DNA from: Comamonadaceae bacterium
GTDB taxonomy: Bacteria; Pseudomonadota; Gammaproteobacteria; Burkholderiales; Burkholderiaceae_C
Assembly: GCA_947447615.1 (NCBI GenBank)
Contig: CANFJQ010000003.1
Coordinates: 1-51,017 of the forward strand
Length of the DNA stretch: 51,017 bases
Direction: 5' to 3'
Position numbers and translations under genes: made by a program. The notes under the pieces were generated by a model. The model had not been told where the DNA came from, searched no databases, and saw nothing but the letters and a program-made list of their open reading frames with translations. This document shows, in pieces, positions 1 through 51,017 of this stretch (position 1 is its first letter; each line of letters starts with the position of its first letter).

Positions 1-156
1 AAATCTGGCGTCTGGGGCAAACCGTGTCTAATTCCAGACAGCGCTTTGCCGTGAGACCTAATAAGCAGCTTCCATGCCAGGATTTATTGCCACTTTTTTG
101 CCGCTCCCGGCCTGCGGCACCGCGCCGGGGGGCGGCAGCAGCGCTGCGCCGGAACG

Positions 157-185
157 AAAAAAAGCCCGTCCGGGGACGGGCTTTT
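157..185 (-). terminator. Intrinsic terminator of fliC
   Basis: An 8-bp GC-rich stem (163-170 with 175-182, loop 171-174) is followed on the minus strand by seven T residues (157-163). It lies 25 bases beyond the fliC stop, as expected for a strong, highly transcribed flagellin gene. A short A/T run on the other side may let it work in both directions. Confidence 0.93.
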
Positions 186-209
186 CGTGTCCGCCAAGGC
201 GGAGAGGGT

Positions 210-1019
210 TTATTTCAGCAATGCCAGCACGGACTGGGGTTGCTGGTTGGCCTGGGCCAGCATGGCGGTGGCCGCTTGCTGGATGATTTGCGACCGAGAC
301 AGGCTGGAGGAAGCGGTTGCGTAATCGGTATCCATGATCGAGCTGCGTGAGGCGGCCAGGTTGGAAGAGACATTGCTCAGATTGTCCGCGGTGTAAGTCA
401 GGCGGTTCATGGTGGCGCCTAACTGCGAGCGCTGCGCATTGACCGTGTCCAAAGCATCATCAATCTTGCTCAGTGCGCTGCTGGCGTCGGTAGCGTTGGA
501 AATAGCCAGACCCGAAATACCCAAGGTGGCGTTGGTCGTATCTTCGATTTTGACCGTGAAAACCGTGTCTGAGGTATTGCCCACCTGGAAGGTCAGGGTG
601 GTGGTCGACAGGACCGTAGTGGTGTTCCACTTGGTTTGGGTGCCGATGTCGTGGATTTGGCTGGTCAGCTCGCGGAACTCGTTATGCAGGTACTGGCGCT
701 GGGAGTCGGAGTTGGTGGCATTGACCGATTGGACGGCCAATTCACGCATGCGCTGCAGCATATTGGTTTGCTCGACCATCGCGCCCTCAGTCGTTTGCAG
801 CATATTCACGCCGTCATTGGCATTGCGCACAGCTTGGTTCAGACCGCGGATCTGCGAAGTCATGGTGGTGCCGATCGCCAGGCCTGCGGCATCGTCCTTG
901 GCCGAGTTGACACGGTTGCCAGTGGAGAGTTGCTCCATGGCGGCGTTCAAGGTGCGTGCATTGCTTGCCAATGCGTTTTGGGCCTTCAGTGCGCTGACAT
1001 TGGTATTGATAGCGGTCAT
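210..1019 (-). CDS. fliC: Flagellin FliC
   Basis: The filament subunit, exported by the flagellar type III apparatus and polymerised under the FliD cap. The protein starts MTAINTNVSALKAQNAL, the typical D0 helix, continues through the D1 helices (NRVNSAKDDAAGLAIG) and ends with the conserved C-terminal D0 helix (ATAMLAQANQQPQSVLALLK). At about 269 residues it is one of the short flagellins: only about 45 residues separate the two conserved halves, so D2/D3 outer domains are absent. I start at 1019 because GGAG lies seven bases upstream; an upstream in-frame ATG at 1031 would add MEKT. It has its own sigma-28 promoter and a terminator, so it is a single-gene unit. No second flagellin gene is in the window. 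Confidence 0.97.
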   Translation of the reverse strand: MTAINTNVSALKAQNALASNARTLNAAMEQLSTGNRVNSAKDDAAGLAIGTTMTSQIRGLNQAVRNANDGVNMLQTTEGAMVEQTNMLQRMRELAVQSVNATNSDSQRQYLHNEFRELTSQIHDIGTQTKWNTTTVLSTTTLTFQVGNTSDTVFTVKIEDTTNATLGISGLAISNATDASSALSKIDDALDTVNAQRSQLGATMNRLTYTADNLSNVSSNLAASRSSIMDTDYATASSSLSRSQIIQQAATAMLAQANQQPQSVLALLK

Positions 1020-1133
1020 AGTTTTCTCCAAGAATAAAAAGTGGTAGCTAAAGGGTTCAACAGGTTAGACAAGCTGGGCTGGCTGCTTAGCCCTTTTATC
1101 TACCAGCACAGAAACATTTTTCTGATATTTAAA

Positions 1134-1160
1134 GCATCGACGGGTCTACGAAAAACTTAA
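1134..1160 (-). promoter_or_regulatory. Sigma-28 promoter of fliC
   Basis: On the minus strand: TTAAGTTT, 11 bases, GTCGATGC. This fits the FliA consensus (TAAAGTTT-N11-GCCGATAA) in spacing and in the core bases, and lies about 115 bases before the fliC start. Four other genes here carry the same pattern. Confidence 0.85.
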
Positions 1161-1199
1161 GCAAATTTCAAAAATAAATTTTGAAATAATGGCCAAAGC

Positions 1200-1607
1200 C
1201 TAGGCGATCTTGTTGTACAAAATGCCTTTCATGGCATCGATGTGGTGGGCCATTTTCAAAACCTCTTCGGTCGGAATTTGACGTACTACGTTGCCACTGT
1301 TGAGATCGGTGACTTTGATGACCGGGCTGTTCTTCGAGCCGTCATACGAAAACCCCAAACCTCGCTGTGTAGAGGCCATTTGCTCATTGAGCATATTGAT
1401 CGCTGAGGACAAGTTGGCGCGTGCTTGCTTGGGGTCGTACTTGATCTCAACGGGTTTGGGCGCTTCGATCCTGGGACGCTCGGGCATCGCCACTTGCACC
1501 TTGGCCGCCTTGGCCTGCTCTTGCGGGGCCGCAGTTACGGTGGTGCCAGCGCCGGAGCTCGCTTGTAGGGCCGCTTGGCTGCTTACTTTGCCGATTTCTG
1601 TTTCCAT
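1200..1607 (-). CDS. flaG: FlaG family protein
   Basis: A small soluble protein of about 135 residues. The N-terminal half is low-complexity (Ala, Gln, Pro, Lys). The C-terminal half holds the FlaG fold, with the segment GLGFSYDGSKNSPVIKVTDL followed by GNVVRQIPTEEVLKMAHHID. FlaG proteins affect filament length in polarly flagellated bacteria; their biochemical role is not settled. The gene lies between flagellin and cap genes, the usual place. I start at METEIG (1607), nine bases after AAAGGA; an earlier ATG at 1628 has a poorer site. A sigma-28 promoter at 1693-1719 precedes it, so it can be expressed apart from fliD. Confidence 0.9.
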   Translation of the reverse strand: METEIGKVSSQAALQASSGAGTTVTAAPQEQAKAAKVQVAMPERPRIEAPKPVEIKYDPKQARANLSSAINMLNEQMASTQRGLGFSYDGSKNSPVIKVTDLNSGNVVRQIPTEEVLKMAHHIDAMKGILYNKIA

Positions 1608-1692
1608 CGTGTTCCATCCTTTCAGCATTTCCCGGGCCCAAAGCGGGCACAGGCGACATGCGACGCCCCAAGCGGGACGCCCTGTGGGAATG

Positions 1693-1719
1693 GAATCGGC
1701 ATGGCCCCTCAGAACTTGA
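1693..1719 (-). promoter_or_regulatory. Sigma-28 promoter of flaG, overlapped by a hairpin
   Basis: Minus strand: TCAAGTTC, 11 bases, GCCGATTC. The match is good in both boxes. The 7-bp inverted repeat CCCCTCA/TGAGGGG (1705-1711 and 1717-1723) overlaps the -35 box and spacer and could also serve as a weak terminator for fliD, which ends at 1747; there is no T run after it on the minus strand. Confidence 0.78.
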
Positions 1720-1746
1720 GGGGTATTGGAAAATTATTTTTCTGAA

Positions 1747-3645
1747 CTATTTATTGGTGTACATCGCCATCATGCCGGCGAAGGTACTGGTCAGGCCGGT
1801 TTGCGTGGACTTGGTCTGTCCGACCATGCTGTCCATGGCCGAGAACTGCTTTTGGTAGCGGGCCAAAATCATGGTCATTCGGTCGTCCAAGGCTGACAAG
1901 TCATCTTGCAGCTTGGTAATCCGCTTGGTAGCGTTGTCAGTCTCTACCGTAATGGTGCCGCTTGCGCCAAGCATGGCACTCAAGGATTTGCTGGCATCAC
2001 CGGCCAGACCGGATACGGATTTGTCTGAGGAGGCTTGGTTCTCCTGGTTGCCCGACAGCATGGTCACTGTGTCGGCAAACTTGAAGTTCAACGCCATGTC
2101 CAGTTTGACGGTGTTGGTCTTGAGTTTGCCGTGGCTGTCCACCTCGATACCAATATCGCGCAAGGCCTCCAGCGAGTGGCTGGGACCCGCATTTTGCGCC
2201 GGCCGCGTCTGATTGGGGTTGGCGGTGCTCCAGCTGCCGCCGCTGAAAAAGTCCTGGGTTACCAGCTTGCGCAGCTGATCGCGCATGGACCGCACGGTGG
2301 AATTGCCCACCAAGGTGCCGCCGTAGGTTTCCAAGCTGGATTTGGGGTTACTGACCTGGTCCAGCAGGTCGGTGGCGTCGTTGTAGGCGGTCACCAGGGC
2401 CGTGATCTTGGCCTTGGCCACACTGGTGTCTATTGCAAGGCTGAGGCTGGCAGGCGAGCCCTTGGCCTGCACGTAGCCGTTGACCTGGGTAGCGTTAACA
2501 CCGGTCAGATTGAGCGTGACTCCGGGGATGACATCGCTCACCGCATTGCTGGTGCTGGTGATGGGTAGACCGTCGACCTGCAGCGACGCGTCTTTGGCCT
2601 CTTGCAAAGGCTTGGTCATACACAGGTCTTTGGCCGATTGTTTCTGGACAAAAGCCAGCGCGTCGCCGTTGTCGGTCAGCAATGAAAAGGCGTTGGCGCT
2701 ACCCGAAGGGCTGGTCACGGTCAGCTTGCCGCCGTAGTAATTGGCAGTCAGACCCTTGGCCTGGGCTGCTGCCGAACCGTTAAACGCGGTTACAAAAGCA
2801 TCCGGGGTGGGGGGATCGACGACGATCGGGTGAGCGGTATCGCCATTGAGGGTCAGGCTCAGCGGGGAGGCGGCCATCGCCGTATCGCCTGCAGCGAAGG
2901 TTTGGGATGACTGGCTAATTTGCGGGCGGTTAAGGGAAATGGCGCCAAAGTCCAGGCCGACGGCGTCGCTGCTCAGGACGAAGGAATTACTGCCGCCGCT
3001 GGCCCCGGTTACGGTAATTTTGAAGCCGTTGCCGGTGTTGACCAATTGGGCGCTCAAACCGTTGCCGGCCTTGTTGATGGCATCGACCACATTGGTGGGC
3101 GTGGCATTGGTCACCGTGATAGACGGCGCATTGGCGCCATTGAGGAATAGGTTGAGGGGTTGCGCGGTAATTTGAGCGTCCGCAGAGAGGAACGACTGCG
3201 TGGACGCGCAGCGCTGCTCCTGCGCCAATTGCGTGACCAAAATGGAATGGCTGCCCGGCTGCGTACTGGTCGTGGTTGAGACCGAAAAGATATCCGTCTG
3301 GTTGCTGGTGGCAGTTACGGCGCTGAAGTCACTGACGTCTTTCAAGTCGTCAAAAGCGGTTTTTACCGCACTTAATGCGTATTTGACCGCAGCAAAGCCC
3401 GAAACAATCGCTTCGCTTTTCTTGATATTTTTGTTGATAGCGTCAGCGCGGGGCGCCTTTTCCGCCTCCACCAAACTTTTTGCCAGCGCAGCCGTATCGA
3501 TTCCTGAGCCGCTTCCCAGGGCCTTCATCACGTTTTGGCCGGTTGCCGCCTTGTCTACCGTCGTGGCGGTGTTACCCGTGCTGCTGCCGGAGCTCAGGTT
3601 GGTAGCGGCCGTCGAGCCGGAAGTGGAGGAAACAGAGGAAACCAT
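1747..3645 (-). CDS. fliD: Filament cap protein FliD (HAP2)
   Basis: Forms the cap at the filament tip that folds arriving flagellin. The 632-residue protein is longer than the common 450-500. After a Ser/Thr-rich start comes the FliD N-terminal region (GSGSGIDTAALAKSLVEAEKAPRAD), then two flagellin-IN-like modules (about residues 165-225 and 255-335), and the FliD C-terminal region (PGVTLNLTGVN, SLETYGGTLVGNSTVRSMRDQLR) ending in a coiled coil (residues about 570-620) and FAGMMAMYTNK. It carries cysteines at residues 146 and 342, unusual for an axial protein. The upstream sigma-28 promoter (3670-3696) makes it a late gene. The ribosome-binding site is weak (GAGA). Confidence 0.95.
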   Translation of the reverse strand: MVSSVSSTSGSTAATNLSSGSSTGNTATTVDKAATGQNVMKALGSGSGIDTAALAKSLVEAEKAPRADAINKNIKKSEAIVSGFAAVKYALSAVKTAFDDLKDVSDFSAVTATSNQTDIFSVSTTTSTQPGSHSILVTQLAQEQRCASTQSFLSADAQITAQPLNLFLNGANAPSITVTNATPTNVVDAINKAGNGLSAQLVNTGNGFKITVTGASGGSNSFVLSSDAVGLDFGAISLNRPQISQSSQTFAAGDTAMAASPLSLTLNGDTAHPIVVDPPTPDAFVTAFNGSAAAQAKGLTANYYGGKLTVTSPSGSANAFSLLTDNGDALAFVQKQSAKDLCMTKPLQEAKDASLQVDGLPITSTSNAVSDVIPGVTLNLTGVNATQVNGYVQAKGSPASLSLAIDTSVAKAKITALVTAYNDATDLLDQVSNPKSSLETYGGTLVGNSTVRSMRDQLRKLVTQDFFSGGSWSTANPNQTRPAQNAGPSHSLEALRDIGIEVDSHGKLKTNTVKLDMALNFKFADTVTMLSGNQENQASSDKSVSGLAGDASKSLSAMLGASGTITVETDNATKRITKLQDDLSALDDRMTMILARYQKQFSAMDSMVGQTKSTQTGLTSTFAGMMAMYTNK

Positions 3646-3669
3646 GGTGTATCTCGGCGCTTGCTAAAG

Positions 3670-3696
3670 TATTCGGCTCAAGTCAGAAGAACTTAA
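3670..3696 (-). promoter_or_regulatory. Sigma-28 promoter of fliD
   Basis: Minus strand: TTAAGTTC, 11 bases, GCCGAATA. It sits in the 58-base gap between flgL and fliD, about 25 bases before the fliD start codon, with an A-T rich stretch after the -10 box. Confidence 0.85.
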
Positions 3697-3703
3697 GCGC
3701 AAC

Positions 3704-4642
3704 TTAGCCCAGGTACTTGAACAAAGACATTTGCGAGGTTTTGGCAAACGTGCTTTGTGCCGCTTCCAAAGACAGCATCAGCTTTTGCATATTGGTCACC
3801 GCGGTGGTCATGTCCAAGTCTTCTACATTGGACAAGGCCACCTTCAGACTCAGCTTGGTGTCGTCCACGACCGCGCCTTGTTGCTCGACCACTTTCATGT
3901 CGGTGCCGACTTCCGCCTGTGCCATCACCACGCCGTTATGCAGCGCGTCCATCTCCGTGAGGCCACGCTGCATCTGCGCAATAACTTCTGGGCCCCGCTC
4001 TGGGTTTTGGACCGCGCCGATCAAATCGTCGATGGCCGTAAAAAATCCGACGCCTTGTTTTTGGCCCAGTTCATCGGTGCGCACCACACGCACAAATGCA
4101 TTCGTGCCCGGGCGGTTAATAGGAATCGTGCGCTGCTCGCCGACCGCTACGTTCATCCGCGTCTGGTCACCGGTGTATTCGACACTGCCGTCGGGGTTCT
4201 GGGTGAAAGCCGGTGTGTGGACTTTGCTGCCGGAGAAAACGTAATTGCCGGTTGGGTCGGTGCTGTTGGCCAGGCTGAGTAACTGGTCGCGCAGCCCTTT
4301 CATCTCGGTGGCAATCGCCTGACGGCTGACCTGCCCCTGGGTGCCGTTATTGGCCTGCACTGCCAGTTCCTTGATACGCACCAGCACGTCGCTGGCGCTG
4401 GTCAGGTTGGTGCTTTCCGCATCGAGCCGGGCCTGCACTTGGTTCAGTGCGGTACTGTAGGTATCCTGCCGCCCGATCACCGACTTCAGCCGCGTAATCG
4501 TGGCCGCTTGGTCGGGCGCATCGCTGGGGTTGACCACCTGTTTTTGCGCAGAAATTTGTGCCTGCGACTTGGCCAGGTCATTTTGTATATTGACCATTTG
4601 CTTACTCGAGCGGTCAAATAAATAGCTGGTGGAAATTTGCAT
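3704..4642 (-). CDS. flgL: Hook-filament junction protein FlgL (HAP3)
   Basis: Second junction protein joining hook to filament, exported by the flagellar system. The 312-residue length is normal. The N-terminal helix (MQISTSYLFDRSSKQMVNIQNDLAKSQ) and the C-terminal one (AVTNMQKLMLSLEAAQSTFAKTSQMSLFKYL) are the flagellin-like D0/D1 parts; the middle has the typical DPTGNYVFSGSKVHTPAF segment. It follows flgK by 17 bases with an AGGGG site eight bases before its ATG, so it is the last gene of the flgH-I-J-K-L unit. No cysteine is present. Confidence 0.96.
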   Translation of the reverse strand: MQISTSYLFDRSSKQMVNIQNDLAKSQAQISAQKQVVNPSDAPDQAATITRLKSVIGRQDTYSTALNQVQARLDAESTNLTSASDVLVRIKELAVQANNGTQGQVSRQAIATEMKGLRDQLLSLANSTDPTGNYVFSGSKVHTPAFTQNPDGSVEYTGDQTRMNVAVGEQRTIPINRPGTNAFVRVVRTDELGQKQGVGFFTAIDDLIGAVQNPERGPEVIAQMQRGLTEMDALHNGVVMAQAEVGTDMKVVEQQGAVVDDTKLSLKVALSNVEDLDMTTAVTNMQKLMLSLEAAQSTFAKTSQMSLFKYLG

Positions 4643-4659
4643 TAGGAAGTCCCCTGGTC

Positions 4660-7600
4660 TTATTGCACGTGCAGTACGGCATCAAATAATTGGCCGGCTA
4701 CCTGCAGCACTTTGGCCGAAGCCTGGTAGGCCTGCTGGTAGCGGATCAGGTCAGCTGCCTCTTTGTCCAGACTCACCCCTGAAATCTCGTCACGCGACTT
4801 GACCGCCTGGTCATGCACCACGGTTAGTGCGGTCTGTGAAATCGTGGCCTGGCGGGCGATATTGCCCATCTCATTGACCTGGTCGATATACGAATTGGTC
4901 AGCGTTTTGTTGCCCACGACGGCCTTGGTTTCCAAGCCGGCGATGGCCAACATATTGTCGTTATTGCCCAGGCCGTCTTGGTTGCCGTCCAGTTTGAAAA
5001 CATCATTGGCTTGGGGTGCGGCTGTGAACGAGAGATTCAGTCCCTGAAAGCGCACGCCAGGATTGAGTTGCGAGGGATCAAATACCCGCTCGGCCACCAC
5101 GGTCGATCCCAGGGCTTTGTTGCTCGGATCGGTAGAGCTAATGGTGTAGTACAGCGCGCCGTTGTATTTGTACGGGTCCTGGGCGAACTTGACGCTCAGC
5201 GTTTGGCTTCGCAAGCTTTGCTTGGCATCGACCGGCTGTCCGGCATAGCTGGCCGATACCGCGGCATTGCCGGGGCCGCTCACAAATACCAATAGATCGT
5301 CCTTTACCTCGCCTGAGATGAATGCGCCAGTTCGAAAGCCCAGTTGCGCCAAATCATTGGGGGTGCCGGTGCTGCCAAAGCCCAGTTGGATGGGCCCCGA
5401 GGGCGTGACTTTGATTTGTACTTTGAAGGTGCTGGCGCTCAAGCCCAGCGCCGTCAGCGAGGACGTGCCGGTGGCGTCCGAGGGGCTTGCCGAGATGCGG
5501 ATATCGCTGCCGGTGCGGTTGGGGGCATTGGTGACGACCAAGTTCCCGTCCGCGTTGAGGTGCGCGTTGACACCGGCATTGGACGCATTGATGGCCTGTG
5601 CCATGTCCTGCACCGTGCTGGCACCCGCTGTGTTGACCCGGATCCAGTTTCCTGCGTCTTTGAAGTACAAAGGGTTGCCGAATTTGAGCTGGTCTGCCTT
5701 GACCGTCACTTCATTGACCTGGTCGGCCGGCCAGGCGCCGTTGGTGATGCCCAGCGCATTGGCGCCATAGACGTATTGGTTGTTATCACGCTGGTTCGCC
5801 GCGACTTGGGGGATGCCTTGTGCGTCCAAGGCCACGGCGCCGGTCACCCAAATTTTCGGGTTGCTGCCCTGGGCGATACTGCCCAAGATCAGGCTCTTGC
5901 TGTCATCACTCAAGCGGGCGGTCACATCGGTGAGGCCGGACTGGTCGTTGATCGCCACGGTGAGGGCCAGCAATTTGGCGCGCGTCAGCGGCGCACTCAG
6001 TCCAGCGGGGAAATTGACATTTTTTCCGTTGATCATCAACCCATTGCTGAGGTTGATTTTGGAAGTGTCCACCACGATCGATTCGACCGCGGGCTTGACC
6101 AATTCCACTTGGCCGCGAAACGTTGTCGCGCCCATGCCCAGGGCCGTCAGGGACAACACACCAGAGGTATTGGACGCCGTAGCAGAAATGCTGATGTCCT
6201 CACCCGCGTGGCCTTCGCTGTTGCTGATCACCAGATCGCCACCGGCGTTGACCGTGGCTTGTACCGAAGTGTTGGCGTCATTGATCGCCTTAGCCAAGGC
6301 TTGGGGCGTATTGGCGCCGGCAGTTTCAATCCGCTGGGTGCCGAAATACAAGGGCATGCCAAACTTCATTTGTTCGGGTTTGACCACAATCACATTGCTG
6401 GCCTGGGCGGTGATGCCGGTAGTCGCGCGCGCTTGGTTGATCCAGTTTGCCACGGCCGAGGCCTGCAAGGGTCCGGCGCCCACTGGCGGATCCAGGCGGC
6501 CCAGGTCCTGGCCGTTGAGCTTGAAGGTGCCGGCCGGGAAGTAGCCCAATGGCGGGTTCATGGTGGTGGCGGTCAAGGGGCTGATGCGACTGCCTTGCAA
6601 CACGGCGGGCAGGTAGTCGTAGCCCGAGACCGCATCTTTGCCGTCAAAAATGGGTTTTGCCTGCACCGCGGCCTGGGCGCCGTAAAACACTTGCATGCCT
6701 TTGTAGCCAACGGCCACACCGGTGGCGCTGACGCCGGATTGGTTCAGGTATTCATCGCTGAGCGTTGCACCCGGCGCAAAGCCGTTTTCCTTGGTGTTCA
6801 AATTGTCCAAGGCGATGCTGTCGGTCACCGGGGCACCCAGCACATGCCGGCCATCGCGCGTGAAGATCTGCAGTTGTTGGCCCGCTTGCATGCTGTCCAG
6901 GTACAGGCTGACATCCTGCATGCCATTGGCGATTGTGGCCACGCCTGCCACGCCCAGACTGGAGCTGACGCTCACTTGCCGCGCCGTACTGATATTGCCG
7001 CTGTTAGGAAGTACCGACTGCAGCGCGGCCGGGCCGGGCGGGGGAGGCGCTAGCGTATTGGCCGCGCCTAACGGTGGGGCAGGTAATTCATCGTAGCTGA
7101 CGCTGGCATTGGTACCGCTGGGGTTTTCCGAGCCTTCGACCACACGGAACTGTGCGCCTGCGGCAACGCGCAGCGGATCATCCAAAGCCACCCGCATGCC
7201 CCCTGCGGGGTTGGCGATGCTGCTGTCAAAACTAAAGAGCGCTTGGCCCGGGTTGCCGTAGCCGTCGATGCCCTGCTGGTGCAAGGTGTTGACCTCATTG
7301 GCCAGTGTCTTGGCCAGGCCATCGAGGGCGTTGCGCGTGCTGCCGAGCACCTGGTCTCGGAAAGTCATGATGCCAGCGAGCGAGCCGCTGGAAATACCGT
7401 TAAGTGCGGTGGCCTTGCCGTAGGGGTCTAGCACCAGTGCTAATTTTTCGGGGGAAGCGGCCTTGTCGTAATGGGCCTCGATCATCAACGATTTCTGCCC
7501 GTCGACCACGATGTCAGCGTTAATAGTCGGACCAAAACTCACCGTCACGATGCCGTTGGGCGTAAAGCGGGTGTTGATACGGGCGAATTCGGAGAGCTGC

Positions 7601-8214
7601 TTGAGCAGTAAATCACGCTGGTCCAGCAAATCTGGGGGTTGTGCGTCTTCACTTTTTTGTTTGGCCAACTGGATATTGACTTTGGCAATCTGGGACGTCA
7701 GCGCATTGATCTGGTTGACGGAGTTGTCCACCTCATGCTGCGTTTGCTCTTGCACCAAGTCCAATTGGGCGGATAACTGACCAAAGCGATCGGCCACACC
7801 TTGGGCGTCGCGGATGAAGCTGCTGCGCAGCACCGTCGAAGAAGGATCGCCGGAGACTGAGCGCGCCGAAGCAAAAAACGCGTCCAAGGCGGTATTGAGG
7901 CCCATGGTGGAGCTGCCCAGCACGTCCACCACGCGGTTGGCGTAATTGACCATCGGCCCTTGGGCTTGCAAATCACTGGTCGTATTGCGCAGATTGGATT
8001 CGACAAAGGCGTCGTATTGGCGCTTGACCCGGTCCATCGCCACGCCCGAGCCCAAAAATACATTGCCCGATTTGGTAACCGGCAGCGCCGATAGCGATAC
8101 GTCCTGGCGCGAATAACCATCGGTCGAAACGTTGGCGATGTTGTTACTGACGGTCGACAGCGCCTGCTGGTAAACCGAAACGGCGTTTCCGGCAATGCCG
8201 GCCATATCGGTCAT
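4660..8214 (-). CDS. flgK: Hook-filament junction protein FlgK (HAP1), oversized
   Basis: First junction protein on the hook tip. Residues 1-100 (NAVSVYQQALSTVSNNIANV, GYSRQDVSL) and the C-terminus (DLIRYQQAYQASAKVLQVAGQLFDAVL) are standard FlgK. At 1184 residues it is about twice the usual 450-650; the extra mass is in the middle (residues about 370-1010) and includes two copies of a roughly 105-residue module (about 604-708 and 831-936). A Pro-rich stretch (APPPPGPAALQ) lies near residue 390. Its ATG overlaps the flgJ stop (ATGA), so the two are translationally coupled. No cysteine is seen. The reading frame is open throughout; I see no sign of frameshift. Confidence 0.95.
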   Translation of the reverse strand: MTDMAGIAGNAVSVYQQALSTVSNNIANVSTDGYSRQDVSLSALPVTKSGNVFLGSGVAMDRVKRQYDAFVESNLRNTTSDLQAQGPMVNYANRVVDVLGSSTMGLNTALDAFFASARSVSGDPSSTVLRSSFIRDAQGVADRFGQLSAQLDLVQEQTQHEVDNSVNQINALTSQIAKVNIQLAKQKSEDAQPPDLLDQRDLLLKQLSEFARINTRFTPNGIVTVSFGPTINADIVVDGQKSLMIEAHYDKAASPEKLALVLDPYGKATALNGISSGSLAGIMTFRDQVLGSTRNALDGLAKTLANEVNTLHQQGIDGYGNPGQALFSFDSSIANPAGGMRVALDDPLRVAAGAQFRVVEGSENPSGTNASVSYDELPAPPLGAANTLAPPPPGPAALQSVLPNSGNISTARQVSVSSSLGVAGVATIANGMQDVSLYLDSMQAGQQLQIFTRDGRHVLGAPVTDSIALDNLNTKENGFAPGATLSDEYLNQSGVSATGVAVGYKGMQVFYGAQAAVQAKPIFDGKDAVSGYDYLPAVLQGSRISPLTATTMNPPLGYFPAGTFKLNGQDLGRLDPPVGAGPLQASAVANWINQARATTGITAQASNVIVVKPEQMKFGMPLYFGTQRIETAGANTPQALAKAINDANTSVQATVNAGGDLVISNSEGHAGEDISISATASNTSGVLSLTALGMGATTFRGQVELVKPAVESIVVDTSKINLSNGLMINGKNVNFPAGLSAPLTRAKLLALTVAINDQSGLTDVTARLSDDSKSLILGSIAQGSNPKIWVTGAVALDAQGIPQVAANQRDNNQYVYGANALGITNGAWPADQVNEVTVKADQLKFGNPLYFKDAGNWIRVNTAGASTVQDMAQAINASNAGVNAHLNADGNLVVTNAPNRTGSDIRISASPSDATGTSSLTALGLSASTFKVQIKVTPSGPIQLGFGSTGTPNDLAQLGFRTGAFISGEVKDDLLVFVSGPGNAAVSASYAGQPVDAKQSLRSQTLSVKFAQDPYKYNGALYYTISSTDPSNKALGSTVVAERVFDPSQLNPGVRFQGLNLSFTAAPQANDVFKLDGNQDGLGNNDNMLAIAGLETKAVVGNKTLTNSYIDQVNEMGNIARQATISQTALTVVHDQAVKSRDEISGVSLDKEAADLIRYQQAYQASAKVLQVAGQLFDAVLHVQ
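5405..6402 (-). repeat. Duplicated domain inside FlgK
   Basis: Two related protein modules, encoded at about 6090-6402 and 5405-5720. Both run: a strand with K-P/A-(E/D)-Q-(M/L)-K-F-G-x-P-L-Y-F, then TAGA(N/S)T, an AINxAN helix, a (G/D)-G-(D/N)-LV(I/V) strand, an SGxxSLTALG segment and a TF strand. The layout resembles flagellin-IN motifs. Between them lies a third, more diverged segment. Confidence 0.75.
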
Positions 8215-8759
8215 GGCTTGGCTCCGTCAGTGGCTTGGCTGTTGCTAACGCGCAGGCCCGAAGGCGAGGCGGCGGACACGCCCGTCAAGGGCATAGCCCC
8301 CGGTGTTTTGGGCAATGGGGCTAGCGCGGGTGCCGCGCTTTGCAGCGCGATCGGGCTGGCAGGTGGCGCTTGCAGTGGCATCCCCTGCGACTGGCGTGCC
8401 TGCAGCATTTGCGCCGTGCTGGGCTGGCCGGCGTTCGGGTCGGGCATATGCTTGGCGAGCAGGTCGGCGATGCCCAGGGTATTGCGTTTGGCCATCGCCA
8501 GCGAGACCTCTTTGTCAAACATACCCTGAAACGTTTCTTCCGCCTGCGACTCATTGAGCCCGCTTTTGGGCACTGCGTCGCGCATGGACTTCATCATCAT
8601 CTGCAAGAACATGGCCTCAAACTGCTGTGCCGTCTCGCGCGTGGCCGCTTTGGCATCGGTGCGGGCCTGGCCTTTGAGCTTGCCGATCCCACCAAAGTCC
8701 AGGTAGGAGCCGGTGAGGGCAGCCGCTGCGGGCGGCATGGCGTTGGTGAGCGGGTCCAT
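8211..8759 (-). CDS. flgJ: Rod-capping protein FlgJ, single-domain form
   Basis: Scaffold for rod assembly. The 182-residue protein has only the rod-binding domain (residues about 35-110: ETAQQFEAMFLQMMMKSMRDA, then ETFQGMFDKEVSLAMAKRNTLGIADLLAKHM) followed by a Pro/Ala/Gln-rich tail. The C-terminal muramidase domain of enterobacterial FlgJ (about 310 residues) is missing, as in several other groups where a separate enzyme cuts peptidoglycan for the rod. A candidate for that enzyme is the LysM/SLT protein at 18844-20040. The gene is 31 bases after flgI and overlaps flgK by four bases. Confidence 0.94.
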   Translation of the reverse strand: MDPLTNAMPPAAAALTGSYLDFGGIGKLKGQARTDAKAATRETAQQFEAMFLQMMMKSMRDAVPKSGLNESQAEETFQGMFDKEVSLAMAKRNTLGIADLLAKHMPDPNAGQPSTAQMLQARQSQGMPLQAPPASPIALQSAAPALAPLPKTPGAMPLTGVSAASPSGLRVSNSQATDGAKP

Positions 8760-8790
8760 GGTGTGGGGCAGTCTTGGTGAAAGGCCTGGG

Positions 8791-9924
8791 TCAGATGACC
8801 AGTAATTCGGCGCGCAGGCTGCCCGAGCTTTTCAGGGCTTCCAAAATCGCGATCAATGCCGAGGGCGTGGCGCCCACCTGGTTCACTGCATCGACAATCT
8901 GGCGCAGGTCCACGCCGGGCTGGAACAGGAACATGGGTTTATTGGGCTCGCCCACTTTGATCTCGGCGTTTTGCACCTCTTTGGTGGAACCGCTGGAAAA
9001 CGCGCCCGGCTGGGACACTTCATTGGTCATGGCTACCGATACGGTGATGGTGCCATGCGTGACTGCAGCGGCAGTGACTTTGACATTGCGGCTGATCACC
9101 ACCGTGCCAGTGCGGGCATTGACGACCACGCGCGCTGGCGGCTCGCCCGGCTGCACGTCGATGTTTTCGATCATGCTCATAAACGAGACGCGCTGGCTAA
9201 TGTCCATGGGCGCGCGCACGACGATAGACACCCCATCCAAGGCATTGGCCACATCTGCGCCAAATTTGGAGTTGATGGCTTGCATGATGCTATTGGCGGT
9301 CGTGAAGTCGCTCTCGCGCAGGTTGAGCAGCACGTTGTCCGATTTGTCAAACGCGTTGGGCACCACGCGCTCGACCGTCGCGCCACCGGGGATGCGTGCC
9401 GAGGTCGTCACGCCAATCGATACTTTGGAGCCTGCGCCGCCGGCATCGATGCCGGTCGAGGTGAGGGCGCCTTGGGCCAGGGCATAGATTTGCCCATCGA
9501 CGCCACGCAGACTGGTCAACAGCAAATTGCCCCCGCGCAAGCTGGACGCCGCGCCAATAGCCGATACATTGATGTCAATGCGCTGGCCCGGCTTGGCCAT
9601 TCCGGGCAGGTCAGCCGTGATCATCACGGCGGCCACATTGGCCAACTCATCGCTACCGCTGGCAATAGCATTGCTAAATTTGTCAATGTCATTGTCCTGA
9701 TTGAGGCCCATCCGGTTGAGCAATGTCTTCATGCTCTGGCTGGTGAAGCTGGCTTTTTTATCGCCCGTGCCTTGCAAGCCCACGACCAAGCCGTAGCCGA
9801 TCAATTGGTTACCACGCATGGCGGCCATGCTCGTCAGGTCTTTGATGCGATCCGCGTGGGCAGTGGAAAAGCCGAGCGCCCACAGCAAGGCGAGCAGGCT
9901 GATACGTTGGAAAAAGTGTTGCAT
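8791..9924 (-). CDS. flgI: Flagellar P-ring protein FlgI
   Basis: Forms the periplasmic P ring around the rod in the peptidoglycan. The 377-residue protein has a Sec signal peptide (MQHFFQRISLLALLWALGFSTAHA) with cleavage expected after AHA, then the canonical start RIKDLTSMAAMRGNQLIGYG. Conserved segments include GTGDKKASFTSQSMKTLLNRMG, the VAAVMITADLPGM region and the C-terminal LRQIVDAVNQVGATPSALIAILEALK. It lies 28 bases after flgH in the same unit and would be chaperoned in the periplasm by FlgA, encoded at 20170. Confidence 0.97.
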   Translation of the reverse strand: MQHFFQRISLLALLWALGFSTAHADRIKDLTSMAAMRGNQLIGYGLVVGLQGTGDKKASFTSQSMKTLLNRMGLNQDNDIDKFSNAIASGSDELANVAAVMITADLPGMAKPGQRIDINVSAIGAASSLRGGNLLLTSLRGVDGQIYALAQGALTSTGIDAGGAGSKVSIGVTTSARIPGGATVERVVPNAFDKSDNVLLNLRESDFTTANSIMQAINSKFGADVANALDGVSIVVRAPMDISQRVSFMSMIENIDVQPGEPPARVVVNARTGTVVISRNVKVTAAAVTHGTITVSVAMTNEVSQPGAFSSGSTKEVQNAEIKVGEPNKPMFLFQPGVDLRQIVDAVNQVGATPSALIAILEALKSSGSLRAELLVI

Positions 9925-9952
9925 AGTGGTGGGCCGGTAAGAGGTGCTTGGC

Positions 9953-10627
9953 TTAGAAGGGCATGAATTTCATAATCGCGCTGGTGCCCCAGCCTGCGCG
10001 GCTGGCGCCCGCCTCGTCGCCGATGCCGCGGTAGCTGATTTGCGCATTGGCCAGACGGCGCGAGAGCACGGTGTTATTCGGGGCGATATCTTCCGGGCGC
10101 ACCACGCCCGACACCTGAATGACCTCACTGCCTTCGGACAAAGCCACTTGTTTTTCACCGCGCAAAACCAGGTTGCCGTTGGGCATGATTTCGACCACCG
10201 ATACGGTGACCGAGCCGGTCAAGGTCTGTTCCTGGTTGGTCTGGCCAGAGCCATCGTGGTTGATGGTGCTGCCCATCTCGGGGCCCAGATCGCCAAAAAT
10301 ATTGAGCAAACCTTTGGAACTGACTTTGGCGCCCGCGGTTTTCTTTAGCGTCGCATTTTGCGAGCGGTTGGCGCTGGTGTTTTCAGCCAGCAGCACAGAG
10401 ACCAGGTCGCCTACCACGTAGCTGCGTCCGACGCCGAAAAATGCCTCGCTGCGGCTGCTGTTGAAAATAGCACCGGTGCCTGGCTTGGGCTGGGCATCGA
10501 CGACCGGGTAGACCGGCTTAAAGCCTTCGCTATGCACCAGCGGTTGGGGCGGAATCACGGAACAGGCGCTCAGAGTCGCCACCAGCAGGGCCAAGGTCAG
10601 GCGCCGTAATGGGGTGGTGCAGGGCAT
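9953..10627 (-). CDS. flgH: Flagellar L-ring lipoprotein FlgH
   Basis: Forms the outer-membrane L ring. I start at MPCTTPLRRLTLALL (10627), where GGAG lies seven bases upstream; this gives about 224 residues and a lipoprotein signal ending in the lipobox LSAC. The mature part has the FlgH signature AIFNSSRSEAFFGVGRSYVVGD, ends ISYRGIGDEAGASRAGWGTSAIMKFMPF, and matches family length. It is the first gene of the flgH-I-J-K-L unit: a hairpin terminator separates it from flgG and a sigma-54 promoter lies about 90 bases upstream. The longer reading from 10750 has no signal sequence and would span the promoter. Confidence 0.96.
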   Translation of the reverse strand: MPCTTPLRRLTLALLVATLSACSVIPPQPLVHSEGFKPVYPVVDAQPKPGTGAIFNSSRSEAFFGVGRSYVVGDLVSVLLAENTSANRSQNATLKKTAGAKVSSKGLLNIFGDLGPEMGSTINHDGSGQTNQEQTLTGSVTVSVVEIMPNGNLVLRGEKQVALSEGSEVIQVSGVVRPEDIAPNNTVLSRRLANAQISYRGIGDEAGASRAGWGTSAIMKFMPF

Positions 10628-10716
10628 CGCGATTCTCCGAAAAAGGGGTGGCAGGGCAGAAATCCGGGGATTTGCCTGTCGTCTTTCCGGACAACTGGCA
10701 AACTCTTGCCATGATT

Positions 10717-10732
10717 CGCAATAAATGTGCCA
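10717..10732 (-). promoter_or_regulatory. Sigma-54 promoter of flgH
   Basis: Minus strand TGGCACATTTATTGCG: the GG and GC pairs are exactly 12 bases apart, matching TGGCAC-N5-TTGC. Transcription would start near 10706, leaving a leader of about 80 bases before the flgH ATG. It lies downstream of the flgG terminator, as needed for an independent unit. Confidence 0.85.
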
Positions 10733-10765
10733 GTGCCTTTGGCCCCGCATTGCGCCGCCCCAAGC

Positions 10766-10792
10766 AAAACGGCCTCTGGGAGCAGAGGCCGT
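10766..10792 (-). terminator. Hairpin terminator after flgG
   Basis: A 9-bp stem (10769-10777 with 10784-10792, 6-base loop) followed on the minus strand by a short TTTT run (10766-10769). It lies 26 bases after the flgG stop and before the flgH promoter. The T run is short, so read-through is likely. Confidence 0.75.
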
Positions 10793-10818
10793 GAGCGCGT
10801 AGGCGAGGAGCCCGCCGA

Positions 10819-11601
10819 TTACATGTTCTGGTTGATGTACTTGAGCATGCCGTCCACCGCAGAAATCGCCTTGGAGTTGATTTCGTAAGCGCGTTGGGTT
10901 TCGATCATATTGACCATCTCTTCCACCACGTTCACGTTAGACGCTTCCAGCGTGCCTTGCATCAGGTTGCCTGCGCCGCCCGTACCCGGTGCACCGACCG
11001 TTGGCGTGCCGCTGGCGGGGGTTTCTTTCAACAGGTTTTGGCCAATCGCCATCAAGCCGGCCGGATTCAAAAAGCGGGCGATCGTGATTTGGCCCAGTAC
11101 CGCCTGGCCGCCGGTGTTGAGCTCCACCGACACTGTGCCATCGCGGCCGATGGTGATGGTCGAGGCATTGGGCGGTATCGTGATAGCGGGCGACAAGGGC
11201 GAACCGGCCGAAGTGACCAACTGCCCGGTGGCGGAGACTTTGAAGCCGCCGTCCCGGGTGTAAGCCGAAGTGCCGTCCGGTTGGGTCACCTGGAAATGGC
11301 CCTCACCAGAAATCGCCACATCCAGCGGGTTCTGGCTATTGATCATATTGCCCTGCACATTGAGCTTTTCGGTCGCCACAATGCGCACACCGGTGCCCAG
11401 CATCAGTCCGGTAGGCGCTTGGGTGGCGGTGCTGGTCTGGCCGCCGGCTTGGCGGATATTTTGGTAGAGCAGGTCTTCAAAGACGGCGCGGTCGCGCTTA
11501 AATCCGGTGGTGTTGACGTTGGCCAGGTTATTGGAGATCACGTTCATACGTGTCTGCTGGGCGTCGAGGCCGGTTTTGGCCACCCACATTGATGCGTCCA
11601 T
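10819..11601 (-). CDS. flgG: Distal rod protein FlgG
   Basis: Main subunit of the distal rod. The 260-residue protein is full length and very typical: [39 protein letters not shown] at the start, the [14 protein letters not shown] region, and the C-terminal [23 protein letters not shown] with YINQNM at the end. A good ribosome-binding site (AAGGAG) lies six bases before the ATG. A sigma-54-like element sits in the 65-base gap to flgF, and a hairpin terminator follows the gene. Confidence 0.97.
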
Positions 11602-11640
11602 GGTGCGCTCCTTGGAAAATTAAAAGATTACAAGATCAAA

Positions 11641-11656
11641 AGCAAAGTTCAGGCCA
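11641..11656 (-). promoter_or_regulatory. Probable sigma-54 promoter of flgG
   Basis: Minus strand TGGCCTGAACTTTGCT: GG and GC pairs 12 bases apart, with TGGC and TTGCT kept but CT in place of AC after TGGC. It lies in the flgF-flgG gap, about 40 bases before the flgG start. The match is weaker than at flgH and flgA. Confidence 0.55.
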
Positions 11657-11666
11657 GGTAAAACCG

Positions 11667-12431
11667 TCAGCTGCTCTTCATCATGGTGGCGCCAGATTCG
11701 TCGCAGGTTTTGCTTTCCTTGATCATGTTTACTTGCATCTCAAACGAACGGGCCTGGTCCATCATCTTGACCATGACGCTGATGGCGTTGACATTGCTGC
11801 CCTCCAAGGCACCCGATGTCAGCCCCGGTTTGATCGGACCGGGCGGAATATCTTCACCTTTGGGTGCGCCGGCAACCGCAAATAAACCATCTTCGCGGCG
11901 TTGCAGCGGCGTGGTGCTGGAGTCGCGCAGCATGATGTTGCCAATGAGTACCGGGGCGACGGTGCCCACCTGTGCCGGGTCTATGCCATACACCGAGCCG
12001 TCGGAGTTGATTGTGACCTTGACGCCTAGCGGCACGGTCAATGCGCCGCCGCTTTGCGCACGCACCGCGTTGCCATTGCCGGTTTCCAGGGTACCGGACG
12101 CGTTGACCCGCAAATCGCCGCGTCGGGTAAAGGCCAAGGTGCCGTCCGGCGCCGTAACCCCCATCACGCTGTAGGCGCTCAAGGACACGTCCAGGTCATT
12201 ACCGGTCACCATGACTGGTCCGGCCTTCATACTGATGTAGTCTTCGGTGAACGATTGCGGTTGAAAGCGGGTTTTCAAGCCGACACCGTCCACCTCAATG
12301 GCCCGCACGGAGGCCTCAAAACTGCGCTTAAAGCCGACGGTCGTGGCGTTGGCCATCTCGTTGGTCGCCATCTGCCGCGCCACGCGCTGCTCATTGATGG
12401 CGGCCACCGCATTAAAGGCTAAACGATCCAT
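11667..12431 (-). CDS. flgF: Proximal rod protein FlgF
   Basis: Proximal rod subunit of 254 residues, normal for the family. N-terminus MDRLAFNAVAAINEQRVARQMATNEMANATTVGFKRSFEAS; middle LDVSLSAYSVMGVTAPDGTLAFTRRGDLRVNASG is the conserved rod/hook motif; C-terminus VMVKMMDQARSFEMQVNMIKESK is the D0 helix. The tail KTCDESGATMMKSS contains one cysteine. AAGGAG precedes the ATG. It follows flgE by 35 bases. Confidence 0.95.
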   Translation of the reverse strand: MDRLAFNAVAAINEQRVARQMATNEMANATTVGFKRSFEASVRAIEVDGVGLKTRFQPQSFTEDYISMKAGPVMVTGNDLDVSLSAYSVMGVTAPDGTLAFTRRGDLRVNASGTLETGNGNAVRAQSGGALTVPLGVKVTINSDGSVYGIDPAQVGTVAPVLIGNIMLRDSSTTPLQRREDGLFAVAGAPKGEDIPPGPIKPGLTSGALEGSNVNAISVMVKMMDQARSFEMQVNMIKESKTCDESGATMMKSS

Positions 12432-12466
12432 GGTCCGGGCTCCTTACGGTATCAGCTAGCTAGGGC

Positions 12467-15400
12467 TTAGGAACGCAGATTAATAATCGCCGACGTCATC
12501 GTCGAGCTGGTCTCAATCGCTTTGGCATTGGCCTGGAAGTTACGTTGCGCGGTAATCAAGTCCACCAATTCTTGCGTCAAGTCCACGTTCGCCCGTTCGG
12601 TGGCACCGGCACGCAGCGTTCCAAAGCCTGCGCTACCGGCAGTACCCAAAATAGGTTTGCCCGAAGCGGCAGAAGCCAAGAAGCTCGAGTCACCGATCTG
12701 GCGCAAGCCTGACGGGCTGGAGAAGTTGGTCAAAAGAATTTTGGCCAAAGACTTTTGCGTACCGTTAGAGAACGAAGCGCTCACCAAACCGTCGTTTCCG
12801 ATAGTCACGCCCACCAGCGAACCTTCTGGCGCGCCGTCCTGCGATTGCGACAGCACCGCAAACGGCGAGGTGTATTGGGTCGATGCCGCGTAGTTCACGT
12901 TAATCGTCAAAGCACCCTTACCACCTGCCAGATACACCGTCTCGAGCTGGGTACCTTTGATAGGCGAGTACAACTTACCGGCTGTGTTAAAGGTCAGCTC
13001 GCCTTTGTCCAGGTAAATCGGCGACCAGGCCGGCAGGCCGGTAAAGCCGTCACCGTTGGTCGTTTCTTTGCCGTCTTTATCGATGTACTTGGCCTGCGGG
13101 GCGCCGCCCACGATGTCATAGTGCTGCGAAGGCTTGATCCAGGTCGAGGTCGCGCCACGCCCGGCTTCCACCTGGTCCAGACCCCAGGCGGTGTCGCCAG
13201 AGATCTTGATGAATGAATCCGAACCGGTGGTGCCCGTCGTGAACACAAAGCGGTTGTTGGTGTAGTCAAAAGTCACCTTCACGCCGTTGACAGTCGCAGG
13301 GGACACAATGGTCGGATCGTTAGGATCCGGCTCATCGCTGGCCAGGTTGTTGATGCCGCGCTGCAATTCGCGCATGAACGACTCCAGCGAATAGGTCGAG
13401 CTCGGCGGAATGCGCACCGTGCCTTTAATGCCGTCGACGGTCACCACAAAGCTGTTGTTGGTCTCATCGACGTTGAAGTTATTGGTCACGTTCACGGTAG
13501 GCGGTTTGCCCACGGCGACCGCTGGCATGGAACTGATACCGCGCACTGCGGTGCCGGATTTGGAAATCTCCGAGGCTTTCAGGCCTAGGAGTTTCAGTCC
13601 GGTAGCACTCACTTCGGTGATGGCAATGGACGAATTGTCACCCGTGGAGCCAGATTTGACGGTAAATGTTTTGCTCACCGCGTCGTAGGTGACGGCCATA
13701 CCGTAGCGCTGGTCGGTAATCGAGCGCAGCGGATTTTTGTTGTTGGGCAGCATCTTCAGCCCCGAAAGTCCATCGGTATTGAGTTTGACCGGCGTAGCCG
13801 TCAAGTTCAAGATAGTGTTGGTGGCCAGCGACTGGCCGCTGTCTTGGTTGGTACCTGCAGCAATCGTGATCGTGTTAGCACCGGCATTGGTGCTGTCGGT
13901 GATCTTGAAGCTTTGGGTGTTGTAGTCGTAGGTCACCTTCATGGGCGACTCGGCCAAGTTGGGATTGATCAACAAGGGGGTGCCGGCCGTGACGCCGCCA
14001 CCGACCAAGTCCGTAGGCGTAGGCAGAAGTCTCGGGGTGGTGCCGCCAGCGATAAAGCCAGAGTTGATGATGTGGTCGCTCGGACCAGGGCCGGGGTGAA
14101 TGCTGTAGTCCACCGCCCAGGCGGCAGCCGTTGAGGCCAAGGCCGTCGAACTGAGCATGTTCGATGTGGCGTTGTCGTACACCCCTTGCTTCAATGTGCT
14201 CATCGGGCTGACGCTACGCAAGTCGGTATGGTCTTTGTCGTAGGTGAAGACCACATTGGTACTGTCGTTGGGATCGATCGCAATGTCAGTGATGAAATTG
14301 GTGGTTGCAAAGCTTGAGGTGAGCAAAGCGGTCTTGTTTTGCACAATAGCAGCTGCAATTTGGGCCGCCGTTGTCGGTGTTTGAACCCCAGTAGCGCCGG
14401 TGTACAGGCAGGCCTGACCCATAAACTCCAGCGTATTGCCGGCGGCAAGTCCCGCTTGGCTGACTTTGAATGCGCTCTTGGGCGTCCATTCCAAAGCGGT
14501 GGCAGTGATGCCGCAGGGCGCGCCGCTGACCAACTCATGGCCGGTAATCTCCGGCACAAAGTCGGTGGGCACCACGCCATCCAAGGCGGTGGTTTGGTCA
14601 TGGACAAAAATCAACGTCGTGCCATCCGGATCGGTAGGGTCGAGCTGGATGTCGGTAATGCCCCGCCCTTTGAGCGAGCCAGGTGCCGTATCTTCCAGGA
14701 TGGCTTTTTTGTTGGCCACGATCAACAGTGCGGTCTTGCCGGCCGAATCACCGGGGTTGGAGCCTTCCAGTGTTACGCCCTGGAATTTGGTGGGATCTTC
14801 ACCACCTGCCATAGTGCCGGCGACCTTGAAATAGGTTTTTGGAAACTGGTTGTACTCCAGGATGACAGACTGGCCATCCGAGCCGATGGAAATGTCTTTG
14901 ACGCCGCGCGCCACGACATCCGGAAGGGCCAGAATGTCCTCTTTGGCTGCCAAGATTTTTTGCGCGGTTTGCAGCGCCGAGTCACCCAGTTGCTGTCCCG
15001 AGGTAGTAGGCAATTGAAAGCCGAAAAACGTCGCCGCGCCACCCGGTGTGGACACTGCTCCACTCAAGTCAATACGTTGGCGGGCATGGCCGCCGAGTAC
15101 CGAGTTATTGACCTGGGTTTGGAAAATGGCGGTCAGCTCTTCGACGCTGACGTTGCTGGGGTCCTGGAAACCTGACAAGGTGATCGGCACCTTGATGTCG
15201 TTGCCAATCCGCGAGTCCGTAATCGTCAGGTTGGTATCTGGATTGGAGAACAGCGCCGTGGTCGACGTGAAATTAAAGGTGGTTTCGTCACCGAATTTAC
15301 GGTTCAAAAACTTCGTTGCCTCAGCGGCCAAGGCGCTGCCGGTCAAGACTTTATTCGAGTCTTTGAGGTAGCTCAGGTCCACGGTCACCGGCTGGGTGGA

Positions 15401-16378
15401 CCCGTCGACTTTGACTTTGAACAAATTGCTCAAGTCCAGTTGCGAGCTTTCCACAATTTTCTTGAAAGTATTCTCACCACCCGACAAATCGACCTGTGAG
15501 GCGACGCCGGAAATCGCGGCCGGGGCCGAGGTGCGCTTGTCGGTCAACTCGTCCAGCGAGATCAACTGGGTTTTGGCGGTGGTCAGCTCATCTTTGACTT
15601 CCTTGTAGGACTTGATCTGACCGTACTGGTTCACGTATTGCAGATCACCGTTGATGTCGGTGGACTGGGCCAGCGCAGCAGACACCTGGTCATCGCCCAC
15701 ATACACATAGGTTTGCCATTTGTTGAACGGGCTGTTCTGGTTCGCGTTTTGGGTTTTTGCGTAGTAGATGGTGGCCAGGTAGCCGTTACCACCGTTGTCG
15801 TACACGGTAAAGGCGGTGGACTTGTTGTAGCTGGCCGGGTTGGTGCGGCTAAAGGGCACGTTGATAACCGCAGCGTCGGCAGGGAAGTTCAGGCCCAAGG
15901 ACACCAAAGAGGTTTGTTTGGCTTCGCCGGAAGTCTTTTGCGGGATGGTCAGCACCACGCGGTCATTCACGTTCGCACTACCGGTCGAGTCCACCGTCGC
16001 CGCCATCAAACGCTGGCCTGCCGAGTTCACCACGTTGAACTGTTCGTTCAGCGAGAACGATCCGTTACGGGTGTAGGTATCAGTCAATCCGTCGGCAGAG
16101 CGCAGCGGGAAGAAGCCGTCACCGGTAATCGCCAAGTCCAGCGCGTTAGACGAGAAGGAAATATTACCCTGGCTGAACTCCTGGCTCACTTGTTTCAGCG
16201 ACACACCCTGACCAACGGTACTGGATGATTTTTGCAGTGGTGAAGTAGCAAAAATGTCACCGAAGTCAGCGCGTGAGCGCTTGAAACCTGTGGTACCCAC
16301 GTTGGAGATGTTGTTGGCGGTCACGCCCAACATGGCGGTGGCGGCGTTCAGTCCGGTTAGCGAGGTATAAAAAGACAT
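12467..16378 (-). CDS. flgE: Hook protein FlgE, oversized
   Basis: Subunit of the universal joint (hook). The first ~180 residues (SFYTSLTGLNAATAMLGVTANNISNVGTTGFKRSRADF) and last ~120 (LVDLITAQRNFQANAKAIETSSTMTSAIINL) are typical. The whole protein has 1303 residues against about 400 in the best-studied enterobacterial form, so over 800 residues are inserted as surface domains. Three diverged copies of a unit with a (A/K)xxIxxxK helix and an I-(T/K)-D-I-x-(I/L)-(D/G) strand lie near residues 471-509, 546-592 and 672-714. Cysteines occur at 622 and 657. The frame is intact and base usage matches the neighbours. The gene follows flgD by 54 bases with GGAG before its ATG. Confidence 0.95.
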   Translation of the reverse strand: MSFYTSLTGLNAATAMLGVTANNISNVGTTGFKRSRADFGDIFATSPLQKSSSTVGQGVSLKQVSQEFSQGNISFSSNALDLAITGDGFFPLRSADGLTDTYTRNGSFSLNEQFNVVNSAGQRLMAATVDSTGSANVNDRVVLTIPQKTSGEAKQTSLVSLGLNFPADAAVINVPFSRTNPASYNKSTAFTVYDNGGNGYLATIYYAKTQNANQNSPFNKWQTYVYVGDDQVSAALAQSTDINGDLQYVNQYGQIKSYKEVKDELTTAKTQLISLDELTDKRTSAPAAISGVASQVDLSGGENTFKKIVESSQLDLSNLFKVKVDGSTQPVTVDLSYLKDSNKVLTGSALAAEATKFLNRKFGDETTFNFTSTTALFSNPDTNLTITDSRIGNDIKVPITLSGFQDPSNVSVEELTAIFQTQVNNSVLGGHARQRIDLSGAVSTPGGAATFFGFQLPTTSGQQLGDSALQTAQKILAAKEDILALPDVVARGVKDISIGSDGQSVILEYNQFPKTYFKVAGTMAGGEDPTKFQGVTLEGSNPGDSAGKTALLIVANKKAILEDTAPGSLKGRGITDIQLDPTDPDGTTLIFVHDQTTALDGVVPTDFVPEITGHELVSGAPCGITATALEWTPKSAFKVSQAGLAAGNTLEFMGQACLYTGATGVQTPTTAAQIAAAIVQNKTALLTSSFATTNFITDIAIDPNDSTNVVFTYDKDHTDLRSVSPMSTLKQGVYDNATSNMLSSTALASTAAAWAVDYSIHPGPGPSDHIINSGFIAGGTTPRLLPTPTDLVGGGVTAGTPLLINPNLAESPMKVTYDYNTQSFKITDSTNAGANTITIAAGTNQDSGQSLATNTILNLTATPVKLNTDGLSGLKMLPNNKNPLRSITDQRYGMAVTYDAVSKTFTVKSGSTGDNSSIAITEVSATGLKLLGLKASEISKSGTAVRGISSMPAVAVGKPPTVNVTNNFNVDETNNSFVVTVDGIKGTVRIPPSSTYSLESFMRELQRGINNLASDEPDPNDPTIVSPATVNGVKVTFDYTNNRFVFTTGTTGSDSFIKISGDTAWGLDQVEAGRGATSTWIKPSQHYDIVGGAPQAKYIDKDGKETTNGDGFTGLPAWSPIYLDKGELTFNTAGKLYSPIKGTQLETVYLAGGKGALTINVNYAASTQYTSPFAVLSQSQDGAPEGSLVGVTIGNDGLVSASFSNGTQKSLAKILLTNFSSPSGLRQIGDSSFLASAASGKPILGTAGSAGFGTLRAGATERANVDLTQELVDLITAQRNFQANAKAIETSSTMTSAIINLRS

Positions 16379-16432
16379 GGTGAGGTTCTCCGGGTGTTGC
16401 TAGGGTTATTGGTTTGTTAGTGGGATGTAGGC

Positions 16433-17158
16433 TTAGCCGTAGATGCGCAGCGCGTCTGCCAGTTTCATGGTTTTGCCACCGTTAAATTGCAGTAAGACAG
16501 ATTTGTCCGGTTGTTGGCTCACGCCAATGACACTGGCCATGGTGCTGACGCTCGGCGTAATTTGTGCGCCTTGGCTCACCGCTGTGGCTTTGAAGCTGTA
16601 AATGCCATCGGGCAGTGCGTTGCCAGCCTGGTCTTTGCCGTCCCAGGCCCAAGTCATATCACCCGCAGTTTGGGCGCCAGCCGTTACGGTGCTGACCAAG
16701 ATGCCCTTGGTGTCGTAGACATTCATGGTGACGCCATCAGCGCCATTGGGCAGGCTGATCACGCCTTGCACCGGTTGGCCGCTGGTCAATTGTGCCGGAC
16801 CGTCAGCCACCGACACTTTTTTACCGATCAGGTTGGCGCCGGTGAGCATCTGATTGCTGGACATGCTGTCCACAAAAGTTTGCAGCGAGGTGGACATATT
16901 GGTCGTCGCCTCCAACTGCGAGAACTGCGCCAGCTGGGCCACAAAGGCCTCGTTTTTTACCGGGTCCAGCGGGTCCTGGTTTTTCAGTTGGGTGGTAAAC
17001 AAGGTCAAAAAGTCTTTTTGGCCCATGGCCCCTTGGCCGGTGGTCGCCGTCAGCTTGGTCTGCGCATCTTGGGCGGTAGTGCGGATGCTGCTAGGCACCG
17101 CAGAGGCCCATGCGCTATTGGTCGCAGCAGAGGAGTTGAGCAGGTCGATATTGGCCAT
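16433..17158 (-). CDS. flgD: Hook-capping protein FlgD
   Basis: Forms the cap that builds the hook, then leaves. The 241-residue protein has the FlgD N-terminal motif (LGQK-like: GAMGQKDFLTLFTTQLKNQDPLDPVKNEAFVAQLAQFSQLE) at about residues 45-95, then a middle tudor/FlgD-Ig region with the FlgD-Ig signature AGDMTWAWDGKDQAGNALPDGIYSFKA at about 165-195. It lies 19 bases after flgC in the flgBCDEF unit. Confidence 0.96.
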   Translation of the reverse strand: MANIDLLNSSAATNSAWASAVPSSIRTTAQDAQTKLTATTGQGAMGQKDFLTLFTTQLKNQDPLDPVKNEAFVAQLAQFSQLEATTNMSTSLQTFVDSMSSNQMLTGANLIGKKVSVADGPAQLTSGQPVQGVISLPNGADGVTMNVYDTKGILVSTVTAGAQTAGDMTWAWDGKDQAGNALPDGIYSFKATAVSQGAQITPSVSTMASVIGVSQQPDKSVLLQFNGGKTMKLADALRIYG

Positions 17159-17177
17159 AGTGGTCTCAGTCGGTTAT

Positions 17178-17600
17178 TCAGTTTTTGATGATGTCCAGCG
17201 TGCGCAGCGTGAGCTGGCGCGCGGTGTTCACCACTTCGACGTTGTTTTGGTAGGAGCGGGCCGCAGCCATCATCTCCACCATCTCGGTCATTTCATTCAC
17301 GTTGGCCAGATACACATAGCCGTCTTTGTCGGCCGCCGGGTTGCCGGGGTCCGACATGCGGGAGATGGGCTTGGGGTCATCGGTAATGCCTGCCACCTTC
17401 ACGCCGCCCTTGTTGACCTCGGGCGAGCCCAGTTGCTGTTCCATAATGGTTTTGAAGGTCGTGCGCTTGGCGCGAAACGCACCCGCTTCGGTGCTGGCGA
17501 CCGCCCCGGCATTGGCCAGGTTGGACGCGGTGGCATTCATACGCGCGGTCTGCGCATTGAGCGCCGAGCCTGCAATACCAAAGATGTTGTCCAGTGCCAT
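17178..17600 (-). CDS. flgC: Proximal rod protein FlgC
   Basis: Proximal rod subunit of 140 residues, family length. It shows the rod N-terminus (FGIAGSALNAQTARMNATASNLANA), the FlgC-specific GVKVAGITDDPKPISRMSDPGNPAADKDGYV segment and the C-terminal helix (VNEMTEMVEMMAAARSYQNNVEVVNTARQLTLRTLDI). It starts two bases after the flgB stop, so the pair is translationally linked. Confidence 0.97.
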   Translation of the reverse strand: MALDNIFGIAGSALNAQTARMNATASNLANAGAVASTEAGAFRAKRTTFKTIMEQQLGSPEVNKGGVKVAGITDDPKPISRMSDPGNPAADKDGYVYLANVNEMTEMVEMMAAARSYQNNVEVVNTARQLTLRTLDIIKN

Positions 17601-17602
17601 GC

Positions 17603-17986
17603 TTAGTCTCCCCGCAATGCTTTGCGAATGCCGCTAATGCGGTTTTCCAGAATGCTTAAAGTGGTTTGGTAATCAGCGGCGTACTGACCGAATTTGGCCT
17701 GCTCCACCGGTAATTCCACTGTGTTACCGTCAAACGAGACGTTAAAAGGAACGCGGTACTTCAGTCCGTCACTGGTCTGGTCCGGTGCCTCTGTCATGTG
17801 CTTTGCATTGGTAGTCACCACGGCGCCTTCGCTGGCGGTCTTCATTACTGACTTAAAGTCAATGTCTTGCGCTTTGAAGTGCGGCGTGTCGGCATTGGCA
17901 ATATTGCGCGACAGCACTTCCATGCGCTGTGCGCGCACGTTCAACGACTTCTCGTTGAGGCTGAATGCTTGGTCAATAAAGTTCAT
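17603..17986 (-). CDS. flgB: Proximal rod protein FlgB
   Basis: Proximal rod subunit and first gene of the flgBCDEF unit. I start at MNFIDQAFSLNEKSLNVRAQR (17986), with GGAG eight bases upstream; this gives 127 residues, the usual FlgB length. The frame stays open to 18073, but that extension would place the start at the sigma-54 promoter, and it has no FlgB similarity I can recognise. VLSRNIANADTPHFKAQDIDF is the FlgB motif and the C-terminus has the YQTTLSILENRISGIRKAL helix. Confidence 0.95.
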   Translation of the reverse strand: MNFIDQAFSLNEKSLNVRAQRMEVLSRNIANADTPHFKAQDIDFKSVMKTASEGAVVTTNAKHMTEAPDQTSDGLKYRVPFNVSFDGNTVELPVEQAKFGQYAADYQTTLSILENRISGIRKALRGD

Positions 17987-18068
17987 GCCACTGGCTCCAA
18001 TTGGATTCAAGTTTTCCGCCGGATTACCGACACATAAGGGTGTAGGTATGCCGTATGGGGTCATGTCT

Positions 18069-18084
18069 TGCAAGCTTCATGCCA
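18069..18084 (-). promoter_or_regulatory. Sigma-54 promoter of flgB
   Basis: Minus strand TGGCATGAAGCTTGCA: the GG and GC pairs are 12 bases apart and both boxes match TGGCAC-N5-TTGCA with one change. Transcription would start near 18058, about 70 bases before the flgB ATG. It would drive flgB-C-D-E-F. Confidence 0.82.
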
Positions 18085-18161
18085 CCCGATGTTTGCCGCT
18101 GCGGCCGTGCTGGCTTTCCTCTGTGGAGGCTACAACCGGCAGATCGCCGGACCGCCTGCAG

Positions 18162-18183
18162 CGGCAAGGGTTTGCCGTTTTTT
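18162..18183 (+). terminator. Short hairpin with T run, no obvious client gene
   Basis: Stem CGGCAA/TTGCCG (18162-18167 and 18172-18177) followed by TTTTTT on the plus strand. No plus-strand gene ends here, so it may shield the flgB promoter from upstream or antisense transcription, or be chance. Confidence 0.4.
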
Positions 18184-18248
18184 AGCTTTAACAATGGCCT
18201 GGGCAGTCGGGCGTTCGACGGCTTGGCTGTTTTATCCCCCGCTGCTTT

Positions 18249-18311
18249 TTATCCCCCCCTTCACCCCCGCCCGTTCACCCCCGCCCCTTCACCCCCGCCG
18301 GGGTGAAGGGG
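18249..18311. repeat. C-rich tandem repeat ending in a 12-bp stem-loop
   Basis: Three near-identical units built on TTCACCCCCGCC lie side by side (about 18260-18299). The last forms a perfect 12-bp inverted repeat, CCCCTTCACCCC with GGGGTGAAGGGG (18284-18295 and 18300-18311, 4-base loop). It is non-coding and has the look of a dispersed intergenic element. Confidence 0.7.
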
Positions 18312-18384
18312 AGCTTGAACAGCCAATTTGGTTATTTTGGGCTGGATACGGGTGTGGGTGCGGGAGGCTGCGGTGCGGGTTTGT

Positions 18385-18843
18385 TGGCCCAGATTGGTGA
18401 ACGATGCGGTCGTAGTCAATGGATTGGGGCTTGGCGCGGCTGCGGCTGTGGGTGCGGTGGTGGTTTTGCTGGTTGTGGCGGAAGCGAGGGCTGCCACGAC
18501 AGCGCGCGCAGCGCGCCGAGAAGCGTGTGCAAGGTGAGCGAAGCGAACGAGCACACGCGGTATTCGGGCCCCCCGCTGCCATAGGCCGTGCTGAGCAACG
18601 CAGCGGGGCGCGGATCAGGGCGGACGCTGTTTGAGCGTAGCGAGTTTGCGCCCGACCCCGAGCGCCGCGAGTAGCGCAAGGTACCCCGAAGGAGCACGGC
18701 CTTTGGCTCGCTTTTCTTTTGCTAATCTTTTCTTTGGCGAAGCAAAGAAAAGTAAGGCCCGCGGCAGGCGCAAGCCCTGCGGCAGGCAATTAAGCCGGCT
18801 GCACGCCGGCCAGCAGGCCGCATCCTGCACAAAAAGCCCTTGC
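18385..18843. other. Non-coding intergenic stretch with repeat-like composition
   Basis: About 460 bases between the flgB region and the LysM/SLT gene with no supportable gene; all frames give Arg/Ala/Cys-rich translations without homology. It contains short inverted repeats, the best being CTTTTCTTTG/CAAAGAAAAG (18727-18736 and 18743-18752), and several GC-rich near-palindromes such as around 18505 and 18795. From memory, segments of this type (TTTGAGCGTAGCGAG..., CTTTGGC...) recur between genes in Burkholderiales genomes; that is unverified here. It could be the remains of a mobile or dispersed element. Confidence 0.5.
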
Positions 18844-20040
18844 CTACGGCAAACTATCTTCTACATATTGCTGCGCCCGCTGCGCCTGTTGGCGCAGAGA
18901 AGGCGGCAACATCTGCCCCAGCCGCGCCGCTGCGTTTTGCAGCAAGCCCTGGCGGATGGACTGGCGGGTGATAGGCGCTGCGCTGTCGCTACCCACATGC
19001 AGGCTGCGCGCCTGGGGGCCGGGGATATTGAGCGGGGCATTGAGCTGGTTTTCCGAACGGGAGGCAGGATTGAGCACTGAGAGGTACAAATCCTCCAATC
19101 CAGCCGGCCCTTGGTTTTTGAGGCCCACGTCCTCGAAATACTTGTCCACCAGGCTGAGTTGCTTATGCACGCTCAGGTCCAGGATCGCTTTGGGATTGGC
19201 GCCATAGCCGGCGGAGGCCGCGCCGCGCGCGGGGCCGTCGCAAAACTGGATGATGCCGTGGCAGCGTTGGTTGCTGGCGCGCGGGTTCATACCGTCGCTC
19301 TCCATCAGGGTCATGCGCGCAAAGTCATCTGGCGCAAACCCGTGGTTTTTGGACATGTCCAAGATTTTGTCGTAGACCGCCGACTTTTCGGCAGGCGGAA
19401 TAAAGCCCTTTGCGACAGCGCGGTCCAGGGTTTTGATAAGTACCGGATGGTCTAGCCCTGCCGATGGGTGGTACGAGGCTGGCATCGTGCCCTGCACCGG
19501 TCGCGGCATATTGACTTGCGCCTGGCGGCTGAGCGCCATTTGCACCGGCGTCTGCATTCTTACCGTGTTTTGCAAAACTGCCGCTGCGGTCGCTGTCGCT
19601 GTCGCTGTGGGCTTGGCTAGCGCCACGGGCATTTGGACTGTGGTGGCGGGTAGTCCGCGCCCCGGCCCGGCGGTAGCCAGGGCGGCGAGCGCGGGCTCAA
19701 GCACCGACAGGTCAATTTTCTGGCCGGTGTAAATCCGGTTGGCGTCGCCAATGCCGTTGGAATGCGCCACTTGCTGCGCCAATTGAAACTCTTGGGCTGC
19801 GTTCAGGCTCTGGCCCTTGGCCTTGGCGACATCGCGGATCATTCCAATAAGCGTATCGCCGGCGTCCACCGTGGCACTGTGGGTGCTTTGCACCGTTTGC
19901 AAGGTCTGGGAAAAGCCACCTGCTGCAGCTGTGCGCCCCGCGTTGGCCCCGAAGGCGCCCCGACGTGCCGCAGCCGCCGTTGCAACGGCAAGGCTGGGTT
20001 GTGGGATCAGGGTGTTGCGCTCTACCATGGTGCCGGTCAA
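18844..20040 (-). CDS. LysM-like and lytic transglycosylase (SLT) protein, probable flagellar peptidoglycan hydrolase
   Basis: A 398-residue protein. Residues about 60-115 (DAGDTLIGMIRDVAKAKGQ ... NRIYTGQKIDL) form a LysM-like wall-binding module; residues about 215-325 form a lysozyme-fold SLT domain, with the likely catalytic Glu at 247 in LMESDGMNPRASN, followed by GIIQF. A low-complexity Ala/Thr linker joins them. There is no Sec signal peptide: the N-terminus MTGTMVERNTLIPQPSLAVATAAAARRGAFG is not hydrophobic enough, so export could be through the flagellar apparatus, as for FlgJ. It lies beside flgB, and FlgJ here lacks its enzyme domain, which suggests this is the rod-gap enzyme, similar in role to Rhodobacter SltF. 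That role is inference. Confidence 0.75.
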   Translation of the reverse strand: MTGTMVERNTLIPQPSLAVATAAAARRGAFGANAGRTAAAGGFSQTLQTVQSTHSATVDAGDTLIGMIRDVAKAKGQSLNAAQEFQLAQQVAHSNGIGDANRIYTGQKIDLSVLEPALAALATAGPGRGLPATTVQMPVALAKPTATATATAAAVLQNTVRMQTPVQMALSRQAQVNMPRPVQGTMPASYHPSAGLDHPVLIKTLDRAVAKGFIPPAEKSAVYDKILDMSKNHGFAPDDFARMTLMESDGMNPRASNQRCHGIIQFCDGPARGAASAGYGANPKAILDLSVHKQLSLVDKYFEDVGLKNQGPAGLEDLYLSVLNPASRSENQLNAPLNIPGPQARSLHVGSDSAAPITRQSIRQGLLQNAAARLGQMLPPSLRQQAQRAQQYVEDSLP

Positions 20041-20099
20041 TGGGTGTAATTGGTGTCGATGGGGTGGTCAGGGTTTCAATGTGTAATGTCCGTAATAGG

Positions 20100-20115
20100 T
20101 GGCACTTTTCTTGCG
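20100..20115 (+). promoter_or_regulatory. Sigma-54 promoter of flgA
   Basis: TGGCACTTTTCTTGCG: perfect TGGCAC and TTGC boxes with GG and GC 12 bases apart. Transcription should begin near 20126, which argues against the first in-frame ATG (20131) as the flgA start. Confidence 0.87.
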
Positions 20116-20169
20116 CGTACTTAATTCATCATGCACGCTGTCGTAAAACCAACACCTTTTCAAACACCC

Positions 20170-21018
20170 ATGCAAGTGCTGTGCCACTGGATGGAAGACG
20201 CGGCCATAGCGTTGCGTGGGGTGTGGTGGTCGTGGATACGCGGGCTTTCCTGGATGTTTCTTTTGGGCTGCGCCTGCGCGCAAACCGATACTTCTGCCGC
20301 CTTGCAGACCAAGTTGCTCAGCGAGGTGAGCCAATGGGCGCAGAAAACCCACCAGCTGGAGGCAGACCAATTCAGTTTTGCCCCTTTGGATGCGCGGGTA
20401 CAGGTGCAGACCTGTGACCGCCCACTGGTCATGGATTTACCCTTTGCCACCCGCGAGACGGTGCGCGTGCGCTGCCTGGGCAGCCCGTATTGGCAGCTCT
20501 ATATGCGCCTGGTGCTAAAGCCTGGCGTCACATTTGTCGGCACACCGGCCAGCGGGCAGCACACGCCAAGCCCCGCAATACCCGCCAGCGTCGCCGCCGT
20601 GCCTGCCAAAGTCGCCGCCAGCGCCACTGCGGCTACGCGCAAAGTGGTGGTCGCTAAACAACTGCTGCGCAGCGGCACCACGGTCAGCCCCGACATGCTC
20701 GAGGAGCAGGAAGTACCGTCCCAAGGGGTAGATTTACAGGCAGTTACCTCAGTTAAGGATTTAGAAAACGGGGAAATGGTGCGCGATATGCAGGCCGGCG
20801 TTCCCCTGCGCAGCCATGACGTACGCCGGGCGATACTGGTCAAACAAGGCCAGGTAGTTATCCTGACGGTGGGCCAAAGCAGCGGTTTTGCCATCTCGGC
20901 GCGGGTAGAAGCCCTGCAAGATGGCAGAATGGGTGAACAAATCCGCTTAAAAAATCCCGAGTCGGGCCGAATACTAAGTGGGGTGGTTACCGGACCCAAC
21001 GCGGCACGCGGTTTATGA
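20170..21018 (+). CDS. flgA: P-ring assembly chaperone FlgA
   Basis: Periplasmic chaperone for FlgI. The C-terminal half is the FlgA SAF-like domain: VVVAKQLLRSGTTVSPDMLEEQEV, VTSVKDLENGEMVRDMQAGVPLRSHDVR, then VKQGQVVILTVGQSSGFAISARVEALQDGRMGEQIRLKNPESGRILSGVVTG. The N-terminus has a hydrophobic segment (GLSWMFLLGCACAQ) suited to a signal peptide. The start is uncertain: in-frame ATGs lie at 20131, 20170 and 20191, none with a good ribosome-binding site; 20131 would leave a leader of about five bases after the sigma-54 start, so I prefer 20170 (282 residues). Confidence 0.92.
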   Translation: MQVLCHWMEDAAIALRGVWWSWIRGLSWMFLLGCACAQTDTSAALQTKLLSEVSQWAQKTHQLEADQFSFAPLDARVQVQTCDRPLVMDLPFATRETVRVRCLGSPYWQLYMRLVLKPGVTFVGTPASGQHTPSPAIPASVAAVPAKVAASATAATRKVVVAKQLLRSGTTVSPDMLEEQEVPSQGVDLQAVTSVKDLENGEMVRDMQAGVPLRSHDVRRAILVKQGQVVILTVGQSSGFAISARVEALQDGRMGEQIRLKNPESGRILSGVVTGPNAARGL

Positions 21019-21039
21019 AAAAATAATTGCGAAAAGGCC

Positions 21040-21066
21040 TCAAGTTTTGTTTTCTACGTCCGATTC
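21040..21066 (+). promoter_or_regulatory. Sigma-28 promoter of flgM-flgN
   Basis: TCAAGTTT, 11 bases, TCCGATTC. It lies 21 bases after the flgA stop and about 50 bases before flgM. A FliA promoter before flgM is expected, because FlgM is made again in the late phase; sigma-54 read-through from flgA can also supply it. Confidence 0.83.
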
Positions 21067-21117
21067 AGCTGTGAGAGAAGCCCCGTATACGACTTCCGAA
21101 CATGAAGCGAGCCCACT

Positions 21118-21450
21118 ATGACTGATGCGATATCTAACAATTCCCGGCCGGTGCAGACCGATGTGTCCCTGCGTAAATCCTTGGAAAAAGCCAAGGGCGG
21201 CGGGTTTGCCGGTGCGGTGGCGCCTGCCACGTCTGAGTCGGAAATTGCAGCAAGCAAGTCGGCCGCCGCAGAGCGAGGTGCTGAAGTGCCAGGATTTAAG
21301 AAAATTACCGAACGCCTGAAAAAAGAACCCGAATTTGACCGCGCCAAGGTCGATTCCATCAAACAGGCGATCCAAAATGGCCAATACCCGCTCAACCCGC
21401 GCCGTATTGCAGAGAGTTTCGTGGCGCTGGAAAGCTTGATCGCCCATTGA
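21118..21450 (+). CDS. flgM: Anti-sigma-28 factor FlgM
   Basis: Binds FliA and blocks it until the hook is done, then is exported. The 110-residue protein has a low-complexity N-terminal half, which carries the export signal in this family, and the FlgM C-terminal helices: EFDRAKVDSIKQAIQNGQYPLNPRRIAESFVALE. It lies between flgA and flgN, the usual order, with sigma-28 feedback through 21040-21066. The ribosome-binding site is weak (GAAG). Confidence 0.94.
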   Translation: MTDAISNNSRPVQTDVSLRKSLEKAKGGGFAGAVAPATSESEIAASKSAAAERGAEVPGFKKITERLKKEPEFDRAKVDSIKQAIQNGQYPLNPRRIAESFVALESLIAH

Positions 21451-21485
21451 TCGCAATCCCGGCCTCTATTCCCTGAGAGTGTGCA

Positions 21486-21875
21486 TTGACCGAAACGCCC
21501 GACCAAGCTAAGGAACTGGCCCGCCAGCTTGCGGAAATCCTGGAACTGGAGTTTGACGCTCTGCGCGTCCAGGATTTAGATAAATTCGAGACCCTGCAAC
21601 CCATCAAAAACGAATTACTCACCGAATTAACGCGCTTGGCTCCTCCCGCACACGAGGTACAAACGCTGCCCCAATGGCAAAGTTTTCGTGAAACCATGAT
21701 TGCCTGCCGCGATGCCCACCGGCGCAATGCGGTGCTGATGGAGCGCAAGCTGGAGGCCATTCGCGGCACCTTGCAAAGCCTGCGCTTGGAAGACCCCAGC
21801 AGCTCGGTCGAGGTCTATGACCGCCTAGGGCATATCTCCCGTTTCTCCCGCAATACCGGTTACAGCGACGCCTAA
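21486..21875 (+). CDS. flgN: FlgK/FlgL export chaperone FlgN
   Basis: Cytoplasmic chaperone for the two junction proteins. A 129-residue all-helical protein: EQAK-like opening (TPDQAKELARQLAEILELEFDALRVQDLDKFETLQPIKNELLTEL) and a C-terminal amphipathic helix (CRDAHRRNAVLMERKLEAIRGTLQSL) as in FlgN. The start appears to be TTG at 21486, with GAGAG about eight bases before it; no ATG occurs until residue 62 or so. It follows flgM by 35 bases. Confidence 0.88.
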   Translation: MTETPDQAKELARQLAEILELEFDALRVQDLDKFETLQPIKNELLTELTRLAPPAHEVQTLPQWQSFRETMIACRDAHRRNAVLMERKLEAIRGTLQSLRLEDPSSSVEVYDRLGHISRFSRNTGYSDA

Positions 21876-21896
21876 GCGAACGCGGCCCCATCAACG

Positions 21897-21919
21897 GGAG
21901 CGCAGCGATATGGCGCTCC
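21897..21919. terminator. Hairpin between convergent flgN and FhlB-like gene
   Basis: Inverted repeat GGAGCGC/GCGCTCC (21897-21903 and 21913-21919) in the 118-base gap where two operons meet. There is no T run on either side, so termination would be weak or Rho-dependent. Confidence 0.4.
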
Positions 21920-21993
21920 ACGCAGGCACCCAGTCATAGATTGCCACGGCCTGCGGCCTTGCAAGGATTGCATGACCACCCGGCACGCAAGCT

Positions 21994-22407
21994 TTATTCG
22001 GAGCTACCTGCAGGGCTGGCCGGCTTGCCGAATCCACCCAAACCATCGAGCCCGCTGGACAATTCGTCAAACATCGCAGCCGCCTCGGTGGGCATGCCCT
22101 CTGCGCTGCCTTGGCTGCCCGAAGCAGCGCCAGGTGCGGTTTTTTCATCGCCCGGGCGCATGCCCTTGAGCCAATACACCCACGACAAAATCACCGAAAC
22201 TGCGGTAAACAGCTCAGCTGGAATCTCTTGATCCACCTTCAGGCGGCTCAGCAAGGCCAGCAGTTTGGGGTCTTCGGTGACATACACGCCATATTCGCGC
22301 GCCTGGGCGATCATCTCCAGCGCCGCTTCTTCCTCGCCTTTAGCGGTAACGATGGGTGCCCGGTTTTTGCCGTATACCAGGGCGATGGCTTTTTTGATGG
22401 TTCTCAT
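21994..22407 (-). CDS. FlhB C-terminal-domain paralogue (FhlB/YlqH type)
   Basis: A 137-residue soluble protein with only the cytoplasmic FlhB-like domain: AIALVYGKNRAPIVTAKGEEEAALEMIAQAREYGVYVTEDPKLLALLSRLKVDQEIPAELFTAVSVILSWVYWL. The membrane part and the NPTH autocleavage loop of FlhB are absent. Proteins of this type (FhlB, YlqH) can partly replace the cleaved FlhB C-terminal fragment in export switching. It overlaps the upstream FliK-like gene by four bases (ATGA), a pairing also seen as ylqG-ylqH in Bacillus. The tail of about 50 residues is Gly/Ala-rich. Confidence 0.88.
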   Translation of the reverse strand: MRTIKKAIALVYGKNRAPIVTAKGEEEAALEMIAQAREYGVYVTEDPKLLALLSRLKVDQEIPAELFTAVSVILSWVYWLKGMRPGDEKTAPGAASGSQGSAEGMPTEAAAMFDELSSGLDGLGGFGKPASPAGSSE

Positions 22408-23705
22408 GCGCGCATGTCCACCACTTCGCCGGGTAAGGCCAAGGGCTGAATCAGGGGCTCGGGCGCAGGGCGCTCACCCAAGTGCGCCGAAAACGAGCGC
22501 AGGGTCAGACCCGCGTCACCCAAGGTTTTGCGCAGCTCAGCCTGGCCCTGGCGGGCAAAGTCAATCACGGCAGGGCGCACGGCCCACATGGACAAGGCCA
22601 CGCTGTCGCCGCCGAGCAAGTCAGCCTGCAGCCACAGCTCGCCGTAGTCGCGGCTGTTGGAATGCATGTTTACGGTGTAGCGGGATTCTTCGTCTTCATT
22701 CGTGCGTTTGCGCTCAAAGGCCAGCTCCACCGGGGAATGGTCCACAAAGGGAAGTACCACGGTCATGGACATTTCGCCCATGTGCTGCGCCTGCATCGCC
22801 GATAGCTGAGCCGCGTCCAAATCGGCCAGTGCGCGCTTGACCTGGTGCATGCCCGCCGTGTCTTCTTCGGTTTTGTCCTCCATCAGCGACAACAGCTTGT
22901 GCAGCAAAGGCTTAAGGTCGTTGGGCGCCGGGTTGCGGATACGCGGCAAGCTGGTCTCCGAGCCCAGTGCCGCCCTTAGCGCAGCGCTGATCGCCTCGGG
23001 GCTGAGTTTTTCCATGGTCAGACGCATGCCTTGCAACTGGTTTTGCAATTGCGCCTGCACCTCGGGCTGGTTGGCGACCTTGGACAACAAGGCGTCCAGC
23101 CCGCCGGGCTTGAGCAGGTCGCGCACCTCGGGCATGCCGGGGCTGCGGTACATCAGGCTGCCCAGGCGGGAGAACTTGCCCTCGCTGGGGCTGACCGGTG
23201 CCCAGGCCAGGCCCGACAAGGCGCTGGCTTGCACGTTTTGCACCGCCACCACCGGGTTACTTGGCGGGGTGGCCGGGGCGGCCAAGGTCTGCGGATTACG
23301 CTCCTGCGCACGGTCGTTTTGCGCCTGCTGATTGGGTGGGGGCTGGTTGGGTACGGGCCGTGCCTGCGCTTCGATCAAGGTGGGTAGGCCCGGGTTGCTG
23401 TAGGCGCTGGCTTTGCCGTTGATCAGCACCAGGGCGATGCTGCCATCCGGGTTGGCCTGTGTTCTGAAGCTCAGGCGTTGGCCCACTTCCCAGCCTGGTA
23501 CGCGGGCAATGCCCACTTGGCGGCCGCGCAGCATGAGCACCATTTCGTCCGCACGCGATTGCACCGTGGCTTGCACGATCTGGCCGTCGCGCAGATTGAG
23601 GGCGCGGGCGGTTACAGCCTCTACCAGCGTGGGTGAGGCGGGCCCTTGGGGAAAAACCGGGTTGATGCGTACCGGGTTGGCCGACGCATCGCTGACGGGG
23701 ATCAC
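22404..23705 (-). CDS. Second FliK-like protein (hook-length-control C-terminal domain)
   Basis: A 433-residue protein starting with GTG that overlaps the previous stop (GTGA). The N-terminal part (residues about 10-100) has a small beta domain, GQIVQATVQSRADEMVLMLRGRQVGIARVPGWEVGQRLSFR, then Pro/Gln-rich linkers and helices. Residues about 320-415 carry the FliK C-terminal (Flg_hook) fold: MTVVLPFVDHSPVELAFERKR ... YGELWLQADLLGGDSVALSMWAV. A full fliK is present at 43299, so this is a paralogue. With the FlhB-like partner next door it may modulate substrate switching; no function is proven for such pairs in this lineage as far as I know. Confidence 0.8.
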   Translation of the reverse strand: MIPVSDASANPVRINPVFPQGPASPTLVEAVTARALNLRDGQIVQATVQSRADEMVLMLRGRQVGIARVPGWEVGQRLSFRTQANPDGSIALVLINGKASAYSNPGLPTLIEAQARPVPNQPPPNQQAQNDRAQERNPQTLAAPATPPSNPVVAVQNVQASALSGLAWAPVSPSEGKFSRLGSLMYRSPGMPEVRDLLKPGGLDALLSKVANQPEVQAQLQNQLQGMRLTMEKLSPEAISAALRAALGSETSLPRIRNPAPNDLKPLLHKLLSLMEDKTEEDTAGMHQVKRALADLDAAQLSAMQAQHMGEMSMTVVLPFVDHSPVELAFERKRTNEDEESRYTVNMHSNSRDYGELWLQADLLGGDSVALSMWAVRPAVIDFARQGQAELRKTLGDAGLTLRSFSAHLGERPAPEPLIQPLALPGEVVDMRA

Positions 23706-24142
23706 GGGTACGTAACCCAGCGCTTACGCTCTTCGGGCGTGGGCTGGGCCGCACGGGGAGCGGCTTCGCTGGGCGCGGCCACGGGCGTCACACTGGCCAA
23801 TACACCGCGCAGCAGCAGGTCGTGGTCGGGCACATTCAAGGTGGCACCTTTACGCAGCTTGGGCACCTTGCCCGGCACGATGGCTTGCGGATTTTGGTCA
23901 ATGAATGCCTGGCGCAAAATAGCCAAGCTCAGGGGGCTGGAACCCATGGTTTTGGCAATCACCTGGTCTAAGGTTTCGCCCGCTTTTGGCTTGTAGCTTT
24001 GCGCGGCGGGAGCTGGGGCATTGGCAACTGGCTTTGCCGGTGCCGCCTCACTGGCTGCCCAGGCTAAGGGGGCCAAGGCGCAGACAGCAAGCACACATGC
24101 AATGCGTGTGTGCAAGGTTCGCAGGGGCAAAGTAAAAAGCAT
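23702..24142 (-). CDS. FimV-like LysM periplasmic protein
   Basis: A 146-residue protein. Residues 1-30 are a Sec signal peptide (RIACVLAVCALAPLAWAAS). Residues about 50-110 resemble the FimV N-terminal LysM-like domain: YKPKAGETLDQVIAKTMGSSPLSLAILRQAFIDQNPQAI, then GKVPKLRKGATLNVPDHDLL. The C-terminus is Pro/Ala-rich and ends RKRWVTYP. It should bind peptidoglycan. It lies just after flgT and flgP and overlaps the FliK-like gene, so it may help anchor or position the basal body, in the way FimV-type proteins mark the pole. That is inference. Confidence 0.72.
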   Translation of the reverse strand: MLFTLPLRTLHTRIACVLAVCALAPLAWAASEAAPAKPVANAPAPAAQSYKPKAGETLDQVIAKTMGSSPLSLAILRQAFIDQNPQAIVPGKVPKLRKGATLNVPDHDLLLRGVLASVTPVAAPSEAAPRAAQPTPEERKRWVTYP

Positions 24143-24195
24143 CGTAGGGGCGATTCGCAGATCGGCGCAAAGCTTAGCACGTAGCCCGAGCGGCT

Positions 24196-25401
24196 TTAGC
24201 GTGCGTCCTCGGCAGACCAGGCGGCCCAGCGCGTTTGCACGTTTTGCGCAGGGCCAGCCGTGGGCGTGAGTTGGGCATAGTGCTCGGTCACGTATTGCAC
24301 CTTGGCCATCACGGTCTGTGCGGCATTGCCCGGCTCCAAGACCCGCTGTGGCAGCAAGGCGGCATCGGCTAATACCCAGGTATCGCCAACGCGAACACCA
24401 GAGGCCGCGCCCAAATTAATCCTAAACTGCTTGGCTGCGGTCTGCGTCACTTCACCCGTCACCGTTTGGCAAACCATGGTTTTGTACATCTCCAGGGACG
24501 CGTTTTCGGCAAGCGCCAGAACCTGCGCGCGCGCAGTATTGCTCATTTGGGTGATGCCCCAGTTGCTATCTTGCGCGGCCAGCGTCATGGGGGTATTGAT
24601 CTGCAACACCGGCTTGGTTTGGTTGCGTGCAAACACACGCATTTGCAATTCAATGCGTACCATGGCCGGCATATTGAAGGCCCAGTTGGTGCGTGGCGAG
24701 GAGCGCAGGGCTTCGTCGGCCAGCATGGGCACACGCTCGCCCGGATTAGTCCAGGCCGCATTGGGCTCATCGGATCTCGGTAATCCGACCACCGTCAGTT
24801 CAAGTACCCACGGCAAATCATCGACGCCAGCGCCCAGCAAGGCTTGTTCATAGCCACTGCGGCCTTCGGCGCGAGGCTTGGGTGTGAGGCGCCATAGCGC
24901 ACCTGTGGCGCCCGCGCTGCTTAGCTGCTGGGTCCACAAGCCGCGCAATTGTTCGATCATGTTGTGCTCTTCGGCAGAAAAGCGACCATTGACGTTCCAC
25001 TGCAAGCCCATCAGGTGTTGCAGACGCCCAGGGGCCATGGGTTTGCAGGCCGGGCCACCGGCACTGCTTAGGGCCTTGCCCTGCGCTTTGCCTGCAGCAC
25101 CGCCATACAGTTCCTGCCATTGCAATTTGGCGCTGGCTTCGCCCTCGCTGTCAGTGGTGTATCCCACTACGCGCACACCGCGCACTTCCACATTGGCGCG
25201 AAAACTGCTACTTTCGCGCAATACGCCTTGCCCGTCTATCCATTGCGTGGCGGTGACTTTGGTTGGCCCTTCAAGTGCCGTTTCGACCAGACTTTTGCGG
25301 ATGGCCGCCAGCTTTTCTTCCATACTCAGGTTTTGCGCCCAAGCGCCCATGCTGCTGGTGGTAAGCAGCAGGGTTGTTAACAGGGCGGGGAGGCGGCGCA
25401 T
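24196..25401 (-). CDS. flgT: FlgT-type H-ring protein
   Basis: A 401-residue periplasmic protein with a signal peptide (RRLPALLTTLLLTTSSMGAWAQ). The N-terminal domain (KSLVETALEGPTKVTATQWIDGQGVLRES ... VEVRGVRVVGY) and a C-terminal barrel-like segment (FRINLGAASGVRVGDTWVLADAALLPQR ... AKVQYVTEHYAQLTP) match the layout of FlgT. In Vibrio, FlgT builds the H ring around the LP ring and is needed for motor stability. Its neighbour flgP and nearness to flgAMN copy the Vibrio/Shewanella gene order. The assignment is by layout and motifs, not by a search. Confidence 0.75.
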   Translation of the reverse strand: MRRLPALLTTLLLTTSSMGAWAQNLSMEEKLAAIRKSLVETALEGPTKVTATQWIDGQGVLRESSSFRANVEVRGVRVVGYTTDSEGEASAKLQWQELYGGAAGKAQGKALSSAGGPACKPMAPGRLQHLMGLQWNVNGRFSAEEHNMIEQLRGLWTQQLSSAGATGALWRLTPKPRAEGRSGYEQALLGAGVDDLPWVLELTVVGLPRSDEPNAAWTNPGERVPMLADEALRSSPRTNWAFNMPAMVRIELQMRVFARNQTKPVLQINTPMTLAAQDSNWGITQMSNTARAQVLALAENASLEMYKTMVCQTVTGEVTQTAAKQFRINLGAASGVRVGDTWVLADAALLPQRVLEPGNAAQTVMAKVQYVTEHYAQLTPTAGPAQNVQTRWAAWSAEDAR

Positions 25402-25427
25402 GGTGGAGTAGCTGGCTTTCTTAGGGA

Positions 25428-25985
25428 TTACCGGCTTTTCGCCGTGAGCTGCGTTAAGTAGAGCATGCGTAAATCTTGCACGGTGCTTTTATCTAAGGTC
25501 AGCGTCGTCTCGTAGGTATCGTCACCGCTGGGCGTGATGCTGACCAGGGTGGCACCATAAATCACGCCTTCCACCTTGCTGCGGAAGGTATCGTTTTGCA
25601 CCACCATGTCAGCCACCGTGGCGGTGGCATCCAGGCGCAGTCCATAGACCTGCTCGGCCAGCGAGCGGTAAGCGTCGAGCTTGGCCGCGCGGATTGCCAT
25701 CAGGCGTTGCTGCGCCGGCGTCTTGTGGTTTTGCACGCTGATGACGGCATAGCCGGTGGCCGTCAGGCTTTCGCGTTTTTCAACCAGGGGCAAATTGGGT
25801 ACCAGTAGTTCACTGGGTACCTTGACCATGGCGGGACGCTCGTTCGTTGCTTTGTCTTGCGTGCCATGGTCGGCCGCGGCCTGGTCCAGTGTGATGCTGC
25901 TCATCAATTTTTGCAAAGGCGCAACTTGGCACGCGCTCAGCGCGATGGCGGTCAGGGCGATAGAGATAAATTTAGTAACTTGCAT
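25428..25985 (-). CDS. flgP: FlgP-type lipoprotein (LPP20 fold)
   Basis: An outer-membrane lipoprotein of about 185 residues. The start MQVTKFISIALTAIALSAC (25985) has AAGGA seven bases upstream and gives a lipobox LSAC. The mature part has the LPP20/FlgP motif: TATGYAVISVQNHKTPAQQRLMAIRAAKLDAYRSLAEQVYGLRLDATATVADM, VKGVIYGA-like VEGVIYGATLVSI. FlgP forms the H ring or basal disc with FlgT/FlgO. The frame is open upstream: an ATG at 26090 overlaps the stop of the Sel1 gene (ATGA) and would add 35 residues before the signal, so translational coupling to that gene is possible. Confidence 0.8.
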   Translation of the reverse strand: MQVTKFISIALTAIALSACQVAPLQKLMSSITLDQAAADHGTQDKATNERPAMVKVPSELLVPNLPLVEKRESLTATGYAVISVQNHKTPAQQRLMAIRAAKLDAYRSLAEQVYGLRLDATATVADMVVQNDTFRSKVEGVIYGATLVSITPSGDDTYETTLTLDKSTVQDLRMLYLTQLTAKSR

Positions 25986-26086
25986 GCTCAATCCTTGTAG
26001 ATGGTCCTTGCATGAATCGGCACAAAACCCCAAAGCTTGAGCTTTTAGGCTCGGTTTGCTGCCCACAGAGCGGGATTGCTTGAAGT

Positions 26087-28702
26087 TCATGCGGCCCGCC
26101 TCATGGCATCGCTGTCGGAAGTGGCCTCGGCCTCGGTCTCCGTGGGGCGAGTCGGCAGCGTGGTGATGGGCGGTGCGCTCAGTTGCGCCGCCGGGGCGGG
26201 AGCCGGGGCCTGGCCGGCCGCTGCGCGGTACCACTGCAAGGCTTGGGCATAGTCCTGCGCCGTGCCCTGCGCGTTGGCGTACATGGAGCCCAAATTAAAT
26301 TGCGCAGCGCCATCGCCTAAAGCAGCGGCCCGCTGGTACCAGGCCAGTGCTTGCGCTGCATCAGCAGGCAGACCTTGCCCAAAAAACTGCATACGCCCCA
26401 GGGTGTAGAGCGCGTCGGTATCGTCTTGCTCGGCGGCTTTATGCAACCAGGGTAGGGCTTGGGTAAAGCTGGTGATCGCGGTGTCGCCGAAGGCCAGGTT
26501 CCAGCCCAGATTGAATTGGGCTTTGGCCACGCCTTGTGCGGCGGCTTGGCGCAGCATTTCCAGCGCCTGCGCTGGATCGCCGCTGCGGCTTTGGTAGAGC
26601 GCCAGGTTAAAGCAGGCCAGCGGGTAATTTTGGGCGGCGGCTTCGCGCAGCCATTGGCCTGCTTGGGCCGCGTTCGCGTCGGCATCGGCGTCTTGCAACA
26701 AGGTAATCGCCAGGTTGTTTTGCGCTTGCGGCATGCCCGCTTGGGCGGCGCGCAGGTAGTGCTGCTGCGCCAGTGCCGCATCGGCCTCGCAACCCAGGCC
26801 ACCGGCGTACTGCAGGCCCAAATTGAAGTCGGCCAAGGGGTCGCCGTGTTCGCTGGCGAGGCGGTAGTTGTCGATCAGGCGCGCATAGTCGGCAACGCTG
26901 GCGCTTTGGTTTGATTGTTGGAGGTTCAGACGCTCTTGCGCCGCTGGGTGCCCTTGGGCTGCGGCCAGTTCCAAATAGGCCAATGCCGCCGTGGCATCGC
27001 AAAGTTCTTGCGGGCCCTCGGCCAGCAAGACTGCAGCTGCGTATTGCGCGGCCACATCGCCGCGCCGTGCGGCCTCGCGGTAGTACTGCAAGGCCTGTGC
27101 TTGGTCTTGTTCCAGGCCGCTGCCGGTGGCGTACATCACGCCCAGGTTGTGCAGCGCGGCAGCGTTTTCCAAGTCCGCGCTGGCTTGGTAAAGCGCGCGC
27201 ACCTGCGGGTCGGCCTTGTCTGTGCTTGCGCGCAGCACGGCCAGGTTGAACATGGCTTCGCTCATGCCCTGGTCGGCGGCGTGCTGCCAGCAGACTTGTG
27301 CCGCGTGCAGGTCTTGCGCCACGCCATGGCCTTGGGCCAGCGCCACGCCCTGGTTAAATTGGGCTGGCCCATGGCCTTGCTGGGCTGCCAGCGCGAAATA
27401 GTCATAGGCCTTGGCCGCGTCTTGCGCGCCGCCTTTGCCTTGGGCGAGTAATAGGCCCAGGTTATGTTGCGCCAGCGTGTCGCCCTGGTCGGCAGCGAGT
27501 TGCAGCCACTGGCGCGCCAGCGTGAAGTCTTGGCTCACGCCCTGGCCTTGGCTGTACATCGCGCCCAAATTGCATTGCGCCATGGCATGCCCCTGGTCGG
27601 CGGCCAGGTGCATCCATTGGCGGGCCTGGGTGCTGTTTTGCGTCACGCCCTGGCCGATGTGGTACATCAACCCGACCTGAAACTGCGCCTGCGCCATACC
27701 GCGTTCGGCGGCCATTTGGTACCACTGCAAAGCCTCGGCATAGTCTTGCGCCACGCCATAGCCGTTGGCGCTGAGCGTGCCCAGGTTGTATTGCGCTTGC
27801 GCATGGCCTAAAGCGGCGGCGGTGCGGTAGTGCACCAGGGCTTGCGCCATGGGGCCGGGAGCGTCTTCATCGTCGTCAGCGCCAGAGCCATCAATCGCGT
27901 CGCGGCCTTCGCTGTTCATCTGGGCTAAAAGCACGGCCAGGTTGTAATGCGCATCGCCATGGCCTTGTTCGGCGGCCAGGGTGAAATAGGACATGGCCAG
28001 CGACAGGTCCGGGGCAATGCCCTGGCCGTGCGCGTACATCAGGCCCAGGTTGTATTGCGCTGGGGCATCGCCCTGGTCGGCGGCTTTGTGGTACCACTTG
28101 GCCGCCAGTTCGGCATCGGGCTCCACGTCTTTGCCTTGTGCCAGCAAGAGGCCTAATTGGAATTGCGCGTAGCTGTGGCCTTGCACGGCGGCAGACTCCA
28201 GCCATTTGCGTGCGCCCACCGTATCTTTGGCAATGCCTTCGCCTTGCAGCAGCATGCTGGCCAGGTTGAATTGGGCGGTGGCGTGGCCTTGCACGGCGGC
28301 GCGCTCGAACCAGTAAGCGGCTTGGGCTGCATCACGTTCCACGCCTTGGCCGTTGGCATACATAAAAGCCAGATTGGTTTGCACATCCGGCAGGCCTTGC
28401 GCAGCGGCCAATTGGTACCAGTGCAGCGCTTGGGCGTGGTCTTGTTCCACGCCCTGGCCGTTGGCGTACATATACCCTAGGTTGTATTGCGCGGGCGCAT
28501 AGTCTTGGGCGGCGGCCAGGCGGTACCACTTCAGCGCTTCCGCATAGTCTTGCGCCACGCCTTGGCCGTTGGCGTACATAAAGCCCAGGTTGTTTTGCGC
28601 GGCGGCGTATTCCAGCGAGGCCAGGGGCCGCGAAATACGCAATGCGTTGGCAAAGTCACCCCGGCGGTAGGCCGCGTCGGCGTCGGCGAGCAGATTTTTC
28701 AT
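26087..28702 (-). CDS. Large Sel1-repeat protein (22 units)
   Basis: An 871-residue soluble protein made almost entirely of Sel1-like repeats of about 36 residues (about 22 units, with AQxNLGxMYANGQGVxxDxxxA as core), with no signal peptide or membrane segment. Units 7, 13 and 15-16 are irregular (inserted acidic GRDAIDGSGADDDEDAPG near unit 7). Such solenoids are scaffolds for protein binding; some act in pole or surface organisation (for example PodJ-like proteins use Sel1 repeats), but no partner can be read here. GGAGG lies nine bases before the ATG. The stop overlaps a possible upstream start of flgP, so it may be co-transcribed with flgP-flgT. The C-terminus (residues 835-871) is Pro/Thr/Glu-rich. 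Confidence 0.85.
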   Translation of the reverse strand: MKNLLADADAAYRRGDFANALRISRPLASLEYAAAQNNLGFMYANGQGVAQDYAEALKWYRLAAAQDYAPAQYNLGYMYANGQGVEQDHAQALHWYQLAAAQGLPDVQTNLAFMYANGQGVERDAAQAAYWFERAAVQGHATAQFNLASMLLQGEGIAKDTVGARKWLESAAVQGHSYAQFQLGLLLAQGKDVEPDAELAAKWYHKAADQGDAPAQYNLGLMYAHGQGIAPDLSLAMSYFTLAAEQGHGDAHYNLAVLLAQMNSEGRDAIDGSGADDDEDAPGPMAQALVHYRTAAALGHAQAQYNLGTLSANGYGVAQDYAEALQWYQMAAERGMAQAQFQVGLMYHIGQGVTQNSTQARQWMHLAADQGHAMAQCNLGAMYSQGQGVSQDFTLARQWLQLAADQGDTLAQHNLGLLLAQGKGGAQDAAKAYDYFALAAQQGHGPAQFNQGVALAQGHGVAQDLHAAQVCWQHAADQGMSEAMFNLAVLRASTDKADPQVRALYQASADLENAAALHNLGVMYATGSGLEQDQAQALQYYREAARRGDVAAQYAAAVLLAEGPQELCDATAALAYLELAAAQGHPAAQERLNLQQSNQSASVADYARLIDNYRLASEHGDPLADFNLGLQYAGGLGCEADAALAQQHYLRAAQAGMPQAQNNLAITLLQDADADANAAQAGQWLREAAAQNYPLACFNLALYQSRSGDPAQALEMLRQAAAQGVAKAQFNLGWNLAFGDTAITSFTQALPWLHKAAEQDDTDALYTLGRMQFFGQGLPADAAQALAWYQRAAALGDGAAQFNLGSMYANAQGTAQDYAQALQWYRAAAGQAPAPAPAAQLSAPPITTLPTRPTETEAEATSDSDAMRRAA

Positions 28703-28763
28703 GCGCGCACTCCCTCCGAATGCGCTAGCGGCGCACAGGCTTGGGGGATGGCGCGGGGCAAAC

Positions 28764-28979
28764 TCATTCCTGGTGTTGGTTCAGCATCGGCAGGGCTTGG
28801 TGCTGTACTGGGTGGGCCTGGTGTTCCACGGCATAGAGTTTTTGCCCGTGCGGCACATGCGCCTGGCGCGAAACCACCAGCGTGGATTCGGCCAGCCATT
28901 GGGTGGACGGGCCGCGCGCAGGATGGGCTGCCGCCTCCAGATGCTGGGCTTGGCTTGGCTGGTGTTTCACCTCGGTCAT
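28764..28979 (-). CDS. Small hypothetical protein
   Basis: A 71-residue His/Gln-rich ORF (QWLAESTLVVSRQAHVPHGQKLYAVEHQAHP). GAGGA lies seven bases before its ATG and it sits alone in the space between two larger genes of the same strand, which favours a real gene. I do not recognise the family and see no signal peptide or membrane segment. A longer 108-residue frame on the same strand (28699-29025) is Pro/Ala/Gly-rich and looks like a shadow. Confidence 0.5.
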   Translation of the reverse strand: MTEVKHQPSQAQHLEAAAHPARGPSTQWLAESTLVVSRQAHVPHGQKLYAVEHQAHPVQHQALPMLNQHQE

Positions 28980-29136
28980 GGCAATTTCCTCGTGCGGCCT
29001 GGCAACAGGCCTTGGCGCTTTTCAATGGTTTTTTTGACGCCCGATGAAGTTACAGGCGCTACATCTGAACGGTTACGCAAGTTTTGTGCCTTAGTAAGCA
29101 CGCTTTTTGGCAGCGGGATGACGCCACAGCCGCGTT

Positions 29137-30609
29137 TTATGACGGCTTTTCCTGCAAGAGTGTCGTGATGTCGTCGCTGCTCAAGTGGTGGATATTGAGC
29201 CCTTGATGCTGCGCCACCAGGCTGGGAAACCAGTGCGCGTCAAAGCGCAAATAGAAGGCGGTGCTCCAGGGCAGGGTGGCTTGCGCGCTCAGGGTGGCCC
29301 AGTTCAGCCGATCGATGTAGGGTGCCAGCAGGTCCTCAGACCAGGCAATAGCCGCGTTGGCGCTCAGGCGCTCCCAGTCCCAATCGTCGGCATGTTGCGC
29401 AAGCAGTGTGTCGCTCCAGGGCAGGGCGCTGCTGCTGCTGGGGCCGCTCCAATCCCAATCGCGGGCGAACTGCGCCAGTAATTCGCCGTCCCAGGGCAGT
29501 CCCGGGTTCCAGCTCAGGCGATCCCAGTCCCATTGGTCTTGCAAGGCTTCCAGCAGCGCTGCGCTCCAAGGCAGGGCCGGGTTTTCGCTCAAGCCGTCCC
29601 AGTCCCAGGCTTGTAGCGGAGAAGGTGGCGTTAGCGGCTGAGGCGCTTGCAGCCAAGCCGGGTCGCTCCATTGCGGCAGCAACGCGGACCAGGGCAGGGA
29701 AGGGTTGCGGCACAGGGCGGCACCATCCCAGCGCTCGGGCCAGGCGCACAATAGCTCCGGGGTCCAGGGCAGGTGCGCGTTGGCGCTTAAAGCGCTCCAG
29801 TCCCACAGCTCGGCATGGCGCGCGATCAGCTCCGGGCTCCAGGGCAATTGCGCCTGCTTGCTCAGGGCCTCCCAGTCCCAATGCGCGGCATAGCGCGTGA
29901 CCAGGGCTTCGTTCCAGCGCAAGCTGGGGTTGGCGCTCAGCCATGTCCATTGCCAGTGCTTGGCAAAGCGCTCGACCAGTGCCGCGTCGCCGGGCAGCGA
30001 GGTGTTGGCGCTCAGGCCGGTCCAGTCCCAGCGGTCCCGGTAGTTTTCTAGCAAGCCCACGGTCCAGGGCAGGCCGGTGTTCCAGCTCAGCGCGGTCCAG
30101 TCCCAGCGGTGGGCATTGGCCTCGATAAATGCGGCCGTCCAGGGCAGTTCGGCGTTGCGGCTGAGCACCGCCCAGTTCCAGCGATACACGAATTGCTCTA
30201 GCAGCGCTTGGCTCCAGGGCAGACCGGGGTTGGTACACAAAGACTGCCAGTTCCAACGATCGGTATAGCGCTCCAGCAAGGCGCCGGACCAGGGCAGGGC
30301 CGGGTTTTTGCTCAGCAGTTCCCAGTCCCAGTCTTCGGCATAGGCCTCTATCAGTTCGTCTGACCATTGCAACACGCGACTGGCGCTGAGCATGCGCCAA
30401 TCCTTGCGTTGGGCCAGTGCCTGCATCAGCGTGCCGTCCAGCGGGTAATGCTGTTGCAGGCAGGCGGCCAAGAGCGCGGGCCGGTCGCGGAAAAATTGCA
30501 GGGCCTGGGTTTCATGCAGCCCGGCCAGGGTGTGGGCCACCATGTCCATGCGCTTGCGCTCTACGGACGTCAGTGCGCCTGCAGCAGGTGAAATTTGTAA
30601 TTGCCCCAT
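29137..30609 (-). CDS. Tryptophan-rich 25-residue tandem repeat protein
   Basis: A 490-residue soluble protein. After about 75 residues it holds 15 tandem units of 25 residues with the pattern (D/N)W-xx-LS-x-N-xx-LPW-S-x-x-L-(L/I)-x9-W, interrupted once by a Pro-rich insert (about residue 330). Each unit has two or three Trp and an acidic turn. No catalytic motif, signal or membrane segment is seen; it should form a solenoid used for binding. I do not know a named family with certainty; short Trp-rich repeats with NPxLxW cores occur in some giant-virus and bacterial proteins (from memory). I start at 30609, two bases after the stop of the J-domain gene; the frame stays open to 30834 inside that gene. 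Confidence 0.78.
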   Translation of the reverse strand: MGQLQISPAAGALTSVERKRMDMVAHTLAGLHETQALQFFRDRPALLAACLQQHYPLDGTLMQALAQRKDWRMLSASRVLQWSDELIEAYAEDWDWELLSKNPALPWSGALLERYTDRWNWQSLCTNPGLPWSQALLEQFVYRWNWAVLSRNAELPWTAAFIEANAHRWDWTALSWNTGLPWTVGLLENYRDRWDWTGLSANTSLPGDAALVERFAKHWQWTWLSANPSLRWNEALVTRYAAHWDWEALSKQAQLPWSPELIARHAELWDWSALSANAHLPWTPELLCAWPERWDGAALCRNPSLPWSALLPQWSDPAWLQAPQPLTPPSPLQAWDWDGLSENPALPWSAALLEALQDQWDWDRLSWNPGLPWDGELLAQFARDWDWSGPSSSSALPWSDTLLAQHADDWDWERLSANAAIAWSEDLLAPYIDRLNWATLSAQATLPWSTAFYLRFDAHWFPSLVAQHQGLNIHHLSSDDITTLLQEKPS

Positions 30610-30611
30610 GC

Positions 30612-31901
30612 TTAGTCTTGCTGAATCTGCGCAGGGTTTTGGATTGCGATCTCTTGCAGCGCTTCGCGGTAGCGCGCCACTTCGGTTTCCAGGTGCTTGG
30701 CCTGCTGCGCAAACCACAAGTCCCAACGACTTTGGCTTACCAGCGTGCGCCAGGTGGCGCTTTGCAAAATCTCGAGGCGCTGCGCCTGTTGCTGCGCCAG
30801 GGTGCTTTGTAGCGCGCTCAGCTCCATCGCCCATTGCGCCGGGGCGCGGCGGGTCGCTGAGGCGGCGCCTGGTGCGCGCGCGCTACTGGCGTCCTGGCCC
30901 AGTTCTAACTGGGCTTGCAGCTTTTGCAGGCCGCGCATATCGCTGGCTTGGTAACTGCGTTGCAGTCGCTGGAACAAAGCCTGCGCATGTTCCTTCTCGG
31001 GGGCCGAGTCCACCCGGTCCGGGTGGCATTGCATGGCCAGTTTGCGGTACAGGCGTTTAAGTTCTTGTTGCGCTTGCAGGTCTAGTTCGGGCGGTGCATC
31101 TAGGTGTTCGTCGTCCGGGTGGCTGTCGGTATAGCGGGTAAAACTCTCCTGGGCTTGCTGCGCTTGGGCCTCGCGCTCGGCGCCGCCAAAGCGCGCATGC
31201 ATCTGCGCCAGGTACTGGCGCTTGAGGTCCAAAAACTCGCGCAGCAAATCGCCAATGGCCGCGTCCTGTTGCCTATCAAAACTTTGCATGCTGCGCTGCA
31301 ATTCATCTAACTCGGCTTGCAACGCCAGGCTGTGGCATTGCAAGAGTTCGCTTTGCCAAGCGGCAGTGCGCGCTTGCAGGTCGGCGCTCAGTACCAAGGC
31401 ATGGCTGCTTGCGGTTTGCGCGATCGTTTCGGCTTCGGCTTCGGCTAGGGCTGCGCCCGGTGGCACCATCGCGTCCAGCCCTTGCAGGCAACGCGCCGCC
31501 AATCCCAAGTCACTTTGCCGCACCACGCCGGCAAAGTCTTCGCGTGCCACGCTGCTTATTTCGGCGATAGCGCCGCTGAGCACCGTATGCCCGTCGACCA
31601 CACACACAGCGGTTTGCAAAATCGGCGCGCTGCTGTCCAGCCAATGCAGTTCGCCACCTGCGGCACTGATGCGTTCCCAAGCGATGGCCGATTGGCGGTT
31701 GGCGGCAGTGTCCGGCACCAAGAGGCGCAGCGCCACGCCGCGTCGCGCCACCTGAAGCAGCAGCTCAAACCAATGGCGGCTGCAGTCGCGCGCCAGCGCG
31801 CACACCACTTGCTGGCGTGCTGCCGCCAAGACCGATTGCGTGGCGCTGGCGGCGTCGGCAAAGTAGGCCTGGTAGTCGGTATCGGTGCTGTCGTCAAACA
31901 T
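30612..31901 (-). CDS. J-domain protein with degenerate phospholipase-D-like N-terminus
   Basis: A 429-residue cytoplasmic protein. Residues about 15-135 look like half of a phospholipase-D-type fold (LLLQVARRGVALRLLVPDT ... AVCVVDGHTVLSGAI) but without the HKD catalytic set. Residues 150-260 are helical, likely coiled coil (LQAELDELQRSMQSFDRQQDAAIGDLLREFLDLKRQYL). Residues about 274-330 are a J domain with helix II LKRLYRKLAMQC, then HPD at 293-295 and helix III EKEHAQALFQRLQRSYQ. The C-terminus is helical. A J domain recruits Hsp70 (DnaK); the rest would choose the client. The next gene starts two bases after its stop, so the Trp-repeat protein is the likely partner. Confidence 0.78.
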   Translation of the reverse strand: MFDDSTDTDYQAYFADAASATQSVLAAARQQVVCALARDCSRHWFELLLQVARRGVALRLLVPDTAANRQSAIAWERISAAGGELHWLDSSAPILQTAVCVVDGHTVLSGAIAEISSVAREDFAGVVRQSDLGLAARCLQGLDAMVPPGAALAEAEAETIAQTASSHALVLSADLQARTAAWQSELLQCHSLALQAELDELQRSMQSFDRQQDAAIGDLLREFLDLKRQYLAQMHARFGGAEREAQAQQAQESFTRYTDSHPDDEHLDAPPELDLQAQQELKRLYRKLAMQCHPDRVDSAPEKEHAQALFQRLQRSYQASDMRGLQKLQAQLELGQDASSARAPGAASATRRAPAQWAMELSALQSTLAQQQAQRLEILQSATWRTLVSQSRWDLWFAQQAKHLETEVARYREALQEIAIQNPAQIQQD

Positions 31902-32071
31902 GGTGGGGCTGGCTTATCCGTGGTCGGGTGGGTAATGCGAACTAGGCGGTAGAGGTGTAAGGACGCAGTGAGAAGAAAAGAGAAGTTAAGGGATACCAAA
32001 GTGGTTCTGTGGGTCGGCTGTAGGGGCTGGCCGCTTTGGCGAATGCCTGCGCTGCAAGCTCGGCGGGCAGC

Positions 32072-33484
32072 CTAGTCAAAGCCCGCAAATTGTTCCGCAA
32101 TGCATTTGCGCGCCAGGTCTTGCGCTTGGGCGATTTGCGCGGGCGTCATTTGCTGGGCCACAAACTCGCGTCCACTGGCCGCTTGTGCATGGCCGCTGAC
32201 CGCGCCCACGTTAAACCACATATGGGCGCGCACATAGTCTTGCAGCACGCCCATGCCATTGGCATACAGCCAACCCAAAGCGGCCTGCGCATCAGCCTGG
32301 CCGCCCTGGGCCGCTTTGCGGTAGCACTGCAAAGCGCGTTGGAAGTCCGGCGCCTGGTCAGCGCCTTCTTGGTAAAGCGCGCCCAGGTTGTACCAGGCCA
32401 GTACGTCGCCCTGGTCGGCGGCCAGTTGCAGCCATTGCATGGCCACGGTGCGGCTTGCCAAGGTGCCCTGGCCGTTGGCAATCATGACGCCCAGGTTGTA
32501 CTGGGCCTGCGCATCACCCTGGTCGGCGGCCAATTGGTACCAGGCCAGCGCCGCCGCATCGTCTTGCGCCACGCCTTGGCCGGTGGCATACATCAGGCCC
32601 AGGTTGAATTGCGCTGCGGCATCGCCTTGCTCGGCGGCTTTTTGGTACCAGTGCAGCGCCTTTTCCGTGTTCAGGTCGGCTCCGCTGCTATAGAGCACAC
32701 CCAGGTTGTACTGCGCTGCCGCGTCGCCCAGCGCGGCGGCGCGTTCGTAGCAGTCCAGCGCTTTTTCCAAGTCTGCCGGCATGCCTTGTCCGTTGGAATA
32801 CAAAAAGCCCAGGTTGAACAAAGCATGCAGATGGTTTTGGGCTGCGGCCAGTTGGTACCAGTGGCAAGCCTGTTTGAGGTCTTGCGCTACGCCATGGCCG
32901 TTGGCATACATCACGCCCATGCCGTACTGGGCTGCGGCGTCCCCGGCGGCCGCGCCGCTCTGGTAGCACTGCAAGGCCAGCCCGAAGTCTTGCGGCACGC
33001 CCTGGCCGTTGGCATACATCACGCCTAAGCCGCGCTGTGCGCTGGTGTCGCCCTGTTCGGCTGCCGCCTGATACCACTTGAGCGCCTGCTGGTAGTCGCG
33101 CGCCGCGCCCTGGCCGTTGGCGTACATCACCGCCAAATTGGTTTGGGCATAGGGCAGGCCTTGTTCGGCGGCAGCCTGGTACCACTTGTGGGCTTGCGCA
33201 AAATCTTGTTGCACGCCCTGGCCGTGGGCATACATCACTGCCAGATTGGACTGGGCCTGCGGCACGCCATGTTCGGCGGCCTGGCGGTAGCAGTCCAGCG
33301 CGCGCGCGAAATCCTGCTCCACCCCAAGGCCTTGGGCGTACATCTGGCCCAGATTGGTGAGGGCGGCAAGTTGCAAATCGGGAGCGAGTTCGGTCACGCC
33401 AGTGTTCTTTGGGTTGGGCACCGGGCCGGGCTGTGCAAAGCCTGCGGCGAAGTGTTCAAGCGGATTATGCAGTTTGCGTACCAA
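32072..33484 (-). CDS. Sel1-repeat protein (11 units)
   Basis: A 470-residue protein with 11 Sel1-like repeats (AQYNLGVMYANGQGVxQDxxxAxxWY) and the common C-terminal cap AHMWFNVGAVSGHAQAASGREFVAQQMTPAQIAQAQDLARKCI. No signal peptide is visible, so it is probably cytoplasmic. The upstream in-frame stop lies just before a TTG at 33484, which has no clear ribosome-binding site; a GTG inside (about residue 22 or 31) may be the real start. It heads the accessory block, 170 bases before the J-domain gene, and diverges from the sigma-54 activator gene. Confidence 0.8.
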   Translation of the reverse strand: MVRKLHNPLEHFAAGFAQPGPVPNPKNTGVTELAPDLQLAALTNLGQMYAQGLGVEQDFARALDCYRQAAEHGVPQAQSNLAVMYAHGQGVQQDFAQAHKWYQAAAEQGLPYAQTNLAVMYANGQGAARDYQQALKWYQAAAEQGDTSAQRGLGVMYANGQGVPQDFGLALQCYQSGAAAGDAAAQYGMGVMYANGHGVAQDLKQACHWYQLAAAQNHLHALFNLGFLYSNGQGMPADLEKALDCYERAAALGDAAAQYNLGVLYSSGADLNTEKALHWYQKAAEQGDAAAQFNLGLMYATGQGVAQDDAAALAWYQLAADQGDAQAQYNLGVMIANGQGTLASRTVAMQWLQLAADQGDVLAWYNLGALYQEGADQAPDFQRALQCYRKAAQGGQADAQAALGWLYANGMGVLQDYVRAHMWFNVGAVSGHAQAASGREFVAQQMTPAQIAQAQDLARKCIAEQFAGFD

Positions 33485-33598
33485 CTAGCATGATTTGGTT
33501 AAAAAACACACTTACAGCGGGTAATTCGTGTAATTTGTGAAACAAAACATGAAAAATGCAAAAAAACACTGGTGTACTGTCTGAAAACTGACACTTAC

Positions 33599-33607
33599 TG
33601 GTATGAT
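33599..33607 (+). promoter_or_regulatory. Possible extended -10 promoter of the activator gene
   Basis: TG-G-TATGAT in an AT-rich intergenic region, about 65 bases before the activator ATG. The -35 region at 33579-33585 is poor. No sigma-54 element is seen here, which suits a master regulator transcribed by sigma-70. Confidence 0.4.
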
Positions 33608-33673
33608 TTTGGCGTCAAGCCCCGATAAAGGCGCTCTCTCCGGGGCGCGGGGGGCCGTCCCACACAAGGTTCC

Positions 33674-34813
33674 ATGTCGCGAAACGCTATCAATTTTATT
33701 GGTGAAAGTGATGCCATCCGGGCCATCCGGGACCTATTGCCCGTGGTGGCGGCATCGAGTTCGACCGTCTTGATTACTGGCGAGAGCGGCACCGGCAAAG
33801 AAATTGTGGCGCGCTCGCTACACGACTTGTCGCACCGGGCCAACGCCAATTTTGTGCCGATTAATTGCGCAGCCATCCCCAAAGATTTGATTGAAAGCGA
33901 GCTGTTTGGCCACCGCAAGGGCGCTTTTACCGGCGCTGTGACCGACCGGGTGGGGCGTTTTGAGCTGGCGCACAATGGCTCGATTTTTCTGGACGAGATC
34001 GGCGACTTGCCGCTGGAATTGCAAGTCAAACTGCTGCGCGTGTTGCAAGAGCGAGTCATCGATCCGGTGGGGGGCACCAAGCCCATTCCCATCGATGTGC
34101 GCGTGATCGCAGCCACGCACCGCGACCTGGAGGCCGAAATCGCCGCCGGGCGTTTCCGCGAAGACTTGTATTACCGCCTGAACGTGCTACCGCTCAATAC
34201 GCCGCCGCTGCGTGAGCGCGCGAGCGATGTGCCCTTGTTGCTGCAATTTTTTGCCAAGCACCACGCCGCCCCCAGCGAAAAACCGATCACCTTTGCGCCG
34301 GACTTTACCTACGCCATGCAGGCCTACCAATGGCCGGGCAATGTGCGGGAGTTGTCCAATTTGATCGATCGCTTCAGCACCTTGTTCGCCGGCCAGTGCT
34401 TGGAGTTGAAAGACTTTTCCAAAAGCCTCTTGCCCAAAGGCATGTTGGCCTATAAAGCCTTGGCAGATTCGGGTGAATTGCCGCAGATCGATCCGGCGCT
34501 GGCTTCGGGCGCTTTTTCCGATGGCCCCACATCAGGCGGATTGTTTGACGAGTTGTCGGATGAAGATGAGGGCGAGCTCGAGGACGAACCCAACCAGGTC
34601 GAGCAAATGACCTTTATGTCCCAGGCCTTGCCGGTGCTGCCGCCCGAAGGTTTGTCCTTGAAACACCGTCTGGCCGAAATCGAGCGCGACCTGATCGCCC
34701 AGGCGCTAAGCCGCACCAATGGCAATGTCTCGCAGACGGCGCGTATCCTGAACGTGCAGCGCACCACGCTGATCGAAAAAATCCAGAAGTTCGGCCTGCG
34801 CGAAGGCGTTTAA
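33674..34813 (+). CDS. Sigma-54-dependent flagellar activator, FleQ/FlrA-like, no receiver domain
   Basis: An AAA+ enhancer-binding protein of 379 residues. Walker A is GESGTGKE (36-43), the sigma-54-contacting loop GAFTGA is intact (83-88), Walker B is SIFLDEIGD (103-111), with the arginine-finger region FREDLYYRLNVLPLNTPPLRER. A Fis-type helix-turn-helix (GNVSQTARILNVQRTTLIEKIQKFG) ends the protein. FleQ and FlrA have an N-terminal FleQ domain of about 120 residues; here the protein begins almost at the AAA+ domain. A long acidic linker (DELSDEDEGELEDEPN, near 295-310) precedes the DNA-binding part. Its place in the flagellar locus and the sigma-54 promoters nearby suggest it is the master regulator. 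Confidence 0.85.
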   Translation: MSRNAINFIGESDAIRAIRDLLPVVAASSSTVLITGESGTGKEIVARSLHDLSHRANANFVPINCAAIPKDLIESELFGHRKGAFTGAVTDRVGRFELAHNGSIFLDEIGDLPLELQVKLLRVLQERVIDPVGGTKPIPIDVRVIAATHRDLEAEIAAGRFREDLYYRLNVLPLNTPPLRERASDVPLLLQFFAKHHAAPSEKPITFAPDFTYAMQAYQWPGNVRELSNLIDRFSTLFAGQCLELKDFSKSLLPKGMLAYKALADSGELPQIDPALASGAFSDGPTSGGLFDELSDEDEGELEDEPNQVEQMTFMSQALPVLPPEGLSLKHRLAEIERDLIAQALSRTNGNVSQTARILNVQRTTLIEKIQKFGLREGV

Positions 34814-34822
34814 CGCGCATCG

Positions 34823-34839
34823 GCGGCCATGCAGGCCGC
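34823..34839. terminator. Hairpin between convergent genes
   Basis: Inverted repeat GCGGCC/GGCCGC (34823-34828 and 34834-34839) in the 30-base gap between the activator gene and the converging fliK-to-34844 operon. No T run. Confidence 0.35.
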
Positions 34840-34843
34840 TCGC

Positions 34844-35887
34844 TTACTGGCCTTCGGGCGTCTTTTGGATGCGCGGGTACTGCACCACTTTTTCCACCGG
34901 CTTTTCAGGTGCTTTGGGCGCAACGCCAGGCGCTGTTGTCCCTGGAGCTGTGGGTTTGACGCTAGCTTCAGCGGCTTTGAGCTGGCGCACTATGGCTTCG
35001 GCTTCTTTGCGCACCGCTGCCGGGTCCGGGCGCGCCGGTGCTGGGGTGCCTACCGAGCGCACTTGGCTGCTCAGGTTGCTAATGGCACTGGCCTGGGCCG
35101 CCAGCTTGCCATCGAGGTCTTTGATGAGCTTGGCGACATCGGGCGCTTTGTCCTTGTCCTTGTCATGGGCGGGCTTGGCGATCGAGTCGGCAGCGGCTTG
35201 CACGCCGCGCATCACTTCGTCCAGGCGCAGTTCAATTTTGGTTTGCGCGCTGATGATGGCGTCTTGCTTGCTGGCCACTTCGCGCAGGGCTTCACCGTGG
35301 CCGGTAAAAAGCTCTATCGATTCGTCCATCGCGATCACCCGCTTGCCGACTGCGATCAGCATGGCGTCCGCCTGGGCCACACGCTGTTGCAGTCGAAAAG
35401 ACATAAAGGCGAACACGCTCATCGCCAGCACCATCAGCAGGCCGAACACGGCCAGCACAATGATGAGGTACATCTTTTGTGCCGAATAGCTTTCGATAAG
35501 CTGGGTGGATGCGCTGTGCATATTGCCTGCCGCTTTGGCCGCCATGCCAGCGGCCCGGTTGGCCAACTCAGCAGAGTCCAGCATGGTGGACTTCATTTCC
35601 GCCATTTCGGCGTCTTGGGTGTCTTGCGCCGGGTGCTCCGCTTCGTGGTGGTCGGCGTGGTGCGTGTCGTGGTGGCCGTCGTCGTGGGCGCCACTGTGCA
35701 GGGCGCCGTTTTCGTTGCCGTGCTCGCCTGCCTGGTGAGATGCTTCAGCGCCAGTTTCCTCGTGCAGCACGGGCTCTGTCGGTTCCTCGTGCGCAGCGGC
35801 ATCGCTGGCTGCGGCAAGTGGTGCGCCGCCGATAGCTTCAATGGCGGAGGCTTCGTCGGGGGTGAGTGCGGTGGGTGTATCGGCCAT
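34844..35887 (-). CDS. Uncharacterised single-pass membrane protein with His-rich segment
   Basis: A 347-residue protein, not a family I recognise. The N-terminal 95 residues are acidic and rich in His (HDDGHHDTHHADHHEAEH, about 68-85). A single membrane helix lies at about 139-163 (MYLIIVLAVFGLLMVLAMSVFAFM). Behind it come heptad-like helices (residues about 165-290) and a Pro/Ala-rich tail ending VVQYPRIQKTPEGQ. The His cluster may bind metal ions; that is a guess. It is the last gene of the fliK-fliL-...-flhB unit, 34 bases after the gene before, so a role in motor or export assembly is likely. Confidence 0.75.
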   Translation of the reverse strand: MADTPTALTPDEASAIEAIGGAPLAAASDAAAHEEPTEPVLHEETGAEASHQAGEHGNENGALHSGAHDDGHHDTHHADHHEAEHPAQDTQDAEMAEMKSTMLDSAELANRAAGMAAKAAGNMHSASTQLIESYSAQKMYLIIVLAVFGLLMVLAMSVFAFMSFRLQQRVAQADAMLIAVGKRVIAMDESIELFTGHGEALREVASKQDAIISAQTKIELRLDEVMRGVQAAADSIAKPAHDKDKDKAPDVAKLIKDLDGKLAAQASAISNLSSQVRSVGTPAPARPDPAAVRKEAEAIVRQLKAAEASVKPTAPGTTAPGVAPKAPEKPVEKVVQYPRIQKTPEGQ

Positions 35888-35921
35888 AGTAATTACCTCT
35901 TGGTGGCGCGGGGGCTGGGGC

Positions 35922-36371
35922 TTAGCCGCCCTTCATGAGCGCATCGAGCGCTTTGAGTTCTTCACGAATCGCGTCGTTTTCAATCTTGAGTTGAATCACG
36001 CGGGCGGGGAAATCCATTTCGACCATTTCTTCGGTTTCAAATTCCACGTCCTCCGCACTGGCCTGGGCGCTTGCGCCGGCAGCGGCCCCGGCCTGGGCAT
36101 CCGGTGCGGTGGATTTGATGGCAACGGTCTTGAGCGCTTTTTTTTCCTGTGGCGGCAACTTGACGATGTTGCTGGCCGCGGCGCTGGCAGTTTGCAAGAG
36201 AATCGTGTTTTCTGGTGCGACTTCTAAGTCTTCATCGGCCATGTTTTCGTCTTTGGCGACGCGCCGGATGTCGGTGCCCACGTGCGCAGATTTGCTCTTG
36301 GCAACATTGCTGCCCTCGGGCATTTCCACATGGTGGGGCGCATGGCTGGGAAAAAATTCTGGTTCACTCAT
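35922..36371 (-). CDS. Uncharacterised small protein of the flhB-linked module
   Basis: A 149-residue soluble protein without signal or membrane segment. The first 70 residues are polar and acidic, the middle is Ala/Gln-rich, and the last 35 (FPARVIQLKIENDAIREELKALDALMKG) should form a coiled coil. It overlaps the SPOR gene by four bases (ATGA), so it is translationally coupled. I do not recognise a family. It could be an adaptor between the two membrane proteins on either side. Confidence 0.72.
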   Translation of the reverse strand: MSEPEFFPSHAPHHVEMPEGSNVAKSKSAHVGTDIRRVAKDENMADEDLEVAPENTILLQTASAAASNIVKLPPQEKKALKTVAIKSTAPDAQAGAAAGASAQASAEDVEFETEEMVEMDFPARVIQLKIENDAIREELKALDALMKGG

Positions 36372-37876
36372 CGCTTGTTCTCCCCGCGCCGCTGGGTGCT
36401 GCTGACCGGGTTGTCCTGCGAGAACTGTTCCTTCATAAAACGCGCCGAGCGGATTTGCGGGTCTTTGGGTACGCCCGGGCTGTCGGCATAGGCGCTGGCT
36501 TCGCCCAGCGAACTGAAAGGTCCAGAAACCACCGAATACTGCAAGGTCGGCATATTGGGCAGGTAGTTAGCCACGATGCGCGCGCGCCGCAAATTGGGGT
36601 GCGCTTGCAGCCAGGTATTGGCCTCGGCATAGCTGGGAACAATGGTGTGCTGGACCAGAAAAGTACCTGCAGGCATTTGACGCACCCAAGCCTGTCCGGC
36701 CTGGTTTTGCGAGATGGTAGCTTCGTCTGGGGCCTTGGCTGCTTCTTTTACTTCTTTGGCTGGCGGCGCTGGTTCAGGTGCGGGCGCAGTGGCCCTGCTG
36801 CGCGTAGTGGTGGAGGGCACAATGGTTTCCACCTCTTCTACTGCTTTGGGCGCCGGGCTTAGATTGCTCGGTGTTGTGGCGGCAACGGGGGCGAGGGGCG
36901 CAACTGCATTGCCATCGGGCGCAGCAGGGGACGGGTTGGATGCCAGGGCAGCGGGGGCGCTGCTGGCTGGAGTGCTTGCAGCCGCCGGGGGATGCGCAGT
37001 GTCGCCACGCAGTAGGTCGCGCAATTCCTGCACTGCTTTATCGCCCGTGGGTATGACTCCATACATCACCGCCACGCCGAATCCGCAGGCCGATAGCAAC
37101 ACGGCTACCAGGCCGGCCCAAAGCCATAGTTTGCGTGCTGGCTTGGCAGCTGGTGTTTCGCTAGCCTCCTCCTGCGTAGCTACCGCTGGTTTGGGCTCTG
37201 ATGGCGCAGCTGCAAGAGGTGGCTCGGCCACCAAGTCGGGCATAGCCATGGGGTGCAGTGGCGGCTTTTTCTGGGGGCCAATTTGGCGCAACAAAGCGCC
37301 CACCACGCCTTCGCGGCCTTGGGCGCGGGCTTGTTCCATTAACAGTTCGGCTTGCTCTGCGGTTGGTGGCTCGATTTCCCAACTCAGTATGCGTCGGCCA
37401 AAAGCGGCCAGCAGTTTTTGCTTTTGGCTGGCGGCGTTAAACAGCATGACCACCCGGATATTGGCGCCAGGGAAATGCTGCACCAGACGCGCCAACAATT
37501 GAATTTCGTTATCGGGTAGGGCACCGGCGTCATGCACGATCCAAATTTTGGGTGGGGCGTTGTGAAACTTGGCGCCCATCGCGTCTTCGATAGAGTAGTC
37601 CTGCAGCACCTCGTTAAAGCGGGTGATCAGCGCGTCGGCACTGGCAGGAAAGCAAACTTCTAAGCCGATATGCGGCGCCGCTTCGCGCAGGCGGGCGACC
37701 AGCAATTTGCCGTAGTGGTCCAAGATCGCGTCAAAGCCGCTGACCAGGGACAGGCTCATATTGTCTTGCACTAGGGCCGACACATAGCCCTCTAGGCGCA
37801 TGCGATCGGCGACCCGGAAAAGCAGCGGCTGCACGCCCGCAATGCTGTCGTCGCCAGGAAATTGAAGTTCGGTCAT
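36368..37876 (-). CDS. AAA-like/membrane/SPOR domain protein (DamX-like layout)
   Basis: A 502-residue protein. Residues about 10-200 resemble an ATPase-like domain of the ExeA/DamX type (PPKIWIVHDAGALPDNEIQLLARLVQHFPGANIRVVMLFNA) but I see no P-loop, so it is probably not an active ATPase. One membrane helix follows at about 251-272, then a Pro/Ala linker and a C-terminal SPOR domain (about 410-495: GTFLVQHTIVPSYAEANTWLQAHPNLRRARIVANYLPNMPTLQYSVVSGPFSSLGEA). SPOR domains bind septal, glycan-denuded peptidoglycan. The start overlaps the flhB stop (ATGA). It may link the flagellar base to the wall or to the young pole; this is inference. Confidence 0.8.
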   Translation of the reverse strand: MTELQFPGDDSIAGVQPLLFRVADRMRLEGYVSALVQDNMSLSLVSGFDAILDHYGKLLVARLREAAPHIGLEVCFPASADALITRFNEVLQDYSIEDAMGAKFHNAPPKIWIVHDAGALPDNEIQLLARLVQHFPGANIRVVMLFNAASQKQKLLAAFGRRILSWEIEPPTAEQAELLMEQARAQGREGVVGALLRQIGPQKKPPLHPMAMPDLVAEPPLAAAPSEPKPAVATQEEASETPAAKPARKLWLWAGLVAVLLSACGFGVAVMYGVIPTGDKAVQELRDLLRGDTAHPPAAASTPASSAPAALASNPSPAAPDGNAVAPLAPVAATTPSNLSPAPKAVEEVETIVPSTTTRSRATAPAPEPAPPAKEVKEAAKAPDEATISQNQAGQAWVRQMPAGTFLVQHTIVPSYAEANTWLQAHPNLRRARIVANYLPNMPTLQYSVVSGPFSSLGEASAYADSPGVPKDPQIRSARFMKEQFSQDNPVSSTQRRGENKR

Positions 37877-39033
37877 GCGGGTACTGCCTCAGGGTGCAAA
37901 GGCTTGCCGTTGGTATCAAACAGCATGGACGCTGGAAGTTTGGGTGCGGGCCGCTTCATGGGGTCCACGCCTGGCTGTACTTGGGCCAGGCTGAACACAT
38001 AGGCAATCACCTGGGCTACCGCGAAATACAGGGCCTCGGGGATGGGCTGGTCCAGCTCGGTGGTGAAGTAGAGCGCACGGGCCAGCTCGGGCGCCGCAAA
38101 AATTTCGATGCTGTGCGCTTTGCCTTCTTCGCGGATACGCGCCGCGGTGTGGTCCACGCCTTTAGCTAGTAATAGCGGCGCGCCGTCAGACGTCGGGTCG
38201 TATGAAAGCGCCACGGCAAAGTGTTCCGGGTTGGTGATGATGACGTCAGCCTCTTTGACTTTTTGCATCATGCGTGCGGTAGCCACCTCGCGCTGGCGAC
38301 GGCGGATTTGCGCCTTCACTTCGGGGCGGCCTTCCATGTCTTTGTGCTCGTCTTTGATCTCCTGCTTGGTCATGCGCATGCGCTTCATGAAGCTGTATTT
38401 CTGGTAGGGCACATCGATCATCGCGATCAATACCAGGCACAGCGTGAGCCACATAACCGACTCGGAAATCAGGCTACCTGCTTTGGCCAGGGCTGGTTCT
38501 AACGCCATCGAGCCCAGTGAGATGAGTTCGGTGAAATGGTTGCTAAGCATATTGACCAGCACGGTGCCGATCAGGACCATTTTGAGAATGGATTTGAGCA
38601 GTTCGATGGCAGCATTGGCGCCCACGATTTTTTTCATACCCGATATCGGATTGAGCTTAGAAAAATCGGGCAGGATGGACTTGAGCGAAAACAGGAAGCC
38701 GCCGGTGGCACCTGAGGCCAGTATCGCCACCACCATAGTGACCAACATCAGCGGCAGCACCAACAACAGCCCATGGAGCAACTGGCTACCAAAGGCGGCG
38801 GGCAGCAGCATGGGGGATTCCAGCAACTTGCGGTCAAAGGTGAAGCCAGCACCAAAATACACCGATAACTGTTTGAACCAGGCTTCGCCCATCATGAGCA
38901 ACATGAGCACGCTGCAAATCATGACAGCCGCCGCTGGCAGTTCGCCGGAGCGGGCGACTTGGCCGTCTTCGCGCGCACGCTTGAGGCGCCGCGCGGTGGG
39001 GTCTTCGGTGCGATCGCCACTGTCGTCTGCCAT
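37873..39033 (-). CDS. flhB: Export switch protein FlhB (NPEH variant)
   Basis: Inner-membrane part of the export gate; its cytoplasmic domain cleaves itself and sets substrate class. At 386 residues it is normal. The N-terminus has DRTEDPTARRLKRAREDGQVARSGEL; four membrane helices span about 35-210; the linker EIKDEHKDMEGRPEVKAQIRRRQREVA is typical. The cleavage loop reads NPEH (268-271) in place of NPTH; Asn, Pro and His are kept. The C-terminus has KGVDHTAARIREEGKAHSIEIFAAPELARALYF. It lies three bases from fliR and overlaps the SPOR gene. Confidence 0.96.
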   Translation of the reverse strand: MADDSGDRTEDPTARRLKRAREDGQVARSGELPAAAVMICSVLMLLMMGEAWFKQLSVYFGAGFTFDRKLLESPMLLPAAFGSQLLHGLLLVLPLMLVTMVVAILASGATGGFLFSLKSILPDFSKLNPISGMKKIVGANAAIELLKSILKMVLIGTVLVNMLSNHFTELISLGSMALEPALAKAGSLISESVMWLTLCLVLIAMIDVPYQKYSFMKRMRMTKQEIKDEHKDMEGRPEVKAQIRRRQREVATARMMQKVKEADVIITNPEHFAVALSYDPTSDGAPLLLAKGVDHTAARIREEGKAHSIEIFAAPELARALYFTTELDQPIPEALYFAVAQVIAYVFSLAQVQPGVDPMKRPAPKLPASMLFDTNGKPLHPEAVPA

Positions 39034-39036
39034 GGC

Positions 39037-39813
39037 TTAGCCTCCCGCAGGGGTGATTTGGCCCCGTATTTCCATAAAGCCCTGCAACCAGAGCCATTCA
39101 ATGCGTGCGCCCATCGCGGGCAGGGCCAGCATCATGACGGCAAAGCCGGCCACGATCATGACCGGTAGACCGAGTGAAAAAATATTCAGACTGGGCGCTG
39201 CGCGCGTGGCTACCCCAAGCCCGATATTGATAAATAGCATGGTCACCATCACCGGCAAGGCCAGCAGCACGGCACCCAAAAAAATCATGGAACTCCACTT
39301 GACAAAATGCGTCCATGCGGCCGCGGTGAGCAGGCCTTTGCCAATCGGCAGCGTGTTAAAGCTATCGACTACCAGCGCCAGCAACATAGTGTGTCCACCC
39401 AGACCGACAAAAATCAGTGTGGATAGGATCAAGACAAATTGCGCAATCACCGGCACATTGCCCAAGTTCGGATCCATCAACATGGCCATGGACAATCCGA
39501 TAGCGGTGGAGATGGACTGCCCGGCCAGCAAGATCGCGGCGGTAATAACTTGCAGCGACAAGCCCATAACCAGACCGATGGATACCTGATTGAACACTTC
39601 TACAAGGCCTGCGGGTGAAACCGGGTCGATGGTCGGCCAGTCAAACAGGGGATAGACCATCCAGGTCAGCGCCACGCCCAAGAGCACGCGCATTCGCGTG
39701 TTGAGCGCCCGCAAAGAAAAAATAGGCGCTGACAAGAGCAGAGCCGATATGCGCAGCATAGGCCACAAAAAGGTGTAAAACCTTTCGATGAGATCGGCGG
39801 CCAGCAAGTTCAT
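39037..39813 (-). CDS. fliR: Export gate protein FliR
   Basis: Part of the FliPQR export channel. A 258-residue hydrophobic protein with about six membrane helices: RFYTFLWPMLRISALLLSAPIFSLRALNTRMRVLLGVALTWMVYP is the FliR start, and LVMGLSLQVITAAILLAGQSISTAIGLSMA is conserved. It lies between fliQ (27 bases) and flhB (three bases) in the fliK-to-flhB unit. Confidence 0.96.
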   Translation of the reverse strand: MNLLAADLIERFYTFLWPMLRISALLLSAPIFSLRALNTRMRVLLGVALTWMVYPLFDWPTIDPVSPAGLVEVFNQVSIGLVMGLSLQVITAAILLAGQSISTAIGLSMAMLMDPNLGNVPVIAQFVLILSTLIFVGLGGHTMLLALVVDSFNTLPIGKGLLTAAAWTHFVKWSSMIFLGAVLLALPVMVTMLFINIGLGVATRAAPSLNIFSLGLPVMIVAGFAVMMLALPAMGARIEWLWLQGFMEIRGQITPAGG

Positions 39814-39840
39814 AGTGCGATTTTTGAAGTCCGCAGCGCG

Positions 39841-40110
39841 TCAGGTAAATAGCGTGGGAATGCGCTGGAACAGAGCGCGGGTGTAGTCCACCAGTGTGGC
39901 CAGTTGCCAGCCGCCCACCAATGCCAGGGTAATGGCCAGGGCCGCCAGCTTGGGGATGAAGCTCAGGGTTTGCTCATTGATCGAAGTGGCCGCCTGGATG
40001 ATGCCGATTACCAGGCCCACAGCCAAGGAAACACCCAGCAAGGGGGCAGAAATCAGCACCACCATCCACAATGCCTGATGCCCTAAATCTACAACTGCTG
40101 CGATATCCAT
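39841..40110 (-). CDS. fliQ: Export gate protein FliQ
   Basis: An 89-residue protein with two membrane helices around a loop: HQALWMVVLISAPLLGVSLAVGLVIGIIQAATSINEQTLSFIPKLAALAITLALVGGWQL. The central Q-A-A/T-I-E-like QAATSINEQTLSFIPK is the FliQ signature. It follows fliP by 20 bases and matches family length exactly. Confidence 0.97.
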   Translation of the reverse strand: MDIAAVVDLGHQALWMVVLISAPLLGVSLAVGLVIGIIQAATSINEQTLSFIPKLAALAITLALVGGWQLATLVDYTRALFQRIPTLFT

Positions 40111-40130
40111 GGTATTTCTCCTGCGCCCAT

Positions 40131-40874
40131 TTAGGTGACAAAGCTAGCCGCCAACGAGCCCATGATCAGGCTCCAACCATCAACCAGCACAAACAACATG
40201 AGTTTGAAGGGCATGGAGATCATCATGGGCGAGAGCATCGCCATACCCATGGACATCAGCACGCTGGCCACAATCAAGTCAATCACCACAAAGGGGATGT
40301 AAATTAAAAAACCGATGGTGAAGGCGCTTTTGAGCTCGGATGTGATAAATGCGGGTACCAAGGTCGTAAATGGCACAGCATCGGCACTGGCTACGTCTTT
40401 GTTGCGGGCCATTTGCATGAACATGCCGATATCGTCTTCGCGCGTTTGCTTGGTCATAAAGCTGCGTATGGGCGCTTCGGCAGCGGCCAGGGCTTTGTCA
40501 AACTTCATGCCTTGCTCCATATAAGGAACGGCGGCGTTTTGGTACACCGCTTCCAGCGTCGGCGACATGATGAACAGTGTCAAAAACAGTGAGATGCCCA
40601 CCAGCACGTTGTTGGGCGGCGTCTGGCCCGTGCCCAGCGCTTGGCGCAAGATCGACATGACGATGATGATGCGCACAAATGAGGTCATCATGAGCAGCAA
40701 TGAGGGCAGCAGTGTGAGCACCGTCATCAGTGCCAGCAACTGCAAAGAAAGGCTGTATTGCGTGTCTTTTCCGGTGCCGGTCACATTGACCATAGGGATG
40801 CCTTGCGCCCAGGAATAGGCGGGCACTGTCAGCAAAAGCAGCAGTAGTAGGCCAACGCCGTATTTAGCTTTCAC
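40131..40874 (-). CDS. fliP: Export gate protein FliP
   Basis: Core subunit of the export channel, about 247 residues. The best start is GTG at 40874 (AAGGA seven bases upstream), which overlaps the fliO stop by 11 bases; the frame reaches 40913 upstream. The first 24 residues are a signal peptide (YGVGLLLLLLLTVPAYSWA), usual in FliP. Membrane helices lie near SLQLLALMTVLTLLPSLLLMMTSF, NNVLVGISLFLTLFIMSP and IPFVVIDLIVASVLMSMGMAMLSP; FVRIIIVMSILRQALGTGQTPPN is the signature. Confidence 0.96.
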   Translation of the reverse strand: MKAKYGVGLLLLLLLTVPAYSWAQGIPMVNVTGTGKDTQYSLSLQLLALMTVLTLLPSLLLMMTSFVRIIIVMSILRQALGTGQTPPNNVLVGISLFLTLFIMSPTLEAVYQNAAVPYMEQGMKFDKALAAAEAPIRSFMTKQTREDDIGMFMQMARNKDVASADAVPFTTLVPAFITSELKSAFTIGFLIYIPFVVIDLIVASVLMSMGMAMLSPMMISMPFKLMLFVLVDGWSLIMGSLAASFVT

Positions 40875-41166
40875 TGAGCGATCCTTCCAATCTGGCAAAG
40901 GGTTGCACTTCACCGAGTGCGACCAGTTGTTGCGGGCCGATGCCCACGAGTACGTGTTTGTCGCCTACGCGCAGTAGTGCAACTTTTTGGCGGGGGCCCA
41001 CATGAATGGTTTCGCGCAGTTCCAGCAGGGCCGGGCCTTTGTGGCGCACTTGCATATCTTTCATGCGGCGCAATAGCCAGAGCATGCCGCCCAAAAGCAG
41101 CAAAACCAAAACAAAGCTGCCGCTGACCCGTAGCCAATCGACTCCGCTTGCGCCGGCCGTACCCAT
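40864..41166 (-). CDS. fliO: Export apparatus protein FliO
   Basis: A 100-residue membrane protein that helps FliP assemble. One membrane helix (WLRVSGSFVLVLLLLGGMLWLLRRM) near the start is followed by the cytoplasmic FliO motif LELRETIHVGPRQKVALLRVGDKHVLVGIGPQQLVAL. It follows fliN by seven bases and overlaps fliP. Confidence 0.93.
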   Translation of the reverse strand: MGTAGASGVDWLRVSGSFVLVLLLLGGMLWLLRRMKDMQVRHKGPALLELRETIHVGPRQKVALLRVGDKHVLVGIGPQQLVALGEVQPFARLEGSLSES

Positions 41167-41173
41167 GCTGCGC

Positions 41174-41482
41174 CTACAGGTTTTTCATCCGCTCGGATGC
41201 GGGAACCACGCGCGTCAGGCGGATGCCATAGCGTTCGTTGACCAGCACCACTTCGCCTTGTGCGACTACGGTGTTGTTAATTAGCAGATCCAGCGGCTCA
41301 CCAGCGATACGGTCTAGTTCCACCACGCTGCCTTGGGTCAGGCGCATCAGGTCTTTGATTTTGATCATGGCCCGGCCCACTTCAATACTCAGCGTAACGC
41401 TGATGTTTTGCAGGACTTCGGGGTTAATTTGGTTTTCCGCGTCGTGGCTGCCAGAGCCCTCGTCGGTCAGTGCTTCGGTCAT
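41174..41482 (-). CDS. fliN: Flagellar switch protein FliN
   Basis: C-ring protein that binds FliM and FliH. I start at MTEALTDEG (41482), where GAGGAA lies upstream; the frame opens with a TTG at 41497. About 102 residues. The SpoA domain fills the C-terminal half: LSIEVGRAMIKIKDLMRLTQGSVVELDRIAGEPLDLLINNTVVAQGEVVLVNERYGIRLTRVV, very typical. It follows fliM by 18 bases. Confidence 0.96.
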   Translation of the reverse strand: MTEALTDEGSGSHDAENQINPEVLQNISVTLSIEVGRAMIKIKDLMRLTQGSVVELDRIAGEPLDLLINNTVVAQGEVVLVNERYGIRLTRVVPASERMKNL

Positions 41483-41500
41483 GGGATGTTTCCTCAAACG

Positions 41501-42493
41501 TTAGGATTTGCCTGGGACAACGGCACGTTCGACCTGAACTGCCACCTGGGCGCCCAGCGTGCCCACATGCACGTCAAAGGCTGGAATTTCATTGGCTTCC
41601 AACACTGCAAACTCTGGCTTTTTGAAATACAAAATATCGCCTGCCTGCATGGACTCAACCACGCGCAGGGTGGAATGGATATAGCCCAGCACCACCCGCG
41701 CTTCCATGCAGGAGCCGCCTACGGCCTCTTCGAGTTCGCCGCGCCACTGGCGGTCGGAGTCTTCATTGCCGTCGCCCGACTGCACTCGGCTGCGCAACAA
41801 TTCACGCACGGGTTTGAGCGAGGTATAGGGGTGCACGATATCGAAAAACCCCACGTTTTGGGTGGCGGTTTCAGTTTCGAAACGGCTCAAAATGACTAAG
41901 TCGTTTTCATCGGCAATTTGTGCAAATTGTGGGTTGATCTCGGAGCTGACAAACTCGAAGTCCACCGGCATCAGCGGACCCCAGGCTTCTTTTAGATTGC
42001 GGAAAGTCACGTCCAAAATCATGTTGATGATGCGTGTTTCCATGGGCGTGAACAGGCGGCCTGGGGAAAGTTGTCCCAAGGTGCCTTTACCAAACCCGCC
42101 AAAAAAACTGTCCAGTGAGCTAAACACAATCGTCGGATCCATCACCATCAGCGTGAAGCCACGCAGCGGGTTCATACGGATGACGTTCACCGAGAGCGGT
42201 GCGCGCAATTCTTTGACATAGTCGCCAAACTTGACGATTTGCACCTTGGTCGGGTTGATGCGCGGGCTGGTACGCAGCACATCCATCAGTTGCGGACGGA
42301 ACAAGCGGATAAAGCGCTCGTTAATCATGTCGATAGAACCGACATTGACGCCTAGGCTGCTGTCTTCGCTGGCCAGGTCGTGCTTTTTGACGCGCGCCGC
42401 GGTATTGAAGCCGGTATCGACCGCAATCGAACCGTCGTTCACCCCTTCAGCCAGAGCCGAGAGTTCGTCAGCGGAAAGCAGGTTATCGGCCAT
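41501..42493 (-). CDS. fliM: Flagellar switch protein FliM
   Basis: C-ring protein that binds CheY-P and controls rotation direction. The 330-residue protein opens with a CheY-binding-type motif (NLLSADELSALAEG), then the middle domain (INERFIRLFRPQLMDVLRTSPRINPTKVQIVKFGDYVKELRAPLSVNV) with the GGFGKG loop, and the C-terminal SpoA domain (VRVVLGYIHSTLRVVE-like, LQAGDILYFKKPEFAVLEANEIPAFDVHVG). It lies 33 bases after fliL. Confidence 0.96.
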   Translation of the reverse strand: MADNLLSADELSALAEGVNDGSIAVDTGFNTAARVKKHDLASEDSSLGVNVGSIDMINERFIRLFRPQLMDVLRTSPRINPTKVQIVKFGDYVKELRAPLSVNVIRMNPLRGFTLMVMDPTIVFSSLDSFFGGFGKGTLGQLSPGRLFTPMETRIINMILDVTFRNLKEAWGPLMPVDFEFVSSEINPQFAQIADENDLVILSRFETETATQNVGFFDIVHPYTSLKPVRELLRSRVQSGDGNEDSDRQWRGELEEAVGGSCMEARVVLGYIHSTLRVVESMQAGDILYFKKPEFAVLEANEIPAFDVHVGTLGAQVAVQVERAVVPGKS

Positions 42494-42526
42494 AGTGCGC
42501 AGTGCTTTGTCGGTGGTGCCGGCGGA

Positions 42527-43246
42527 TTACTGAACGATAAAGTTGGTGAAATTGATTTCTTCGACGCCGCCGAAGTCTTCGTATTTTTCCAACAAGGTAT
42601 TCATCACGTCAGCGACTTTTTTGGCCAGATCCTTGCGGAAGTCGGGCTTGGCCAGGTCTGCCTCGGTTGTCATGCGCATAGCGTCCATGATGGCCGAGCG
42701 CAGGGCAAACTCATGCTTTTTCACATTCTCAATCACGCGCTCGTCATAGCGGGTCATTAGGGCGATTTGCACGGACATCACTTTTTTCGACCCCGATAAA
42801 TTCACCAAAAATTCGCGTTCCAACTGGAAATAGGTGTATTCAAAGCGCGGACTGTCGGGCGATTTTTTATTCAGCTTGGGCGGACCACCAGCGTCTTTGC
42901 TTTCGCCTTTTTTGTCGCCGTGGCCATCGCCGCCGCCATGGGCGTCCGCGGGCGCACCATGGGCGTCAGCTTTTTTCTCACCATGGCCATCGGCCGCTGG
43001 CGCACCATGGCCATCGGCTGCTTTCTCGCCATGGGCGTCACCGCCTTCGCCTTCGAGCATGGCATCGGGGTTGGGAGGCGGTGCAAAAAATCCGGTTTGT
43101 TTGGCGAGCAAAAGTGTGCCCACTACCGTGCCAGCGATCAGCACAATAATGCCGACCACCACGCCAATAATCAGTGCAATAGGCTTCTTCGGCTTGGCTT
43201 CTACCTCCCCTTCCGCTTCTGCTGGTGCTGGTGCTGCGTCTGCCAT
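42527..43246 (-). CDS. fliL: Basal-body protein FliL with His/Asp-rich insert
   Basis: Membrane protein that surrounds and supports the stator units. At 239 residues it is longer than the usual 150-180. A membrane helix (IALIIGVVVGIIVLIAGTVVGTLLL, about 23-47) is followed by an insert of about 50 residues made of DGHGEKKADAHGAP-like repeats, then the FliL domain (RFEYTYFQLEREFLVNLSGSKKVMSVQIALMTRYDERVIENVKKHEFALRSAIMD). The insert sits just outside the membrane, in the periplasm, and may bind metal or act as a flexible spacer. It lies 52 bases after fliK. Confidence 0.94.
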   Translation of the reverse strand: MADAAPAPAEAEGEVEAKPKKPIALIIGVVVGIIVLIAGTVVGTLLLAKQTGFFAPPPNPDAMLEGEGGDAHGEKAADGHGAPAADGHGEKKADAHGAPADAHGGGDGHGDKKGESKDAGGPPKLNKKSPDSPRFEYTYFQLEREFLVNLSGSKKVMSVQIALMTRYDERVIENVKKHEFALRSAIMDAMRMTTEADLAKPDFRKDLAKKVADVMNTLLEKYEDFGGVEEINFTNFIVQ

Positions 43247-43298
43247 AAGGTACCTCTCAATCTGGGTTCTTCAATTGCAATCGTTCTCGGGGCCGGCC

Positions 43299-45572
43299 TT
43301 AAGCCAACACATTCAGACCGTCACCCTGGGCAGCCGTCGGCGTTGCGGCCGTTTGGACTAGCGCTTCTGGAACGCCCTTCTTACTGCTGCCGTTTTGCTC
43401 GCCCTTGGGTTTTTGTCCGGGTGTCGAATTTCCGCCGGATTGACGGCCTGAATCCCCATTCACAACAACTGAAGCAACTGTCGTGCCAGTTAGAGTCAGT
43501 GTGTCGCGTAAGCGGGCTGAGCCCTGGGCCATTAATTCGCGGGTCACGGCGTTGTCGCTGGTGAAGGTCGCGTCCAGGCCTTTGGCGTGCATGTCCAGTT
43601 CCACGTCGATGCGACCCAATGCAGCCGGTTGCATGCGCAATTGCATCTTCCATTGGCCGCGTTCAATTTGGGCCATCAGGCGTTTGGCCATGGCCTCGCC
43701 TAATTGATCGGCCACTTGCTGGTAATGCGCTGCGCGCTGCTCGGCCAAGGCTTGGGGGGAAGCGGCTGGTGCTTTGTCGGCGGCTGGACTGTGGGTCACA
43801 GCGTTGCTCGCGCCCGCGCTTGCACTGACCGGCAAGCTGGGTTCGGCATCGGATTTTTGGGCCTGGCGTTCTTGCAGGGCTTCGAGCAGCAGCCCGGACG
43901 GCACTTCGATGCTAACGCTCTCCCACAGGCCGCTGGCGTGCGCCGGTTGCGGTGCAGCCGCAGCACCGGCTGCTTGCATTGCCAGGGTGCTTTGGGTTGC
44001 AAGGGCCTTGTTATCCGTTGGCAGCAAATTAGCCGCGCCTGCGGTTTGGCTGGCGATCTGCGCCACGCCAGGCACAGTTGGCGGCTTGCCCAGGCTTGGC
44101 ACCCCTTGGTTGCCAGTTGGTGCGGTGATGGCGGCGGGCGCGGCACCCACGCTGGCAGCTTGGGCTTGCAATTTAGCTAGCAGGGCATTGCGGGCCTCGT
44201 CGGCTGAAGCGGGCAGCTGCCCGTTGGCTTGCATTTGCGCCACTAACTTGGCTTGCGCATCACTCAGCGCTGGCGCGGGGCTTTGTGCCAGGCCAGCTAG
44301 TGTGTCGGACACTTTTTGCCCGGCCAGCAGGGCAGACCAATCGATGGACTTGGATTTGCCAGCCATCTGGGCCAGGCGCTGGGTGATGGCCTGGTCGGGC
44401 GGCACCAGGCGGATTTGCAAATCGGCTTGCGGCTCGGAGGTCGCTTGCGCCTCCTCTTCTACAGGTGCTGCACCTGCGGTGGCATTCAATTGCAAAAGCG
44501 CTTTGGCCGCTGCGAGCGCCACTGCGCCAGTTTCCGCCAGGTCGGCTGCTTTGTTGCTGCCGGATTTTTCAATAGACAGGCTAGTAACTGTCACTGCAGA
44601 TTCATCAACTCCGGTGGGCTGTTGCATTGGCACCAGCCCCAAGCCTGCTTGTACGGCAGCCGCCAGCGTTGCCGCTGCATCCAGGTCTGCGGGCCGATGA
44701 TTGCGGGTGGCTAGCAGCGCGCGGTCTGCCAATAGTTGGGCCATCGGGGCGCTCGCGTTTTGCGCATCTAGCGGGGCGCTGAGCTGCGTTGGAGCCCCCG
44801 CAGGTATCTGAGCCGGCACGTTCATGAGATTCACGCCTAGTTCAGGCGCAGCTGGCACTGGTGTCTGCCCATCGGCTGGCCCGGCCAAGGCGGCTGATTC
44901 CCTATCCAAGATTTTCTTGGCGGCGGTGTCTGCGCTGATGCTGATGGCCGCTGCTGCGGCGCTTTGGGCCCGCAAGCTGAGCCAGCTTTGACCGGCTATA
45001 GCCACCATGCCGTCTTGCGACGCGGCTACTTGCAATAGGTCCTTGGCACTTGCCTGGGCCAGTGTCAAGGCAGTTTGCGAAGCGCTTACTTGCAAAGTGT
45101 CTTTGGCACTTGCCATGGCCAGCGCCATGGCGGCTTGGAGGTCGCCACTATTGACTAGTTCAGCTGCGCTAATAAAGGGCGCGGAGGGATTGCCTGTATT
45201 TAGGCTCAAAGCCTGGCTGAGGCCCATCCCGCTTGCGGCGGTAGCACCAAACAGTGCTTGCACCGCCGATTCACCCAAACCCTGCGCGCGGGCGAAATCG
45301 GCCAGGCTGGCTACGTCGGGTAAAGGTGCATCGGTGGTGATGACATTGAGCTTGTTGCCCAGGCGCAACACCTGCAAATCGGCTGATTCGGCGGGTGGTG
45401 AGGCAAGGGCTTGCCGTTCCAGTTTGAGCATTTGCCCATTGAGCACCCCGGCAAACTGCGCCCCTGAGAGGCTGATATCGCCGCTGCCGGAGCCGGTCAA
45501 AGCATCATTTCCCCTCGGAGACGGGGCGGGAGCGGTCAAAAAATCGGTTCTTGCGTCCATGGAAATTTCCAT
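43299..45572 (-). CDS. fliK: Hook-length control protein FliK
   Basis: The molecular ruler that ends hook growth. The 757-residue protein is long (often 400-500), mostly Ala/Gln-rich disordered sequence with short internal repeats (MASAKDTLQVSASQ, QASAKDLLQVAASQ near residues 155-185). The C-terminal domain is Flg_hook: RLMAQIERGQWKMQLRMQPAALGRIDVELDMHAKGLDATFTSDNAVTRELMAQGSARLRDTL (about 640-700). It is the first gene of the fliK-L-M-N-O-P-Q-R-flhB unit. The start could be the ATG at 45572 or the one at 45560; AAAGG lies directly before the first and about 11 bases before the second. Its great length fits an oversized hook subunit. Confidence 0.93.
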   Translation of the reverse strand: MEISMDARTDFLTAPAPSPRGNDALTGSGSGDISLSGAQFAGVLNGQMLKLERQALASPPAESADLQVLRLGNKLNVITTDAPLPDVASLADFARAQGLGESAVQALFGATAASGMGLSQALSLNTGNPSAPFISAAELVNSGDLQAAMALAMASAKDTLQVSASQTALTLAQASAKDLLQVAASQDGMVAIAGQSWLSLRAQSAAAAAISISADTAAKKILDRESAALAGPADGQTPVPAAPELGVNLMNVPAQIPAGAPTQLSAPLDAQNASAPMAQLLADRALLATRNHRPADLDAAATLAAAVQAGLGLVPMQQPTGVDESAVTVTSLSIEKSGSNKAADLAETGAVALAAAKALLQLNATAGAAPVEEEAQATSEPQADLQIRLVPPDQAITQRLAQMAGKSKSIDWSALLAGQKVSDTLAGLAQSPAPALSDAQAKLVAQMQANGQLPASADEARNALLAKLQAQAASVGAAPAAITAPTGNQGVPSLGKPPTVPGVAQIASQTAGAANLLPTDNKALATQSTLAMQAAGAAAAPQPAHASGLWESVSIEVPSGLLLEALQERQAQKSDAEPSLPVSASAGASNAVTHSPAADKAPAASPQALAEQRAAHYQQVADQLGEAMAKRLMAQIERGQWKMQLRMQPAALGRIDVELDMHAKGLDATFTSDNAVTRELMAQGSARLRDTLTLTGTTVASVVVNGDSGRQSGGNSTPGQKPKGEQNGSSKKGVPEALVQTAATPTAAQGDGLNVLA

Positions 45573-45611
45573 CCTTTAGCGCGCCACTGGATGTGGCAAT
45601 GCCATGTGTAA

Positions 45612-45627
45612 CGCAAGAAACGTGACT
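45612..45627 (-). promoter_or_regulatory. Weak sigma-54-like element before fliK
   Basis: Minus strand AGTCACGTTTCTTGCG: the -12 box TTGC and the CACG are right and the spacing fits, but the -24 GG is GT, which is normally harmful. It is the best candidate in the fliK-flhA gap for the minus strand. Confidence 0.3.
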
Positions 45628-45676
45628 GGTAAGGGTTTGCCGCAGGTAGGCGCCTGGCTCGCTCGTTCAAAGTCAG

Positions 45677-45692
45677 TGGCATAAACATTGCT
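45677..45692 (+). promoter_or_regulatory. Sigma-54 promoter of flhA
   Basis: TGGCATAAACATTGCT: GG and GC pairs 12 bases apart, both boxes good. Transcription would start near 45703. That rules out the first in-frame ATG at 45701 as a translation start. Confidence 0.83.
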
Positions 45693-45766
45693 TTAAGACC
45701 TTGAAACCCGAAAAAAACCAAGCCTGCACACCACTTCAACCTGCCGATTTCTACCGAATACTGACT

Positions 45767-47875
45767 ATGAGCACGCTGACCCTGTCGACAATCCGACAAA
45801 ATTTGTCCAAGTTCAACTTCAATGACCTGAGCATTCCCGGCCTGGTCTTGTTGATCATGGGCATGTTGGTCATTCCCCTGCACCCCATGGTGCTGGACGT
45901 GCTATTTACCTTCAATATCGCGTCTGCACTCTTGATCATCATGATCGCCATCAAAGTGCGCAAACCGCTGGAGTTCTCCTCCTTCCCCTCGGTATTACTG
46001 TTTGCCACCATGCTGCGCCTGGCGCTCAACGTAGCCTCTACCCGGGTGATTTTGGTCAACGGCCATGAAGGCCACGAGGCGGCGGGCAAAGTAGTAGCCG
46101 CCTTTGGTGAGTTTGTGATCGGCGGCAATTACGTCGTGGGCTTCATCATCTTTATTATCTTGATGATTGTGAACTTCTTTGTGGTGACCAAGGGCGCAGG
46201 ACGCGTCTCCGAGGTCAATGCCCGCTTTACCCTGGATGCGATGCCCGGTAAGCAAATGGCGATTGACGCCGATCTGAACGCCGGCGTGATCGACCAGGAC
46301 ACTGCCCGTGCACGGCGTGCCGAGCTAGGCCAGGAATCCGACTTTTTCGGCTCCATGGACGGTGCCTCCAAATTCGTTAGCGGCGACGCCATGGCCGGCC
46401 TCTTGATTTTGATCATCAACTTGGTGGGCGGCCTGGCCATCGGTATTGGCCAGCATGGTTTGTCGCTCAGCGAAGCCGGCAAGATTTACTCCCTGCTCAC
46501 CATCGGCGACGGACTGGTAGCCCAGATTCCTTCGCTGCTACTGTCCTTGGCCACTGCCATCGTGGTGACACGCGTGACGACCACCGAGTCCATGACCGAG
46601 CAGGCATCCACCCAGCTGGGCAACCCCACGGCTTTGTTTGTGACCTCCATCATCATGGCGGTGTTGGGCATGGTGCCCGGCATGCCGCACCTGGTGTTTA
46701 TCTTTTTGTCCGCGGGCAGTGCCGGTTTGGGCTGGATGCTCTTACGCCGCGATGCGGCTGCTGATTCCCCCGAGAAAGTGGCCGAAGCCGCCGCCGTGGC
46801 TGCTGCCGAGCAGCCTAAAGAACTCGATTGGGAAGACCTGGACCAAGTGGACCTGGTGGGCCTGGAAATTGGCTATGGCCTGATACCGCTGGTCAATGCC
46901 GAAACCGGCGGCCAATTGATGACGCGCGTCAAAGGTGTGCGCAAAAAATTGTCGGCCGAGCTGGGCTTTTTAATTCAGCCGGTGCGTATCCGCGATGCTT
47001 TGAGCATCGACCCCGACAGCTACCACATCGTGCTCAAAGGCGTGGTGCGCGGACGCGGCAAGGTCAAAGTCGGACGTGAAATGGCCATCAACCCCGGCCA
47101 GGTCTATGGCAATTTAGAAGGCACGCCTACTACCGAACCGGCTTTTGGCCTGGACGCGGTATGGATCGAGCCTTCGCAGCGCGACCATGCCCGCGCCCTG
47201 GGCTATACCGTGGTGGATTCAGCCACCGCTGTGGCTACCCATTTGAATAAAGTATTGCGCGACAACGCGGCTGATTTGCTCAGCCACGACGAAGTGCAGC
47301 AGTTGCTCGACAAGCTCACGGCCAAATCGCCCAAGCTGGTGGAAGACCTGGTGCCTTCCAAGTTGTCCCTGGGTGTGCTGACCCGCACTTTGCAAGGCTT
47401 GCTCAACGACTCGGTGTCCATCCGCGATATGCGCACGATTGTGGAGACCCTCTCCGAAGTCAGTGCCCGCACCCAAGAACCCGAGCAACTCACCGCCTTG
47501 CTGCGCCCCCGTTTGGGCCGCATGATTGTGCAAAACCTGCTCGACGAAAAAGAAACTCTCTCGGTCATGACCTTAGATCCCGGCCTGGAGCAATTACTGC
47601 ACAACGTATTGCAACAGCAAAGCCAAAACCAAAACGTGGTGATGGAGCCTGGTTTGGCCGAGCGCTTGTTTGGTGCTTTGCGCCAAGGCTCCAAGGACGT
47701 GGAAGAGCTGGGCCATGCCGCCGTGCTGGTGGTGTCCCCGGCGATCCGCCCTTGGCTGGCCAAAGCGGTACGCCACCGCGTAAGCGAATTGGTAGTTTTG
47801 TCCTATGCCGAAATTCCGGATGACCAATCTATCCAGGTCATTCATACCGTCAGTGCCGATAACCAGCAGGCTTGA
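45767..47875 (+). CDS. flhA: Export gate protein FlhA
   Basis: Largest export gate protein, an ion-driven nonamer ring. I start at MSTLTLSTIRQNLSKF (45767), about 702 residues, the family norm; the frame opens at 45701, before the likely transcription start. The N-terminal part has about eight membrane helices (IPGLVLLIMGMLVIPLHPMVLDVLFTFNIASALLIIMIAI; FPSVLLFATMLRLALNVASTRVIL, the FHIPEP signature region). The cytoplasmic domain (from about residue 345) includes LSIDPDSYHIVLKGVVRGRGKVKVGREMAINPG and GVLTRTLQGLLNDSVSIRDMRTIVE. It leads the flhA-flhF-flhG-fliA unit. Confidence 0.97.
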   Translation: MSTLTLSTIRQNLSKFNFNDLSIPGLVLLIMGMLVIPLHPMVLDVLFTFNIASALLIIMIAIKVRKPLEFSSFPSVLLFATMLRLALNVASTRVILVNGHEGHEAAGKVVAAFGEFVIGGNYVVGFIIFIILMIVNFFVVTKGAGRVSEVNARFTLDAMPGKQMAIDADLNAGVIDQDTARARRAELGQESDFFGSMDGASKFVSGDAMAGLLILIINLVGGLAIGIGQHGLSLSEAGKIYSLLTIGDGLVAQIPSLLLSLATAIVVTRVTTTESMTEQASTQLGNPTALFVTSIIMAVLGMVPGMPHLVFIFLSAGSAGLGWMLLRRDAAADSPEKVAEAAAVAAAEQPKELDWEDLDQVDLVGLEIGYGLIPLVNAETGGQLMTRVKGVRKKLSAELGFLIQPVRIRDALSIDPDSYHIVLKGVVRGRGKVKVGREMAINPGQVYGNLEGTPTTEPAFGLDAVWIEPSQRDHARALGYTVVDSATAVATHLNKVLRDNAADLLSHDEVQQLLDKLTAKSPKLVEDLVPSKLSLGVLTRTLQGLLNDSVSIRDMRTIVETLSEVSARTQEPEQLTALLRPRLGRMIVQNLLDEKETLSVMTLDPGLEQLLHNVLQQQSQNQNVVMEPGLAERLFGALRQGSKDVEELGHAAVLVVSPAIRPWLAKAVRHRVSELVVLSYAEIPDDQSIQVIHTVSADNQQA

Positions 47876-47927
47876 ACCCCTCACGGCACGCTGAAACCTA
47901 CACCTTACTAATTGCGGAACACCCACC

Positions 47928-49232
47928 ATGGAACTCAAACGCATACTCGCCCATGACACCAAAAGTGCCACCGAGAAGGCCATGGCCTTGTATGGCCGCA
48001 ATGTGCTGGTCATTTCCAACCACATGGTGGGCGGACAAACCGAACTCGTGGTGGCGATAGATATTGAAGAATCCGCCGAACCGGTGGCTGCGGCCAAGCC
48101 CAGCGAGGCCTCCACCGATTTCAAACGCCATTTCGCCCAAGCCCAGACCCAGCCCAAAGGCCAGGCCCAGGCTGCAAAAACGCCTGCACCCGCGCAGTCG
48201 CTGCCCCTGGTGCAGCGCAAAGTGCCCGATCGCGAAGACTTTGCCAGCCGCGAAATGATGGACCTGATCCGCGAGGAACTGGCCGCTTTGCGCCGCGAGT
48301 TCCAGCAAACCCAGCAAGCGCCGGCCTGGAACCATGGGCAGCAGATGTCGCCCGAAGTGGAAGAACTGATCGCGTCATTCACGCGTGCCGGTATGCCCGG
48401 CGGTCTGCGTACCTTGTTGCTCGATACCGTTAAAGACATGCGCAGCGAGCACGAGGCCTTGATGGCCGTGCGTAACCAACTCGAACAAGTCTCCCACCGG
48501 CCCAGTATGGAGGTGCCGCAAACCGGTATCCATTTGATTGCCGGCCCCTCCGGCTCTGGCAAAACCACCATGGTGGTCCGCCTGGCGCGTGAGGCTGCCG
48601 CCCAGCAGGCGGCGGCCAAAGTGGCCATCATCAGCTACCGCGACGAGCGCGTAGGCGCTTGGCCCCAGACCCAGGCCCTGGCCAACCAAGCAGGTATCGA
48701 GTGTTTCCGTGCCGATAGCGGTGCCGCCCTGAGTGCGCTGCTGGCCCAGTTGAGCGGTCGCAGCCTGGTGCTGATAGATACCTGTGGTACCCATATGGCC
48801 GAGCGGATCATGGAAATTCAGGCGGTGTGCCCCACCTGCTTCACCCACGCACTGGTCGCGGCGGACGCTTCCACGGCTACCTTGCGCCGCGCTTTACGTA
48901 GTTCTGGCGTCCGCTGGAACAGCCTGATGGTGAGTAAATTGGATGAATCGGTCCAACCCTGGCCCCTGGTCGAGTTTCTCTGCGATAATTTTCTGCCGCT
49001 ATCCGCAGCGAGCGATGGAGCCCAGTTGGGGGCTTTGAGGCGGGATTTGAGTGCAGCTTCGTTGGTAGAAATGGCCCTAGCCCAGCTTTCGCGGGCGCCC
49101 GAGACCATTGGCCCGATTACAGCCATCGCCCCGATCCAGGTTTCCAAACCCCTTTCGGTGAAATTGCCGCCGCCGTCGCCACGCCTGTTTTCGCCTGCAA
49201 GCCCTCGGGGTATGCGCGGGCCCTTCAATTGA
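47928..49232 (+). CDS. flhF: Polar flagellar GTPase FlhF
   Basis: SRP-type GTPase that places the flagellum at the pole. The 434-residue protein has the FlhF N-terminus (MELKRILAHDTKSATEKAMALYGRNVLVISNHMV), a basic/Ala linker, an N domain, and the G domain with P-loop GPSGSGKTT at 206-214. The G3 motif reads DTCG in LVLIDTCGTHMAERI where DTAG is usual; G4 is SKLDE. The C-terminus after about residue 395 is Pro-rich and not conserved. It lies between flhA (52 bases) and flhG (18 bases). Confidence 0.95.
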   Translation: MELKRILAHDTKSATEKAMALYGRNVLVISNHMVGGQTELVVAIDIEESAEPVAAAKPSEASTDFKRHFAQAQTQPKGQAQAAKTPAPAQSLPLVQRKVPDREDFASREMMDLIREELAALRREFQQTQQAPAWNHGQQMSPEVEELIASFTRAGMPGGLRTLLLDTVKDMRSEHEALMAVRNQLEQVSHRPSMEVPQTGIHLIAGPSGSGKTTMVVRLAREAAAQQAAAKVAIISYRDERVGAWPQTQALANQAGIECFRADSGAALSALLAQLSGRSLVLIDTCGTHMAERIMEIQAVCPTCFTHALVAADASTATLRRALRSSGVRWNSLMVSKLDESVQPWPLVEFLCDNFLPLSAASDGAQLGALRRDLSAASLVEMALAQLSRAPETIGPITAIAPIQVSKPLSVKLPPPSPRLFSPASPRGMRGPFN

Positions 49233-49250
49233 GAATTTCGCTAGAAAAGA

Positions 49251-50069
49251 ATGACTAAAACTGCTCGTACCGAGGTGATCGGCATCGCCAGCGGCAAAGG
49301 CGGCGTCGGTAAGACGACCGTGGCCGTCAATTTGGCGATTGCCCTGCGCATGATGGGTCACCGCGTCATGTTGTTTGATGCCGATATGGGTCTGGCCAAT
49401 GCCCAGATCGCCTTAGGCTGCGTTTGCCCCTTCAATTTGAGCCACTTTATGAGTGGACAAAAGACCTTGCAGGAAATTATTGTCACGTCGCGCCATGGCG
49501 TCATGCTGGTCCCGGGTGCTTCTGGCGTGAAAGAGCTAGCCTCGCTTACCCGGGTGCAGGCCTCGCGTATCGTCCAGTCCTTTAGCGCCCTGGAAGACGA
49601 AATTGACTACCTGATAGTCGATATGGCCGCCGGTATTTCGCCCACGGTGCTCACCTTTATGGGTGCCTGCCAGCGCCGCTATATCGTGGTGCGGGACGAT
49701 CCATCCTCGATCGCCGACGCCTACGGAACGATCAAGGTATTAATCCAGGATTACGACCTGAACGAGATTTACATCGTGCCCAACGCAGTCAATAGCCAGG
49801 CCGACGGGCAGAATTTGTACCGGCGCATCAACCAGGTGTGTGCCCAGTTTCTCAATTTCACCACCCGCTACCTGGGGTCGATTGAAAACGACGACGCCAT
49901 CCTGGCGGCGCATAAAAAATACGAGCCGGTGCTGGAATTTGCCCCGCGCAGCAACAGCGCACGCGACTTCAAGCGCCTGGCCAAATCCATTACCCAAATG
50001 CCCCCGATTGCCAATTTCTCCGGCGGCATGCAGTTTTTTGTCGAGCGCTTGGTGCGACACCAGGATTAA
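49251..50069 (+). CDS. flhG: Flagellar number regulator FlhG (FleN, MinD-like ATPase)
   Basis: MinD-like ATPase that counters FlhF and FleQ and limits flagellar number. The 272-residue protein has the deviant Walker A GIASGKGGVGKTTVAVN (about 12-28), switch I-type LFDADMGLANAQIALG, and YLIVDMAAGISPTVLTFM (switch II). A C-terminal membrane-targeting helix is likely (MQFFVERLVRHQD). Only about 8 residues precede the first strand, so the DQAxxLR motif that activates FlhF in some species is absent, as also in Pseudomonas FleN (from memory). Confidence 0.95.
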   Translation: MTKTARTEVIGIASGKGGVGKTTVAVNLAIALRMMGHRVMLFDADMGLANAQIALGCVCPFNLSHFMSGQKTLQEIIVTSRHGVMLVPGASGVKELASLTRVQASRIVQSFSALEDEIDYLIVDMAAGISPTVLTFMGACQRRYIVVRDDPSSIADAYGTIKVLIQDYDLNEIYIVPNAVNSQADGQNLYRRINQVCAQFLNFTTRYLGSIENDDAILAAHKKYEPVLEFAPRSNSARDFKRLAKSITQMPPIANFSGGMQFFVERLVRHQD

Positions 50070-50074
50070 GCTCA

Positions 50075-50824
50075 ATGGCCATCGCCGTCAAGCTCTACGA
50101 TGAGGTTCATGATGCCAGCGAAGCGCTGGTCATGGCCCATCTGGGCATGGTCAAACGGGTGGCGCTACACCTCAAAGCCCGCATTCCGCCTTTTATGGAG
50201 CTCGATGAGCTGATGCAGGTGGGGATGATTGGCCTATTGGAGGCTGCACGCGCCTTTGACCCGACCAAAGGCATCGAATTTGAGAGTTTTGCCCTCAGTC
50301 GGGTGCGCGGCGCCATCTTGGACGAGGTGCGTCAGCTATCTTATTTGCCGCGCTCCGCCGTGGCTTTTAACAAATCCGAGAACGAGGCCATTAATTTCCT
50401 TGCCAGCGAGTTGGGCCGTACCCCCACCCAGAGCGAATTAGCCGAGCACATGGGTGACGATCTGGACGAGTTCCAGAAAAAGCGCGGCAATGCCAAGCGC
50501 TTTGAGACGCTGTCCATGGAAGTCATCAATGAGGAAGTGCTAGGCATTGCGGATGAAAAGTCGCGCCAGCCCGATGCCATTGTGGAGCACCAGGATTTCA
50601 TGCGCGCCGTCACGGATGCTATTGGCCAACTGCCTGAGCGCGACCAACTGCTGATGCAGCTCTACTATGTGGAAGAGCTCAATTTAAAGGAAATTGGTGA
50701 GGTTTTGGAGGTGACAGAGTCCCGCGTCAGCCAACTCTTAAGCGGTATTGTCAAGAAGCTGCGACTGGCTTTGGGGATAGAAGATAAGGCCAAATCCCCG
50801 GCCAAGTCCAAATCTGGAGGTTAA
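50075..50824 (+). CDS. fliA: Flagellar sigma factor FliA (sigma-28)
   Basis: Sigma factor for late flagellar genes, 249 residues. Region 2 is seen in HLGMVKRVALHLKARIPPFMELDELMQVGMIGLLEAARAFDPTKGIEFESFALSRVRGAILDEVRQLSYLPRSA; region 3 in INFLASELGRTPTQSELAEHMGDDLDEFQ; region 4 in IGQLPERDQLLMQLYYVEELNLKEIGEVLEVTESRVSQLLSGIVKKLR. It starts five bases after flhG with AGGA nine bases upstream of its ATG. Its targets in this window are the five sigma-28 promoters listed, and its inhibitor FlgM is encoded at 21118. Confidence 0.97.
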   Translation: MAIAVKLYDEVHDASEALVMAHLGMVKRVALHLKARIPPFMELDELMQVGMIGLLEAARAFDPTKGIEFESFALSRVRGAILDEVRQLSYLPRSAVAFNKSENEAINFLASELGRTPTQSELAEHMGDDLDEFQKKRGNAKRFETLSMEVINEEVLGIADEKSRQPDAIVEHQDFMRAVTDAIGQLPERDQLLMQLYYVEELNLKEIGEVLEVTESRVSQLLSGIVKKLRLALGIEDKAKSPAKSKSGG

Positions 50825-50850
50825 TTTCGTGACTGACGTTACTCCAAGCC

Positions 50851-50877
50851 TCAAGTTTTTGCAAAACTCGTCGATGT
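50851..50877 (+). promoter_or_regulatory. Sigma-28 promoter of fliS
   Basis: TCAAGTTT, 11 bases, GTCGATGT, lying 26 bases after the fliA stop. The -10 box ends 35 bases before the fliS ATG (50913). It is nearly identical in layout to the fliC promoter. Confidence 0.83.
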
Positions 50878-50912
50878 CTACTGTGTACAGCAACCCAGTA
50901 GGAGATTCAGTT

Positions 50913-51017
50913 ATGCGAGTTCACTTTAAAGCGATGGAGTCTTACGGCTCTGACAACCTGGCTTCCCAGGCTTCCGTGGCCAATAACGTGGCCCTGATCC
51001 AGATGCTGTTTGACGGC
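50913..51017 (+). CDS. fliS: Flagellin export chaperone FliS (cut by window end)
   Basis: Cytoplasmic chaperone that keeps flagellin unfolded before export. Only 35 residues are in the window: MRVHFKAMESYGSDNLASQ, then the diagnostic VALIQMLFDG of the first FliS helix. The start at 50913 has AGGAG eight bases upstream. An in-frame GTG at 50829 would add 28 residues, but these lie across the sigma-28 promoter, so I reject it. Genes beyond the window cannot be told. Confidence 0.8.
   Translation, partial: MRVHFKAMESYGSDNLASQASVANNVALIQMLFDG

Follow-up and report, generated by a model that had tools for sequence, protein, structure and literature searches.

Between a sigma-54 activator gene and the flagellar genes flgP and flgT of a Comamonadaceae bacterium lies a run of genes for repeat proteins and a J-domain protein, raising the question of whether these genes serve the flagellum. 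We addressed this question in the window, the whole 51,017-nucleotide stretch of DNA analysed, and in related genomes. Our preferred reading, to which we assign a probability of about one half from the sequence evidence, is that the block represents a five-gene dedicated J-protein adaptor module of the polar-type flagellar system in one Comamonadaceae genus, the system being called polar-type because of its sigma-54 activator and its FlhF-like and FlhG-like genes, which are present in the window. The flagellar linkage of the block is well supported, and the polar and chaperone steps of its mechanism are those that we infer. Adjacency by itself is no proof of function, and the role proposed here is putative.

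Table 1. Features of the locus, in window coordinates.
Feature	Position	Strand	Basis
Sigma-54 activator ("flrC")	33674..34813	+	Pfam Sigma54_activat 239 bits, HTH_8
Promoter-like element TGGTACGCAAACTGCATAAT, upstream of Sel1A	33464..33483	-	Conserved across block loci
Sel1A, Sel1-repeat solenoid, 441 aa	32072..33397	-	Pfam Sel1 318.8 bits (longer frame)
J protein, 429 aa	30612..31901	-	Pfam DnaJ 31 bits, structure model, alignments
Trp-repeat protein, 490 aa	29137..30609	-	Repeat pattern, structure model
Small His/Gln-rich protein, 71 aa	28764..28979	-	ORF conservation, dN/dS
Sel1B, Sel1-repeat solenoid, 871 aa	26087..28702	-	Pfam Sel1 435.1 bits
flgP-like lipoprotein, LPP20 family	25428..25985	-	Pfam LPP20 36 bits (longer frame 25428-26138)
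flgT-like protein	24196..25401	-	Pfam FlgT_C 22.7 bits, below cut-off 27

An earlier note on this DNA had placed two Sel1 genes, a J gene and a Trp-repeat gene here; all four were confirmed in position, as was the 2-base spacing between the J stop and the Trp-repeat start. A 71-codon gene absent from its gene list lies among them, giving the minus-strand order Sel1A, J, Trp-repeat, 71-residue protein, Sel1B, flgP and flgT. The activator, which has AAA and Fis helix-turn-helix domains and no receiver domain matched in Pfam, is the divergent neighbour of the block and was used as the synteny anchor.

All 103 genomes of the genus in our sample were searched for the activator and the block. The activator was found at 42 loci, with Sel1A beside it at 37; two loci were cut by contig ends, and in the remaining three (L053-L055) flgP lies directly beside the activator, followed by flgT, with no block gene between. 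The conservation of the block is far beyond chance, with J followed directly by Trp in all 33 loci holding both, across which J protein identity drops to approximately 31%. Sel1B follows Trp in 28/28 loci with a contig extending past Trp, and flgP follows Sel1B in 24/24 with a contig extending past Sel1B (window included in both counts). Within the genus, the block was met only together with an activator-type flagellar cluster, and when the test proposed in the earlier note, whether the genes occur at unrelated loci in relatives, was run, the flagellar copies stayed at the flagellar locus. Values of dN/dS for all five block genes were well below 1 (0.02-0.34 over the pairs computed), and the distance matrices of Sel1A, J, Trp and Sel1B at 14 loci correlated with those of the activator (r 0.87-0.95) and FlgT (r 0.91-0.98), which shows, at the level of sequence, block genes diverging in step with flagellar genes and under purifying selection.

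In one clade none of the block genes is present at the locus, a pattern for which a single change on the activator tree suffices. All three loci of this clade retain the flagellar cluster, so there the block is dispensable. The chaperone/scaffold system for the flagellum that had been proposed for these genes is partly supported: its flagellar linkage is upheld, but the block is not essential to the cluster. A giant hook protein was considered as the client and rejected because FlgE size does not track the block: FlgE has 909-1310 residues in the window and 11 of 12 carrier stretches (none was seen in the twelfth, L096), and at least 901 in the block-less genome G274. FlgK has 928-1184 residues in the window and nine of the 12 carrier stretches, one of these being cut.

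The J protein consists of a degenerate PLD-like domain (residues ~10-145), long helices (172-260), a J domain (~275-320, with HPDR) and C-terminal helices, in a structure model with a pLDDT of 80.7. Its DnaJ match lies over the Pfam cut-off of 27.8 bits, and all 35 homologues in an alignment that includes the window copy, but not the 65-residue fragment L049, retain the HPD motif. The protein thus has the sequence characteristics of DnaJ/Hsp40 proteins, and is a putative stimulator of DnaK. The PLDc_2 match (21.8 bits) was below the Pfam cut-off of 27; in Foldseek the N-terminal fold matched the PLD nuclease fold of Nuc (1byr, TMt 0.70, E 9.3e-05), and FAM83B (5lzk, TMt 0.57) was among the matches. 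The HxKx4D motif is broken in the 34 flagellar copies aligned, all of which have lost the catalytic Lys and kept the Asp, while the His is lost in 21 and kept in 13. The protein therefore resembles Nuc in its N-terminal fold, but differs in lacking the catalytic Lys and carrying a J domain. FAM83 proteins (DUF1669; Pfam name SACK1) anchor the kinase CK1; the likeness to them is one of fold, whereas the partner here is presumably DnaK.

The 15-unit Trp-repeat protein described earlier was borne out by 15 regular units by pattern and 48 Trp in 490 residues. Its units, mostly 25 residues apart and with two short helices each, form a helical solenoid (model pLDDT 90.9), and a Foldseek search of BFVD with this Trp-rich solenoid gave 40 models of viral proteins with an E value of at most 0.001; six of them carry the name Tryptophan repeat gene family. 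The likeness to this entomopoxvirus family (e.g. Q9YVN7, E 2.2e-14, TM-score 0.31-0.33, between predicted structures) is one of common fold and repeat only, and kinship by descent is putative; a difference is that here the gene sits on a bacterial chromosome and is linked to that of a J protein in a putative flagellar operon. Listings of papers on the viral family gave no stated function. In our searches, the repeat family of the Trp protein was met mainly in large viruses. An ORF for the small His/Gln protein was present in 29/31 gaps between Trp and Sel1B when a composition filter was used, with dN/dS of 0.023-0.052 against three close relatives and 0.036-0.238 in three other pairs; the protein matched no Pfam or PHROG family.

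Both Sel1 solenoids were also upheld (Pfam Sel1 435 and 319 bits), with 18 and 11 stretches in the two proteins over the cut-off. Their identification as MotX of the flagellar T-ring was rejected, as the NCBIfam MotX scores (152.3 and 103.1 bits against a cut-off of 330) stem from the common repeats only, and an export signal was not seen. The TTG at 33484, previously taken as the start of Sel1A, is probably wrong, and GTG 33397 is likelier, because the TTG overlaps the conserved promoter-like element and also from the homologues. The reported overlap of the Sel1B stop with a flgP start does exist at ATG 26090, but flgP is unlikely to start there; ATG 25985, which would open a lipoprotein signal MQVTKFISIALTAIALSAC, is the more likely start, and in the three block-less relatives flgP begins with the same kind of signal (DNA read by eye).

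Upstream of Sel1A, a GCATAA core occurs at 35/37 block loci and a strict sigma-54-like pattern at 15/37, the latter at one position and with nearly one sequence in related loci. The background of the strict pattern elsewhere in eight of these loci is 0.117 per 330 bases, corresponding to a chance expectation of about 4/37 if the loci were independent. The pattern matched in the window at 33468-33483 was picked after the site was known. A looser sigma-54 scan of the window gave 21 matches against 17.5 expected, and the GCATAA core may just as well represent the minus-10 box of a sigma-70 promoter. A sigma-54 promoter was dropped as proof of flagellar control.

It is rather unlikely, in our judgement, that the block exerts an SflA-like spatial or negative control, in which the J domain would act with FlhF and FlhG to block flagellar initiation away from the pole, with no folding of clients. 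The Vibrio protein SflA is reported to contain both a TPR/Sel1-like fold and a J domain, to act on flagellation, to be able to localise to the pole, and to suppress the formation of lateral flagella when Vibrio lacks flhF and flhG (PMC7226244), so that the previous statement that none of the block proteins is a known flagellar part needs a qualifier. The block likewise brings together Sel1-like folds and a J domain, the window contains FlhF-like and FlhG-like genes, and deletion of sflA in the wild type leaves flagellation unaffected (PMC7226244), much as one clade here lives without the block. However, SflA is described as a single-pass membrane protein with a periplasmic repeat part, encoded by one gene outside the flagellar cluster (PMC7226244), whereas the block encodes separate, apparently cytoplasmic proteins within that cluster, and no mention is made of a PLD or Trp-repeat part in SflA. 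No transmembrane segment or signal peptide was seen in the block proteins by hydropathy (top 19-residue values of 1.38 for J, 0.78 for Sel1A and 0.84 for Sel1B, compared to 2.77 for FlhB), and we therefore rejected the block as an SflA, whose single transmembrane segment links a Sel1-like part in the periplasm to a J domain in the cytoplasm.

Quite improbable is a dedicated DnaK partner network for some other function, such as stress or cold, whose flagellar placement would be historical. Such a network is known from Shewanella AtcJABC, where AtcJ is reported to share an operon with partners that had no known domains and to serve growth at low temperature (PMC6715715). AtcJABC resembles the block in having a dedicated J protein in an operon-like set with partner proteins, but AtcJ is a short protein whose tail has 21 residues, and its role is in cold growth, not flagella. 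Against another function for the block, an activator-type flagellar cluster is present in 32 of the 34 Trp-positive genomes of the genus, the remaining two having diverged copies outside the block.

Outside the flagellar locus, one diverged J-Trp pair was found (L050, in genome G270), with an intact HxKx4D motif and adjoining an ssb gene and a YhgA-like gene; it gave weak PADLOC matches to DrmC, MkoC and LmuB (best E 2.7e-06). Genome G260 has a Trp-repeat protein and no J match. Judging by the L050 pair and the G260 copy, the ancestral role probably lay outside the flagellar system. Four plasmids and two large phages also carry Trp-repeat relatives; phage relatives were indicated by PHROG phrog_3532 as well as by tblastn. 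The J profile found only its own copy in 329 family genomes (E 1e-15, few candidates scored per genome), as did the L050 Trp protein in 398 phylum genomes (E 1e-8); the Trp search of 250 family genomes added one weak match with internal stops (G044), and the L050 J search of 349 order genomes (E 1e-20) gave one match, G433, to the PLD part only. Collections were searched with Trp (phages and plasmids), L050 J (plasmids) and both (IMG/VR), and no second J-Trp pair was seen in these genome samples and collections; no Trp-repeat product name occurs in four plasmid records (H7-H10) of the ten with a PLD match. PADLOC 2.0.0, in a scan that left out the Sel1 proteins and the small protein, had no family for P0001 (best E 0.049) or P0002 (none at E 0.1). 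The G270 pair and the plasmid and phage relatives would fit a resident anti-phage or selfish cassette of PLD nuclease-J and Trp-repeat proteins, perhaps guarding against flagellum-binding phages, but we regard this as the least likely explanation, given the lost catalytic Lys of the flagellar copies, an order and place kept over deep divergence, unlike cassette turnover, and the lack of a PADLOC family for P0001 and P0002 at E 0.01.

Under the adaptor-module reading, the J domain would call DnaK, and the former nuclease-fold PLD domain would be an inert docking platform. Together with the Trp-repeat solenoid, the two Sel1 solenoids and the small His/Gln protein, the J protein would hold clients, the likeliest being either a polar assembly factor or a flagellar protein not yet exported, such that DnaK would act at the flagellar site or pole. 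Published precedents are SflA, the AtcJ operon and the reported requirement of DnaK for FliC export. The J-Trp pair probably derives from an accessory-genome nuclease-J/Trp pair that would have lost its catalytic residue and been taken into the flagellar cluster, a direction that we infer. We put forward only tentatively, and as doubtful in its entirety, the fuller scenario that a tamed nuclease-J/Trp pair of the mobile pool was joined by the Sel1 proteins and the His/Gln microprotein to become a previously undescribed, DnaK-recruiting organiser of the polar flagellum.

Dedicated J proteins set where DnaK acts, and to our knowledge few of them are tied to flagella. No paper on this block was found in the open literature collection searched, judged by titles and abstract openings. 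Here one such protein is fixed, along with four partner genes, in a flagellar cluster, and conservation of the block points to an accessory system, so far undescribed, that would help to build or position the flagellum. Together with a clade that naturally does without the entire set, this opens the part played by Hsp70 in flagellar export and positioning to direct testing, and the locus suggests how an accessory-genome nuclease module may turn into a scaffold.

The earlier note had placed a block of Sel1, J-domain and Trp-repeat genes beside flgP-flgT, and this block is real. From 33.4 kb downward the minus strand carries, in order, Sel1A, the J gene, the Trp-repeat gene (Trp), a small His/Gln-rich gene, Sel1B, flgP-like and flgT-like genes, a further small gene and a FliK-like gene. 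The divergent sigma-54 activator, labeled flrC for convenience, had no match to a receiver domain. The remaining window genes tested were mostly flagellar, encoding FliD, flagellin, FlgK, FlgI, FlgE, FlgA, FlhB, FliR, FliP, FliM, a second FliK and FlhA, together with an FlhF-like gene scoring 130 bits, under the curated FlhF cut-off of 174, and an adjacent MinD/ParA-type gene that we took for FlhG. Between the activator and flhB lie three minus-strand genes that had no match in Pfam; two of them have a likely membrane segment, and one is kept in relatives L004-L006. The sigma-54 promoter consensus TGGCACGNNNNTTGCW has an exact match near the 3' end of the second fliK gene.

Positions of features in the window and in related sequences
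Feature	Sequence	Position	Strand	Remark
FlgK	window	4660-8214	minus	1184 aa
FlgE (hook protein)	window	12467-16378	minus	1303 aa
FliK-like gene	window	22404-23705	minus	slightly below Pfam cut-off
Small gene after flgT-like	window	23702-24142	minus	
Sigma-54 activator	window	33674-34813		divergent from block
Gene between activator and flhB	window	34844-35887		
Gene between activator and flhB	window	35922-36371		
Gene between activator and flhB	window	36368-37876	minus	the one kept in L004-L006
Sigma-54 promoter consensus match	window	43473-43488	minus	
J-Trp pair	L050 (G270)	8768-11678		
PLD-like protein	L058 (G433)	3-1952		
DarT-annotated protein	L009 (Hymenobacter plasmid NZ_CP043645)	3118-8193		

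The window genome is a draft (2.94 Mb, 221 contigs, 86% complete), and the closest named relatives found were three metagenome-assembled genomes (an uncultured beta proteobacterium, a Rhodoferax sp. and a Comamonadaceae bacterium); contigs G268:C194, G305:C411 and G1051:C6 were taken as identical to these, and were counted once unless stated. Searches of 103 genus genomes found the activator (at E 1e-110) in 41, the loci numbering 42 (41 from the genome set plus the window), and the Trp-repeat profile in 34, of which 32 also had the activator; in G270 and G260 the Trp-repeat was present and this search found no activator. Sel1A adjoins the activator at 37 of the 42 loci, two (L052, L077) end before its position, and at three (L053-L055) flgP adjoins the activator with no block gene between. 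Checking the neighborhood in relatives, as the earlier note proposed, demonstrated that the block stays beside flgP: J is followed by Trp on one strand in all 33 loci with both (five end inside Trp at a contig edge), Sel1B comes next in 28/28 loci extending beyond Trp, and flgP in 24/24 extending beyond Sel1B, while J protein identity to the window drops to 31%. The J profile had no match at E 1e-15 in 328 other genomes of an incomplete family sample, so the block looks restricted to this genus. FlhD, part of the other common type of flagellar master control, was present in 48 of the 103 genomes, and comparison of genome lists showed that, among the 41 activator genomes, only G256 and G278 have it; both still carry the block. 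Draft genome G253 carries the activator-to-flgT locus, block included, twice in full (contigs C2 and C32; L037, L038), a possible sign of two flagellar sets or of mixed bins.

We compared pairwise protein distances across 14 loci. Correlations with the activator were 0.95 for Sel1A, 0.89 for J, 0.91 for Trp and 0.87 for Sel1B, those with FlgT were 0.91, 0.96, 0.93 and 0.98, and none of 2000 permutations reached any observed value, indicating that the block genes descend with the locus. Across six pairs each, dN/dS ranged over 0.03-0.17 (Sel1A), 0.15-0.34 (J), 0.12-0.32 (Trp), 0.08-0.21 (Sel1B) and 0.02-0.24 (small gene), the largest values coming from the most distant pair (dS 0.83 to 1.32). 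The three loci without the block group as a single clade, nested among carriers, in a tree of the 42 activator proteins, such that one change suffices to explain them; because the tree is midpoint rooted and only 12 of its 39 inner branches are well supported, one-step loss of the block is the simplest reading and not proof. J and Trp had no match in the three block-less draft genomes (54 to 82% complete), where the search for Sel1A, Sel1B and the small gene covered the locus.

Gene limits required some revision. The Sel1A start at TTG 33484 gives way to GTG 33397 as the likelier one, since the former overlaps a promoter-like element and alignment with three relatives begins only at about residue 19. 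Two bases indeed separate the J and Trp genes in the window; in several relatives at greater distance the two genes overlap, by 4 to 8 bases. An overlap between the Sel1B stop and the flgP start had also been suggested; the flgP frame does stay open as far as ATG 26090, which overlaps that stop, but its lipoprotein signal opens at ATG 25985, and flgP of three block-less relatives opens with a comparable signal, making translational coupling doubtful.

Between Trp and Sel1B, a 71-codon His/Gln-rich frame forms the fifth block gene. Filtering on His/Gln-rich composition and a short motif, we found it in 29 of 31 gaps examined; both misses (L005, L032) are one genome seen twice, with a visible 30-residue remnant, and two of the 29 (L006, L063) likewise represent a single genome, giving 28/29 distinct gaps. 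The gene is easy to miss, as a plain longest-frame rule picks a different frame in 5/27 gaps, the window's included. The likeness in L042 and L048 is mainly compositional. Values of dN/dS against three close relatives (0.023, 0.029, 0.052) and in three other pairs (0.036, 0.115, 0.238) were low, and the frame is very probably a real protein.

In the AlphaFold model of the J protein (mean pLDDT 80.7, pTM 0.64), an alpha/beta domain predicted with confidence at the N terminus is followed by a 67-residue helix, the J hairpin and a set of helices at the C terminus. Foldseek matched the N-terminal domain to PLD nucleases (TMt 0.70 for Nuc, 1byr); its list of matches also includes TrmB-type regulators. 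HPD is present in all 35 aligned homologues (34 flagellar plus G270; L049, a 65-residue fragment, was omitted). Among the flagellar copies the PLD catalytic Lys is found in 0/34, His in 13/34 and Asp in 34/34, while the G270 copy has the complete HxKx4D motif and its pair adjoins ssb (which encodes a single-strand-binding protein) and a YhgA-like gene, away from the flagellar genes considered here. These observations point to a relative in the accessory genome that bears a nuclease, and to domestication of the flagellar form, which is probably non-catalytic; we infer that change ran in that direction. In G433, a PLD-like protein with an intact motif is directly followed by a gene that is kinase-like by eye; the partners of PLD parts seem to vary.

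The Trp-repeat protein is built of 15 regular units at a spacing of mostly 25 residues, with two short helices each (model pLDDT 90.9). The model had no good match among solved structures. Among predicted viral structures 40 matched it with E of 0.001 or less, their TM-scores being modest; those named tryptophan repeat gene family are from entomopoxviruses, and the rest include unnamed proteins from giant viruses and from Bacillus phage G. Sequence relatives occur on four plasmids and two large phages. The Hymenobacter plasmid protein combines a DarT ssDNA ADP-ribosyltransferase family annotation with a Trp-repeat stretch, and Salinibacter plasmid pSR116 (L007) matches at eight places, the best among helicase, nuclease and ankyrin-repeat genes.

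J proteins direct DnaK to its sites of action. The presumably inert PLD fold, the Trp solenoid and both Sel1 solenoids are candidate binding surfaces, and the module would most likely act in the cytoplasm, as a simple hydropathy scan revealed no membrane segment or export signal in the block proteins. FlgE and FlgK of the window's size are unusually long (909-1310 aa for FlgE and 928-1116 aa for FlgK in relatives; the FlgK of L092, cut by the end of its stretch, has at least 1101 aa), and both could be natural hard clients; this is only a lead, because a block-less genome also has an FlgE of at least 901 aa. The module may hold flagellar substrates before export, for which the DnaK-FliC work in Pseudomonas offers a precedent (PMC11816700), or may govern the placement and number of flagella, as with SflA (PMC7226244). 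The module's parts are of known kinds, and we found no description of their combination in the literature searched. The flagellar tie is strong evidence for a functional module; its chaperone mechanism, though well inferred, is predicted, and the favored reading, at a probability of about one half, is, taken broadly, that the module brings DnaK to flagellar clients or to the flagellar site.
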